48,385 bases of DNA from a virus. Location: the IMG/VR virus record IMGVR_UViG_3300028581_000070, positions 1 through 48,385 of that record; one strand, 5' to 3'. Position 1 is the first letter of the stretch. Each line of letters opens with the position of its first letter. The notes under the pieces are model-generated. The model was not told where the DNA came from, did not search any database, and saw only the letters and a program-made list of their open reading frames with translations. This document shows, piece after piece, positions 1-48,385 of the stretch. The translations under genes were made by a program, and so were the position numbers.

Positions 1-129
1 AATTTTAAATCAAAACCAGAAGGTAAATTTACTATTAAAATTGAAAAGACTTTTAATGAAAGTATACCCTCAGATTATACAGTAAGATCCGTTAAAGAAC
101 TTAGTGGTTTAGACCTATTCAATAATTAA
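1..129 (+). CDS. C-terminal end of a truncated gene, function unknown
   Basis: Frame 1 is open from the left window edge and stops with TAA at 127-129, giving 42 residues that end in LSGLDLFNN. The start and most of the gene lie outside the window. The visible part is rich in Lys, Asp and Thr and shows no recognisable motif. It runs in the same direction as the glycosyltransferase/sigma block that follows, with a 37-base gap before the next start. Confidence 0.6.
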   Translation, partial: NFKSKPEGKFTIKIEKTFNESIPSDYTVRSVKELSGLDLFNN

Positions 130-166
130 TATTTACTTATAACATTTAATAGTTAGATATATTTTC

Positions 167-544
167 ATGAATAAATACAGAAGAGAAGAGGACGACTCAG
201 AATTATTTAAAATCGCAGGTAATCAATATTACTTAGATTTAAACGCGTTAAGTGAATTCATTCACATTGAAAAAACTGAAAGTGTTGACGACATTTTAGG
301 TGAGGCAAAAAAAGAATTAGAGGATAGTCAGGAAAGTATTCAAAGTGAAGAAACCTACGCACAACTAATTGATATCACTAAATGGGAAACCACTAAGGTA
401 TTAATAGAGTCCATATTAACAGAACAAGGTCCTGTAGATGAGGCCATGGGAGTCAAAAAATTAGAGGATCAATTATCAATACCCTTTAAATTATCATTTA
501 ACACATTACTAAAATATAAAATCATAAAAGAAGATGGAAGATAA
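167..544 (+). CDS. Small acidic protein of unknown function
   Basis: This 125-residue protein is rich in Glu and Asp, has predicted helical stretches around residues 40-60 and no transmembrane segment. I do not recognise a family. It overlaps the next gene (a glycosyltransferase) by 11 bases, so the two are probably translationally coupled. The sequence before the start (AGATATATTTTC) is AT-rich and lacks a Shine-Dalgarno motif. A role beside the glycosyltransferases is only a guess from position. Confidence 0.75.
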   Translation: MNKYRREEDDSELFKIAGNQYYLDLNALSEFIHIEKTESVDDILGEAKKELEDSQESIQSEETYAQLIDITKWETTKVLIESILTEQGPVDEAMGVKKLEDQLSIPFKLSFNTLLKYKIIKEDGR

Positions 545-1613
545 CGTAAAAAGTCTCATTGTTGAATCAGTGAGTAAATTAGAGAAGAAAGATTTTAAAA
601 TCTATTTCTTCGTCATGGATACCAAAGGTAATCCTTTAGCTTCAGTAGCTACAATATATGAACACGCTAAATTATTGCGTGAATTAGGGTATGAATCGTT
701 GATTCTCCATGAAAAAAATGATTACGCCCCAATGGGGTTATCATTAGGTGATGAGTACGCACAGATACCTCACGTTTCAATAGAAGGTGGACAGTTAAAA
801 GTTAATACACAGGATTTTATTGTAATACCTGAAATTTTCTCTAATGTTATGGAACAAACAGCAAAGTTACCAAGTAAGAGAATTGTATTTTCACAATCGT
901 ATGACTATATCTTTGAAATGTTATTACCTGGAAAAAATTGGGCAGATTTTGGTATTACCGATGTAATTACTACAACGGAAAAACAAAAAGAGTATGTTGA
1001 AAACCTTTTCAGTAAGAGAGTTAAAGCTGAAGTAATACCTGTGAGTATTCCAGAATATTTTAAACCTTCAGATACACCTAAAAAACCAATCATCGCCATC
1101 TCAACTCGTGACCAAAGAGATTTGGTTAAAATTTACAAAACATTTTATTTAAAATACCCTCACCTTAAGTGGGTGTCATTCCGTGACATGAGAGGTTTAC
1201 CTAAAGAATCTTTCGCTAAAGCATTGAGTGAATCTTGTTTAGCTATTTGGATTGATGAAGAATCATCTTTTGGTACTTTCCCTTTAGAGGCTATGAAATC
1301 TAATGTACCTGTTTTAGGTAAAGTTCCTAATATGGTACCAGAATGGATGGATGATAAAAACGGTCTTTGGACTCATGATATTTTAATGGTTGCTGATTTA
1401 GCGGCAAACTATTTTCAAACTTGGTTAGAAGATGGTGAACCACAAGAACTATTTGATGAAATGTCAAAAGCAAAAGAATTATATACCGTTTCAAAACAAA
1501 AAGAAAAAATTGAAGAAGTTTACGGTAAATTTTTCCAAAATAGAATTAACGAACTTAAAGCTATGTTACCAGCTGAAGTTGAAAATAACGTAGAACCACA
1601 AAAAACTGTTTAA
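534..1613 (+). CDS. GT-B-type glycosyltransferase-like protein
   Basis: A 359-residue protein with two Rossmann-like halves. The N-terminal half has an acceptor-side pattern (VMDTKGNPLAS, then AKLLRELGYES around residues 35-50). The C-terminal half (about 185-300) contains a donor-side pattern with SSFGTFPLEAMKSNVPVLG, which resembles the E-x7-E loop region of GT4-type enzymes. It is followed without a gap by a GT-A-type enzyme, suggesting a two-enzyme glycosylation module. The acceptor could be phage DNA, virion protein or host surface; the sequence does not decide. Family level is fairly secure, substrate unknown. Confidence 0.75.
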   Translation: MEDNVKSLIVESVSKLEKKDFKIYFFVMDTKGNPLASVATIYEHAKLLRELGYESLILHEKNDYAPMGLSLGDEYAQIPHVSIEGGQLKVNTQDFIVIPEIFSNVMEQTAKLPSKRIVFSQSYDYIFEMLLPGKNWADFGITDVITTTEKQKEYVENLFSKRVKAEVIPVSIPEYFKPSDTPKKPIIAISTRDQRDLVKIYKTFYLKYPHLKWVSFRDMRGLPKESFAKALSESCLAIWIDEESSFGTFPLEAMKSNVPVLGKVPNMVPEWMDDKNGLWTHDILMVADLAANYFQTWLEDGEPQELFDEMSKAKELYTVSKQKEKIEEVYGKFFQNRINELKAMLPAEVENNVEPQKTV

Positions 1614-1614
1614 A

Positions 1615-2406
1615 ATGATTAATACAACTGTTATATTACCAATCCATAAAATGGATGATACTATTAGTTCTTATTTAGAAAAGGCTATTAAGAGTATCGA
1701 AAATCAAAAAGTTAAACCAGAGGAATTATTAATTGTAGTTCCAAAAGGGTTAGAAATTAAAGTTGAAACACCTACTGATGTTAAGTTAAGAATTATCGAA
1801 AATGAAGGTAATATTGATTTCGTATCACAAGTTAATCTTGGTGTTGAAAACGTGAAAACCACATATTTTAGTATTCTAGAAGTAGATGATGAATATTCTA
1901 AGATTTGGTTTGATAATGTTGCTAAACATATTGAAGCTTATAACGAAGTTGATGTTTTCTTACCGATAGTACTTGATGTATCTGTAGAAGGTAGATTTTT
2001 ACATTTCACAAATGAACCTGTTTGGGCAAAAGAATTTTCGGATAAACTAGGTTTCTTAGACAATGACGCATTACTTAATTACCCAAACTTCCAACTTTCG
2101 GGAGCGGTTATTAAAGTTGAGGCTTTTAAAGCTGTTGGTGGGTTAAAACCAAGTATTAAATTACATTTTATCTATGAGTTCTTATTAAGAATGTCATATT
2201 ACGATAAAAAGATGATGACAGTACCTAAATTAGGTTATAAGAAAACCAATATGAGACCTGATTCACTTTTCTTTAACTACTACAATGGTGAAGAAAAAAT
2301 TGATACAATCGAAGCAAGATTTTGGTTTAACACCGCAAGAAAAGAGTGTTATTTTAAAAACGATCGTGGAATAAAATTTGATAGAGAAAATGCTACAATC
2401 CAATAA
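1615..2406 (+). CDS. GT2-like (GT-A fold) glycosyltransferase
   Basis: A 263-residue protein opening with the typical GT2 strand-loop TTVILPIHKMDDTIS and a helix containing AIKSIENQ. An acidic VDDEY motif near residue 87 is in the position of the metal-binding DxD. A later hydrophobic segment and a FKAVGG element (around 185) resemble the acceptor part of GT2 proteins. It starts two bases after the previous stop, and its own stop shares one base with the next start (TAATG), so it belongs to one operon with the upstream GT-B protein and the sigma factor. Substrate unknown. Confidence 0.75.
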   Translation: MINTTVILPIHKMDDTISSYLEKAIKSIENQKVKPEELLIVVPKGLEIKVETPTDVKLRIIENEGNIDFVSQVNLGVENVKTTYFSILEVDDEYSKIWFDNVAKHIEAYNEVDVFLPIVLDVSVEGRFLHFTNEPVWAKEFSDKLGFLDNDALLNYPNFQLSGAVIKVEAFKAVGGLKPSIKLHFIYEFLLRMSYYDKKMMTVPKLGYKKTNMRPDSLFFNYYNGEEKIDTIEARFWFNTARKECYFKNDRGIKFDRENATIQ

Positions 2407-3179
2407 TGGAAGAGGAGAAAAAAAGAGGCCGAAAGCCCGCAAAGGATCCTTATTTTGGTATAATACAAGAAGACGCTGTTAAAGAATTCCTATCATTAGG
2501 CTGTATGGTTGAAGATAAGAGGGCCATAGACGGTTTCATGTGGACTGGTACAACCAAAGAAGAATTTAGACGTAACGAAATATATCGATTACATCTTCAA
2601 AGTCCCCTTAATACTATGATTGAAAGTATTATTAGGAGATATAAACTTTATTCTAAGAACATGTCTTTTGAGGACTTACACTCAGATACTTTATCATTTT
2701 TAATGATAAAATTCCATAAATTTAAGCCAGCAAAGAATAAAAAATCATATTCTTATTACGGTACTGTTTGTAAACATTATCTTTTAGGTAAATTAATTAA
2801 AGACGATAAAAAACTAAAAACATTAATTTCATATGAAGACATTTCTTCTGAATTGGAGGAAAATGAAGACCTATCTTATAATATTGACAACCAAGAAGTA
2901 GATTTAACATTCTTACTGGAAGATATTTGTTCTAGTATTAAAGAAGAATTAGAAAATAAAATTCTAAATGAAAACGAAATCAGAGTTGGCAACGCTTTAA
3001 TATCAATTTTAGAAAATTGGGAGGGTGTCTTCGAAGGTCAAGAGGCGACAAACAAATACAACAAAAATCTTATATTATATTACATGAGAGAAATTACAGC
3101 TCTTAGTACAAAAGACATAAGAAACGCAATGAAACGATATAAAACAATTTATAAGTTAATTAAAGATGGTGGTTTATAA
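2406..3179 (+). CDS. 55: gp55-like late-transcription sigma factor
   Basis: A 257-residue protein with a basic start (EEEKKRGRKPAKDP) and a central region (about 75-140) that parallels T4 gp55: a helix containing MIESIIRRYKLY, an EDLHSDTLSFLMIKFHKFKP segment that aligns with the sigma region 2 helices, then YGTVCKHYLLGKLIKDDKK, which matches the gp55 pattern of a Tyr/Cys-rich turn followed by basic residues. In T4, gp55 directs host RNA polymerase to late promoters together with gp33 and the sliding clamp; neither partner is identified here. The gene ends inside a perfect hairpin terminator. The ATATTTAT motif before many genes of this window is a candidate target. Confidence 0.7.
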   Translation: MEEEKKRGRKPAKDPYFGIIQEDAVKEFLSLGCMVEDKRAIDGFMWTGTTKEEFRRNEIYRLHLQSPLNTMIESIIRRYKLYSKNMSFEDLHSDTLSFLMIKFHKFKPAKNKKSYSYYGTVCKHYLLGKLIKDDKKLKTLISYEDISSELEENEDLSYNIDNQEVDLTFLLEDICSSIKEELENKILNENEIRVGNALISILENWEGVFEGQEATNKYNKNLILYYMREITALSTKDIRNAMKRYKTIYKLIKDGGL

Positions 3180-3194
3180 AAAACCACCATTTTG
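3166..3194 (+). terminator. Terminator overlapping the end of the sigma factor gene
   Basis: Perfect 10-bp stem ATGGTGGTTT / AAACCACCAT (3166-3175 and 3181-3190) with a 5-base loop, followed by TTTTG. The left arm contains the last codons and the stop overlaps the loop. Confidence 0.7.
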
Positions 3195-3202
3195 ATATTT
3201 AT
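3195..3202 (+). promoter_or_regulatory. Candidate late promoter core ATATTTAT for 3220
   Basis: Reads GATATTTATAAGCAAAT on the coding strand, 17 bases before the ATG at 3220 and just after the terminator. It opens the structural block 3220-8354. Confidence 0.55.
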
Positions 3203-3219
3203 AAGCAAATAAACTGTTT

Positions 3220-3615
3220 ATGGCAAGACCGAAGAAAAAAGAAGTTAAATTAACAACAGATAGTTTTTTATCTATGGCTCAAGAGGCCTATAATGAACTT
3301 GTTGAACAAAGAAGTACTTGTATTAGAACTATTAACGAAAATAAAACTAAAGTTAATGTCGAAGACATGCATGATTTAGCTAATCTTAATAAAGCAAATA
3401 CTGATTTATTAAAAATTGTCGATACAACTATAGATAAAAAATTAAGTCTAGTTAAGTTACTTAGTCAATTAATCTTTAAACCAGGTTCTAGTACTGGTGA
3501 AAATACATCTGATGGTAACATATCACCAGAAGATATGGTATTGTTAAGGGATCTTTTCAAAGATGACGGTGATAAAAAAGATGACAACGATAAAAAAGAC
3601 TATAAAATTAAATAA
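3220..3615 (+). CDS. Helical protein of unknown function
   Basis: A 131-residue protein with a basic start (MARPKKKE), a long helical core (about 15-90, including ANTDLLKIVDTTIDKKL) and a very acidic/basic tail of Asp-Lys repeats. The all-helical core between two charged ends would fit a small adaptor, such as a small terminase or a transcription co-factor, but no diagnostic motif is present. It stops immediately before the next ATG at 3616, so it is in one operon with the baseplate genes. Confidence 0.75.
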   Translation: MARPKKKEVKLTTDSFLSMAQEAYNELVEQRSTCIRTINENKTKVNVEDMHDLANLNKANTDLLKIVDTTIDKKLSLVKLLSQLIFKPGSSTGENTSDGNISPEDMVLLRDLFKDDGDKKDDNDKKDYKIK

Positions 3616-5049
3616 ATGGGGTTCATCAATGATAAACAACAAGCCATTAATAATGTTGCTCTTTTTGAGGTATTAGGAAATTTACCAAAAGGAAGGTCAA
3701 CATCCTCCCTGCAATCTGTTATATCAAAAAATAAAAATCTATTACCTTATTTAATCGATTTACTAAGTGTTACTTGTAAAGATAACGCTAAGTCACCCAA
3801 GGATAAGGGTAAGTGTGAGGCGGCAAGAATATTAGTTGAAATATTAATACAATTCTTTCCGGCATTAATTAAAATACTAAAAGAGGGGTTCATCCAGGGT
3901 ATTAAAGCTGGTTTAGCTTGTGGGGCTGATTTTACAATACCAAGTCCAACACCAGTTATGACGGTTAAAGTAAAAGAAATCGATTTCGATGGTTTACTTA
4001 AAATTAACCCATCTTCAAGTAATGGTTCAATGTTTTATGGAAAAAATGCCACCACAGATTTTAATTGGTTTTTATATAACCTAATACAAACGGGTGGTTT
4101 TGCGTCTTGGAAAAATATATTGGATGTTACGTATTTACCTTTAACACAGGAATTTACAATGCAAATTAATAGTTCTTTTAGTGGTAGGAAATTCGATGAT
4201 TTTCTAATTGCTTACATCAACTCAATGGAACTACTTTCATTAGAAAATATGATGTCTAAATTAATGAATAACTTAACTGGTTCATTAGGTGCTAACCTAC
4301 CAAATGTTAATGCAAGTTTAGATTCGTTAATAGCAAAAGAAAAAACTAACTCATTACAAGAAAGAATAACTAGTACCGATCCTTATAAAGAGGAATATCA
4401 GACAGATGATAGTTTTTTCAAATTTAGTAATGATGAGTTATTTGAAATAGAAAATGTCGCTAATCAAAAATATTTAGGTACCATTAATATAGATTTGGGG
4501 TGTGGTTTATTAGCTCTAACTTCAGATCCACAAGTGGTTAAATCAGTGTTTGATGAAGTAAGAAATACACCACCTTCTAAGGTTAATGTTGTTGTTGAAA
4601 AATCTATGACAACATTAAATAATAATTTAACGGTGGGTGTTCCAGAAGAAGATAAGAAAAAATCTAAAGAATCTCTTAATTTTAAATTAATTAATGATTT
4701 TCCTAAAGTATTAACCAATGTTGGTTTAGAACCTAAAATTGTTGCACTATATCAAATATCATCGAAAACTATTAATGACATTACTGTTAAAGCAACTAAC
4801 GGTTTTGATTATGCTAAAGCGACCAAAGTTTTTTTTGAGTTCATTTCCAGAGAGTCTTTAGCGGCTTTAATAGAAATTATATTTAAACAAGTTAAACATG
4901 AACTCATAAAATTAGTTGCTGAGATTGGTGTTAAAATTGTTAAAGAACAGGCAAAAATAAAAATGAAAGCAATAGCGAGTATTGTAACTGGTGTTGTTGA
5001 AGGTGCAATTATAACTATGCCAACGCCTAACACTTCAGAATTCACATAA
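3616..5049 (+). CDS. Predicted tail/baseplate structural protein
   Basis: A 477-residue protein without a recognised domain. It has hydrophobic helical segments near residues 45-60 and 72-92 and a C-terminal amphipathic helical region (about 395-465), with Asn/Ser/Thr-rich central sequence typical of virion proteins. It sits directly upstream of a small Gly-rich protein and the gp5-like spike gene, all within a few bases of each other, so a place in the baseplate hub region is inferred from position only. Confidence 0.7.
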   Translation: MGFINDKQQAINNVALFEVLGNLPKGRSTSSLQSVISKNKNLLPYLIDLLSVTCKDNAKSPKDKGKCEAARILVEILIQFFPALIKILKEGFIQGIKAGLACGADFTIPSPTPVMTVKVKEIDFDGLLKINPSSSNGSMFYGKNATTDFNWFLYNLIQTGGFASWKNILDVTYLPLTQEFTMQINSSFSGRKFDDFLIAYINSMELLSLENMMSKLMNNLTGSLGANLPNVNASLDSLIAKEKTNSLQERITSTDPYKEEYQTDDSFFKFSNDELFEIENVANQKYLGTINIDLGCGLLALTSDPQVVKSVFDEVRNTPPSKVNVVVEKSMTTLNNNLTVGVPEEDKKKSKESLNFKLINDFPKVLTNVGLEPKIVALYQISSKTINDITVKATNGFDYAKATKVFFEFISRESLAALIEIIFKQVKHELIKLVAEIGVKIVKEQAKIKMKAIASIVTGVVEGAIITMPTPNTSEFT

Positions 5050-5051
5050 AA

Positions 5052-5480
5052 ATGGGAAAATGTAAAGAAATAAATCCGAATTGTACGGATTTTAAAAATC
5101 CAAATTCAATTTTAGCCTCTTTGTTAAATTTATTTAAATTACCAACTTCGAGGTCTTCATCCATGCCAACACCTTTGATTTTAGCCTCAACAGCTAGACC
5201 TGGATTAAGTCCATCAAAGGTTGCGGCAAGAATAATTCAGAGACAGGCTGACGCCGGTATACCAGTAGGCCCACTACCAAGTGGTAAAGTATCACCCGCT
5301 GAAATAATGGAACGAATTAGGATGGAAGAAATTATTGGTGCAATAACATCGGAGATGGTTATTGATGTGGCTGTAAAGCCTGGTACTATTATTCAAGGTA
5401 CTGGTGGTAACGCTGGTGGACCAGTACAGGTTGCTGGTAGTGTTGTCGGTATCGCCTCAGGTAATGCAACAGCTAGATAG
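5052..5480 (+). CDS. Small Gly/Ala-rich structural protein
   Basis: A 142-residue protein. The N-terminal part has a CKEINPNC pair of cysteines; the middle is a helical segment (about 55-100) and the last 35 residues are rich in Gly, Ala and Val (GTGGNAGGPVQVAGS). It begins two bases after the previous stop and is followed at two bases by a 60-residue gene. Function unknown; the location among baseplate genes suggests a minor virion component. Confidence 0.7.
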   Translation: MGKCKEINPNCTDFKNPNSILASLLNLFKLPTSRSSSMPTPLILASTARPGLSPSKVAARIIQRQADAGIPVGPLPSGKVSPAEIMERIRMEEIIGAITSEMVIDVAVKPGTIIQGTGGNAGGPVQVAGSVVGIASGNATAR

Positions 5481-5482
5481 TT

Positions 5483-5665
5483 ATGGAAAATATTAAAAAT
5501 AAAGGTAATGTTGAGTTGACCCAAATTCAAAAAGAATTAGCGACTGAATTCGAATCTGTCAGAAAAGATTTAATTAAAGTTTATGATTATTGGATTTCAG
5601 TTGAAAAAAAATATAATGAAGTTACTAACGAATTAAATTCAAGATTCGGAATAGATAATAAGTAA
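5483..5665 (+). CDS. Short coiled-coil protein
   Basis: A 60-residue, almost entirely helical, charged protein (ELATEFESVRKDLIKVYDYW) with heptad-like spacing of hydrophobic residues. It is placed tightly between two structural genes (two bases after one, fifteen before the next), which is the main reason to accept it as real. Function unknown. Confidence 0.65.
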   Translation: MENIKNKGNVELTQIQKELATEFESVRKDLIKVYDYWISVEKKYNEVTNELNSRFGIDNK

Positions 5666-5680
5666 TTAAAAAAGGTATAA

Positions 5681-6775
5681 ATGAGTGATCAAGTTTGGGG
5701 TAGTGTCACTATAGACCAAAAAACTTTTCCCCTGTGGCATTATGGTATTGTTGTTTCTATTGACGATCCTTATGTAGCTGGTAGAATTAGGGTTAGAATA
5801 GAAGGTGTCGATAATGATATCTCACAATCAAATGAATTATTAGATCCAGATAAAGGTGGACTCCCTTGGTGTCAACCCTTGATGCCGAAATTTATTAATG
5901 TTGTACCTATTGTAGGTGAGACTGTTAAAGTCGCTGTATTTGATTTTCGTAATAAAAAAATAAGAAGAGAATATATAGGCCCTGTAATCTCACAACAAAG
6001 ACCACCAGAATTACTTAAGTCACCATTTTTCCCTAATAAATGGCGTGTTGAAGTTGGTAATTACAATGGAGCTTGGACTGAAGATCCTGAATCTTTAGAT
6101 GGTAGCTGGAAAATATATCCAGATAAAGAAGATATTGCATTATTGGGTAGGAGAAATACTGATATTATTTTAAGAAATAAATCTGAATATGATGAAATAA
6201 TATTAAGAGCTGGTAAAATAGATTATAAAGATATTATTGATCCTTCAAATGGTAGTAATAACAGCAATATTTTAGGGGGTAATTTCAAATTAAACAAAGT
6301 TAACCCCGCTTACATTACAATAAACCACACACTACCACAAACTTTTACATCTACAAATGAAGAGGATGTCACAAAGAAAAAATTAAATTTAGATGATGAT
6401 AGAACCCACATCAATGTGGTTGCAGATAAGATTAATCTTATTAGTCACGAAGGTTCGTCAATACGTGGTTACGCACCGGCTATTTTGAAGGGTGATGATG
6501 TATTAACCCAACTTAAAACAGAAAACGATGATTTACATCCGTTACTATATGGTGATGTTTTATGGGATTTTATGACTAAAATGAGAGCCTTTGTTGAGGG
6601 CCATATACATCCTTATAGTGGGTTACCTCCAGATCCTTCTTTAGTTACATCAGATTTAATAACTTGGTTTAATAATAATATGGGTAAAAAGACGACCAAG
6701 AAAAATTTAGATGATACACCATATACAGATATTGAAGGTTGTACATTCTTAAGTCGTGGTGTTAAAACTAATTAA
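5681..6775 (+). CDS. 5: gp5-like baseplate spike protein (OB-fold, no lysozyme domain)
   Basis: A 364-residue protein whose first 110 residues match the OB-fold domain of T4 gp5 / VgrG-like spikes: YGIVVSIDDPYVAGRIRVRI, then GGLPWCQPLMPKF and a VGETVKVAVFD strand. In T4, gp5 joins this domain to a lysozyme and a beta-helix needle. Here no lysozyme-type segment is seen; the remainder contains short strand-rich sequence (TDIILRNKSEYDEIILRAG) like the start of a needle, and ends in HIHPYSGLPPDPS, a pattern common at the tip of phage spike proteins. It probably forms the central hub spike. The murein hydrolase function must be elsewhere, possibly the gene at 37383. Confidence 0.75.
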   Translation: MSDQVWGSVTIDQKTFPLWHYGIVVSIDDPYVAGRIRVRIEGVDNDISQSNELLDPDKGGLPWCQPLMPKFINVVPIVGETVKVAVFDFRNKKIRREYIGPVISQQRPPELLKSPFFPNKWRVEVGNYNGAWTEDPESLDGSWKIYPDKEDIALLGRRNTDIILRNKSEYDEIILRAGKIDYKDIIDPSNGSNNSNILGGNFKLNKVNPAYITINHTLPQTFTSTNEEDVTKKKLNLDDDRTHINVVADKINLISHEGSSIRGYAPAILKGDDVLTQLKTENDDLHPLLYGDVLWDFMTKMRAFVEGHIHPYSGLPPDPSLVTSDLITWFNNNMGKKTTKKNLDDTPYTDIEGCTFLSRGVKTN

Positions 6776-6784
6776 ATCCTTGTG

Positions 6785-6792
6785 ATATTTAT
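6785..6792 (+). promoter_or_regulatory. Candidate late promoter core ATATTTAT for 6807
   Basis: Reads GATATTTATTATAAAAAG, matching the fullest form of the consensus, 14 bases before the ATG at 6807. Confidence 0.6.
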
Positions 6793-6806
6793 TATAAAAA
6801 GATTTA

Positions 6807-8354
6807 ATGGGAATATTACGTTCATACTTCTCCAAAGACAATACAATTGTTAGAAATTCGTCTGTTAATACAGGGAGGAATCCTATTGTGGAGTTATTCC
6901 ATGGTGGTTCACTTAATCCAGATTTATTAAAATATTCAAGATACATTTTCGATGTTGATTTTGAACAAATTATTCAAAAAATAAACACAAAAGAAATTGG
7001 TTCTGTTACTAATATGAGACACGTTCTCAAAATGACTAACACTTCCTGTTTTGACGAAGAACAATTTTGTCGCACTGTTTCATCTTGTATAGGTGATATT
7101 AAAAGAGCTACGTGTTTTGATTTAACACTTTTTGAGGTACCTGAATCCTGGTGTGAAGGTAACGGTTACGATTACACACCAATAAAAGTTTCATGTGCTG
7201 ACGGTGATAAAACATATTGTGAAGGACCTTCAAATTGGTTCCAAAGAGAAAGTTTAATTACGTGTTGGTCAAATGAAGGGATTTATAACGACCCAACCAA
7301 TTGGTGTTCCAGTTCTGGAACAACTTCAGGTTCTTCTGGTACAACAGTATGTAGTGGTGGAACTAATTTAGTGGTTGCCACACAACACTTCGACCATGGA
7401 GATGAAAACGTATGTATCGATATAACAGACTACATTAACGGTCTTATATTGAGTGGATATACAGGTTTAACCTACGGTTTAGGTTTAGCTTTCCATTATC
7501 CTTTAGAAATTGCTCCATTGGCCGATGCAGAATATGTCGGATTCTTTGGTAGAGAAACGAATACGGTTTATGAACCATTCCTTGAGACAACTTGGGATGA
7601 TGTTATTAAAGATGACCGTAACAAATTCTATTTAAATAAATGTAATGATATATGTCTTTATGTTAACGCAGGTGGACAAGCTGTTAACGCCACTTTTACT
7701 GGTGTTACAATATATAACCAAAACGATAATGTGTTCATGTCAATCCCACCGTCTGGTATTACACAAATAACAACTGGTGTTTATTCGGTTAATATTTGTG
7801 TCGATGATGATCCTATCTCTGGATATTGTGGAAATATTCAATTCCGTGATGTTTGGGAAGGGGTTAAAATTGGTAATAAAAAATTAGGTGATGTTGAACT
7901 TACTTTCATTGTAAAAGACGATACTGGATATTATAATATTGGTTCCACTTTAAGTGCTGGTGCTAATGGATTGGGTGTTGGTGATTCAACTAACATGTCA
8001 ATTTATGACTACGAATTCAACGTTACTGGTATTAAATACAAAGAAAAAATTAAGAGAGGTGATACTAGACGAGTTAATGTAAATGTACGTATACCATATC
8101 AGTATGACCAATCAGCTATTATAGATAAAGTTTATTATAGAATTTATATTAAAGAAGGTGGTAGTGTTGAAATAGAATATATCGATTGGCATGAAGTAAG
8201 TAGAACTGTAGATGGTAACTTTTTCTTAGTTGATACATCTTGGTTTATACCTAATGATTATTTTATGGAACTTAAAATTGAATCTGGTAATGAAGTCAGA
8301 ACTTATCCATCTGTAATTCCATTCACAATTGTATCAGAAAAGGATTGGTGTTAA
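6807..8354 (+). CDS. Cys-rich tail/baseplate structural protein
   Basis: A 515-residue beta-rich protein. Residues about 50-260 contain an unusual number of cysteines (EEQFCRTVSSC, ESWCEGNG, NWCSSSG) and the pattern of a DNRLRE-like carbohydrate/wall-binding module: a conserved W, a VCIDITDYINGL strand, YGLGLAFHYP and GFFGRETNTVYEPFLETTW. The C-terminal half has repeated strand motifs resembling Ig-like or baseplate wedge domains. The phage particle is assembled in the cytoplasm, so the cysteines are more likely metal-binding or free than disulphides. It closes the + strand tail block and is followed by a bidirectional terminator. Confidence 0.65.
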   Translation: MGILRSYFSKDNTIVRNSSVNTGRNPIVELFHGGSLNPDLLKYSRYIFDVDFEQIIQKINTKEIGSVTNMRHVLKMTNTSCFDEEQFCRTVSSCIGDIKRATCFDLTLFEVPESWCEGNGYDYTPIKVSCADGDKTYCEGPSNWFQRESLITCWSNEGIYNDPTNWCSSSGTTSGSSGTTVCSGGTNLVVATQHFDHGDENVCIDITDYINGLILSGYTGLTYGLGLAFHYPLEIAPLADAEYVGFFGRETNTVYEPFLETTWDDVIKDDRNKFYLNKCNDICLYVNAGGQAVNATFTGVTIYNQNDNVFMSIPPSGITQITTGVYSVNICVDDDPISGYCGNIQFRDVWEGVKIGNKKLGDVELTFIVKDDTGYYNIGSTLSAGANGLGVGDSTNMSIYDYEFNVTGIKYKEKIKRGDTRRVNVNVRIPYQYDQSAIIDKVYYRIYIKEGGSVEIEYIDWHEVSRTVDGNFFLVDTSWFIPNDYFMELKIESGNEVRTYPSVIPFTIVSEKDWC

Positions 8355-8370
8355 AACTGTTATAAAATAA

Positions 8371-8398
8371 AAAACCCCGATTTTGTCGGGGTTTTTTT
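8371..8398. terminator. Bidirectional terminator between convergent genes
   Basis: Stem AAAACCCCGA / TCGGGGTTTT (8371-8380 and 8386-8395) with a 5-base loop, A-run before and T-run after. It serves the + gene ending at 8354 and the - gene ending at 8415. Confidence 0.85.
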
Positions 8399-8414
8399 AT
8401 GCTTTGTTTAATTT

Positions 8415-8870
8415 TTAATAGAAATAAGGTTTTCCTGACTTTTGAGCGTCCATTCTTTTTCTAGTCATATCTTGTTGTTGATGTTTCATATAATCAACCT
8501 TCTTTACTTGTCTCTGTCTAACCAAGTGATTAGAAATGATTTCTTTAGATTTTCTAACTTTATCTTCAAGTTTACTAAAATCATTAACAATACCGTCGAT
8601 TTCTTTACTGTAACCTTCAGCACCAGTTAATTTAGTGTTACATAAATCTTCAAATTTTCTTTTAGCATCTTGAACGACTCTAATAATGTCATCAATTCCA
8701 GGTAGTACACCATCACCAACTTGTTTTACATTTGGTAATTTTTCTTCTTTTTCCTTTTTTTGAGTTGGTTGACCACCTTGTGCTGGGGCCGGTTGACCTT
8801 CATCTTCCTTGATGATTTTCTTCACCAATCTTTCTATATCGTTTTCGTTAAGTCTAATTACTTTTTTCAT
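8415..8870 (-). CDS. Small helical protein with capsid-targeting-like N-terminus
   Basis: The start at 8870 (MKKVIRLNEND) is preferred over an in-frame ATG at 8921, because 8870 lies 16 bases downstream of an ATATTTAT motif while the longer start lies upstream of it. The product is 151 residues: a basic amphipathic segment ending LVKKIIKED, a Pro/Gln/Gly-rich linker (GQPAPAQGG), then a charged helical domain. The IKE ending fits the (I/L)xE cleavage rule of T4-type prohead proteases. I propose a packaged internal protein; the main domain is unrecognised. Confidence 0.75.
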   Translation of the reverse strand: MKKVIRLNENDIERLVKKIIKEDEGQPAPAQGGQPTQKKEKEEKLPNVKQVGDGVLPGIDDIIRVVQDAKRKFEDLCNTKLTGAEGYSKEIDGIVNDFSKLEDKVRKSKEIISNHLVRQRQVKKVDYMKHQQQDMTRKRMDAQKSGKPYFY

Positions 8871-8886
8871 GTGAAATTCTTTTATT

Positions 8887-8894
8887 ATAAATAT
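8887..8894 (-). promoter_or_regulatory. Candidate late promoter core ATATTTAT for the 8870 gene
   Basis: Read on the minus strand as AAATATTTATAATAAAAG, 16 bases before the ATG at 8870. Confidence 0.55.
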
Positions 8895-8924
8895 TTGGTA
8901 GTTAATAAAAAATTCGTACATTTG
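8895..8924 (+). promoter_or_regulatory. Bacteroidota-type promoter, leaderless, for 8929
   Basis: TTG at 8895-8897, a 19-base spacer and TACATTTG at 8917-8924 match the TTG-N19-TAnnTTTG consensus of Bacteroidota primary-sigma promoters. Only four bases separate the -7 element from the ATG at 8929, so the transcript is predicted to start at or next to the start codon. Confidence 0.65.
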
Positions 8925-8928
8925 TATA

Positions 8929-9165
8929 ATGTTAAAATTTAATGTTGGTGATAGGGTTAGAAGGTTGAATGGATTACCATTTGATTGTAGTAACAGTCAC
9001 GTAGGGAAAGTTGTTGGGTTGAAAGAATCTTGGGTTGAAATCGAAGGAGAAATCTATACCACCCCACACGGTCACGTAAAGACAAATTATTTTAACCCAT
9101 ATTTTTTAGTTAAAGTTGAGTTAGCTACAAAATTCATTAAAAAATATAATTTCATTAAAAATTAG
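8929..9165 (+). CDS. Small KOW/SH3-like protein of unknown function
   Basis: A 78-residue protein opening with KFNVGDRVRRL and a following VGKVVGLKESWVEI strand pair, the usual look of a small SH3-like or KOW beta barrel. Such modules bind nucleic acid or ribosomal partners in other proteins, but nothing here identifies a target. It is served by a leaderless host-type promoter, which suggests early or middle expression from host polymerase. Confidence 0.65.
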   Translation: MLKFNVGDRVRRLNGLPFDCSNSHVGKVVGLKESWVEIEGEIYTTPHGHVKTNYFNPYFLVKVELATKFIKKYNFIKN

Positions 9166-9196
9166 TTGACAGAATCGAATAAAATCAATAAGTTTA
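9166..9196 (+). promoter_or_regulatory. Possible host-type promoter for 9228
   Basis: TTGACA begins at 9166; TAAGTTTA lies at 9189-9196 with 20 bases between TTG and the -7 element, one base off TAnnTTTG. The ATG is 31 bases further on. Confidence 0.4.
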
Positions 9197-9227
9197 ATAT
9201 ATAAAATAAATAACCCCGTTTCAAATT

Positions 9228-9986
9228 ATGGCAAAGAAGAAAGATTTAAAGGACCAAAATCCGAAGTTTAGCATCGATTTAATTGATATTTTAGCTGAGA
9301 ATGACCCATCAGTTACAAACAAATATTTACCTTTCATGGTAAAACAAGCTGAGACTTGGATTGATTGGTTAAAAGAAGAATTAAAAACCAACACATTCAA
9401 AGAAATGTTTGATATTGTGAAAGAGTTTGAAGACTTAGCACAAAAGAATTTATTAGAAAATAAGGATATCTATTCTTATAGTAATAACACAGAGATTGTT
9501 GATACAATCAAATTGGCTCGTGAAAAAGTAACCAAGAGTCAGGTTAAAAAGTTTGAAACTGTCACACTTTTTGAAGATGACAAATTTTTGGTAATCCAAC
9601 CTCTTACCTCACGTAGTTCTGGTATGTACGGTAAATCTACCAAATGGTGTGTGGCTTCTGACCAACACGATTTCAAAAAGTATTTTAACCAATACACAGA
9701 AAACGGTGTTTTAATCTACGTGATTGATAAATCCGTTAAGGAAGAAGAAACTCGTGAGAAAATCTACTCAAAAGTAGCTTTCCACCACGATAAAACCAAA
9801 TCTGGTGATGGTGCGACGACCATTTGGGACTCTAAAGACGCACAAGTTACAGCTGTGGGTATGATGGAACTTATGGCAAGTTTACCAAAAGAAGTTATAG
9901 ACGCAGTCTTCACTAACTTTAAAGGTAAAACCAATAAAGAGGTGGCCCGTGAAAAAGGGGTAAAAGAAGAATCTAAAAACTTCTAA
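9228..9986 (+). CDS. TKWC-motif protein of unknown function
   Basis: A 252-residue soluble protein. After a helical N-terminal half comes a beta-rich domain with MYGKSTKWCVAS (about residues 133-144), then FKKYFNQYTENGVLIYVIDK, a KIYSKVAFHHD strand and IWDSKDAQ. The same ordered pattern (YGAGTKWC, FLIYVINK, KIAWQI, LWDAQD) is found in the truncated gene at the right edge of this window, so the two are paralogues. The motif is familiar from phage proteins of unknown function. A candidate host-type promoter precedes it and a strong terminator follows. No function is assigned. Confidence 0.8.
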   Translation: MAKKKDLKDQNPKFSIDLIDILAENDPSVTNKYLPFMVKQAETWIDWLKEELKTNTFKEMFDIVKEFEDLAQKNLLENKDIYSYSNNTEIVDTIKLAREKVTKSQVKKFETVTLFEDDKFLVIQPLTSRSSGMYGKSTKWCVASDQHDFKKYFNQYTENGVLIYVIDKSVKEEETREKIYSKVAFHHDKTKSGDGATTIWDSKDAQVTAVGMMELMASLPKEVIDAVFTNFKGKTNKEVAREKGVKEESKNF

Positions 9987-10010
9987 TCTTTAAAAGATAT
10001 ATGATAATAT

Positions 10011-10046
10011 AAAAAAGGGAGGGTTTACAATACTCTCCCTTTTTTT
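10011..10046 (+). terminator. Terminator after the TKWC-motif gene
   Basis: GGGAGGGT (10017-10024) pairs with ACTCTCCC (one G-U pair) across a short loop, flanked by an A-run and a T7 run. Confidence 0.85.
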
Positions 10047-10057
10047 ATTTTTATTAA

Positions 10058-10393
10058 ATGATAAAAAAATCAATTAAAAGTTTTAACTTTGTTGTAAAGA
10101 ATGATGAAACAATATTGTTAGGATCATTGAATACAATACCTGATGATAATATTGTGGGCCATCTTTTACAAACTAATGTAGACGGAGTTACTGGTTGGGT
10201 AAATACAGTACCTAACGATTTTACGGTTAGGTTAGATATACCGAACCATCCAGATCCACAGTTTGTATTACACGCCGATGGTGATGCTATATTTACTGGA
10301 CGTGTACACTCTTTAGGTTCTGTAATGTGGAATCAAGTATTAAATAGGTTAGAATTTTGGGACGGAACAAATTGGATACCAATAAACACATAA
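10058..10393 (+). CDS. Short fibre-like protein
   Basis: A 111-residue beta-rich protein with two phage-fibre signatures: LLQTNVDGVTGWV near residues 37-50, which resembles the linker repeats in the large fibre gene of this window, and a C-terminal WNQVLNRLEFWDGTNWIP, the tryptophan-rich pattern found at the ends of many tail-fibre and collar proteins. It stands apart from the main fibre cluster at 42-47 kb. It could be a small head or tail fibre. Its 3' end overlaps the next gene by 37 bases. Confidence 0.65.
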   Translation: MIKKSIKSFNFVVKNDETILLGSLNTIPDDNIVGHLLQTNVDGVTGWVNTVPNDFTVRLDIPNHPDPQFVLHADGDAIFTGRVHSLGSVMWNQVLNRLEFWDGTNWIPINT

Positions 10394-10683
10394 TTAGATT
10401 TAACGACTTGGTGTTCAAAAAACACCCAAACGCATCAGCTATATTCACAAACCAAGCAATTGTCGTTCTACCAAACGGTCATAGAATTTCTGTTGTTGGC
10501 CCAAGAACAAGTTATCTTCTTTACGGCCTTGAAGGGGTCGGTACATATGAAATGTTAGGTACTGATTGGGAAGACCCAATTGCCTTTTTAACTGAAGACG
10601 AAGTTGACCTAATTTTGGTTAAATGCCAAAAAGGACCGTTAGATTTAATACCTGAAATAGAAAAACATAGGTTTATTAAATAA
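10357..10683 (+). CDS. Small protein of unknown function
   Basis: A 108-residue reading frame. The ATG at 10357 is inside the previous gene (37-base overlap); a later non-ATG start near RFNDLVFKKHPN would avoid most of the overlap, so the start is uncertain. The body contains strand-like VVLPNGHRISVVG and acidic AFLTEDEVDLIL segments with no known motif. It is accepted because it is followed directly by a host-type promoter and because the opposite frames are closed. Confidence 0.6.
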   Translation: MGRNKLDTNKHIIRFNDLVFKKHPNASAIFTNQAIVVLPNGHRISVVGPRTSYLLYGLEGVGTYEMLGTDWEDPIAFLTEDEVDLILVKCQKGPLDLIPEIEKHRFIK

Positions 10684-10690
10684 TTCTTCA

Positions 10691-10698
10691 TATCTTTG
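10691..10698 (+). promoter_or_regulatory. Bacteroidota -7 element, leaderless arrangement, for 10703
   Basis: TATCTTTG followed by TCTT and the ATG at 10703: the same TAnnTTTG-N4-ATG spacing as the promoter at 8917. The -33 TTG is degenerate here. Confidence 0.5.
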
Positions 10699-10702
10699 TC
10701 TT

Positions 10703-10969
10703 ATGAAAGACATGAAATTCAAAACCCTTAAAGAACAATACACTGAAATGATGGCTAATAAAATAGCTGTTAGTGTTGAGGACTTAACTGACAATGAAAG
10801 AAAACTCATTGAAGCTGGTTATGAGTCTTTTAAGGAAAAACTTGAGGATATTAAAATTATCGGTGATGATTTTAAAAGAGTTTCCGTTGAATTAGCTAAC
10901 TTAAAATCTTACCAAGACGACAGTAATCGTGATAGGTGGTATAAAGATGGTGATGACGATGATGATTAA
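10703..10969 (+). CDS. Small acidic helical protein
   Basis: An 88-residue, charged, helical protein ending in a run of aspartates (DGDDDDD). No motif recognised. Its last four bases overlap the end of the convergent gene 10966-11403. Expression from a leaderless host-type promoter suggests an early or middle gene; the acidic tail could mimic nucleic acid, but that is speculation. Confidence 0.65.
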   Translation: MKDMKFKTLKEQYTEMMANKIAVSVEDLTDNERKLIEAGYESFKEKLEDIKIIGDDFKRVSVELANLKSYQDDSNRDRWYKDGDDDDD

Positions 10970-11403
10970 TCGTTTATATCGTTTAGATACTGTCTAATAC
11001 TTCTTCTAAGTACTGGCGTATTAATTTCACTAAAAACAGTAACAAGTTCTTGGTATAACTTATTAACTAGGTATTTCTTATTTTCGTCAATAAAATAAGG
11101 TTTATCATCGACTACTATGTAAACTTTATTATCATAGGCTTCAATCATATCGGTTTGCCACCTACCTATAACATAGTTATCTTCTAAATATTTTATCACA
11201 TTATATTCAACCCCAAAAGGATCACCAATCCAATCGAAATCATTTTCTTCAGATTCTTTTAAGTATTTTTTGGTGTTATCCACCCCACATTTATGGCAAA
11301 CATATGGATCATCACCACCTTCAGATAATTTCCAAGACCACCCACATTCACAAGTAACTGATTTGACCTCTTCTTTTAATATTTTCTTAATTAAATCCCT
11401 CAT
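10966..11403 (-). CDS. Zinc-ribbon protein with capsid-targeting-like N-terminus
   Basis: A 145-residue protein with three parts. Residues 1-11 (MRDLIKKILKE) form a basic amphipathic segment ending LKE. Residues 18-39 carry CEC and CHKC pairs in a GWSWKLSEGGDDPYVC context, a four-cysteine zinc ribbon. A second part begins YLKESEENDFDWIGDP and continues with strand-rich sequence. The ENDFDW(I/V)GD element recurs right after the leader of the CCA/2H enzyme at 16985, showing that these proteins share modules. The leader fits (I/L)xE cleavage by the phage's own gp21-like protease, so I infer a packaged protein. Target of the zinc ribbon unknown. Confidence 0.75.
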   Translation of the reverse strand: MRDLIKKILKEEVKSVTCECGWSWKLSEGGDDPYVCHKCGVDNTKKYLKESEENDFDWIGDPFGVEYNVIKYLEDNYVIGRWQTDMIEAYDNKVYIVVDDKPYFIDENKKYLVNKLYQELVTVFSEINTPVLRRSIRQYLNDIND

Positions 11404-11410
11404 ACTTCAT

Positions 11411-11418
11411 ATAAATAT
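11411..11418 (-). promoter_or_regulatory. Candidate late promoter core ATATTTAT for the 11403 gene
   Basis: Minus strand reads GATATTTATATGAAG and reaches the ATG at 11403 after 7 bases, so the transcript would have almost no leader. Confidence 0.6.
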
Positions 11419-11423
11419 CACGT

Positions 11424-11458
11424 AAAAAAAAAAGGGGGACTTAGTCCCCCTTAGTTTT
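11424..11458 (-). terminator. Terminator after the capsid gene
   Basis: Stem GGGGGAC / GTCCCCC (11434-11440 and 11444-11450) with a 3-base loop and, on the minus strand, a T-run of about ten. Confidence 0.85.
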
Positions 11459-11473
11459 TATCTTAAATTAAGA

Positions 11474-13210
11474 TTATCTTAACTCTCTGATATCAAAAGT
11501 ACGTAAACCGTCAACTCTGATGTGTCCGTAGAAACGGTTATTAACCATTTTCTTAGCGTAACGAGTCATGATACCTTTAACAGGTACGAAGTTAAACGGA
11601 TTGTACATTGTAGGCGTAAGCTGCATCGGCACGTATGGTGCGTAGATGTAACCAGTGTCTAACAATGACTTACCTTTGTGTCCAATCAATACTGAGTATG
11701 ATGGAGAATATGGGTCACGATATACACTGTAACGTCCAGAAAGTGAACCGATTCTCTCGATACCCATGTTATACTGATCTTGCTCAGGAGCTGCGTTTGA
11801 TACGTGGAAGTACTCTAAGTCATCCATTACCGCTGATACTTCAGACGATACAACAACGAAGTTAGCACCACCTCTTAAAGTAGCTTTGTGAATTTGAGCT
11901 GAGATTTGATTGATAGCTGTAATCAATGTCTGGTTCCAATCTTTTTGAGTGTAACCATTGTTGTTTGGTAAACGCTTCCAACCGTTGTAATCCCAACGTA
12001 ATTGCCATGCCGCACCTTTACGTAAATCCATTAAGATTTCACGGTCAATTTCAGCTGCAACTTGCTCTGATAATAAAGCTGTTAATTCAGCTTCTGCATC
12101 AATGTTGTGGAATGCACTAACGTCTTGAGCTAATTCAGGAGTCCAAGTAGCTCTTAACTTTCTTTCAGTAACGGAAACTGTTACAGATTCAAGTTCGAAC
12201 GATACTTCACCCATTTCTGAAGTCATTTCAAGATCTTCGTACTGTCTCCAAGTAATCGCTACTGAAGCGTTAGTGATTGTAGTTGCTGTGTAGTTAGCTC
12301 CGATGTAACCATCAAAACTACTTCTTTGACAACTAACACAAGTTGGATGAGTTAAATCTAGGTCGATATTAAGTTTTCCGTCTGGAGTACAAATATCACC
12401 ATAGTCAACAATACCTCTACCGTATTTTTGAGTTAACAAACGGAAAGGAACAGTATTACCAACATTAAAAATTACTTGACCATCGATGTCAGTAATTGTT
12501 GTGTTTGCGATAACAGTTAATGAAGCTAAGAAAGATTCAGTATCCATCTCATTTCCATCAGGACCGATTAAACGACCAGGAGCTGAGTTGTTGAAACCAG
12601 TTACCTGAACGATTTGGTTACGTAATGAACCATCTGATGCTGCTGGAGTTTTACCTGCTGTAAGATTGAAACCACCAGTACAAGCTGTCCAAGTTACCGA
12701 AGTACCTGAAGCGATTTTTACTGTGATATTACCTTTTGACTGGTCAAACATACCATCATTATAGAATCTATCGTAAAGATTCTTTGCACAATTACCGAAT
12801 ACTGCTTCTGGACAGTTAACACATTCTGCTACATACATTGAATTGTGTGTACCATCTGAGTTTCTATCAGAAGTCTTAGGTACGAAGTAGAACAATTTAC
12901 CGATAGGTAAGTTCAAAGCTTGTACTGATACGATGTCGTTCGCTAATAATTTAGAGAATACACGTCTAACGATAGGGAAAACTACAGTCTCGAAAGAACC
13001 AGTAGATTGACCACCAGCTGCTTGAGTTGACTCGTTAATAAGAACTGATGCTTGGTTTTCATATAACAAAGCGATGTTCTCTCTAATGTGGCCTTCTAAG
13101 CCCTCAAGGAATCCTAATGAATCCCATTTGTTTACAGTTGCCTCACGGATAGCCTTTTGGTGCTTTAATCCGATATTACCAACTTCACCTGATTTTAATA
13201 AATATCCCAT
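11474..13210 (-). CDS. 23: Major capsid protein (gp23-like)
   Basis: A 578-residue protein with the T4 gp23 landmarks: a helical N-terminal propeptide, LINESTQAAGG at 57-67 as counterpart of the T4 LTE-AEIGG cleavage region, VVFPIVRRVFSKLLANDIVSVQ as the start of the mature fold, KLRATWTPELAQDVSAFHNI and DAEAELTALLSEQVAAEIDR in the middle, and IYAPYVPMQLTP plus MTRYAKKM near the end. Cleavage is expected after INE (58-60), removing 60 residues. A Cys-rich insert (about 125-145 and again in HPTCVSCQRS) is unlike T4 gp23. It follows the scaffold gene with a 29-base gap and no motif of its own. Confidence 0.92.
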   Translation of the reverse strand: MGYLLKSGEVGNIGLKHQKAIREATVNKWDSLGFLEGLEGHIRENIALLYENQASVLINESTQAAGGQSTGSFETVVFPIVRRVFSKLLANDIVSVQALNLPIGKLFYFVPKTSDRNSDGTHNSMYVAECVNCPEAVFGNCAKNLYDRFYNDGMFDQSKGNITVKIASGTSVTWTACTGGFNLTAGKTPAASDGSLRNQIVQVTGFNNSAPGRLIGPDGNEMDTESFLASLTVIANTTITDIDGQVIFNVGNTVPFRLLTQKYGRGIVDYGDICTPDGKLNIDLDLTHPTCVSCQRSSFDGYIGANYTATTITNASVAITWRQYEDLEMTSEMGEVSFELESVTVSVTERKLRATWTPELAQDVSAFHNIDAEAELTALLSEQVAAEIDREILMDLRKGAAWQLRWDYNGWKRLPNNNGYTQKDWNQTLITAINQISAQIHKATLRGGANFVVVSSEVSAVMDDLEYFHVSNAAPEQDQYNMGIERIGSLSGRYSVYRDPYSPSYSVLIGHKGKSLLDTGYIYAPYVPMQLTPTMYNPFNFVPVKGIMTRYAKKMVNNRFYGHIRVDGLRTFDIRELR

Positions 13211-13239
13211 TTTTGTAGGTTTTTTTGTTTTTATTGTTA

Positions 13240-14622
13240 TTATTTTTTATAATTGTATTCCCAAAGTTTCTTCATTTCTTTTAACTCTGGATGTACAAAG
13301 ACGCTTTGTTCACTAATTTGTGATGCCCCACTTGAAGCCGTTTTGTTAATCTTCTCGTCGATTGACTCCTTAATTGGAGCTTTACCACTTGAATATTCCT
13401 TCATCAGTTGCTTATAAATAGACTGTGATTCTTTAATGCTCTTAGCACCATCAAGTCTTTTTAAAATTTCTTGTTTTTCGTCTTTTGTAGTGGAATTCTC
13501 AGTAAATAGTCTTACAGCGTAAGTAAGATTACTATTAAAAACTGCTACTTCTTGAAGTTTAGTTCTGAACTGTTTAAGAGCGTCAACCATTTTATCGTGA
13601 TTCCCTTTAAGTTCTTTGTTCTCATTTTCAAGAGTTAGGTTTTTTGTATTTAAACTTGTATTTTCTTTTCTAAGTTTTATAACTTTAGATTCAGTCACAC
13701 TCTCATGTGTAATACCCGCTCTAGAACCTTGTCCTTGTTTAATACGCTTGTATTTTAAATTATGAGACATGTAATCAGTATCTTTTGGCCCACTCATGTA
13801 TGACATATTATCTTCATTTTCTTCTTCTTCTTCACCAGCTTCGAATTCCATAGATTCGGTAGATTCGTGTCCATAAGACTCACCATCTTCATCATCATCT
13901 ACTACAATTTCGTAGATGATTCCCTCTTCTAAAGTATCGTTGTCAGTGCCTTCACCTAATTCAAGTTCTGGTTCCATTTCGATTTCAGAAGTTTCAACAC
14001 TTCCAATTCCTTGACCACCACCTGCGTTAAGTTCGATACGATATTCTGAACCAGATTTATTATCTTTTAAGGTTACCATTCCGTTGTCATTTACAACTTC
14101 GATTTCATCTTCTGGGCCCATTTTCTTAAAAACAGAGATTACATCGGAGTCACTAGCACCTGTAAGGTCCATAGTTTCAACATCAGTTTCGTCACCTAGA
14201 CCTAAGTCAGTGTTATCCTCACCGCCGAAATCAAGACCACCTAAATCAGTGTCTTCACCTCCGTCGTCAAGTCCACCTAAGTCTAAGTCAATATCTTCAG
14301 TGTCATCTAAATCTTCGTCCTCGTCTCCAAGTTCAAGATCTAATTCACCTTCAATACCTTCTTCACCTTCTGTGTTTTCGTCCTCATCACCTTCTCCTTC
14401 AACTTCGTCATCAGAATCCAATTCTAAGTCCAAATCTAATTCATCCTCTTCCTTCAAATTCCTTTTTTTCTTCGAACCAGTTAATGATTCCTTTACCATT
14501 TCTTCAATTTCTGAACCCATTGTGTGAGCCAGTATTTCTTTTGCGTTGGATTTGAAAGTGGCGTCAATTTGTGATGCCTCAAGAAGAGCTTCCTCAATAA
14601 TCGATTTCTTTTCGTTTGCCAT
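13240..14622 (-). CDS. 22: Prohead scaffold protein (gp22-like)
   Basis: The ATG at 14622 (MANEKKSIIEEALL) is preferred over the TTG two codons earlier. The product is 460 residues: an N-terminal helix with EEALLEASQIDA, like T4 gp22; a very acidic Asp/Glu/Gly-rich centre (about 65-280) with repeats such as DLGGLDFGGED; a coiled coil (about 315-365); and a C-terminal part with AVRLFTENSTTKDEKQEIL that resembles the gp22 tail. IKES and VKES occur several times, matching the (I/L)xE rule, as expected for a scaffold destroyed by the prohead protease. It is longer than T4 gp22 (269) mainly because of the acidic region. Lies directly upstream of the capsid gene. Confidence 0.85.
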   Translation of the reverse strand: MANEKKSIIEEALLEASQIDATFKSNAKEILAHTMGSEIEEMVKESLTGSKKKRNLKEEDELDLDLELDSDDEVEGEGDEDENTEGEEGIEGELDLELGDEDEDLDDTEDIDLDLGGLDDGGEDTDLGGLDFGGEDNTDLGLGDETDVETMDLTGASDSDVISVFKKMGPEDEIEVVNDNGMVTLKDNKSGSEYRIELNAGGGQGIGSVETSEIEMEPELELGEGTDNDTLEEGIIYEIVVDDDEDGESYGHESTESMEFEAGEEEEENEDNMSYMSGPKDTDYMSHNLKYKRIKQGQGSRAGITHESVTESKVIKLRKENTSLNTKNLTLENENKELKGNHDKMVDALKQFRTKLQEVAVFNSNLTYAVRLFTENSTTKDEKQEILKRLDGAKSIKESQSIYKQLMKEYSSGKAPIKESIDEKINKTASSGASQISEQSVFVHPELKEMKKLWEYNYKK

Positions 14623-14680
14623 TTTCAATTTATTTTGTTTATGGTTATTTTACTTGCAAGTATATCTGCAAGATTTCTAA

Positions 14681-14688
14681 ATAAATAT
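14681..14688 (-). promoter_or_regulatory. Candidate late promoter core ATATTTAT for scaffold and capsid genes
   Basis: Minus strand reads CATATTTATTTAG, 58 bases before the scaffold ATG at 14622. It is the nearest copy for both the scaffold and the capsid gene. Confidence 0.45.
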
Positions 14689-14753
14689 GTTTGCCAAACG
14701 CAAAGTGCAAATAGTCAAGAGAAATAAGTGAAAATTTTTATTTAAAATGGTGG

Positions 14754-14761
14754 ATATTTAT
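14754..14761 (+). promoter_or_regulatory. Candidate late promoter core ATATTTAT for 14767
   Basis: GATATTTATTATTAATG: only 5 bases separate the motif from the ATG. If the element sits at -13 to -6 as in T4, transcription starts at the start codon. Confidence 0.55.
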
Positions 14762-14766
14762 TATTA

Positions 14767-15240
14767 ATGAAAAGAAACATTAAAAATATCTTAAGAGAAT
14801 TTACTGAAAACCGTATCAAAACTGAGAATTTTGATAAAAAAGTAGATTATATGCAAAAGAAAGCAAAAGAAAATTCAAACTATCCTGAGGCTACAGAAAA
14901 AGTTAGTTACATGAAAGATAAGATAGAAAAAGATGTTAGAGACGCATATATTGATGTAACTGGTGAAGAACCCGTTAATGATGAAATTGTTATTACCGTT
15001 GATGATAACATTAAAGACGGTAAGATTGGATCATTCAAACATCCAGAAAATGGAAAAGACCTTGGAGATATGAAAATACACCCCAAGGCCTTAAAAGATA
15101 CAGAATACGTTAAAGATATTATTAAACACGAATTAATTCATGCAGCTCACGGAGTTGAAGACACCGAAGGTAGAAACCATGGTGGTGTGTTTCAAAAAGT
15201 GGCTGACCGTGTTGGTTTACCTAAAAAATATCGTAATTAA
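14767..15240 (+). CDS. SprT-like HExxH metallopeptidase with capsid-targeting-like N-terminus
   Basis: A 157-residue protein. Residues 1-11 (MKRNIKNILRE) form a basic helix ending LRE. Residues 20-55 contain two similar segments (KKVDYMQKKAK and EKVSYMKDKIE). The C-terminal domain has the zinc motif HELIH (121-125) followed by a second histidine in NHGGVFQKVADRVGLP (H138), as in SprT-like minigluzincin peptidases. Catalytic residues appear complete. The leader and the candidate late promoter suggest a packaged protein; it could act on scaffold, or be injected and act on host proteins. It lies between scaffold and prohead protease on the opposite strand. Substrate unknown. Confidence 0.8.
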   Translation: MKRNIKNILREFTENRIKTENFDKKVDYMQKKAKENSNYPEATEKVSYMKDKIEKDVRDAYIDVTGEEPVNDEIVITVDDNIKDGKIGSFKHPENGKDLGDMKIHPKALKDTEYVKDIIKHELIHAAHGVEDTEGRNHGGVFQKVADRVGLPKKYRN

Positions 15241-15488
15241 GATTTAGATACCACCTTAACTGGTTCAGGAACTGTAACAACATCTTCAATGTCACTCTTA
15301 GTTGCCCCAACTACTTCATAATCCAAAACAGAATCCTTTAAATACAAACGTACACGAGCCTCAGCTTCAGTACAAGTCATTGCATCCACAAGATACTTAG
15401 TTTTAATTTTTTTTAATTTACCATTTTGTTCGTTAATTGTTTCGAACTCAACCTTTACAAGGTAATACTTTGCTACATTATCTTCCAT
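15237..15488 (-). CDS. DUF4494-like protein
   Basis: An 83-residue protein with YYLVKVEFETI, a TKYLVDAMTCTEAEARVRLYL core and a Val-rich tail. This matches my recollection of DUF4494, a small family of unknown function frequent in Bacteroidota and their phages. Its end overlaps the convergent metallopeptidase gene by four bases. No clear promoter is seen upstream; a terminator (15527-15547) lies just before its start, so it needs its own promoter in a very short gap or relies on read-through. Confidence 0.7.
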   Translation of the reverse strand: MEDNVAKYYLVKVEFETINEQNGKLKKIKTKYLVDAMTCTEAEARVRLYLKDSVLDYEVVGATKSDIEDVVTVPEPVKVVSKS

Positions 15489-15520
15489 AATTTATAATTT
15501 TATATAATAATTTTATCAAA

Positions 15521-15550
15521 AAAAAAGGGATATGTAAATCATATCCCCTT
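15521..15550 (-). terminator. Terminator after the 15573-16040 gene
   Basis: Stem GGGATATG / CATATCCC (15527-15534 and 15540-15547), 5-base loop, T-run on the minus strand. Confidence 0.8.
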
Positions 15551-15572
15551 ATTTAATATTTTTATTTGTATA

Positions 15573-16040
15573 TTACTCTTCGTTATCTAAATCTCTTGGA
15601 GTAGGTTTACCGCCTCTAAGATGACCTAAATGTTTCTTCTCTACATTAATAAGTGACTCTCTTAATTTTTTTAAGGGTTCATCCATAGATGTTAAAAAAC
15701 TTTCCATTTCTTTTCTAAAAGTATCGTCTAACATATCTGAATGAACGTTTTCAATACCTTTTAAAGCCTCAACAATTTTATTATAATTTCCTTTTACAAT
15801 ACCTAGATACGCACCAGCGTGTTGTGCGTACATATTGGGGTCGTCATAACCACCAATTTCATTAATTCTACTTTCTTTTATTATATTATTTTTGTGTTTT
15901 TCTATTATAGATTCAACACTTTCATAACCTCTTTTATCTACCGATTTAAGTTTATCTAAGAAAGTATTTAAAGACATATCCAATAATTTAGGATTCCAAT
16001 CTTCTCCGTGGTGTTCTTTAAGTCTTCGGTTGTTTTTCAT
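15573..16040 (-). CDS. Helical, probably head-associated protein
   Basis: A 155-residue helical protein beginning MKNNRRLKEHHGEDW and carrying NIIKESRINEIGG around residues 52-64. IKE-S and INE-I are both good (I/L)xE sites, and INEIGG resembles the T4 capsid cleavage context. This suggests processing by the adjacent prohead protease, hence a core or internal head protein. No enzyme motif is seen. Its leader RNA holds repeats able to form alternative hairpins (16053-16101). Confidence 0.7.
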   Translation of the reverse strand: MKNNRRLKEHHGEDWNPKLLDMSLNTFLDKLKSVDKRGYESVESIIEKHKNNIIKESRINEIGGYDDPNMYAQHAGAYLGIVKGNYNKIVEALKGIENVHSDMLDDTFRKEMESFLTSMDEPLKKLRESLINVEKKHLGHLRGGKPTPRDLDNEE

Positions 16041-16052
16041 TTTTTTTCTGCT

Positions 16053-16101
16053 AGCTGCTTTTTGATCTTTTTTGCTTAAGCTGCTTTTTGCTAAAGCAGC
16101 T
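16053..16101 (-). repeat. Direct and inverted repeats in the 5' leader of the 16040 gene
   Basis: AGCTGCTTTTTG occurs at 16053-16064 and again at 16079-16090, and the inverse AAAGCAGCT at 16093-16101. On the minus-strand RNA the first element can pair with either of the two following copies (9 bp each), giving two mutually exclusive hairpins between the candidate promoter and the start codon. Confidence 0.65.
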
Positions 16102-16108
16102 GCAAAAA

Positions 16109-16116
16109 ATAAATAT
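16109..16116 (-). promoter_or_regulatory. Candidate late promoter core ATATTTAT for the 16040 gene
   Basis: Minus strand reads GATATTTATTTTTTGC, 68 bases before the ATG; the leader between them contains the repeat pair described at 16053-16101. Confidence 0.45.
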
Positions 16117-16121
16117 CTTAT

Positions 16122-16934
16122 TTATCTTAAAAAATTATTTAATCCTTGTAATAATTTTTGATTTTTCGTGTTGGTAATATCAGTGAAGGGGATTGTTGTT
16201 GGCTTATATTCTTCTACTAAGCTCCATTGACAAGTGTATCCATTACAACCCATTTTATTTTCTACCGATTCAGTATATGTTTTTAAATCTGAAGAATCTG
16301 AAGATATCCACGAACCTGGGGTTGATGGTGAAGTTACAATATCCCAACAAATTAATTCGAAGTCGTCTTGAACAACATTCTTACCACCTTCTTGTTTAAG
16401 GGATCCAACACCACGAGATGAAATACCAACTGTCCAACCTTTTCTAATCATGTTGACAACCTTGTCACCGACAGAACTAATAACACCTAATTTATGATAA
16501 CCTGGGGTAGTATCTAGTTCTAATTTACCCATTAAGGTTTTACCTTCCCACCAAGTTTCTGTGATTCTATGCGAAACTCTATCAGCATCAATGATTGATG
16601 ATTCTGGGTGGTTTAATTCACCAAGTGAGGTTCCCATTTTAATATATTCTTGATATCTATCATTTTCTCTTTCAAGAATCTCTTTAGGATATATCCTTCC
16701 GTTTTTATTTTCAATACCCCATTTTTGAAGTACGGCATAAACAATAACCACATCAGGCAAACTACCGTCTTTACCGATATTTGTACCTGATTTAAATTCA
16801 TTTAATGTTAATAAATGTTCTTTAATTAAATCGGAATTCTTTCTACCTTTGTATGTTAAATCAGGGGAAATGTATCCAGAGTCGTATTCAACTAAAATAC
16901 CTTTACCTGTATCACCTGGTCTTAAAATTTTCAT
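16122..16934 (-). CDS. 21: Prohead protease (gp21-like, S80 family)
   Basis: The ATG at 16934 is used rather than the TTG two codons upstream, giving 270 residues. Match to T4 gp21: NKNGRIYPKEILE (77-89), LGELNHPES (104-112) holding the catalytic His109, ETWWEGKTLMGKLEL (126-140), GWTVGISSRGVGSL (166-179) holding the nucleophilic Ser, and SPSTPGSWIS further on. This enzyme is activated in the assembled prohead and cuts capsid, scaffold and internal proteins after (I/L)xE. The N-terminal 60 residues are longer than in T4 and may be a propeptide. The C-terminal part (MGCNGYTCQW and beyond) is phage-specific. Confidence 0.9.
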   Translation of the reverse strand: MKILRPGDTGKGILVEYDSGYISPDLTYKGRKNSDLIKEHLLTLNEFKSGTNIGKDGSLPDVVIVYAVLQKWGIENKNGRIYPKEILERENDRYQEYIKMGTSLGELNHPESSIIDADRVSHRITETWWEGKTLMGKLELDTTPGYHKLGVISSVGDKVVNMIRKGWTVGISSRGVGSLKQEGGKNVVQDDFELICWDIVTSPSTPGSWISSDSSDLKTYTESVENKMGCNGYTCQWSLVEEYKPTTIPFTDITNTKNQKLLQGLNNFLR

Positions 16935-16950
16935 ATGCAAAGTTTTATTA

Positions 16951-16969
16951 ATAAATATGCCATAAATAT
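16951..16969 (-). promoter_or_regulatory. Two candidate late promoter cores for the prohead protease
   Basis: Cores at 16951-16958 and 16962-16969 read ATATTTAT on the minus strand. The proximal one is 16 bases before the ATG at 16934. Confidence 0.55.
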
Positions 16970-16979
16970 CGATATTTAT
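16962..16979. promoter_or_regulatory. 18-bp palindrome: back-to-back promoter cores
   Basis: ATAAATATCGATATTTAT is a perfect palindrome made of one minus-oriented and one plus-oriented copy of GATATTTAT. The plus copy (16972-16979) is 5 bases before the CCA/2H gene; the minus copy serves the prohead protease. Confidence 0.55.
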
Positions 16980-16984
16980 CTTAT

Positions 16985-18925
16985 ATGAAGAATGTGGTTA
17001 GAAAAATCTTAAAAGAGAATGATTTTGATTGGGTCGGTGATATATTAAATTCAGAATATTTCCCTGCAACACCAGATATGTTAACCGTAGGTACAAAAAT
17101 TATTGTAGACGGACGTGAATTAGATGATGATGAAATTACCCTGGATGAATGGGAAATGGAACCTGGAACTATAATTTCTATTGAAAAATACAATGATAAT
17201 GATATTATATTAGTTAAATTTGATAATTGGATTAGTCCAGAGGGTAACAATATTGTCTTAAACTCCAGCCCAATGTGGAAAAATAAAAGGGAGGAATGTG
17301 CCGGAGATAATTGTTGGTCTTTTGTGAGAGAATATAGAAAATACCCCAATGAAGTTGATATTGACATATACTTACTAAACCCTAATTATAAAGAAAAATT
17401 GAAAGAAGAAACTATAAGAAGAGAATTAAAAATGGAACTACCAGATTCCGTATTAAGAATGAACCGTATTTTTAAAGAAAACGGTCATGAATTATATGTT
17501 GTTGGTGGTGCTGTTAGAGATTTATTAAATAAACAAGAGCCAAAAGATTTTGATTTGGCAACTGATGCTACACCAGAAAAAGTTAAATCCATGTTACGTA
17601 TGTATCGTACGATAGATATGGGGGAACAATTCGCTATTGTTAATGTTGTTACAGAAAATGGTCAATATGAGATTGCCACATTCCGTAAGGATATTGGTAA
17701 AGGTAGAAGACCCGATTCAGTAGAGTATACTTCAATCGACCAAGATGTATTACGTAGAGATTTAACAATGAATGCTCTTTTCTATGATATAGATAAGGGT
17801 GAAGTAGTTGACTTGGTTGGTGGTATTGGTGACATAGAAAGTAACATAGTTAGGACCGTTGGTTCCGCATCCGAACGCTTTGATGAAGATAAGTTACGTA
17901 TACTTAGAGCACTTAGGTTTGCAGCTAGAGTGGGTTCTGAATTAGATAAAGACATTATTGATGCAATAACCAAAGATAAAACACCCATTAGTGGTAATGG
18001 TTTACCGTTATCTCAAGAAAGAATTAGAGATGAATTTTTAAAAGGTATTAAACAGGCACAATCTGTTGGTTATTTTACTCAGATGATTGACAAGTATAAT
18101 TTATGGGATTGGATATTCTCACGTCTAGTAGTTACAACGGAACCAATGATTGAGACTAAAAATCCTTTAATATTAATAGCTACTTTATTGAGAAGTAACG
18201 ATGTTAGATTAGTTGAAAAAACTTTAGTTGACAGACTTAAGTATACTTCAGACGAGGGTAAACAGATTAGTTTCTTAATACAGTTTTTAGGTTTAAACTC
18301 TAGTAATGCATTTAAATTGAGGGAAAAATTTGAAACTAGTAAATTAGATGAAACAACTTTAATTGATTTCGCTAGATTTAACGGTATGAATATGAAATTA
18401 GTCGAAGCTTTCATAAAATATCGTATTACTACATCTGGTGATGCTCTTAAAAGAAGGGGGTTAGTGGGTAAGGAAATTGGTAATGAAAAGGAGAGATTAG
18501 AAAAAGAGATTTTTGATAAACTCATAACCGAATCTAAAAGAAGTGTCTCCTATTCAGCTATAGTATTAACTGAAGAATCTAGAAGTAGACTACTTGAGTA
18601 CGTTAAGACACCTGGTAATGATTTATTTGCAACTTGGGAAACTTTAGCTCACCATATGACTATTAATATGGGACCATTAAAAGATGAATACCGACCATTA
18701 TTAGGTCAGTCATTTGATTTATTGATTACTCACATCGGTAGAACGGATAAAGTTTTAGCTGTTAAAGTAGATACCGAATTTAGAACCAAAAATTTAAACC
18801 CGCATATTACTGTGGCGGTAAATAAAGGTGAGGGTGGTAAACCAGCAATGGCAAATCAAATAGACCAATGGACCCCTGTATACCCTTTCGAAGTGGAAGG
18901 TAAACTAGAAGAAATATATTTCTAA
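16985..18925 (+). CDS. cca: CCA-adding enzyme fused to a 2H phosphoesterase-like domain, with capsid-targeting-like leader
   Basis: A 646-residue, four-part protein. (1) Residues 1-10, MKNVVRKILKE-like basic leader ending LKE. (2) About 11-140, a module starting NDFDWVGD, shared with the zinc-ribbon gene at 10966. (3) About 145-440, a class II tRNA nucleotidyltransferase: GGAVRDLL near 173, DFDLATD near 188, RRDLTMNAL near 257, LRALRFAARVG near 303, LSQERIRDEF near 342. (4) About 530-646, a C-terminal domain with two HxT motifs, HHMTI near 556 and PHITV near 606, the signature of 2H phosphoesterases such as LigT. The combination would remove a 2',3'-cyclic phosphate and rebuild CCA on a damaged tRNA. 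Bacterial CCA enzymes often carry an HD domain instead. A candidate late promoter stands 5 bases upstream. Confidence 0.85.
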   Translation: MKNVVRKILKENDFDWVGDILNSEYFPATPDMLTVGTKIIVDGRELDDDEITLDEWEMEPGTIISIEKYNDNDIILVKFDNWISPEGNNIVLNSSPMWKNKREECAGDNCWSFVREYRKYPNEVDIDIYLLNPNYKEKLKEETIRRELKMELPDSVLRMNRIFKENGHELYVVGGAVRDLLNKQEPKDFDLATDATPEKVKSMLRMYRTIDMGEQFAIVNVVTENGQYEIATFRKDIGKGRRPDSVEYTSIDQDVLRRDLTMNALFYDIDKGEVVDLVGGIGDIESNIVRTVGSASERFDEDKLRILRALRFAARVGSELDKDIIDAITKDKTPISGNGLPLSQERIRDEFLKGIKQAQSVGYFTQMIDKYNLWDWIFSRLVVTTEPMIETKNPLILIATLLRSNDVRLVEKTLVDRLKYTSDEGKQISFLIQFLGLNSSNAFKLREKFETSKLDETTLIDFARFNGMNMKLVEAFIKYRITTSGDALKRRGLVGKEIGNEKERLEKEIFDKLITESKRSVSYSAIVLTEESRSRLLEYVKTPGNDLFATWETLAHHMTINMGPLKDEYRPLLGQSFDLLITHIGRTDKVLAVKVDTEFRTKNLNPHITVAVNKGEGGKPAMANQIDQWTPVYPFEVEGKLEEIYF

Positions 18926-18928
18926 TAA

Positions 18929-18953
18929 AAAACCCCGATTTCTCGGGGTTTTG
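18929..18953. terminator. Bidirectional terminator after the CCA/2H gene
   Basis: Stem ACCCCGA / TCGGGGT (18932-18938 and 18943-18949) with A/T extension on both sides, between convergent genes. Confidence 0.85.
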
Positions 18954-18958
18954 TGTTT

Positions 18959-19390
18959 CTAGTTCTTTTTCCTGTAAAATTTAAAATCTTCATCAACTTC
19001 AAATACATCGGTTATTATCTTTTCCGATATCTTATTAAGTTTTGGTAGTAGTTTATCTGAATTAACTGGTGTTGGTTCCTTCTGGAATAACGTCATCTCT
19101 ACAGACATAAAACTTCTTTTATCATGTGAAATACCTGATGATGCCATATTAAAATCCACTATTGCTTTACCAAAAAAATGATTTGTATCTAATACTTCAA
19201 ATAATTTTCTCTTAATTTTTTTAGATTTTTGTTTTATAACACCGTCAAAATTTTCCTCATACTTATTTTTTGGTTTTCCCCACGCTGATATCTGAATATA
19301 AATTGATTCAGGATTTCTGTTGTCAACCGTACCCGATATCACATTGTAGTCGTAAGGTAGATTTAATCTAATCTCTTTTCCTCTTTTCAT
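18959..19390 (-). CDS. Protein of unknown function downstream of glutamine synthetase
   Basis: A 143-residue alpha/beta protein with a basic start (MKRGKEIRLNLPYDYNV) and many Lys residues. No motif is recognised. It starts 4 bases after the glutamine synthetase stop with no promoter or terminator in between, so it is cotranscribed with it and may be functionally linked, though the sequence gives no hint of how. Confidence 0.7.
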   Translation of the reverse strand: MKRGKEIRLNLPYDYNVISGTVDNRNPESIYIQISAWGKPKNKYEENFDGVIKQKSKKIKRKLFEVLDTNHFFGKAIVDFNMASSGISHDKRSFMSVEMTLFQKEPTPVNSDKLLPKLNKISEKIITDVFEVDEDFKFYRKKN

Positions 19391-19394
19391 GAAA

Positions 19395-20549
19395 CTATTG
19401 TTTTATTTGCTCCATTGTTATTCCAACCTTGTCAAATACAGTTTCAATCATCACTTTTGATACACAATAAGGGTCACAGTTAGCCGCTGGTCTTCTATCT
19501 TCAAAATAACCCCTCTCGTTGGTATAAGTAGCAACAGGTATACGAATACTCGAACCCCTATCACTATTACCAAAACTAAATTCTTCCATACTTGAAGTTT
19601 CGTGTCTACCTGTTAAACGTTTTTCATTTTCAACACCATATACATCGATGTGTTCTTTGTGACGTTCTTTTAGTTTTTCACAAGCTTCAAGAATCTTTTT
19701 TAATCCACCTTTATCACGCATTTCTTTTGTTGAAAAATTAACGTGACAACCACTACCGTTCCAATTACCTTCAACTGGTTTTGGACTGTAAGAAATACCG
19801 AACCCATGTTTTTCAACAACTCTTTCAAGTATGTATCGTGAAAGCCATAACTGATCCGAACCGTTAAGTGCTGTAACAGGACCTATTTGGTACTCCCATT
19901 GAGCAATTAAAACTTCAGCATTAATACCACCAATCATTAAACCGATTTCAGCACATTTATGTAAATGTTCCTCAACTAATTCTCGTCCGATAACATTTAA
20001 ACCACCCACACCACAATAGTAGTCACCCTGTGGTCTTGGTTTACCATCTGGTCCTGGATTAAACCCTAACGGGATTCCACCACCATATTTAAAATGATTT
20101 GTTTTATCTGGAGCGTGTGTAAGTACATATTCTTGCTCCCATCCGAACCACGGAACTTCTTTTAAGTTCGCATCGTATTCTTTTAATTTGAGTTCATTAA
20201 GAAGGTCTCTTAATTTAGCTCTTGTATTTGATTTATGTGGGGTTTTACCATCTGGGTTGAATACCTCACAATAAACTAATTTATGTTGATTCCCTCTAAA
20301 AGGATCGTCTACAACATAGACGGGTTTTAGTACACAATCTGTACCCTTAAAACCATACTTTTCTTCGTCTCCAGCTTGTTTAGTTGAACTGCCATCAAAA
20401 CTCCATAACGGATAAGATTCAGGATACCCTTGTTTAGGTTGCCCATCTGTTTCTAGGATATCAGTATTATCCACCACTTTAGTTTTAGACCTAATATTTT
20501 GTGGGATATTACCATCAAGCCAAATGTACTCTAAAAATACTTTACTCAT
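19395..20549 (-). CDS. glnA: Type II glutamine synthetase
   Basis: A 384-residue protein matching the eukaryote-type GSII family over its full length: beta-grasp start EYIWLDG with RSKT; LWSFDGSST; GWEQEYVL (glutamate ligands); GPDGKPRPQGDYYCGVG; INAEVLIAQWEYQIGP; GNWNGSGCHVNFST; KRLTGRHETSS; RGSSIRIP; and GYFEDRRPAANCDPY. ATP-, metal- and glutamate-binding residues look intact, so an active ATP-dependent glutamate-ammonia ligase is expected. This is an auxiliary metabolic gene, unusual in phages. It has no late-type motif; an inverted repeat lies at 20582-20604. Flavobacteria-type hosts may carry similar enzymes, so acquisition from a host is plausible. Confidence 0.92.
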   Translation of the reverse strand: MSKVFLEYIWLDGNIPQNIRSKTKVVDNTDILETDGQPKQGYPESYPLWSFDGSSTKQAGDEEKYGFKGTDCVLKPVYVVDDPFRGNQHKLVYCEVFNPDGKTPHKSNTRAKLRDLLNELKLKEYDANLKEVPWFGWEQEYVLTHAPDKTNHFKYGGGIPLGFNPGPDGKPRPQGDYYCGVGGLNVIGRELVEEHLHKCAEIGLMIGGINAEVLIAQWEYQIGPVTALNGSDQLWLSRYILERVVEKHGFGISYSPKPVEGNWNGSGCHVNFSTKEMRDKGGLKKILEACEKLKERHKEHIDVYGVENEKRLTGRHETSSMEEFSFGNSDRGSSIRIPVATYTNERGYFEDRRPAANCDPYCVSKVMIETVFDKVGITMEQIKQ

Positions 20550-20581
20550 AATTTTGCCATTTGTTAGAAATTATTATATAG

Positions 20582-20604
20582 TCAATTATACTAATTATAA
20601 TTGA
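20582..20604. promoter_or_regulatory. Inverted repeat upstream of glutamine synthetase
   Basis: TCAATTATA / TATAATTGA (20582-20590 and 20596-20604) with a 5-base spacer, 32 bases before the glnA start. It could be an operator or a leader hairpin; a further imperfect hairpin (GATAGAGG / CCCCTATC) begins at 20603. Confidence 0.5.
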
Positions 20605-20630
20605 TAGAGGAAACCCCTATCTTTAAACTA

Positions 20631-20657
20631 AAAGACCTCGTTTATCGAGGTCTTTAA
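20631..20657 (-). terminator. Terminator after the small membrane protein genes
   Basis: Perfect 10-bp stem AAAGACCTCG / CGAGGTCTTT (20631-20640 and 20646-20655), 5-base loop. It separates the portal-side operon from the glutamine synthetase unit. Confidence 0.85.
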
Positions 20658-20661
20658 TTTT

Positions 20662-20973
20662 TTACTGTACAGGTGATGTTGGTTCTTCTGGTGTGATAGG
20701 TTCCATTCCTAATCCCTCCTTAGATTTACGATACCCCAATAATCCAGCCCCAGTCATTATCGTACCAGTGGCGAATAATAGAACGTTAGCTGATTCTGGT
20801 GATTTTGTATATAATGAAGAGATTGCCCCCATTACACCTACAATACCACCAATGAATACTAGGTAAATACCACAAGTTCCTGAACCAGATGTTTTACCGT
20901 TATTATTACTTGTCATTTGTGCAAAAGAAAATTTATTAATATCTATTTGCGTGATGTCTTTTAAGTTTGCCAT
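20662..20973 (-). CDS. Small membrane protein with two hydrophobic segments
   Basis: A 103-residue protein: a polar N-terminal 30 residues, two membrane-spanning stretches (about 34-53, IYLVFIGGIVGVMGAI, and 64-80, VLLFATGTIMTGAGLLG), then a Pro/Glu-rich tail. The hairpin topology recalls holins or small inner-membrane phage proteins. It shares its first base with the last base of the neighbouring coiled-coil/TM gene, suggesting the two act together. A holin role is possible but unproven. Confidence 0.7.
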   Translation of the reverse strand: MANLKDITQIDINKFSFAQMTSNNNGKTSGSGTCGIYLVFIGGIVGVMGAISSLYTKSPESANVLLFATGTIMTGAGLLGYRKSKEGLGMEPITPEEPTSPVQ

Positions 20974-21314
20974 TAGAAAAATGTTTTAATTGCTACTATT
21001 ATTGATAAAACAATTTGAATAAATGCTAATATTGCAACTGTTGCAGTCCAACGATTTTTTTGTTTATAAAGTTCATCTTTAGATTCTTTCATTTGGGTCG
21101 GTGACCAAACTTCATTAACCTTTTCTTGCCAAGCTTTAAGTTCGGATGTCAATTCCTTAGTGTTTTTTACATCACTAAGTTTATCGTTTATTTCTTTAAA
21201 TCTTTCATCGAAATCACTTCTAAGGTTCTCGTAGTTGTTGTTCATCCTATCGAGTTCCTTAAGAACTAATTTTGAGTATTCAGCCCAAAGAGATTTAAAA
21301 TCACTATTTTCCAT
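20973..21314 (-). CDS. Coiled-coil protein with C-terminal membrane anchor
   Basis: A 113-residue protein: a long charged coiled coil (about 5-85) followed by one transmembrane segment at the very C-terminus (TVAILAFIQIVLSIIVAIK). This tail-anchor layout, together with the two-span neighbour, would fit a spanin- or holin-associated complex, or a membrane tether for assembly. It overlaps both neighbouring genes by one base. Confidence 0.7.
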   Translation of the reverse strand: MENSDFKSLWAEYSKLVLKELDRMNNNYENLRSDFDERFKEINDKLSDVKNTKELTSELKAWQEKVNEVWSPTQMKESKDELYKQKNRWTATVAILAFIQIVLSIIVAIKTFF

Positions 21315-21568
21315 TATACCATTTGTTTTACACCCTCAAATACAGCAATAATTGATGTAAAGAGTGCTTCATAATTTTTTAGTTTAACCCTATCATTTTG
21401 TTCATGGGTTAAATTATTTAACCCGTCATGAATTAAACCGTTAATTTTATCTGTTAATTCGTCATGATAAGGTATTGATTCTTCCATTTCAAAAATCTCT
21501 TTTTGTGACTCCATTTTGCCCACAATTTCACGTAATTTTTTTAAATTATCTGAATTTTTATTAACCAT
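21314..21568 (-). CDS. Small helical protein of unknown function
   Basis: An 84-residue charged, helical protein with no motif. Its stop shares a base with the next start, placing it in the same tightly packed operon as the coiled-coil/TM protein. Eighteen bases separate it from the preceding gene at 21587. Confidence 0.65.
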   Translation of the reverse strand: MVNKNSDNLKKLREIVGKMESQKEIFEMEESIPYHDELTDKINGLIHDGLNNLTHEQNDRVKLKNYEALFTSIIAVFEGVKQMV

Positions 21569-21586
21569 TTAAAACTAAGTTTTAAT

Positions 21587-22408
21587 TTAATTTGTTAAAC
21601 TATTTTTTAAGTTATATACCTTTGTAATATTTTCTTTAAACGTATCTTCACTATACACTATGTTATAAACAACATCTTTAGCTTCCAATAATTTTGATTT
21701 AATATCTAAACTACCGCCATATTCTTTAAGTGCGTTATTAATTAAAACAATGGATTCTTTTACCATGGTTTTTAAAAAAGCCTCTTTTTCTTTATCATCT
21801 GTAGACATAATAGTTTTAATAACTTTTTTCTCCTCTTCTGATAGTGTTGAATATTTTTCGTTGTACTTATCTACAGCACTGTTTAAAAATTTGTTAGCGT
21901 CTACTGTTGGTTTTTTAGTACTTTCCAAAATTTCTTTAGGTGTGGTTAACCATTTTTTAACTACCTCAAAAGATTCATGAAGTGTGTTAAGTGTCTCAAC
22001 CGATTTCTCTAATGTAATTAGGTTGTTTATTGCCTCGTGAATGTTTTTAGGTTTATTTAATAACATAGTACTAGTTGATTGAAACATTTCACCTGGTACT
22101 AAATAACTTTTATAAATAACATTTAATTTATCACCTAATTTAATATTTTCTTTAATAATATCTTTTTTATTAAAATTATCGAAAAGAGAAATGTTTTCTT
22201 TCAAATATTCAACAGCACTAACCTCAGAAGGTAAATACCCGTTCTCAATATTTTTATAAACAACAAATTGTGCTTTAAGAATAGGGTTTTCAACTAAATT
22301 TTTTATAAAATTTTTGTAAATTTTTTTATCCTTACTATTTTTAGATTCCGTTATATAGGAATTCGCTAAAAATTTAGCGTATATATCTTTAATTGTTCCG
22401 AAATTCAT
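21587..22408 (-). CDS. Probable prohead core protein
   Basis: A 273-residue helical, Lys-rich protein. Its N-terminus (NFGTIKDIYAKFLANSYITE-S) ends in an ITE-S site like the T4 capsid-targeting sequences, which also finish in an IxE motif. It lies just downstream of the portal gene, where T4 keeps the small core proteins gp67 and gp68. IKES and VKES also occur in the body. I infer a core protein processed by the prohead protease; homology to gp67/gp68 is not visible in the sequence. Confidence 0.65.
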   Translation of the reverse strand: MNFGTIKDIYAKFLANSYITESKNSKDKKIYKNFIKNLVENPILKAQFVVYKNIENGYLPSEVSAVEYLKENISLFDNFNKKDIIKENIKLGDKLNVIYKSYLVPGEMFQSTSTMLLNKPKNIHEAINNLITLEKSVETLNTLHESFEVVKKWLTTPKEILESTKKPTVDANKFLNSAVDKYNEKYSTLSEEEKKVIKTIMSTDDKEKEAFLKTMVKESIVLINNALKEYGGSLDIKSKLLEAKDVVYNIVYSEDTFKENITKVYNLKNSLTN

Positions 22409-22422
22409 AATTCTTTTTTTAT

Positions 22423-22430
22423 ATAAATAT
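22423..22430 (-). promoter_or_regulatory. Candidate late promoter core ATATTTAT for the 22408 gene
   Basis: Minus strand reads AATATTTATATAAAAAAAG, 14 bases before the ATG at 22408. Confidence 0.55.
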
Positions 22431-22447
22431 TATAATTTTATAGTAAG

Positions 22448-24382
22448 TTAAAATTCTTCTTCATCTTCTTTATCTTCATCACCGATTAGGTTTTTTATAC
22501 CTTCAGTCATCATCATAATATCTTCGTTTTTACGTCTACCTTCTAATAAAAGTTTATCAATTATGTTCTTATCCTGATTACGGAAACCCTCTCCGAATCC
22601 ACCTGTTTCAGGTGTTCCAGCCTCAGGACCACCAACCTCTTCTCCGCCTAGACCAGCATCTTCTCCACCTAAACCAGCATCTTCTCCACCTAAACCAGCA
22701 TCTTCATCTCCACCAAAATCGAGACCACCGCCTCCACCTCCGCCGAAACCTCCACCACCTAAATCCATTCCACCTTCATCTCCACCACCTTCTTCGGTAC
22801 CAGCTGTTGCTTGTTCACCACCACCAATTTCACCGTAAAGACTATCAACTCTATTAAAGAATCCAGTCTTTTTAATTATAGACGCGGTATTCTCTAATTC
22901 AGCTGATGCGGCCCTTTCCATTCTTTGTTGTTCAAGGTCAGTTTTAATATCCTCATCAGTCCAGTTAAAGATGTTTTTCTTCGCCCAAGTATGTGATGAT
23001 GGAGCAATACCACCATCAACTTGTGAAACTAAATCTTTATAAAGTAAAACTTTTTCTTTCCATTGTTCTACTTTCAACATCTCACCTTGAGTAGATGGGT
23101 TGGTTAGATTTAAAGTGAAATTATTTAAATCATCTGTAAAACCTAAAATATATAAATGAATAATAGCTAATTTATTCAATTCCTGAATCATTGATTGTTG
23201 AATACGGTTAATAGTTCTAGCAAAACGTATATCTAACAAGGCTAAATTTTTTCCGTCACCAGCTGCCTCATCAAAACCTAAGAATGGTTTTGGTACTCTA
23301 AGAGCTGTTAATAACTTTTTCTGAATATATTCAATGTCAGCAATTTGGTCCAAATTACTGGCACCCGCCAACGTTTCAATTGGGTTTGGTGCGTTTGGAT
23401 CTCTAACGGGAACAAAATAATCTTGGTCGACTGCTAACGTATTATAACGTAAATCAACCTGACCAGTTTTTTGGTCTACAACCTGATTTCTTTTGAATTT
23501 ATTAGCTACTTTTTGTACGTAAGCATCAACGTCTTTATCATCAATGTTACCCACATATATTTTAAATACACGTCTTTCTGGTGCTCTTACAACACGATAA
23601 ACTAACATTGCATCTTCAGAAAGTAATAATTGTTTCCAAATTCTTCTTGCTTTCTCTAAAACGGAAGTACCGTACGGTAATCTTCTATCATCACCCAATA
23701 ATCTAAAATGGGCAACTTCCCATGGGTTAAAATCTAAACTTTTATCACGCCAGTGGAAGGTTACTTGTTTTTTCTTAGTTGTAGCTCCATCACTTTCTTT
23801 AGTTTGTTGTGGAAACATACCTTCTTCCTTACGTTCCATCTCAATATTAGTTAACTGAGATGAACCGATAATACCTCTAGAGTGGTCAATTTTTAAGAAT
23901 ACAAAATTATCACCATACTTACACGTATTACGAGTCCACATTGGTAAGTTAGTTTGAATATCTATAATATTATAAAATAAATCTTCTAATACGTTTTTAA
24001 CTCTTTTTGAATTTGATTGAATAGTTAAAACCTTCCCTTGTTCACTTGGTGTACAAGATTCTTCGGACATAATATCTAAAGCGGCAGCTATTTCTGGTGT
24101 AAATTCCATTGCCTCATAATCCATATATGACGCAATTCTTGATGTTTCGTAATAGACGGCTTTTTGGTACAATTCACTATCAACCCTAGCCCATTGAGCT
24201 TCAAGATAGTTTTGTTGTTGTCCTTCTAATTTTTCCTTTTCATACTGTTGCTTAGAGTTAGTGGTGATTACATCACCGTCACCTAAAGTGTATTTAGGGG
24301 TTGTTCTTTGAACTGGTTTGTTTTGTCCAAACAAGTAGAAGAGTTTTTGATATACTGTTAAATCTTTATTATTATCTGCCAT
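22448..24382 (-). CDS. 20: Portal protein (gp20-like)
   Basis: A 644-residue protein with T4 gp20 landmarks: YRVVRAPERRVFKIYVGN (about 271-288), PIETLAGASNLDQIADIEYI (about 335-355), KKLLTALRVPKPFLGF, and the helix with DIRFARTINRIQQSM. It forms the dodecameric ring at the capsid vertex. The C-terminal 110 residues are an unusual Gly/Glu-rich tail with tandem DAGLGGE units and end with a charged helix. This low-complexity tail is longer than in T4 (524 residues in total) and could vary in copy number. Confidence 0.9.
   Translation of the reverse strand: MADNNKDLTVYQKLFYLFGQNKPVQRTTPKYTLGDGDVITTNSKQQYEKEKLEGQQQNYLEAQWARVDSELYQKAVYYETSRIASYMDYEAMEFTPEIAAALDIMSEESCTPSEQGKVLTIQSNSKRVKNVLEDLFYNIIDIQTNLPMWTRNTCKYGDNFVFLKIDHSRGIIGSSQLTNIEMERKEEGMFPQQTKESDGATTKKKQVTFHWRDKSLDFNPWEVAHFRLLGDDRRLPYGTSVLEKARRIWKQLLLSEDAMLVYRVVRAPERRVFKIYVGNIDDKDVDAYVQKVANKFKRNQVVDQKTGQVDLRYNTLAVDQDYFVPVRDPNAPNPIETLAGASNLDQIADIEYIQKKLLTALRVPKPFLGFDEAAGDGKNLALLDIRFARTINRIQQSMIQELNKLAIIHLYILGFTDDLNNFTLNLTNPSTQGEMLKVEQWKEKVLLYKDLVSQVDGGIAPSSHTWAKKNIFNWTDEDIKTDLEQQRMERAASAELENTASIIKKTGFFNRVDSLYGEIGGGEQATAGTEEGGGDEGGMDLGGGGFGGGGGGGLDFGGDEDAGLGGEDAGLGGEDAGLGGEEVGGPEAGTPETGGFGEGFRNQDKNIIDKLLLEGRRKNEDIMMMTEGIKNLIGDEDKEDEEEF
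22638..22700 (-). repeat. 21-base tandem repeat in the portal gene
   Basis: Three consecutive copies of a 21-base unit encoding DAGLGGE, with one or two base differences, inside the Gly-rich tail of the portal protein. Such units can expand or contract by slippage. Confidence 0.7.
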
Positions 24383-24413
24383 TAATTTTTTTTCAAAACT
24401 TTGTTATTTACAC

Positions 24414-24421
24414 ATAAATAT
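24414..24421 (-). promoter_or_regulatory. Candidate late promoter core ATATTTAT for the portal gene
   Basis: Minus strand reads GAATATTTATGTGTAAATAAC, 31 bases before the ATG at 24382. Confidence 0.5.
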
Positions 24422-24460
24422 TCAAATTTAAAGGTAAGCTAACAAACTTAAATGTGAATG

Positions 24461-24697
24461 TTATACTACATAGTCGCAGTCGACATAGGCCAAATGATCA
24501 CCGTTAGTTAAAATATTATACACATAAGTGGTAATATTATCTATGTAACCGTTACATCCTATTAGTCCTTTTTGGGTTTCACTTTTTTTTTGAAAAGGTG
24601 TTGGACTCCATTGATAATTCATTGGACCAGCACCCCTTCTAACGTTTTTCGAATTAGGAAATGGGTTATTTTGTGATGTTCTTGTACTTTTAGCCAT
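24461..24697 (-). CDS. Small protein of unknown function after the terminase
   Basis: A 78-residue protein beginning MAKSTRTSQNNPFPN with a GLIGCNGYIDNITTYVYNIL segment. A CNGY motif also occurs near the C-terminus of the prohead protease, but this may be coincidence. It starts 3 bases after the terminase stop and is followed by the portal promoter motif. A minor head or neck role is possible from position only. Confidence 0.6.
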   Translation of the reverse strand: MAKSTRTSQNNPFPNSKNVRRGAGPMNYQWSPTPFQKKSETQKGLIGCNGYIDNITTYVYNILTNGDHLAYVDCDYVV

Positions 24698-24700
24698 TTA

Positions 24701-26524
24701 TTATTTTCTTACTATTTTTTTATTTTTTTCTTTATCCTTAAACCCACTAAGTCCCATAAAAACCCAGTTATGTTCTGATGTTGCTGTTTGAACGTGTCTA
24801 GCAAGTTCACCACTGTTTAAAAGACCGTTATATTCGGTTGTATTTAACTGACCTATAGATTCACTAGTTGTAGTTGATACAACCCAAGAGTCTAACATTG
24901 CTTTAGCTTGACCCTTACTTTTTTCTAAATCCTTAAAAGAAGTTTGACTAACGAAACAACACATCGCAATGCCCATTAAAAGGTCATCATGATACCCTTT
25001 CATATGGTCTGGTCTTCCGTTTTTAAATACGAAAGTATCCATCTCAGCAAGTGCTCTAATAGACCTAACTTTAAATGAATCTAAACGAACAGCCTCCTCA
25101 AGTTTGGTTATGATTGTATTTCTATTTTTTTGGAAGTTAAGACCTGGTAATTTACCATCTCTCATATGTTTTTCCAATGTCTTATTGTTTGTTACTGAAT
25201 CAATACCTATTACCACATCGTAGTACATTTTTTTTGATGAGTAACCAAGTTCAATCATTTTTAACACCGATGAAACACCGTAACCACCAGTGATATCGAC
25301 AACAACAAAGGCTTCATACCTGTTACCATACTCTGTGGCAATCTCACCTAAAATATCTGGTGCAATTTTACCGTGATATTCAGCAACCTGATGTCCTGTT
25401 GTAAAATCCATAATACAGATAGTACCAAAGTCATCTGCAGAACCCGACGCAGCATCAACAGCCATAATATATTCATGACCGAGAATTGGATCTTCCCAAA
25501 TCCACATACCATTATCCAACCATTCAGTTCTGATAGGGTCTTTAACGTTATTTTTTCTGTGGTAATCAATATATTTGTGGTTGATAACGTTGTCACCTGA
25601 ACCGTTAAATGCACACAATAGTTCTTGTGCAATCATTCTGGCGTTGTTATTTAACTGACCACACATCATCTCAAACCAAGGTGATGTTGGTGTCCAACCT
25701 TCATTTTCTAATCGTTCAAATTGAGTGAAATCCATCTCAACCATCTCATCAATAACCTCATCAGCCTCATTCTTTTTCTGCCATTTCATACCTTTGTTAT
25801 AACGAGGATCTTGAAACCATCTCATTTCAACAATATTAAATGGGTTATTGGTTTTTTCTTTTGTTGTGGCCGCCATATACGTTTTATAGTATAAAGGATC
25901 CATACCATTTGGTGTACTAATTAAAATCGCCCTACCACCTGTAGAAAGGGCTGGTTGAGCTGCGGAGTAAACTTCTTCACCTCCTTCAATGTAAGCTGCC
26001 TCATCCATCACAAGTAGTGTTGGTGTGTAACCACGTAAGGCATCCATTGAAGTAGCTACGGCTTTTACCTCAGAACCGTTCTTTAATCTATAATGTTTTT
26101 GTGAATTTTTTTCTACATCAAACCAAGAGGTATCGTTACCAGTTGCCCACACATTCATCCAGTCGGGAAGTTGAGCGGTAAAATCTTTAACTTTTTTAAG
26201 GAATTCAATAGCTGTTTCTTGTTTGTTTGCCAAAATAAGTACCCTTTGTGGGTTATTTGGGTCAGCTAAAGCCGTCATAACGGCGATATAAGCCGCAGTT
26301 GTGGTTGATACACCCGCCTGACGTGGTTTCATCACAATATTAAAACGATTGTCTTTATACGCCTTAATTAATTCTTTCTGTTTAGGGAATAATTTGAAAT
26401 TAACGAAACTCTTTTGTGTTTGGTCAAATGTTGTAAGGTAACCCTCAATTGCGTGAGCAGGATCTTTAATACATTTACCTATCTCTAGAAGTTTCTGACC
26501 CTTATTTTGTGGAATTGTAGACAT
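24701..26524 (-). CDS. 17: Large terminase subunit (gp17-like)
   Basis: A 607-residue protein. The ATPase domain has KPRQAGVST (66-74) as the Walker A variant seen in T4-like terminases (SRQLGKT in T4), LVMDEAA (171-177) as Walker B and catalytic Glu, and a coupling-type STPNG near 208. The nuclease domain starts with IMAVDAASGSADDFG (about 350), with the RNase-H-like acidic residues. It packages DNA through the portal encoded downstream. The gene order terminase, small gene, portal, core, then protease, scaffold and capsid follows the T4 order with insertions. Confidence 0.93.
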   Translation of the reverse strand: MSTIPQNKGQKLLEIGKCIKDPAHAIEGYLTTFDQTQKSFVNFKLFPKQKELIKAYKDNRFNIVMKPRQAGVSTTTAAYIAVMTALADPNNPQRVLILANKQETAIEFLKKVKDFTAQLPDWMNVWATGNDTSWFDVEKNSQKHYRLKNGSEVKAVATSMDALRGYTPTLLVMDEAAYIEGGEEVYSAAQPALSTGGRAILISTPNGMDPLYYKTYMAATTKEKTNNPFNIVEMRWFQDPRYNKGMKWQKKNEADEVIDEMVEMDFTQFERLENEGWTPTSPWFEMMCGQLNNNARMIAQELLCAFNGSGDNVINHKYIDYHRKNNVKDPIRTEWLDNGMWIWEDPILGHEYIMAVDAASGSADDFGTICIMDFTTGHQVAEYHGKIAPDILGEIATEYGNRYEAFVVVDITGGYGVSSVLKMIELGYSSKKMYYDVVIGIDSVTNNKTLEKHMRDGKLPGLNFQKNRNTIITKLEEAVRLDSFKVRSIRALAEMDTFVFKNGRPDHMKGYHDDLLMGIAMCCFVSQTSFKDLEKSKGQAKAMLDSWVVSTTTSESIGQLNTTEYNGLLNSGELARHVQTATSEHNWVFMGLSGFKDKEKNKKIVRK

Positions 26525-26546
26525 AAAAATGGTGTTCCTTTATTAT

Positions 26547-26554
26547 ATAAATAT
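26547..26554 (-). promoter_or_regulatory. Candidate late promoter core ATATTTAT for the terminase gene
   Basis: Minus strand reads AATATTTATATAATAAAGG, 22 bases before the ATG at 26524. Confidence 0.55.
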
Positions 26555-26587
26555 TAAGAAACATCATTTAATTCTATCAGCAATAAA

Positions 26588-26616
26588 AAACCCATCTGGA
26601 GCGAACAGATGGGTTT
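26588..26616 (-). terminator. Terminator between the 570-residue gene and the terminase
   Basis: Perfect 11-bp stem AAACCCATCTG / CAGATGGGTTT (26588-26598 and 26606-26616) with a 7-base loop; T-run on the minus strand. Two weaker hairpins follow toward 26665. Confidence 0.85.
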
Positions 26617-26671
26617 AATTGGGAGCTTTCATCCCACATAACTACCGCGGTCCTAAATCGTGGTAATATTT

Positions 26672-28384
26672 TTAGTACTTTCTATTTAAAATATCTGTTA
26701 GACCTCTAACAGAATCAAAATCACCAGCATCAAGAGCTTGGTCGATAGCGTCTGTTAATTCTTCTTCAGACCAATTTTCTGGGTCATTATCTTCATCTTC
26801 ACCGTCTTCAGATTCTGGTTCATCTTTTCCACCTAGAAGACCTTTTAATAGTTCGTCTTCATCTTCATCCTCTGGACCTTCTGGACCTTCTGGATTTTCT
26901 CCACCACCTTGGTCACTAAATTGACCTAAAGCTGAATCAACATCATAGTCGTTTTGTTCTTTACGAACATCATCAGCCATTTCTCTAACGGCTCTTTTAG
27001 CTTCTTCAGAATCATTTAATAAACCCTGTACTATGCCGTTAAATTCAGCTGGTGGTAACGTTGATAATCTATTGAAAATATGGCTCTTGTATGGTAAATC
27101 GTCAGCGTTAAGTGACTCCATAAATTTCTCCCAAATTTTTGGCCCTAGTCTAATATCCCAAGGTTCTGATTCAAGATTATCTGTTTTATCTAAAACGTAA
27201 TCTCTAGTTTCTTTATCGGCGTCAAGACCATGTAATGACATTAATTCTAACACACCTTTAGTAAGTTCGTGTAATAGGAACGGGAATGTCATACCTTGTG
27301 CGATGATTTTAGGTTTTGGACCTGAAAGGTCGACTCTAACCTGACCCGCGTGGGTACCATGTTCACTTTCTTGTGCGATTGTATCGTCATTCATAGCCCA
27401 ATACATGAAATCATTACCAGCCATAATTTTACTGTAATTATTAGCTAGATTTGGGTCTATTCTATTTAATTCATCTTGTGCTAAGTGATACATGTATTGT
27501 CCCTTACGAGCTGCACCATGCATCATAGCGTTCATTAACCTACGTTTTGTAACGTTAGGTTTAAGTTCTTCTTCAGATTTTCCTTGAGGTGGTCTTTTAT
27601 TACCCTTCTTCATTTTTAAACCTGTTTTATGTATAGGGTTTTGACCCATAATTCTAACTTCAAAATCTACCGCATCCTCTGGGATGTCATACTCTGAACG
27701 AACCAACTCTACAGCCAATCTTTCAAGTTCTGCTCTGTGTCTATCCTCTATTGGTAGAACATTTGTTAATCCTTGAAATAATGTTCTCTGTGCAGAATCA
27801 AGATTTACTTGACCACGCCCTCCCATTTTAGCTTGAAGATTTGCCTTAACATCATTGACGATGTTGTCAGCCATTCTTTTCACTGTTTCTGGGTCTAAAT
27901 GTTTTGCATAGTCATTTTCACCACTGTCAATCTTATTCTTTAAATCATCGTTCATGTCTTCTTTTAATAATCGGTTAAAAATATTTTCAATTAATTCTCT
28001 TTTTTTCATCCTAGCTGGTTCGTTAGATTCAACCATTCTAAGAATTTGTTCTTTAGTTAAATTACCTATTTGTTTGGTAACGTCATCAATTTGTTTGTCA
28101 ACGTTTTTCATTTCTTCTCTATTAGCTCTAGCCTCTTCAGTATTCTTTTGAGAAGCGTTGGTATTCATTTGTTGGTCATACCTTTTTGCTCTATCAGTCA
28201 TACCTGAAGGTAACGACGCTAATTTCTTAGCGTTATCAGCCATGGATTGTGATTTTTTCACACCATTTTGGGTTCCCTCTTTCTCTTTAGTTAAATTTTG
28301 TAATTTAAGTTCTAACTGTTTTTGTTGGTCTAGACCACTTGTGTCTTCCTCATTTACAAATTTACTAATTTTTTTATTAGTCAT
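26672..28384 (-). CDS. Large head-associated protein of unknown function
   Basis: A 570-residue protein: a helical, charged first third with NIFNRLLKED near residue 140 (resembling the leader motifs of the packaged proteins, but internal), a central folded region (about 160-450, including FPFLLHELTKGVLELMSLHG) and an acidic Glu/Asp/Gly-rich tail. The HELTKG element is not a complete HExxH site. VNEED near the N-terminus and LLKED are candidate protease sites. It lies upstream of the terminase and next to another large acidic protein. I believe it is a structural or core protein, but no family is identified. Confidence 0.75.
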   Translation of the reverse strand: MTNKKISKFVNEEDTSGLDQQKQLELKLQNLTKEKEGTQNGVKKSQSMADNAKKLASLPSGMTDRAKRYDQQMNTNASQKNTEEARANREEMKNVDKQIDDVTKQIGNLTKEQILRMVESNEPARMKKRELIENIFNRLLKEDMNDDLKNKIDSGENDYAKHLDPETVKRMADNIVNDVKANLQAKMGGRGQVNLDSAQRTLFQGLTNVLPIEDRHRAELERLAVELVRSEYDIPEDAVDFEVRIMGQNPIHKTGLKMKKGNKRPPQGKSEEELKPNVTKRRLMNAMMHGAARKGQYMYHLAQDELNRIDPNLANNYSKIMAGNDFMYWAMNDDTIAQESEHGTHAGQVRVDLSGPKPKIIAQGMTFPFLLHELTKGVLELMSLHGLDADKETRDYVLDKTDNLESEPWDIRLGPKIWEKFMESLNADDLPYKSHIFNRLSTLPPAEFNGIVQGLLNDSEEAKRAVREMADDVRKEQNDYDVDSALGQFSDQGGGENPEGPEGPEDEDEDELLKGLLGGKDEPESEDGEDEDNDPENWSEEELTDAIDQALDAGDFDSVRGLTDILNRKY

Positions 28385-28385
28385 T

Positions 28386-28805
28386 TTAATTTTTCACTTT
28401 AGTTTCATTATAATTTAGGACTAAGTCCATCGAATATAATTTATTTTCTATTGACTCTTTTGATTCACCGAATCTAAAAACAATCCTTTCTTCTGGGTAA
28501 TCTTCATCACTATCTTCCAATTTCTCCCAACCTAAAGCTATAATACCTTCAACAGCGTTATAAATTTGAAATACTCCAGAGTTTTGGACTAATTCTAAGT
28601 CTAAATCTTCAGTCTTCAAGTTACCTACAAGTTTAATGTAATTAGGTTCAGGAGTCAAATCATTCTTATCTGTAACAACAGAAGATTCATACCAACTTTC
28701 ATCCCAATCCCAATCAGTTCTATCCGAAAAGAGGAACTCAAAAATGTGTTCCCCTTTGTGGTTTGTACCAATTTTATTAATATATATTAGGAATAACTCT
28801 TTCAT
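28386..28805 (-). CDS. Protein of unknown function
   Basis: A 139-residue acidic protein with strand-helix alternation (KELFLIYINKIG start, TDWDWDESWYESS, GIIALGWEKLEDSDED). No motif recognised. It sits between two large structural-type genes with 1-2 base gaps on both sides, so it belongs to the same operon. Confidence 0.7.
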   Translation of the reverse strand: MKELFLIYINKIGTNHKGEHIFEFLFSDRTDWDWDESWYESSVVTDKNDLTPEPNYIKLVGNLKTEDLDLELVQNSGVFQIYNAVEGIIALGWEKLEDSDEDYPEERIVFRFGESKESIENKLYSMDLVLNYNETKVKN

Positions 28806-28807
28806 TA

Positions 28808-31348
28808 CTAATCTCTACGTTTTTTATTACGTAACATTCTGAAATCTTCAGAATCCAAATCACCACTATCATTCATATCCAATTTATATTGGTTACCAAC
28901 AAGTTTACCCTTTTTTCTAGCTTTCGGAGAAGGTTCTTCACCTGGCGTAATGTACGGCGGTGGTGTAAACGGTCTCTTAGACGGGTTTGGTCTGTCAGTA
29001 TCTGGTTTTCCAGGTTTTGTTGTTGGAGCCGGTGTTGTACTTGGTTTTGATGGTGCTGTCTTTGGACTCATAGGGTTAAATCTTCTATTGTTTAATGGTA
29101 AATTATCGTCATTATCTGACATATAATCAAGGCCATTTCTTTCTCTATAGTTGTATTTAAAATCCCCATTATTATTAATATTAGTTATATCACGATTAAC
29201 ATCACCACTAACCCTACCAGTACCAGCACATGCTATACAAGTATTTGGTCTAGTGCTGAATCCGATTTTTTTCTCTTGGCCAGTACCGTTACATATTGGA
29301 CAAGTATCGTCATCTTCCATATAACCCATACTCTCGTTTGAACCATAATCATCTGCCATATAGTCCATATAATCCTCTTCAAACTCATCTTCATATTCTG
29401 CCTTTGGAGAAGGTTCTTCACCTGGCGTAATATATGGTGGAGGTGTAAAAGGACGTTTACTAGGGTTAGGTCTATCTGTATCTGGCTTTCCTGGTTTTGT
29501 TGTTGGAGCTGGAGTTGTGCTTGGTTTTGATGGTGCTGTTTTTGGCATCATACTTGGGACGTTATCGATATCCATCATATAGTCCGACATAAAATCTGTT
29601 TTAGATTTCACATACTCAACCATTTTACCTATCTCATCAAAATTAAAATATTTTTTCTTAGAACCACCTTTTTCAACAGTAAAATTATTACGGTCAATAC
29701 GAATAAAATAGTTATCACCTACAAGATGATCATCATCAATATCAACATCACCACCTAATTTACCTTTAACATAACGTAAAAGTTTGTCAACGTGACCTTC
29801 ATCGTATCCACCCTTCATTTTATTAACGGTTCCTTGAATGTTCATATAATCTGTCATGTTATCAATATCTTCAACACCATCAGCGGTATAATTACCGTAT
29901 AAATCTTCATCCCTATCGTCCATATAATCTTTATTAACTTCACTATACGGGTAGGTATCATCAGACATCCAATCTTCTTCAAAATCAGGATAACCGCTTG
30001 TTTCGGTTTCATATTCATCATAAGGTAATTCCTCATCAAAAAGTAATTGACCATCGATGTCTTCATCACCACCGATATTTGGGTTGTCTTCTCTCATCCA
30101 ATCAGTCATGAAATCCTCATCTGGGTCATCATAGTCTAAACCAGAATTACCAACATAAACCTCTTCATCAACGTCAACCTCTTCTGGCGAAAACATCATA
30201 TACTGATTTTCACCAGTTCTTCTATAAGAATTATCTTCATCATCAACGTTATAATTATTGGTCTCCCAATCCATCATAGGTTTTTCATTATCACCAGGAT
30301 AAACATCAACATCAACATCTCCACCACCATAAGTTGTAGAAACAAGACCTTGTTTTTCTTCGTCAGATAAACTATTCCAATCTAAAGTTGTGTCATCAGT
30401 AACACCAGTGCCACCACAATTTACACAACCTTCCATTTCGTCATCATAACCACTTCCTTGACAACCTGGACAATCATCGTCACCCATGTAATCCTTATCA
30501 GTTTCACCATATAAATCACTAGCAGTTAATATATTAGATGACCCACTATCGTCACCCATGAAATCAAATTCCTCATCGGAACCTTCATCTTCTTTTTTCT
30601 TAACCGCACGAATAATATCTTTTTTATCTTCACTATCCATAGATTCTAAATCTAAGGCTGAAATAATACTCTTAGCAACCCACTTCATTGTATCTGAAGA
30701 TAAGTCTTCAGTGTCTCTAATTTTCTGACCTAATTTACCAGTCATTTTTTGAATACTTTTAATAGGATCATCTTCATCACTTAAGTCTTCATCACCTAAA
30801 GTCATATTCTCATCTGAATCACCTTTTCCAAAATCAAAATCAGGGGCCTTATCTTCACCAGTATCACCGAAATCAAAATCAGGAGCCTTATCTTCACCAG
30901 TGTTTCCAAAATCAAAATCAGGAGCCTTATCTTCACCAGTGTTTCCAAAATCAAAATCAGGGGTTGAAGATGGTTCAGATTTCTTTTTCGATTTAAGAAC
31001 AAATCTCTTTTCCTCGATTATATCTGAAGAAAGGATATCAGTACCTTTTTCTACGTTGAAAGTTTTGTTTAAATCTTCAAACATAAAATTAAGTTCTCTT
31101 ACCGCTTCTTCATATGAATGGTATTGGTATTTTGGTTTATTAGCGACACCGCCGATAAAATCAAAATTCTTACCATCATTAGATTCTTTAATGAAATATT
31201 TTCTATTTTCTCTTACAATACCGTAAGCTTTCCCATCTGGTGATTTTTTCACCAATTCTACGGCTGAATTTGATATACTCTCATTAACAGGTGTTTTACC
31301 CATCAATTCTCTCATTCGTTGTAAGTTTTTATTTGTTAGATTACTCAT
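28808..31348 (-). CDS. Large repeat-rich acidic protein with DnaJ-type zinc motifs and an EF-hand-like end
   Basis: An 846-residue protein built from low-complexity acidic sequence and small modules: near 130-175, tandem DFDFGNTGEDKAP units; near 295-320, CPGCQGSG and CVNCGGTG; near 680-710, CPICNGTG and CIACAGTG. These four CxxCxGxG motifs form two DnaJ-type zinc sites. A Pro/Thr-rich segment of about 48 residues occurs twice, identical in protein. The last 25 residues hold DMNDSGDLDSEDF, an EF-hand/dockerin-like calcium loop. About ten (D/S)(F/Y)MxD elements are scattered through it. It begins NLQRMRELMGKTPVNES, with a possible VNE site. It may be a chaperone-like assembly or core protein; the function is unknown. 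Confidence 0.8.
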   Translation of the reverse strand: MSNLTNKNLQRMRELMGKTPVNESISNSAVELVKKSPDGKAYGIVRENRKYFIKESNDGKNFDFIGGVANKPKYQYHSYEEAVRELNFMFEDLNKTFNVEKGTDILSSDIIEEKRFVLKSKKKSEPSSTPDFDFGNTGEDKAPDFDFGNTGEDKAPDFDFGDTGEDKAPDFDFGKGDSDENMTLGDEDLSDEDDPIKSIQKMTGKLGQKIRDTEDLSSDTMKWVAKSIISALDLESMDSEDKKDIIRAVKKKEDEGSDEEFDFMGDDSGSSNILTASDLYGETDKDYMGDDDCPGCQGSGYDDEMEGCVNCGGTGVTDDTTLDWNSLSDEEKQGLVSTTYGGGDVDVDVYPGDNEKPMMDWETNNYNVDDEDNSYRRTGENQYMMFSPEEVDVDEEVYVGNSGLDYDDPDEDFMTDWMREDNPNIGGDEDIDGQLLFDEELPYDEYETETSGYPDFEEDWMSDDTYPYSEVNKDYMDDRDEDLYGNYTADGVEDIDNMTDYMNIQGTVNKMKGGYDEGHVDKLLRYVKGKLGGDVDIDDDHLVGDNYFIRIDRNNFTVEKGGSKKKYFNFDEIGKMVEYVKSKTDFMSDYMMDIDNVPSMMPKTAPSKPSTTPAPTTKPGKPDTDRPNPSKRPFTPPPYITPGEEPSPKAEYEDEFEEDYMDYMADDYGSNESMGYMEDDDTCPICNGTGQEKKIGFSTRPNTCIACAGTGRVSGDVNRDITNINNNGDFKYNYRERNGLDYMSDNDDNLPLNNRRFNPMSPKTAPSKPSTTPAPTTKPGKPDTDRPNPSKRPFTPPPYITPGEEPSPKARKKGKLVGNQYKLDMNDSGDLDSEDFRMLRNKKRRD
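28919..29070 (-). repeat. Copy 1 of a ~150-base coding repeat
   Basis: Encodes a Pro/Thr/Lys-rich segment (KTAPSKPSTTPAPTT at one end, PYITPGEEPSPKA at the other) that is identical in amino acids to copy 2 at 29400-29552, though many third codon positions differ. Confidence 0.8.
29400..29552 (-). repeat. Copy 2 of the ~150-base coding repeat
   Basis: Same encoded segment as copy 1, about 480 bases away, separated by the second CxxCxGxG zinc site and an MxDYM-rich stretch. Confidence 0.8.
30826..30970 (-). repeat. 39-base tandem repeat encoding PDFDFGNTGEDKA units
   Basis: Three full units and one partial of 39 bases with few differences, within the 846-residue gene. Confidence 0.75.
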
Positions 31349-31360
31349 ATTTTATAGTTT

Positions 31361-31657
31361 TTATTTAATTGAAAATGTTCCAGTTGAATTACCTGGATCG
31401 TTTGATAATGGGTTTTCCCATACCCCTATTGATGTTCCACTAGTAGCTCCAAATCTCTTTCTTCCGATTAGAAATGCCGCACCACTAATTAAACCACCAT
31501 TACTAACACCAACTGGTATTATAACTGGTGCTGCCATAGCTGGTAATATTACATCATTAATTGTTACAGCAATCCCGTTGGGGACTAAGACAGCGTGATA
31601 ATCATAACTTGTATAATTAGCTGATGCTACTGCGTGAATTACTTCTCCTGTTACCAT
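31361..31657 (-). CDS. Small hydrophobic beta-rich protein
   Basis: A 98-residue protein with strand-forming hydrophobic sequence (YHAVLVPNGIAVTINDVILP, then Gly/Ser-rich turns). No charged coiled coil and no membrane helix. It could be a head decoration or small fibre protein, as it is preceded by a candidate late promoter. The start overlaps the nucleotidyltransferase stop by seven bases. Confidence 0.65.
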   Translation of the reverse strand: MVTGEVIHAVASANYTSYDYHAVLVPNGIAVTINDVILPAMAAPVIIPVGVSNGGLISGAAFLIGRKRFGATSGTSIGVWENPLSNDPGNSTGTFSIK

Positions 31658-32457
31658 TTTAAAATGTTTTTATATAAATATCTGTTATGTTCCAATGTTA
31701 CTGATTTATCGTAAGCAACTGTTTTAATGTCAGAAAGTCTATCTAACATACCGTTACGTCTTAAAACTTTGAATACCATGTTCTCTACTGAAAACTCACC
31801 ATTAGCATCTAAACCAGCTTGACGCATTTTTTTAATTTTATCTTTAATTTTGTCAGATTTCTCAACTACAGAATCGTAATTCTTAGAATCTTTCATTTCA
31901 TGAAAAAGATCATCAATAGCATCCATAATACGTTCTGATTTTAATTTAACGTTTATGTTATCGATTTTAATTGGTTTTTTCTCTGGTTGAACTACCCATT
32001 CATTTCTTAATATAGAATAAACACCAGTAGATACGTGTTCTTCTTTGATGTCTTGTACATATATTTCAATATCAAAGCCATAAATTTTTATATCATGAGA
32101 ATCGTTCCAAGCTGTGCTTTTAGTTTTTAAAAAGTCTTGAATTAAAGTCTCATCAACGGGAACCTCTGTATAATCAATAAGGATATGTAAATCTACATCG
32201 GAGTATTTAGACCAATTATAATTAGCCAAACTTCCTGTTAAACAAATATCTTCGATATCAACCCCAGGAAGTTCCAATCCTTCAAAATAATCATCAGCAA
32301 TTTTAAGTAAGGTCTTTCTAACTTCTGGTTGTAATTTTTGGTTCTCATCCCAGATTTTTGGGTTTAAGGCATCTTGCATTTTAAAACCAGTTAAATCTAT
32401 CGACCTATCACTTTTACCGACTTTCTTTACTTCTTTTATTTTTACCTTTTCTTTCAT
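31651..32457 (-). CDS. Nucleotidyltransferase-fold protein
   Basis: A 268-residue protein with the pol-beta-type nucleotidyltransferase signature CLTGSLANYNWSKYSDVDLH (about 73-92) and a third acidic position in FDIEIYV (about 128). The C-terminal part is helical (about 175-235). The substrate could be a tRNA, a nucleotide or an antibiotic-like compound; the sequence does not tell. Similar solitary nucleotidyltransferases occur in many phages. Together with the CCA/2H enzyme it gives the phage two enzymes of this fold. A candidate late motif is 7 bases upstream. Confidence 0.75.
   Translation of the reverse strand: MKEKVKIKEVKKVGKSDRSIDLTGFKMQDALNPKIWDENQKLQPEVRKTLLKIADDYFEGLELPGVDIEDICLTGSLANYNWSKYSDVDLHILIDYTEVPVDETLIQDFLKTKSTAWNDSHDIKIYGFDIEIYVQDIKEEHVSTGVYSILRNEWVVQPEKKPIKIDNINVKLKSERIMDAIDDLFHEMKDSKNYDSVVEKSDKIKDKIKKMRQAGLDANGEFSVENMVFKVLRRNGMLDRLSDIKTVAYDKSVTLEHNRYLYKNILKW
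31674..31681 (-). promoter_or_regulatory. Candidate late promoter core ATATTTAT for the 31657 gene
   Basis: Minus strand reads GATATTTATATAAAAAC, 16 bases before the ATG; it lies within the end of the nucleotidyltransferase gene. Confidence 0.5.
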
Positions 32458-32464
32458 CTACATT

Positions 32465-32472
32465 ATAAATAT
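32465..32472 (-). promoter_or_regulatory. Candidate late promoter core ATATTTAT for the 32457 gene
   Basis: Minus strand reads GAATATTTATAATGTAG, 7 bases before the ATG. Confidence 0.5.
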
Positions 32473-32477
32473 TCATG

Positions 32478-32485
32478 ATATTTAT
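32478..32485 (+). promoter_or_regulatory. Candidate late promoter core ATATTTAT for 32494
   Basis: GATATTTATTAAAAAG, 8 bases before the ATG at 32494; forms a divergent pair with the minus copy at 32465-32472. Confidence 0.55.
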
Positions 32486-32493
32486 TAAAAAGA

Positions 32494-32826
32494 ATGAGAA
32501 AAAAGATTATTTTAAAAGAACATCAAATTAAGAAACTTATTGAAGCCAGAATTAATGATTTCAATGTAGAAGATATTGCTAAACGCCTAGAATCAATTGA
32601 TTGTTCAGGTGAGGATTTAAAGTATTTAGTTACAAATATTCTTAAAAAATACGGATATGAGGGTGTTAAAGTCCTTTTCTTAGGACATGATGAACAAACA
32701 AAAGACCTCCGATATGTTGCTTATACCGAAGGCCCAATATTTGTTTATAAAACTAAATCAGAAGTTAGTCCTGAAGACAGACCTTGTCTTACTGTTTACG
32801 AAGTAAAAGTATTCCAACAAATCTAA
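32494..32826 (+). CDS. Small protein with basic helical N-terminus
   Basis: A 110-residue protein starting MRKKIILKEHQIKKLIEARI, a basic amphipathic helix with an LKE site like the leaders of other putatively packaged proteins. The rest (about 25-110) is a small alpha/beta domain with VTNILKKYGYEGVKVLFLG and strand-rich ends, unrecognised. Its candidate late promoter supports late expression. The last bases overlap the thymidylate synthase stop. Confidence 0.7.
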   Translation: MRKKIILKEHQIKKLIEARINDFNVEDIAKRLESIDCSGEDLKYLVTNILKKYGYEGVKVLFLGHDEQTKDLRYVAYTEGPIFVYKTKSEVSPEDRPCLTVYEVKVFQQI

Positions 32827-33998
32827 TTACTTAATGGAAAATAAATCTTAGGGTGTGATTGATAATCATACAACTGCAGATCTTCTTCCATTAAACACTT
32901 ACAAAAGTTATCATCTGAAAAACTTCTCAACACTGCTTGAGCATCAATAGGACCCACTCCACACTCACCTGATTCTGTAGGCCACCATTCCGTGTTAATG
33001 TTTAGCTTAGGTAGTGGGTATGGTTCTCTGCTTATTTGTTCTTTTACTCCATCTACATGGTTATTATAAATGTGCACATCTCCAAGATTACAGATAAGCT
33101 CATCAGGAATCATATTTACCATCTTACCTAACAGTTCTAATAACAATCCATAAGAAGCTACATTAAATGGCCACCCAAGTGCTGTATCTACTGAACGTTG
33201 ATTCCAACTTAAAGAGATTGCTCTACTTGGGATATTAAAATTGTCGTATTCAAACATATCCTCTTCTTCAGTACTTTCAACCCAAACACCATCTAACATT
33301 TTCTGAAATTTATGGGGTTTCATTTGATTGAATCTATTTGAATATAAATCCCATCTTTCTTCTCTACTCAACTCTCTTGTATAAACTTGAAATCCATAAT
33401 GACAAGGTGGTAAAACCATATGATGTAATTCACCAACATTCCAAGCATTAACCATTAATCTCCTACTATCGGGATTTTGTTTTAAATCAGTAATAAGTTG
33501 TTGGATTTGGTCTATTGTTTGAGTGTTGTATTTTTGACCACCGTAGTTAACTATTTCATTTTCCCAACGTCTCCATTGTTTACCGTAGATAGGACCTAAA
33601 TCCCCCCACTCTTTAGCAAATTCATCGTGATTTTTGATGTTGAGTATAAACTCATCTAAACTCATTAATCTGTTGTGACTACCTGTTATTGGATTAAAAA
33701 TTTCTTTGTAATATCTTTTTTCGAAATTTTTATAACAATCACCATCCCAAATGTGACAGTTATTATCAACTAGGTATTTGATGTTGGTGTCTCCTCTGAG
33801 AAACCATAGTAGTTCGGTGACAATCGCTTTAAAAGCCATTCGCTTGGTGGTGAGTAAAGGAAATCCGTCCCGAAAATCATGTCGGAGTTGTCTTCCAAAT
33901 ACTGAAATTGTTCCTGTTCCTGTTCTGTCAGTTTTTTGTTTTCCATTGTCTAAAATATCTTGAAGTAGTTCCTTATATTGTTTGTCGAGGTTGTTCAT
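32823..33998 (-). CDS. thyA: Thymidylate synthase (ThyA) with insertions
   Basis: A 391-residue protein, against about 264 in E. coli. Core motifs are intact: DRTGTGTISVFGRQLRHD at the start, the GDLGPIYGKQWR region, PDSRRLMVNAWN, LPPCHYGFQ with the catalytic Cys199, QRSVDTALGWPFNVASY, and DVHIYNNHVDG. Extra length comes from an insert near 92-130 and another around 208-250 (between the Cys region and the RAISLSWNQRS segment). It makes dTMP from dUMP for phage DNA synthesis. The start is inside the KTSC gene end (26-base overlap), indicating coupling. No late-type motif precedes it. Confidence 0.92.
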   Translation of the reverse strand: MNNLDKQYKELLQDILDNGKQKTDRTGTGTISVFGRQLRHDFRDGFPLLTTKRMAFKAIVTELLWFLRGDTNIKYLVDNNCHIWDGDCYKNFEKRYYKEIFNPITGSHNRLMSLDEFILNIKNHDEFAKEWGDLGPIYGKQWRRWENEIVNYGGQKYNTQTIDQIQQLITDLKQNPDSRRLMVNAWNVGELHHMVLPPCHYGFQVYTRELSREERWDLYSNRFNQMKPHKFQKMLDGVWVESTEEEDMFEYDNFNIPSRAISLSWNQRSVDTALGWPFNVASYGLLLELLGKMVNMIPDELICNLGDVHIYNNHVDGVKEQISREPYPLPKLNINTEWWPTESGECGVGPIDAQAVLRSFSDDNFCKCLMEEDLQLYDYQSHPKIYFPLSN

Positions 33999-34290
33999 TT
34001 TTCTTATTTATAATTTCGTTTAACCTATTAACCTTTTCTGATGTATCAACATCGTCATTCTTTTTGGTTTGATACTTTTTAATGTGTTTACTAAAGACAG
34101 AACCTTGTGATTCAGCAATTTCAAATCTAATATAACTCTTATGGTCTATATTAGAATAGGTGTATTGACGGCCTGCATTAAATGTAATGACCAAGTCCCT
34201 GCTTGCCTGATTATATTCAGACGCAAGAATATTGGACGATTTAAAAAGACAGGAAACTATTCCATCTTTTTCTATTCTTTCAACTAACAT
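33973..34290 (-). CDS. KTSC-domain protein
   Basis: A 105-residue protein. Residues 18-73 match the KTSC pattern: SSNILASEYNQASRDLVITF, AGRQYTYSNI, and an ending AESQGSVFSKHIK. KTSC domains occur alone or fused to nucleic-acid enzymes and RNA-binding proteins; their role is unclear. The C-terminal 30 residues are charged and probably disordered. It overlaps thymidylate synthase and shares a base with the next small gene upstream. Confidence 0.8.
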   Translation of the reverse strand: MLVERIEKDGIVSCLFKSSNILASEYNQASRDLVITFNAGRQYTYSNIDHKSYIRFEIAESQGSVFSKHIKKYQTKKNDDVDTSEKVNRLNEIINKKNEQPRQTI

Positions 34291-34496
34291 TAGTCTATGT
34301 AAGTTACCCAGTTCTTTATTGTACTTAAATGATGTACTTCAGTAATAATTTTTTCATCACCATGTATGGTTAGAATTAAGTAATCACCAGTAACAGTTAC
34401 AGTTACACCGTTATAATCGTTAGAGTAAACGGAGGCGTCAAATTCTTTTGCGTTTGGATTTTCTTTGAAGAAAATTGTAATTTTTTTATAATTCAT
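34290..34496 (-). CDS. Small protein of unknown function
   Basis: A 68-residue, beta-rich protein (KKITIFFKENPNAKEFDASV, then a TVTVTGDYLILTIHGD hairpin). It is the first gene of an operon with the KTSC protein and thymidylate synthase. No late-type or host-type promoter is obvious upstream. Confidence 0.65.
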   Translation of the reverse strand: MNYKKITIFFKENPNAKEFDASVYSNDYNGVTVTVTGDYLILTIHGDEKIITEVHHLSTIKNWVTYID

Positions 34497-34532
34497 ATTA
34501 AAACTTAGTTATTTTTATTCAGAAAGGGAATG

Positions 34533-34751
34533 TTATCTAACATTACACATCTTTCTTTTTATCTTATATATATTTTTTTTATATTCTACAATGTCTTCTT
34601 CAACTAAACGGTCAAACTCAAAATTTTTACTAGATGTTGAACTAATATAAGCATAATAATCGTATCGTTCCTTAATCTTCTTATTCAATGAACAAATCTT
34701 CAATCTATAATATAATATTAGGGGATATTTTTTCATAAACTTTATTTTCAT
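34533..34751 (-). CDS. Possible small basic protein
   Basis: Reading from the ATG at 34751 gives 72 residues rich in Lys, Tyr and Arg (MKIKFMKKYPLILYYRLKIC). A longer form from 34853 would add a hydrophobic helix (GTIFFILIGYFFF) but would overlap the ClpC start by 65 bases, so the short form is preferred, while the longer form as a membrane protein remains possible. No motif; existence is not certain. Confidence 0.4.
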   Translation of the reverse strand: MKIKFMKKYPLILYYRLKICSLNKKIKERYDYYAYISSTSSKNFEFDRLVEEDIVEYKKNIYKIKRKMCNVR

Positions 34752-34788
34752 ACAATAGTAAATATATTTTCTAAAAAAGAAATACCCT

Positions 34789-37314
34789 ATGAGTATGAAA
34801 AAAATGGTACCTAAAGTTAGATCAATTTTAAAGAATGCTTTCAGAGAATCCATTAGACTTGGTGACTCTAAAATTAAACCAGAACATATATTACTATCAG
34901 TATTTAGCGATAAAACAAATGGTGCAACAGAAGTTCTAAAAGAAATGGGAACAAATGTTATGGAATTAACAGAAAAGTTAGAAGGTTACTTGAGACTTAA
35001 ATTAAAAAACCCTATTATTGTAGAAGTAAAGATAATTCCTCTTAGTGAATCTTCTAAAAACGCTTTAAGTTCCGCAGAACTGGAGTCTGATAAATTAAGA
35101 GACGATTTTATAGGTATCGAACATTTAATGTTAGCAATCTTAAAGAATCGTTCACTAGATGGGACAAAAGTTTTAGGAAATCAGGGTATTACCTATAGAA
35201 CATTTAAAGAAACTTTATTACATTTAAAACAACAAAAAATAAATATGAATATGTCAGGAGATTTTGAAGAATTAGACGACTACGGTAAGAAGGCGAAGAA
35301 AGCCTCACAAGGTAAGTCAACCACACCAATTTTAGATAATTTTGGTAAAGATGTAACCAAACTTGCCGCAGAAGGCCATATAGATCCCATCATTGGTAGG
35401 TCTGATGAAATTGAAAGAGTTTCACAAATTCTTTCAAGACGTAAAAAGAACAACCCAATTCTCATTGGAGAACCAGGTGTTGGTAAAACAGCCATCGTTG
35501 AAGGATTGGCACTTAAAATTATCGAAAGGAAATGTCCACGTATCCTTTTTGACAAACGTGTAGTTAGTTTGGATTTAGCATCACTTGTTGCTGGAACCAA
35601 ATATCGTGGACAGTTTGAAGAAAGAATGAAAGGTATCATGCAGGAACTTGAAAAAGCTGACGATGTTATCCTTTTCATTGATGAAATCCACACCATGGTT
35701 GGTGCTGGTAACGCTTCAGGTTCGTTAGACGCGTCTAACATTTTAAAACCAGCGTTAGCTCGTGGTGATATCCAATGTATTGGAGCCACAACTCTCGATG
35801 AATATCGTGAGAACATCGAAAAAGATGGAGCGTTAGCAAGACGTTTCCAAATGGTTCTTGTTGAACCGCCTTCTAAAGAAGAAACACTTATTATCCTTGA
35901 TAATATTAAAGGTAAGTATGAGGACCACCACAAAGTGAGTTACTCACGTGAGGCAGTTGAAGCTTGTGTTAAATTAGCTGACCGTTATATCACAGACCGT
36001 GAACAACCAGATAAGGCTATCGACATCATGGATGAAGTTGGGGCTAGAATGCAGGTTCACATTAAACCACCACAAGATATTCTCGATTTAGAAGAGAAGA
36101 TTTCTGAAGTTGGAAAACAAAAAATTGAAGTTGTTAAGGCTCAACGTTATGAAGACGCCGCAAAACTTCGTGACGACGAAAAACGTCTTCAAGATAATCT
36201 TGAACAAGCAACCGAAGATTGGGCAAAAAACCTTGATAAGGTAAGACCCGTAATTTCAGAAGAAGATGTAGCGAAAGTTGTATCTATGGTAACAGGTATC
36301 CCTGTAACTAAGGTTGGTCAAAGTGAGACAGAGAAACTTCTCGCAATGGATAAAGAAATCAAAGATAAAGTTATCGGTCAAGATGACGCTATCGGTAAAA
36401 TAACTAAAGCGATTAAGAGAAATCGTGTTGGTATTAAAAACCAAAACAAACCAATTGGTTCATTTATGTTCCTTGGTCCGACTGGTGTGGGTAAAACACA
36501 CTTAGCTAAGAAATTAGCTGAAAGTATTTTTGGTTCACCTGACTCTCTTGTTCGTGTTGATATGAGTGAGTTCATGGAGAAACACTCTGTATCTAAATTA
36601 ATCGGGGCACCTCCAGGGTATGTAGGTTACGAAGAAGGTGGACAGTTAACTGAGAAAATCAGAAGAAAACCATATTCAGTAATCTTATTGGATGAAATCG
36701 AAAAGGCACATCCTGACGTGTTTAACGTATTACTTCAAGTATTAGACGAAGGTCACTTGAGTGATGGTTTAGGTAGAAAGATTGATTTCAAGAACGCACT
36801 TATCATCATGACTTCTAATGTTGGAGCACGTAAACTTCAAGAGTTTGGAGCTGGTGTTGGATTTGGAACTAAATCTAAAACTGACGGTGTTGATGAAGCA
36901 GCTGAGTCTGTAATTCAAGATTCACTTAAAAAGACTTTCTCACCAGAGTTCTTAAATCGTCTTGATGATGTTATCATCTTCAAATCTTTAGATAAAGAAG
37001 ATATTAAGAAAATTGTTGAAATTCCTCTTAATGAAGTAATCGAAAGAGTAAAAGAAATGGGTTATACCCTTAAGTTTGACGAGTCTCTTAAAGAGTATCT
37101 TGTTGAAAAAGGTTACGACGAGAAATATGGAGCACGTCCTCTTAATAGAGCAATCCAAAAGTATGTTGAAGACCCAATCTCTGAAAAGGTGTTAGATGGT
37201 GGTATTACCGCGGGTGATACGCTTACAATATCTTACGATACCAAAACGGAAGATGTAAAAATCGACATTAAAAAGCCTAAAGCTTCTAAGAAAAAAGAAG
37301 ATAAAGGTAAGTAA
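34789..37314 (+). CDS. clpC: ClpC-type AAA+ unfoldase
   Basis: An 841-residue protein with an N-terminal Clp repeat domain (about 1-150), AAA-1 with GEPGVGKTAIVEG (about 226-238) and VILFIDEIHTMVGAG, a UVR-type middle helix (QRYEDAAKLRDDEKRLQ, near 453) that marks the ClpC branch, and AAA-2 with GPTGVGKTHLAKKLAE (about 563-578) and SVILLDEIEKAHPDV. A VGF tripeptide near 690-692, after the second sensor region, corresponds to the loop that docks to ClpP. No ClpP gene is in the window, so it may work with host ClpP or act as a pure unfoldase. Codon use and complete length argue for function. Confidence 0.9.
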   Translation: MSMKKMVPKVRSILKNAFRESIRLGDSKIKPEHILLSVFSDKTNGATEVLKEMGTNVMELTEKLEGYLRLKLKNPIIVEVKIIPLSESSKNALSSAELESDKLRDDFIGIEHLMLAILKNRSLDGTKVLGNQGITYRTFKETLLHLKQQKINMNMSGDFEELDDYGKKAKKASQGKSTTPILDNFGKDVTKLAAEGHIDPIIGRSDEIERVSQILSRRKKNNPILIGEPGVGKTAIVEGLALKIIERKCPRILFDKRVVSLDLASLVAGTKYRGQFEERMKGIMQELEKADDVILFIDEIHTMVGAGNASGSLDASNILKPALARGDIQCIGATTLDEYRENIEKDGALARRFQMVLVEPPSKEETLIILDNIKGKYEDHHKVSYSREAVEACVKLADRYITDREQPDKAIDIMDEVGARMQVHIKPPQDILDLEEKISEVGKQKIEVVKAQRYEDAAKLRDDEKRLQDNLEQATEDWAKNLDKVRPVISEEDVAKVVSMVTGIPVTKVGQSETEKLLAMDKEIKDKVIGQDDAIGKITKAIKRNRVGIKNQNKPIGSFMFLGPTGVGKTHLAKKLAESIFGSPDSLVRVDMSEFMEKHSVSKLIGAPPGYVGYEEGGQLTEKIRRKPYSVILLDEIEKAHPDVFNVLLQVLDEGHLSDGLGRKIDFKNALIIMTSNVGARKLQEFGAGVGFGTKSKTDGVDEAAESVIQDSLKKTFSPEFLNRLDDVIIFKSLDKEDIKKIVEIPLNEVIERVKEMGYTLKFDESLKEYLVEKGYDEKYGARPLNRAIQKYVEDPISEKVLDGGITAGDTLTISYDTKTEDVKIDIKKPKASKKKEDKGK

Positions 37315-37318
37315 TATT

Positions 37319-37346
37319 AAAACCCCTCTAATGAGGGGTTTTTTGT
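37319..37346 (+). terminator. Terminator after clpC
   Basis: AAAACCCCTC / GAGGGGTTTT (37319-37328 and 37333-37342), 4-base loop, T-run. Confidence 0.85.
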
Positions 37347-37362
37347 TTCAAAATAATTCATT

Positions 37363-37370
37363 ATCTTTAT
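37363..37370 (+). promoter_or_regulatory. Weak host-type -7 element before 37383
   Basis: TATCTTTA, one base off TAnnTTTG, about a dozen bases before the ATG at 37383; a TTG at a good distance is not clear. Confidence 0.3.
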
Positions 37371-37382
37371 AAAAAATAAATT

Positions 37383-37979
37383 ATGGGAATATACGTTAGA
37401 AATCGAAAAACATTAGAGATGAAAAAAGTATCTCACACAAAATTCACAACTTTAATTGCAACATTTTTGGTTGTTTTTTTAATAACTTTAAGAATTGGTT
37501 ATGGACTTGGATATGATGTGGGTAAAAAAACTCAATTAAAAGAAAGTGATGTAGTCCTAATATTCAACGATTTAGAAAATACTAGTTTTACACCCAAAAA
37601 ATTTTATGAATACTTAAAACAAGTTAATATTAAATTCCCAGAGATTATATTCGCTCAATCAATGAAAGAGTGTGGTTTTAAATCATCACTTTTTAAAAAC
37701 AACAATAACCTTTTCGGAATGAGGGAGGCTAGTAGAAGACCTAATCTACAAAGTGATATCGTAAACGGTTATGGGTATTATGATAATTGGAAATTATCGG
37801 TAATTGATTATGCTTTATATCAAGCCAACATAGGTGTTAATAAACTTAAAACCGAAGACCAATATTTAGAATTTATTAAGGAAATGGGGTATTTTGATGT
37901 TGACCACCCAAATAATGTTACCTACCTATCTGACGTAAAATCTATCGCTAAAAATATTGAAAAATATATTAAAGAGTAG
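37383..37979 (+). CDS. Membrane-anchored glucosaminidase-like lysin
   Basis: A 198-residue protein with a basic start, one transmembrane segment (about 22-45, FTTLIATFLVVFLITLRIGY) and a C-terminal domain matching the glucosaminidase/Flagellar-FlgJ-like fold: FPEIIFAQSMKECGFKSS with the probable catalytic Glu near residue 97, NNNLFGMREA, GYGYYDNWKLSVIDYALYQ. It could hydrolyse peptidoglycan; the N-terminal span suggests signal-anchor export (periplasmic, possibly signal-arrest-release type). This is the only visible murein hydrolase in the window and the best endolysin candidate. Its end overlaps the broken gene 37969-38249 by 11 bases. Confidence 0.75.
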   Translation: MGIYVRNRKTLEMKKVSHTKFTTLIATFLVVFLITLRIGYGLGYDVGKKTQLKESDVVLIFNDLENTSFTPKKFYEYLKQVNIKFPEIIFAQSMKECGFKSSLFKNNNNLFGMREASRRPNLQSDIVNGYGYYDNWKLSVIDYALYQANIGVNKLKTEDQYLEFIKEMGYFDVDHPNNVTYLSDVKSIAKNIEKYIKE

Positions 37980-38249
37980 ATCCTGGTTTTTTACCACCAT
38001 AAGGTACTTTCATAACTGGAAATTTATCCCCAGTTAATCTATGACCCTTTCTAGGTAATTCTATTCTATCAATATCATGAAATTGTAAGAATTTTTCTAC
38101 TTCTGCTTTAAATAAATCCATTACTTCACGGTGTGCTAAATCTGGGTGATTTTTTTAATATCAACCATTAATTCAACTAACGTATCTTGAATAGTAGAGG
38201 CACCCTCTTTAATTAGTCTTTGTACTTTTTTATAACCCTCGTTAATCAT
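37969..38249 (-). pseudogene. Small gene split by a frameshift at an A7 run
   Basis: Starting at ATG 38249 (8-base overlap with the DHH gene), the frame encodes MINEGYKKVQRLIKEGASTI and ends at a TAG at 38138-38136. At the T7 run 38150-38156 (A7 on the coding strand) a -1 shift joins an open frame that continues NHPDLAHREVMDLFKAEVEKF, through KGHRLTGDKFPVMKVPYGG, to TAA at 37971-37969. The combined product would be 93 residues. Either a base is missing in this genome or its assembly, or A-AAA-AAA is a programmed -1 slip site. Family unknown. Confidence 0.65.
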
Positions 38250-39702
38250 TTTGTATATCTTTAGGTTGACCACCAATTTCTGGTGTTATAGATTTTAATT
38301 CTTCAAATACAACTAATTTAAGTTCTTTTACAAATGAATCTTGTAATTCTTTAAGGAAGAATGTACCCATTTTACCAAAATACATTAAACCCGATATGTT
38401 TGTTATACACTTATGTCCACCACTATTAGCTTGGATTATATCCCAACCAGAGATTGTTAACATTTTAAGTGCTTTTCTTTCTCTATCGTTTAAAGTGGTA
38501 TATGGTTTATCTAAAATCCTTTTTATTGCGTTTTGCCATCTTTCTACTGTGTAATCAGGTGCTGCACCGTTGGGTACTGTATTTAATCCGTTAACTGTTT
38601 CACCGTATATAGCAATTAAATCGTTATATGTGAAACCAACACTCTCAGCCTCAAAAGATTTATGTTTTTCACCAAAGTATTTTAATGAATCGACAGTTAC
38701 TCTAAAATCTCTTAAAGCGGTCTCAGATTTACTTAATACCCTTTGTGCTATTTCCCCTAAGTTAACACCCTTTAATGTTCTTTCAGATTTAAAAGGATTA
38801 CAACTAGCTTGTAAAAGACCTAATGGCCATGCAATAACCAAAAAGTTAGCGTCTGGAAAATTCTTGAAGGGAACATAACGGTCATAAGCCCCAGGTTTCA
38901 TTAGTGGACCACCACCATATTGTGATATAATACCAGTTACAGAATCGTATTTAACCTTATCACTGGCTTTCATTGTCTCACCGTAAGCCATAGCGTGTTG
39001 AGTCATTACCTCTGGTGAAATATAACCCTCTTCTTTAGCCAATCCAACTATGTTTTGGTATATGTTTAAAAGAGATGGGGTACAACCCATAACTAGTCTT
39101 TCTAAAAATCTCGGTTTGTTTTTGTAAGCTAACAAAAGTTTATTAGTTACAAGAGCCATGGCTTTCTTATTACTCTCAAGACTTTTTTCTTTATCTAAAG
39201 AGAAAACAAACTTCATAACCTGCTCTGGTGTAATACCTAACTTAGCATAGTTAGCACTATCTACTGTAGATATCATCAAGACATCCAAATGTGGAAATAT
39301 TTCTTTTGGTGAAACTATTTGTGAGATAGTTTCAACATTAGACCTAGCTTGTCTAAAAGATTTAGAAGTTTCAGCTGATGTACCGATTTGTTTATCGTGG
39401 TGGTCAGTATGAATTATGAACATAGGTTTACCGTGAGCAAAGTCAACTAAGACTGGCATGATATCACCTTTAGCCATCGGTTTTTTAATAGCAAATTCTC
39501 TGTCACCGTATTGGATAACTTCACAATCAACCACTTCAATTCCATAACTTTCTAAATAGTTTTTCATTGCAATAGCTGTTGTAACACCATCAGTATCTTG
39601 ATGAAAATAAATCTTTGCACTCTCATATCTTTGAGCTAGTTCTTTGATGTTTCTAACACCAGATTCTAAAAGGATATTTTTTTCTAATAGTAAAGTCGAC
39701 AT
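38242..39702 (-). CDS. DHH-family phosphoesterase
   Basis: A 486-residue protein with the DHH superfamily signatures: FHQDTDGVTTAIAM (DxD at 36-38), HTDHHDKQ (DHH at 100-102) and, near the C-terminus, NSGGHKCITNISG, like the DHHA1 GGGH motif. DHH enzymes include RecJ exonucleases, oligoribonucleases and c-di-AMP phosphodiesterases. Here the central 200 residues have no clear RecJ OB domain, so the substrate is not assigned. A candidate late motif lies 15 bases upstream. The end overlaps the frameshifted small gene. Confidence 0.8.
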   Translation of the reverse strand: MSTLLLEKNILLESGVRNIKELAQRYESAKIYFHQDTDGVTTAIAMKNYLESYGIEVVDCEVIQYGDREFAIKKPMAKGDIMPVLVDFAHGKPMFIIHTDHHDKQIGTSAETSKSFRQARSNVETISQIVSPKEIFPHLDVLMISTVDSANYAKLGITPEQVMKFVFSLDKEKSLESNKKAMALVTNKLLLAYKNKPRFLERLVMGCTPSLLNIYQNIVGLAKEEGYISPEVMTQHAMAYGETMKASDKVKYDSVTGIISQYGGGPLMKPGAYDRYVPFKNFPDANFLVIAWPLGLLQASCNPFKSERTLKGVNLGEIAQRVLSKSETALRDFRVTVDSLKYFGEKHKSFEAESVGFTYNDLIAIYGETVNGLNTVPNGAAPDYTVERWQNAIKRILDKPYTTLNDRERKALKMLTISGWDIIQANSGGHKCITNISGLMYFGKMGTFFLKELQDSFVKELKLVVFEELKSITPEIGGQPKDIQND

Positions 39703-39717
39703 TAAAATTCTTTTATA

Positions 39718-39725
39718 ATAAATAT
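39718..39725 (-). promoter_or_regulatory. Candidate late promoter core ATATTTAT for the 39702 gene
   Basis: Minus strand reads GATATTTATTATAAAAG, 15 bases before the ATG of the DHH gene. Confidence 0.6.
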
Positions 39726-39946
39726 CACGATCTTTTATTCAATTCTTCTTCTTGAATTTTTATGTATTTATCCAAATATTGTTTAGCTTTGTATAAATCC
39801 TGAATCCCATTCTTATGTTTCCAACGTGTAACATATTTAACGACATTACCCTCAAAAAAATCGAGGTTATGTTGTGCCGAGTAGTCCCACATCTCTGTTT
39901 TTCCTTGATTGTAGTGGGATGGGTGTGTAACTTGTTCTTTATTCAT
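39725..39946 (-). CDS. DUF3310 protein
   Basis: A 73-residue protein matching DUF3310: a THPSHYNQGKTEMWDY start, NVVKYVTRWKHKNGIQDLYKA and a KQYLDKYIK ending. Members are common in phages as stand-alone small proteins, sometimes annotated as nucleotide-kinase-like. The stop lies against the DHH promoter motif. No clear promoter is seen upstream. Confidence 0.85.
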   Translation of the reverse strand: MNKEQVTHPSHYNQGKTEMWDYSAQHNLDFFEGNVVKYVTRWKHKNGIQDLYKAKQYLDKYIKIQEEELNKRS

Positions 39947-39953
39947 AATTAAT

Positions 39954-39984
39954 TTGTATAATTAAAACTATTGTTATATCTTTG
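39954..39984 (+). promoter_or_regulatory. Bacteroidota-type promoter for the RadA-like gene
   Basis: TTG at 39954-39956, a 20-base spacer and TATCTTTG at 39977-39984. The predicted leader before the ATG at 40014 is roughly 20 bases. Confidence 0.65.
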
Positions 39985-40013
39985 TAATTGTAAACAAAAA
40001 CCTAATAAACTGT

Positions 40014-41030
40014 ATGTCAAAAACTAAAGAGACCGCACAAATCGTAAAGCTTACGGATTTCAATTTCCCACCAGAAGTATTCATACCTCTAAAAAGTGGT
40101 AAATTTATTGATACTATAATATCCAAAAAGGGGGGTACAATGCCTGCAACCATTACAGTTGTTGTTGGTGAGCCGGGTTCGGGTAAAACAACCATGCTTG
40201 TCGATAAGATGGCTGGTATCGAGTCTATCGATAAAAATAAAAAATGTCTTTATATATCTTCCGAAATGAACCCTATTGATAATATGGAGTTAGCTGAAGA
40301 TTTACCACAATTAATGGATTTAAATACATTATATCTAGCTGATTATGAAGATCCTAAAACAATTTTGGAAGATGTTCTTGATATTGGTTGGGATTACGTC
40401 CTAATTGATAGTTTCATGGATGCTAAAGATAAAGTTAAAGATACTGCTAACATGAATTCAACAACCGTTGAAAGTTGGTTAATCAGTCTGATGATTAGAC
40501 ATACTAAAGGTCAAAATAAGGCTAAAAAATACACCGCTTTTGATGTTATTCAACATATTACTAAAGGTGGTGAGTACGCTGGTTCCACAAAATTAAAACA
40601 CAACACCACCGCGATGATGTATGTTCGTATCGATGAACAAACAAATCAACGTTACCTTGTTTACGTTAAAAACCGTAGAGGTAGTATTCGTAAAAAATTA
40701 TACATGTTACTCGAAGATGGTGTTCTAGCTTACGATGGTAAAAAATATGGTGAATTAGAGAAAGCCATTAGTATTCAAAAACAAATGGATACATTCCAAA
40801 ACGATAATGAGGCCAGATTGATGGACTTACTTAAAACCTCTGAAACATCAGATAAAGAAATTTATAGTAAGATTTCTTTGGTTAAACCAGTTGGTGAGTT
40901 AGAACGTATTAGTATTGAGGAGTATAACAAAGAAATTAATGAAGCTGTTGAAAGGGTTCGTAATGGTGAAGGAATCCCTCATGAACAAGTTATGGAAGAA
41001 GTTGACAGAATTTTAGAAGGAGAAGATTAA
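40014..41030 (+). CDS. RadA/DnaB-like RecA-fold ATPase
   Basis: A 338-residue protein with Walker A GEPGSGKTT (52-60), a CLYISSEM strand, Walker B-like YVLIDS (about 130) and VKNRRGS near 218, a variant of the RadA KNRFG motif. The C-terminal 70 residues are helical and charged. It may work in recombination or branch migration like RadA, or replace a DnaB-type helicase or UvsX; no zinc finger or Lon-like domain of bacterial RadA is present. A host-type promoter suggests expression before late genes. Confidence 0.75.
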   Translation: MSKTKETAQIVKLTDFNFPPEVFIPLKSGKFIDTIISKKGGTMPATITVVVGEPGSGKTTMLVDKMAGIESIDKNKKCLYISSEMNPIDNMELAEDLPQLMDLNTLYLADYEDPKTILEDVLDIGWDYVLIDSFMDAKDKVKDTANMNSTTVESWLISLMIRHTKGQNKAKKYTAFDVIQHITKGGEYAGSTKLKHNTTAMMYVRIDEQTNQRYLVYVKNRRGSIRKKLYMLLEDGVLAYDGKKYGELEKAISIQKQMDTFQNDNEARLMDLLKTSETSDKEIYSKISLVKPVGELERISIEEYNKEINEAVERVRNGEGIPHEQVMEEVDRILEGED

Positions 41031-41044
41031 TCGTTATTGCGGTT

Positions 41045-41052
41045 GTATTTAT
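41045..41052 (+). promoter_or_regulatory. Degenerate late-type motif before 41092
   Basis: GTATTTATCATAAAG, one mismatch to ATATTTAT in the core, 39 bases before the ATG at 41092. Confidence 0.3.
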
Positions 41053-41091
41053 CATAAAGTATCATTATATTAAACAAAACAAAGAAAAAAC

Positions 41092-42198
41092 ATGGAAAAC
41101 ATTAACTACGACAATTTTAAAAAAGAAGTAAAAGAAAACTACCCAATTCGTAAGAATTTAACATTAGCTGAACTTAATATCGATTTTGAAGATGTTGAGA
41201 GTCGTAATGGTAATATTACTCTTGAGGGTGTTAAATTAAAACTATCATCAGGAGCTTTCAAATCACTTCTTAAGACCCTTAAGATTAGTGATACCTTTAT
41301 TGGTAAGTTCACAGACATTTTCGGTATGAATTCTCGTAACCAATTGGTTAAGATTATTAAAACCAAATTGGCAACAGCAAAAGATATGAAAATATCTATC
41401 TACATTTCTCCATCAACAATGAGAGTGGTAGCCATCACTGACGCTGGTAAACCTTATGTTTCCCCAGAGTTCTATTTTGACATGGTTGAAAACGTTATCA
41501 ATGACCACGATTTAGGTATTAGTAGCATGTCCATTTCAAGTGAGGGTAATGTTCAAATTTCTACCATTAAAAGTGGTTGGGGCTTTGATATTCCAACTTT
41601 GAAAGATGAAGCTTTCCATACTGGTGTTATTGTAACAGCCGGTCCAACGGAAGAAATCGCGATTGACCCTTACATTTTACGTCTTGTTTGTGCAAACGGA
41701 ATGGTTGGTCCTCGTCGTCTTGAAATGGGTCCTCGTTTAATGAATAACAGTGTTGAAGATATTAACCGTTTCATGAATGAAATTAAGGGTTTAAGTGAAA
41801 CCAATGTAAAATTTCAGGGTGTATTCTCTGATAATGTTAAGAAAATGAATTCTATTTCAGCTTCTTATAATGAAGTGTTAAAGCTTCGTGAACTTGTAGC
41901 TAACAAAGTTACAGATAAGAATGACGCTCGTGTTGAAGCTGTTCTTGACCGTTTCTTCCCAACTAACGAGATTAAGGCCTCTTATAAAGACAAAGGTATC
42001 ATCCTTGACTCTTTAACTAACCGTCATTGGAAGAACGCTAAAACCGATATGACAGCCTGGGAACTACTTAACTCATTAACTGATGTAGCATCACACGATT
42101 ACGGAATGGGAATTGGTGAACACGCTAAGAATGATTTGAGAAAACAATCTGGATTGTTTATGTTCAAAAAGGAATTCGATACAGAATTTATTCTATAA
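41092..42198 (+). CDS. DUF932-like protein
   Basis: A 368-residue protein with the layout of DUF932/phage-plasmid-like proteins: an N-terminal helical and strand part, LRLVCANGMVGPRR near 200-215 (the conserved CxNGM element), and a C-terminal ELLNSLTDVASHDYGM segment. DUF932 proteins are widespread in phages and plasmids and may bind single-stranded DNA or assist recombination, but their function is uncertain. It lies 61 bases after the RadA-like ATPase and is followed by a strong terminator. Confidence 0.7.
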   Translation: MENINYDNFKKEVKENYPIRKNLTLAELNIDFEDVESRNGNITLEGVKLKLSSGAFKSLLKTLKISDTFIGKFTDIFGMNSRNQLVKIIKTKLATAKDMKISIYISPSTMRVVAITDAGKPYVSPEFYFDMVENVINDHDLGISSMSISSEGNVQISTIKSGWGFDIPTLKDEAFHTGVIVTAGPTEEIAIDPYILRLVCANGMVGPRRLEMGPRLMNNSVEDINRFMNEIKGLSETNVKFQGVFSDNVKKMNSISASYNEVLKLRELVANKVTDKNDARVEAVLDRFFPTNEIKASYKDKGIILDSLTNRHWKNAKTDMTAWELLNSLTDVASHDYGMGIGEHAKNDLRKQSGLFMFKKEFDTEFIL

Positions 42199-42199
42199 T

Positions 42200-42229
42200 A
42201 AAAAAGGGACTTTTTAAGTCCCTTTTTTA
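42200..42229. terminator. Terminator after the DUF932-like gene
   Basis: AAAAAGGGACTT / AAGTCCCTTTTT (42201-42212 and 42216-42227), 3-base loop; usable on both strands between convergent genes. Confidence 0.85.
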
Positions 42230-42273
42230 TTTAATTAATAATTAACCAATAAACATAATTAACATCACTTATC

Positions 42274-42654
42274 TCACGACATAATCTCTTTATTTTCGTT
42301 CGTTATACAAATTGTTACTTCTATAACTGTTCCTATTTCATCATAACTTACTGTATAACCTAAAGGAGTTGCTAACGAATCTGAGGAAAAAACATTCCTA
42401 TATGTTTTAGAATCACTTTTTATAGGAATTGTTAAGGATATATCTGTGTAAAGAATATCACCTACCTGTATAATTCTACTCGATGTGTATATCATCACAC
42501 CTCCTCTTGGAGGCAAAACAATTTCATTACAAGCCTCCACCGATATATTATATGGTGTTCCTAATTGGAAAGATAAAACAGGGTTAAATCTTGACCTCAA
42601 TGCTCTCTCTAATTCTTGTTTTTTTAGTGTAATTTGTTCTGTTCTATCTGCCAT
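42274..42654 (-). CDS. Fibre-associated structural protein
   Basis: A 126-residue protein: a helical start (TLKKQELERALRSRFNPVL), then beta-rich sequence (VLPPRGGVMIYTSSRIIQVG). No motif. It starts 11 bases after a fibre-like gene and lacks a promoter of its own, so it is the last gene of the fibre operon. A chaperone or minor fibre role is possible. Confidence 0.65.
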   Translation of the reverse strand: MADRTEQITLKKQELERALRSRFNPVLSFQLGTPYNISVEACNEIVLPPRGGVMIYTSSRIIQVGDILYTDISLTIPIKSDSKTYRNVFSSDSLATPLGYTVSYDEIGTVIEVTICITNENKEIMS

Positions 42655-42665
42655 TTTTAATAAAA

Positions 42666-43244
42666 TTAATTTGTGAAAGTAATAGCTGTACCCTGAAGTA
42701 TGTAAAACTCAAAATCCACATAAACTTCAGCTTCAAATATATTTGTATGTCCTGCTAACAAGGAAATATCATAGAATCGAGGGTCTATTGAATTATCCGT
42801 GTTAACCATCATTAAACTTACAGGTACAACAAATCCACTTGCCGTTTCGTAAACTAAGGCAGATGGTGATAGTGCTGTATGACAATCTTTGAGAGATGGG
42901 TCAAAAGAATTTACAACTGAATTGTTATCATAAACCTTGAAAGTTAAAGTATTATCAGGGTCAAAAACTGTACCTAAGTAGAAAACGTATATATTACTTC
43001 CTGACATACTTGTCGTTGGTACTATTGCACTAATACGGTATCTATCATATTTATTACCATCTACTATGTATAATGAATTTAATGGAATCATTCCACTCTG
43101 AACTTCTGAAAAAATAGTATCAGTTGTAACTGAAATGTCTGGATTTCCACTTGGTGCCCATGTAGCAGTGTTACCACTTGTGATAATAATGTAATTATTA
43201 ACTGTTGCAGGTTTTAACTGTTCTACTCTAACTTTTTGTGACAT
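42666..43244 (-). CDS. Tail-fibre-like protein
   Basis: A 192-residue beta-rich protein beginning MSQKVRVEQLKPATVNNYII with GNTATWAPSGN, the same opening plan as the 700-residue fibre gene at 45426 (MSQVRGQQLKNNTIEAIKL). The remainder is strand-rich without long repeats. It is preceded by a candidate late promoter. Likely a short fibre or fibre-tip protein. Confidence 0.7.
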   Translation of the reverse strand: MSQKVRVEQLKPATVNNYIIITSGNTATWAPSGNPDISVTTDTIFSEVQSGMIPLNSLYIVDGNKYDRYRISAIVPTTSMSGSNIYVFYLGTVFDPDNTLTFKVYDNNSVVNSFDPSLKDCHTALSPSALVYETASGFVVPVSLMMVNTDNSIDPRFYDISLLAGHTNIFEAEVYVDFEFYILQGTAITFTN

Positions 43245-43264
43245 ATTGGTGATTAATGTTTTTT

Positions 43265-43272
43265 ATAAATAT
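43265..43272 (-). promoter_or_regulatory. Candidate late promoter core ATATTTAT for the 43244 gene
   Basis: Minus strand reads ACATATTTATAAAAAAC, 20 bases before the ATG. Confidence 0.55.
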
Positions 43273-43274
43273 GT

Positions 43275-43302
43275 GAAAAGCCCACTTGTGGGCGGGCTTT
43301 TC
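43275..43302 (-). terminator. Terminator after the large fibre gene
   Basis: GAAAAGCCC / GGGCTTTTC (43275-43283 and 43294-43302); an inner GCCCAC / GTGGGC pairing competes. It separates the large fibre gene from the smaller fibre gene promoter. Confidence 0.7.
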
Positions 43303-43323
43303 AGTAAATTAAAGGATTAAAAA

Positions 43324-45426
43324 TTATACGTTATAGTAGAAATCTACTCTATCGGTTGTAATTAAATTAAACCCAGCATTAGTTCCATTCCAACAGAAAA
43401 GATTAGTTGCTGCTATAGTAGCGAAAGTTTCATAAACACCACTACCACAACCGTTAGCTGATGTAACGAAAGAACAATCTTTATCTGGTGCACCATCACC
43501 AACCACATACCAAACACCGTTCACTGAAACACCAACATATGAACCATTTGAAGGTGTTGCTGTAATATGTAGACCAGTGTTTGCATTATTTCCGGCTGTA
43601 TTACCTGAGAGTATGACCATACCCTTATTAAGGATGGTTGGGTTAGCACCTGCTGTTTGTGTTTTCCAAGCGAAACCACCAGAACCGGCGTCATAAGTTA
43701 AAATTTGACCAGCTGTTGCTGTAGAACCCGTTACTAAAAGTTTAACTTCTTTTACACTACGGTCTTTTAAACCAACGTTCATACTCTGACCTAGAGTTAC
43801 AAATGTTGATGCTGTTACAACACCATCGTTAAATACAGTGAATCCACTGTTTGCTAACATAGCGTTTGTTACTTGACCAGTTCCGATACCGATTGTTACG
43901 GCTCCGTTTGTTGTTGTTGCTGTTAAACCAGCTTGTGCTGTTACAGATTGAATGATTGTACCACCAATTGATACTGTTCCACCACTATTATTAGTAAGTG
44001 TTAAAGTACCGTTGTTTACTGTACCACCAGTTGTGAATGTATCTCTATAAGGTAATGTGTAAACACCAGGAGCTATTGCTTGGTTATATAATAAACCAAC
44101 TGTAGCGTTTGGAGATGCTGGAGAGGCTCCAGTAGTTGTACCACCAGTTACATAGATTTCAGTTTGTGATAAAGCTGATAAACTAACAGAGTATGTAGTA
44201 CCGTCATTTCTAGTGTAACTTAAAAGATTGCCACTAGTAAGTGTACCACCTGTTGTGAATATATTAACAAACGGTAAACTATAACCTGTAGCTCCATTAC
44301 TGTATTGTAAGTTGATTGTACCGTTAGGGTTAGCACTTGTACCAGAAACTGTTACAGTACCACCTGTTACGAAAGTATCATTACTATCAACAGTAGATAA
44401 ATCTAAGGTATAAGTTGTTGAATTGTTTTGAACAAAGGTAGCTAATTTAGTTGTATTATTATAAGAACTACCAGTTGTAAATGTATCTTTGTATGGTAAC
44501 GTGTAAGTACCAGGAGCAACACCAGTATTATATAACAACCCAATTGTTGCGTTATTATTAGATGTTGTTGCTGTTAAAGTGTTTGTACCACCAGTTACAT
44601 AGATTTCAGCTTGTGTTAGAGCTGAAAGGGTAATTGTACCACCTAAAGTTACAGTACCACCACCACCTAAACCAGAACCAGCAGTTACTGTTACGTTACT
44701 GAATGTTAAAGCTGAGTTAGGAATGTTAGCTAAATTAGCTTCGTTTACATAAAGGTAAATCTGATCCGCGTTAACACCCACACCTTGTTGTACAACAACA
44801 GTGTTATCTGGTGATGCTAAAGGACCACTATTAACTGAAGTTGTTGTTAAAATAGCTGAATAAGTTGGTGTAATACCTGTTGATGGATTGGAAATTTCCC
44901 AGAAGTCATTAACTTCATTCCATCTAATAAATACGTTTGGTTCAGAACCACGGGATACTTCAATACCAACATCTTGTGTAGGTGTACCAGCGGTGAAATT
45001 ACTATTTAATAAAATAAAATTATCAGCTATTGTTACTGTTTCAGAGTTAACTGTCGTAGCCGTACCGTTTACAATTAAGTTACCGTAAATAATAACATTA
45101 TTTGAGAAACCAAATTGATTCCCTGTGATTAAATTATTATTGGCTGGGTCACCTAAAACTAGGTTATTACTTGTGTTAGTATAAATTGTTTGATTATCTG
45201 TATTTACACTAAGACGTACGTTTGCACCGTTAGGGTTAACTACTGTTAAAGCAGTGGTACCTGTAACTGACTGTATAGTGTCAGCACTTAATGATATCCA
45301 TTTGAATCCACCAGAACCGGCATCGTAGGAAGGAACTTGTCCAGGACCTGCGGTACTACCCGTTACATAAAGCTTTATCGCTTCAATGGTGTTATTCTTT
45401 AATTGTTGGCCTCTAACTTGTGACAT
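43324..45426 (-). CDS. Large tail fibre with internal repeats
   Basis: A 700-residue Thr/Gly/Asn-rich protein. Two copies of a fibre linker occur: near the N-terminus (IKLYVTGSTAGPGQVPSYDA) and near 570 (VKLLVTGSTATAGQILTYDA). Between them, from about 250 to 500, a unit recurs with TEIYVTGGT, ATVGLLYN, APG(T/V)YTLPY(K/R)DTFTTG. The C-terminal 90 residues contain three or four cysteines (DKDCSFVTSANGCG) and form the probable tip. No chaperone or peptidase domain is seen. Repeat variation may alter fibre length. It is served by a candidate late promoter. Confidence 0.8.
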   Translation of the reverse strand: MSQVRGQQLKNNTIEAIKLYVTGSTAGPGQVPSYDAGSGGFKWISLSADTIQSVTGTTALTVVNPNGANVRLSVNTDNQTIYTNTSNNLVLGDPANNNLITGNQFGFSNNVIIYGNLIVNGTATTVNSETVTIADNFILLNSNFTAGTPTQDVGIEVSRGSEPNVFIRWNEVNDFWEISNPSTGITPTYSAILTTTSVNSGPLASPDNTVVVQQGVGVNADQIYLYVNEANLANIPNSALTFSNVTVTAGSGLGGGGTVTLGGTITLSALTQAEIYVTGGTNTLTATTSNNNATIGLLYNTGVAPGTYTLPYKDTFTTGSSYNNTTKLATFVQNNSTTYTLDLSTVDSNDTFVTGGTVTVSGTSANPNGTINLQYSNGATGYSLPFVNIFTTGGTLTSGNLLSYTRNDGTTYSVSLSALSQTEIYVTGGTTTGASPASPNATVGLLYNQAIAPGVYTLPYRDTFTTGGTVNNGTLTLTNNSGGTVSIGGTIIQSVTAQAGLTATTTNGAVTIGIGTGQVTNAMLANSGFTVFNDGVVTASTFVTLGQSMNVGLKDRSVKEVKLLVTGSTATAGQILTYDAGSGGFAWKTQTAGANPTILNKGMVILSGNTAGNNANTGLHITATPSNGSYVGVSVNGVWYVVGDGAPDKDCSFVTSANGCGSGVYETFATIAATNLFCWNGTNAGFNLITTDRVDFYYNV

Positions 45427-45458
45427 AGTTCTTTTTTATAATTTTTAGTTATTATTTA

Positions 45459-45466
45459 ATAAATAT
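45459..45466 (-). promoter_or_regulatory. Candidate late promoter core ATATTTAT for the large fibre gene
   Basis: Minus strand reads GAATATTTATTAAATAATAAC, 32 bases before the ATG at 45426. Confidence 0.5.
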
Positions 45467-45485
45467 TCTTTACTTTTAAAAAACA

Positions 45486-45989
45486 TTAGAAATAAATCAT
45501 GTTTAATTCATCTGTTGTTAATATATTAAAAGGACCCGTCCATATGACACTGGTACCACCAGTTATTATATAATCATATGGACTTCCATAACGATATTTT
45601 ACCCCATTAATAAAAAATTTAGTTTCTGTTATATCCGAAGGTGTTGTCGGTAATATTGAATTAAACACTGTTTGACCCTGTGTTGATGCAGAAAAATAGA
45701 ACACCACCTCAGATACTGTAGAACCACTACTACCAAGATTTAGTAGACTCCAATCGGCATCAGTATTAACCCACGGCGGTGCTAATAACTTGTAATAATT
45801 ATCGTTGTCTTGTTGATAGACAATCATACCTTGTCTACGACGCAGTGTAGTTACAGCATTTCTCTGTATACTATTACCAACACTCCTTAAACCGTCAATA
45901 CCATAAATTGGATCAATAACAGCGTAGGTATCCCCCGTTGTACTTGGGGCTATAAAACCAGTAACCGTTACACCACCAATTATTGCCAT
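45486..45989 (-). CDS. Fibre-associated structural protein
   Basis: A 167-residue beta-rich protein starting MAIIGGVTVTGFIAPSTTGD, with VTTLRRRQGMIVYQQDNDNYYKL in its first half and a Gly/Ser linker followed by strands. Openings of this kind are common in short tail-fibre or baseplate-fibre connector proteins. It has no promoter of its own and follows the 362-residue gene by 16 bases. Confidence 0.65.
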   Translation of the reverse strand: MAIIGGVTVTGFIAPSTTGDTYAVIDPIYGIDGLRSVGNSIQRNAVTTLRRRQGMIVYQQDNDNYYKLLAPPWVNTDADWSLLNLGSSGSTVSEVVFYFSASTQGQTVFNSILPTTPSDITETKFFINGVKYRYGSPYDYIITGGTSVIWTGPFNILTTDELNMIYF

Positions 45990-46005
45990 CTTCTATTTTT
46001 TCTTT

Positions 46006-47094
46006 TTATGAACACATCCAAACATTTAATGAACCACCAACAATATTGATAGTCCTATAAACGTTATAGGTTTGTGATACGCCATAAGCGTTATTAAATG
46101 TTACCGTACCTAAATTAGAGTATGGAATGTTATTACCAAAACACCCAGCTACCGAATCTCTTAAATCTGTTGGTTGTACTAATGTGTTAGGTATTACTAA
46201 ATAAATATATGTTGTGTTTGATGGGTCTGATGCTATTGTAACATAACTGTTAACAACACCCGACGTTAAACTTGTACTTGTAAGTCCAGTTATTTGGGCT
46301 GAATTTAAACTTGTATTTGTACTTCTACCGTAATACCATCTAGGGTACCAAGTTGCTGAAATTGTAGTGTTAAATGTGCCCGCTTGTGAATTAACACCCG
46401 TAATTCTATATAAACTAAGTGACGCTAATGAACTACTTGATACTGTCGTACTTAAAGTTACACCCGTACTACTAGGACCTGGTGTGTCTGGGTTTAAATT
46501 TGATGCTAATATAACAACAGAAGGTGTTAATTGTTCGATATATAGTGAACCCAAATTCACATTACTATCATTACTGTTTGCCCAACTAAATGTTTGTACT
46601 CCAATAGGAATTTGATTACCTAACTCATAAGAAGAAGATAAATTCGTTCTAGAAAACGATGTAAATGTTGGATATTGATATGGATATAACAACGAATCCC
46701 ACATTTGTTGCATTGTTTTACCACTAAAACTGGACCCTGCCGGAATACCACCTATTGTTGTTGGAGTTGGTAATGGATTACTATAAATAACTGTAGCTCC
46801 AGATAATTCAATGTTTAAAGGAATTTCAATTGTGACCGCGTCATTCCTAAGAAGGTATAAAATATTGTTTGAAGTATATCCAGTTGTGATAAAAGTATCA
46901 CCCGAACCACCACCAGAACCTGTACACCCAGAAAGGTTTACATTAAAAGTTGTGTTATCATCTTTAGTAAAAGTAAGGTTACAACCAATTAAGCCAACGC
47001 TAACAATATCCCTGCTTTTCAAGAAAACAAAGTTATTATCTAATTGTGCGTGGGTTAATGCGTTAGTTTGTAGTCCCCTTAACGTTAATGCCAT
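46006..47094 (-). CDS. Tail-fibre or baseplate structural protein
   Basis: A 362-residue Ser/Thr/Asn-rich beta protein. It opens with LRGLQTNALTHAQLDNNFVF, an N-terminal pattern frequent in fibre proteins, has a GCTGSGGGSGDTF linker near 54-66, and then Ig-like strand repeats (IEQLTPSVVILASNLNPD, YRITGVNSQAGTFNTTIS). First gene of a transcript with a candidate late promoter. Confidence 0.7.
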   Translation of the reverse strand: MALTLRGLQTNALTHAQLDNNFVFLKSRDIVSVGLIGCNLTFTKDDNTTFNVNLSGCTGSGGGSGDTFITTGYTSNNILYLLRNDAVTIEIPLNIELSGATVIYSNPLPTPTTIGGIPAGSSFSGKTMQQMWDSLLYPYQYPTFTSFSRTNLSSSYELGNQIPIGVQTFSWANSNDSNVNLGSLYIEQLTPSVVILASNLNPDTPGPSSTGVTLSTTVSSSSLASLSLYRITGVNSQAGTFNTTISATWYPRWYYGRSTNTSLNSAQITGLTSTSLTSGVVNSYVTIASDPSNTTYIYLVIPNTLVQPTDLRDSVAGCFGNNIPYSNLGTVTFNNAYGVSQTYNVYRTINIVGGSLNVWMCS

Positions 47095-47107
47095 TTAATT
47101 TTTATTT

Positions 47108-47115
47108 ATAAATAT
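47108..47115 (-). promoter_or_regulatory. Candidate late promoter core ATATTTAT for the 47094 gene
   Basis: Minus strand reads GATATTTATAAATAAAAATT, 13 bases before the ATG. Confidence 0.6.
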
Positions 47116-47122
47116 CTGATAA

Positions 47123-48385
47123 TTATATATCGGTTGGAATTATGTAATAAAAAGTACCAGCTATTTGTACCATCCAATAATCACCTGTACTACTAAAATA
47201 ATCTACATCTCTTCCGTTAGCTAAATCAGTAACTACAGCTTCCTCATCGATTCCAACCAGACCCCTATCAAAGGCATCCTTACTTGGTTTTCCGTCTTCC
47301 CACCAACCCCAATCTTTCATCCAACGAATAGGGTCTTGCATTTCTTCAATATATCTTTCTTTATAAACGTTATAAAGTTTTGCCTTCATATAATCAAAAA
47401 GGTCATTTAGTTCATTTTCTATTTTTTTTCTATCCTTATTTATTCCACCAAGTTTTATTTCATACTCATATTTACTAATCTCTTCTTCTTGGAAAGATTT
47501 TTTTAAATTATCGATATAAGTGTCAATGGTTTTAAGATTTTTTTGTAAATTTAAATAGTATGTGTGATTCTCTTTTTGAAACGGTTCAACGTTATCCAAT
47601 ATTTCTTCATCACTTAAGTCATCGATATAACTATCAGTTAACTCACGGGCTATTGTTGCCTGGTCTCTTATGTAATAATAATCAGCACTAATATATTCTA
47701 TAGTTGAAAGGATACCATTCAAATCTACAAACTCTCTGGCCCAGTCAACTTTAGCTACATCAATATCATCTTCATCACCCACCATATAACCTGTATTACC
47801 CCAGATGCGTTCTAGACTGTAAACTTTTAAACCGTAGTTGGTGTAATGTAACTCTTCAATCTCTTCAGCATCCTCTTGTGTTAATTGAAACTGTTCAACT
47901 AGGGCCTGAATATGTGGGTTATCGACAAATCCGAGATTTTTATACATCTCAGCCATTTCCCTTTTCATATAATCTGAAATAGCTTTAATTACATTTTGGG
48001 GTACTGTTTTTAGGTATTCTTCAGCGGTATCAACATAAGAATAATATGTTAAATCATTATCCTGAGCATCCCATAGTTTTAAACCTGTTAATTTAACATC
48101 AAAACTTAATGGGTCTATAACTGTATCTATGTTCTTTGTATAAGGAATTTGCCAAGCGATTTTATAAGTATCATCGTCTTTAGTTAGATTTTTATTAATA
48201 ACATAAATAAGAAACTTACTAGTCGTTTCACGAGTAAAGTGTGATGAGGTCTCTTTTGATGTTGTACACCATTTAGTGCCCGCACCATAATGACAAGAAG
48301 ACTCCCAATTTTTAGGTCTTAGAACTAACCAATTTTTGTCTTCATAAATTTTATCAATACCTTTTCTACGTTCTCTCTCTTTCTC
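47123..48385 (-). CDS. TKWC-motif protein, 5' end outside the window
   Basis: The frame is open without a stop from 47123 to the right edge, so the internal ATG at 47968 is not the true start; at least 420 residues are present. The newly read N-terminal part contains CHYGAGTKWCTTS, FLIYVINKN, YKIAWQIP and LKLWDAQDN, in the same order as the 252-residue protein at 9228. The rest (about 180-420) is helical, acidic and rich in Tyr, with a coiled stretch and a final VDYFSSTGDYWMVQIAGTFYY segment. The two genes are therefore paralogues with different C-terminal additions. Function unknown. Confidence 0.8.
   Translation of the reverse strand, partial: EKERERRKGIDKIYEDKNWLVLRPKNWESSCHYGAGTKWCTTSKETSSHFTRETTSKFLIYVINKNLTKDDDTYKIAWQIPYTKNIDTVIDPLSFDVKLTGLKLWDAQDNDLTYYSYVDTAEEYLKTVPQNVIKAISDYMKREMAEMYKNLGFVDNPHIQALVEQFQLTQEDAEEIEELHYTNYGLKVYSLERIWGNTGYMVGDEDDIDVAKVDWAREFVDLNGILSTIEYISADYYYIRDQATIARELTDSYIDDLSDEEILDNVEPFQKENHTYYLNLQKNLKTIDTYIDNLKKSFQEEEISKYEYEIKLGGINKDRKKIENELNDLFDYMKAKLYNVYKERYIEEMQDPIRWMKDWGWWEDGKPSKDAFDRGLVGIDEEAVVTDLANGRDVDYFSSTGDYWMVQIAGTFYYIIPTDI

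Follow-up and report, generated by a model that had tools for sequence, protein, structure and literature searches.

Why should a T4-like phage keep an enzyme for tRNA ends among its head genes? The question is raised by a 48 kb virus record, IMGVR_UViG_3300028581_000070, analysed over positions 1 to 48,385 (hereafter the window). The original prediction placed at 16985–18925 a protein joining a class II tRNA nucleotidyltransferase to a 2H phosphoesterase, and proposed that it might enter the host with the phage DNA and heal tRNAs cut by defence ribonucleases. The position proved exactly right, being that of an intact forward-strand open reading frame of 646 residues, and the union of the two enzymes in one protein is borne out by motifs, profiles and folds.

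Genomic setting

T4-like head genes encoding terminase, portal, prohead protease and major capsid protein are carried on the strand opposite to the fusion gene. The gp21-like prohead protease (16122–16934, reverse strand; phrog_207, 6.8e-42) is its divergent neighbour, and the gp23-like major capsid protein lies at 11474–13210 on the reverse strand (profile match 1.4e-63). The reverse-strand gene at 13240–14622, which has no profile match, is called a gp22-like scaffold or core protein by position and N-terminus only. The head cluster also holds a GlnII-like glutamine synthetase gene (19395–20549, reverse strand), in the interval between portal and prohead protease. By capsid protein, the closest cultured phages are Microcystis phage Mel-JY01, Flavobacterium phage immuto and Rhodothermus phage RM378, at about 36–40% identity. 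Among isolates from Bacteroidota hosts, phage immuto is the nearest, and such a host is plausible for the window phage. PADLOC returned no match for the fusion protein.

The nucleotidyltransferase

Residues 149–513 (17429–18523) form a class II CCA-adding enzyme with a head and a helical neck, body and tail. The nucleotidyltransferase had been claimed to be complete, and all its catalytic motifs are indeed found (GGAVRD..DFDL, RRDLTMNA, EDKLR and ERIRDEF), covering the class II features GGxVRD and DxD of motif A, RRD of motif B, EDxxR of motif D, and motif E. Profiles and fold agree: the protein matches Pfam PolyA_pol at 4e-35 and the PHROG tRNA nucleotidyltransferase at 6e-52 over residues 167–502, the PDB sequence matches concur, and residues 149–513 of the model superpose on the Bacillus CCA-adding enzyme with Z 27.1 and rmsd 3.8 over 343 residues. 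Mean pLDDT for the full-length fusion model is 82. A small N-terminal domain (residues 14–136; 17024–17392), modelled there with low pLDDT, is unique to the lineage of the fusion protein; it is present in two copies in L001, L002 and L004 and absent from L005–L009.

Some related CCA genes have unusual structures. In two distant phages the gene is broken in two at an identical site in the flexible loop, just after YEIATFR (L010, 5390–6330; L016, 5400–5610). The insert in L010 measures about 0.9 kb and carries what looks by eye like a GIY-YIG homing endonuclease, and Rfam gave no match at the gathering threshold on either contig, group I introns included. In L013 (3615–6602) a 995-residue protein devoid of a 2H domain combines cytidylyltransferase-like, apparent phosphatase-like and CCA-enzyme parts with a possible peptidase, as judged by eye.

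The 2H phosphoesterase domain

The C-terminal domain (residues 517–646; 18533–18922) carries two HxT motifs, H557-M-T559 (18653–18661) and H607-I-T609 (18803–18811), exactly 50 residues apart where a spacing of about 50 had been noted. Both are invariant in 48 homologues with identity down to 28%, and both are kept in eleven sequences with identity down to 25%. As a single sequence the C-terminus matches the Pfam CPD family only weakly and below the cut-off (E 0.02, 14.7 of 23 bits), yet 47 of the 48 family members match tRNA_lig_CPD (PF08302). An Allantoicase repeat was the top single-sequence match (E 0.005); it was rejected because just 3 of the 48 members match it, against 47 for CPD.

Structure prediction leads to the same assignment. 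The AlphaFold2 model of residues 517–646 reaches a pLDDT of 94.1, and in it a strand begins at each HxT (E41–45 and E91–96). CNPases are the best Foldseek matches, and VIA-align matches the whole domain to a CNPase (Z 13.9, rmsd 2.2 over 128 residues), ahead of the fungal KIN-CPD structure 6u05 (Trl1 CPD, Z 11.3) and of Acb1 and LigT-like enzymes, which score about 6 to 7 (Acb1 7.2). Profile searches against PDB sequences (A1, A2) returned no 2H structure, which was recovered by fold comparison alone. The domain thus belongs to the 2H phosphoesterase superfamily, its HxT motifs lying on strands that would face each other in the predicted bilobal fold, and by profile and fold it is nearer to the Trl1 CPD / CNPase branch than to LigT or Acb1.

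Distribution and association with RNA repair genes

The CCA-2H fusion occurs in eleven other viral contigs. It recurs in about six distinct and divergent lineages, which rules out a chimera or assembly artefact. In the tree of 2H domains, six of the seven CCA-2H rows cluster, though weakly supported (88/27), while L044 falls outside the cluster, so that one or two fusion events are possible. The 2H profile picked out at least 80 loci of viral and one of cellular origin, with architectures that include CCA-2H, P-loop kinase-2H (27 distinct proteins), stand-alone 2H and others. The kinase-2H protein of L045, for instance, matches AAA_33 at 6.5e-9 and CPD at 4.3e-6, both above the cut-off, in the domain order of fungal Trl1.

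The neighbours of these genes point in a common direction. A CCA enzyme is encoded in all 19 contigs searched, and where it and the 2H domain are separate genes they lie within about 10 kb of each other in 13 of 14 contigs. A ligase of the T4 Rnl1 type scores above the cut-off in 13/19 contigs and lies within 10 kb in most of those with kinase-2H genes. Since the 2H domain is fused to a CCA enzyme or a kinase and found near genes for CCA enzymes and RNA ligases, these domains belong to one RNA-repair module, and the position of the kinase-2H relatives strengthens the case for tRNA 3'-end healing with CCA re-addition. The large relative G001 (318 kb) has neither Rnl1 nor RtcB and gives a single Rnl2 match below threshold; there the 2H domain therefore most likely serves CCA re-addition and not ligation. 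The fusion contig L007 also carries an Rnl1 gene, which counts against tRNA 3'-end repair as the role of the fusion. Neither Tpt1/KptA (PF01885) nor RtcB (PF01139) was matched in the 19 contigs, although such absences are no proof because the completeness of most contigs is not established.

The G009–G021 contigs (e.g., L051, L097 and L108) combine a kinase-2H gene, a separate CCA enzyme and a T4-Rnl1-type ligase, mostly within about 10 kb. In G012 tRNA genes lie between the repair genes, and the G009–G021 contigs appear to contain a tRNA repair island.

Leader, synteny and upstream element

The fusion protein begins with MKNVVRKILKE (residues 1–11; 16985–17017), a leader resembling capsid-targeting sequences, with a predicted cut after LKE, that recurs on unrelated genes, both elsewhere in the window and in G001. 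The window holds a second such gene in the head region, encoding a SprT-like peptidase (14767–15240, forward strand; MKRNIKNILRE), and a third whose product looks zinc-ribbon-like by eye (10966–11403, reverse strand; MRDLIKKILKE). The strict leader pattern was found on 17 unrelated G001 genes against none of 1534 internal-Met controls. When 18 G001 leader genes were picked by the preceding residues only, with Glu not required, 17 of them carried Glu where the cut is predicted, compared with 7% in the background. The likeness to T4 capsid-targeting sequences proposed from the sequence is therefore real and recurrent, and leaders ending in (L/I)xE stand on unrelated proteins of the genome, as in T4-type capsid-targeted proteins. 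The motif [DE]FxW[VA] or a similar one follows the leader in 7 of the 18 G001 genes and in the window protein (17018–17035).

Among the kinase-2H proteins, 21 of 27 bear such a leader, and the six without it mostly start almost at the kinase. The leader thus behaves as an optional tag, and packaging would not be universal to the 2H family. The fusion gene, on the other hand, keeps a constant neighbour: gp21 is divergent and adjacent in all eleven fusion loci tested (L001–L010 and L044), across a short gap in L001–L010, while the N-terminal reading frame of L044 is truncated as listed. The CCA-only relatives tested gave no gp21 match within the flanks examined.

A late-type promoter had also been claimed. 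The exact T4 late box TATAAATA was not found upstream of the fusion gene, but a promoter-like element, ATATTTAT, lies at 16972–16979 on the forward strand, 13 nt upstream of the ATG, and is shared with structural genes. Of the 48 window genes, 16 have it in the 40 nt before their start, compared with 0.7% of random 40-mers, and among these 16 are terminase, prohead protease and tail-type genes; the portal's copy lies slightly further out. In G001, leader genes are preceded by the element more often than the remaining genes are (odds ratio 5, p 0.002). Strong copies stand at –15 to –30 upstream of many window and G001 genes, and often at –13 before leader genes. ATATTTAT is a candidate for the late promoter used by these phages. 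The proposal that the enzyme arrives with the DNA is supported by its leader, by the conserved position next to the prohead protease gene and by the element in common with structural genes; delivery of the fusion protein in the virion is itself probable rather than proven.

A proposed tRNA 3'-end repair pathway

Metal-independent ribonucleases that cut tRNA ends leave 2',3'-cyclic phosphates. The 2H domain would hydrolyse such a phosphate on a truncated tRNA tail to free the 3'-OH, whereupon the class II nucleotidyltransferase would re-add C and A and restore the CCA; against defences that leave a 3'-OH, only the nucleotidyltransferase would be needed. The leader would direct the protein into the prohead and be removed by gp21 after LKE. 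Copies injected with the genome could then restore host and phage tRNAs hit by ribonuclease-type defences, and may act before phage transcription. A bifunctional enzyme of tRNA 3'-end repair is likely. What the computation shows is the identity and fold of the domains, their conserved catalytic residues, the recurrence of both fusion and leader, and the synteny with gp21, whereas the two activities, the substrate, packaging, injection, timing and the anti-defence role are inferred. The fuller account, in which the enzyme is packaged by means of its leader and injected against tRNA-cutting defences, is somewhat probable.

Healing and re-extension of tRNA 3' ends, as first proposed, is still the best reading, with one amendment to its chemistry. 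CPD-type 2H enzymes such as CNPase and Trl1 leave a 2'-phosphate (PMC3400036), so that the product would be a 2'-phosphate with a 3'-OH and not a clean 2',3'-diol. This is the weak point of the mechanism, as it stands in tension with the lack of Tpt1 matches in the 19 contigs.

Alternative explanations

The closest competitor keeps both activities but gives them a domestic purpose: the enzyme would mature the phage's own CCA-less tRNAs, its 2H domain cleaning 3' ends left by processing ribonucleases; it would not be a counter-defence, and its leader would be incidental. Such a housekeeping role is possible because phage tRNA genes mostly lack an encoded CCA (18 of 22 in G001 and 41 of 45 in G012), and a tRNA cluster of G012 lies between its CCA and kinase-2H genes. 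Furthermore, among 205 tRNA genes in related loci, C74 is encoded in 203 and C75 in only 11, with A favoured at position 76. The preference for C74 is not a detection bias, because changing base 74 leaves detection by ARAGORN unaffected; C74 possibly serves RNase P pairing or later addition of CA. The fused gene, however, sits among head genes beside gp21, in a 48 kb window where no tRNA gene was found, its upstream element is common to structural genes and its leader is seen on unrelated proteins. Maturation alone requires no 2H domain, and several phage CCA enzymes do without one. It is therefore considered rather unlikely as the main role.

Two further explanations each reassign one half of the protein, and both are improbable. 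The nucleotidyltransferase might be a poly(A) polymerase or a partial enzyme adding CC or A, in keeping with near-equal NCBIfam scores for pcnB (184 bits) and the CCA model (182 bits), both far under the cut-off, and with a flexible loop two residues shorter than that of the Bacillus enzyme. NCBIfam does not decide between the two families, so that exact CCA addition is presumptive; still, PHROG names the enzyme a tRNA nucleotidyltransferase, and the poly(A)-polymerase signature of the literature, applied without a positive control, is absent from all members checked. The 2H domain, for its part, might act in the manner of anti-CBASS enzymes by degrading cyclic oligonucleotide signals, and be joined to the CCA enzyme only as packaged cargo. 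Acb1 is a phage 2H enzyme, in L019 a leader-bearing Acb1-like protein adjoins a relative of the window 2H domain, and packaged polyvalent proteins with 2H domains have been described, for which signal degradation is favoured (PMC5512222). Against this stand the CNPase and Trl1 CPD matches (Z 11 to 14) and the family-wide CPD assignment, far above the Acb1 score, and the 2H partners, all of which belong to RNA repair (kinase, CCA enzyme and nearby RNA ligases). The Acb1 profile PF23474 likewise matched none of the 48 family members at E 0.1.

As a separate observation, L019 carries beside its capsid gene (213–7141) a block of genes with leaders such as MIKLKSLI and MMTLKEMLLE. One of these genes encodes the Acb1-like 2H protein; the product of another matches ART weakly and may carry a peptidase motif.

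Relation to known systems

The nearest functional parallel is cellular. The HD domain of E. coli Cca has 2',3'-cyclic phosphodiesterase activity (Yakunin 2004, as cited in PMC10673834), and this domain is thought to aid tRNA end repair by E. coli Cca and its mycobacterial counterpart (PMC10673834). Like these CCA enzymes of E. coli and M. tuberculosis with their C-terminal HD domain, the window protein has a fused phosphohydrolase and follows the logic of end healing plus CCA addition. Unlike them, its phosphohydrolase is an unrelated 2H domain, is borne by a phage with a packaging-type leader, and follows a body and tail that align over their full length with CCA enzymes. With fungal Trl1 KIN-CPD and vertebrate CNPase it shares the 2H branch by fold and profile, and the phage kinase-2H relatives repeat the KIN-CPD order. 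In contrast to Trl1, the partner of the window 2H domain is a CCA enzyme; Pfam detects no Trl1-type ligase or kinase on the same chain, the kinase being confined to the relatives.

Among phages, the theme recalls the RNA repair genes of jumbo phages, where CCA enzymes, 2H, PNK and Rnl1/Rnl2 appear as separate components (Iyer et al., 2021, PMC7824862). Each component has thus been described in phages separately, while the available portions of that paper describe neither a CCA-2H fusion nor leader-tagged repair enzymes. The T4 internal proteins are injected anti-defence factors with only a CTS in common (PMC3012670). As in IPI and Alt, a short leader ending in (L/I)xE is found here on diverse cargo, and as in T4 a gp21-like protease and gp23 lie in the same cluster; the leader sequence differs, and the cargo is an RNA repair enzyme. 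The original prediction knew of no described system of this kind, and our search of the open-licence literature likewise brought up no account of a CCA enzyme fused to a 2H domain or of tRNA repair enzymes bearing such leaders.

Implications

Phage RNA repair is known mainly as repair of the anticodon loop by a kinase and a ligase, and the fusion protein points to repair at the other end of the tRNA. Cas12a3, one known member of which comes from a Bacteroidetes bacterium, cuts CCA tails, and its authors call viral resistance to it unknown (PMC12851939). An enzyme that restores CCA is a direct candidate for such resistance, and the question can now be tested. It is a tentative suggestion that a T4-like lineage packs a self-contained enzyme for healing tRNA 3' ends and restoring CCA, which would give immediate resistance to defences that cut the acceptor end, Cas12a3 included. 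Beyond this locus, the leader offers a sequence handle for predicting injected cargo in a large group of uncultured T4-like phages.
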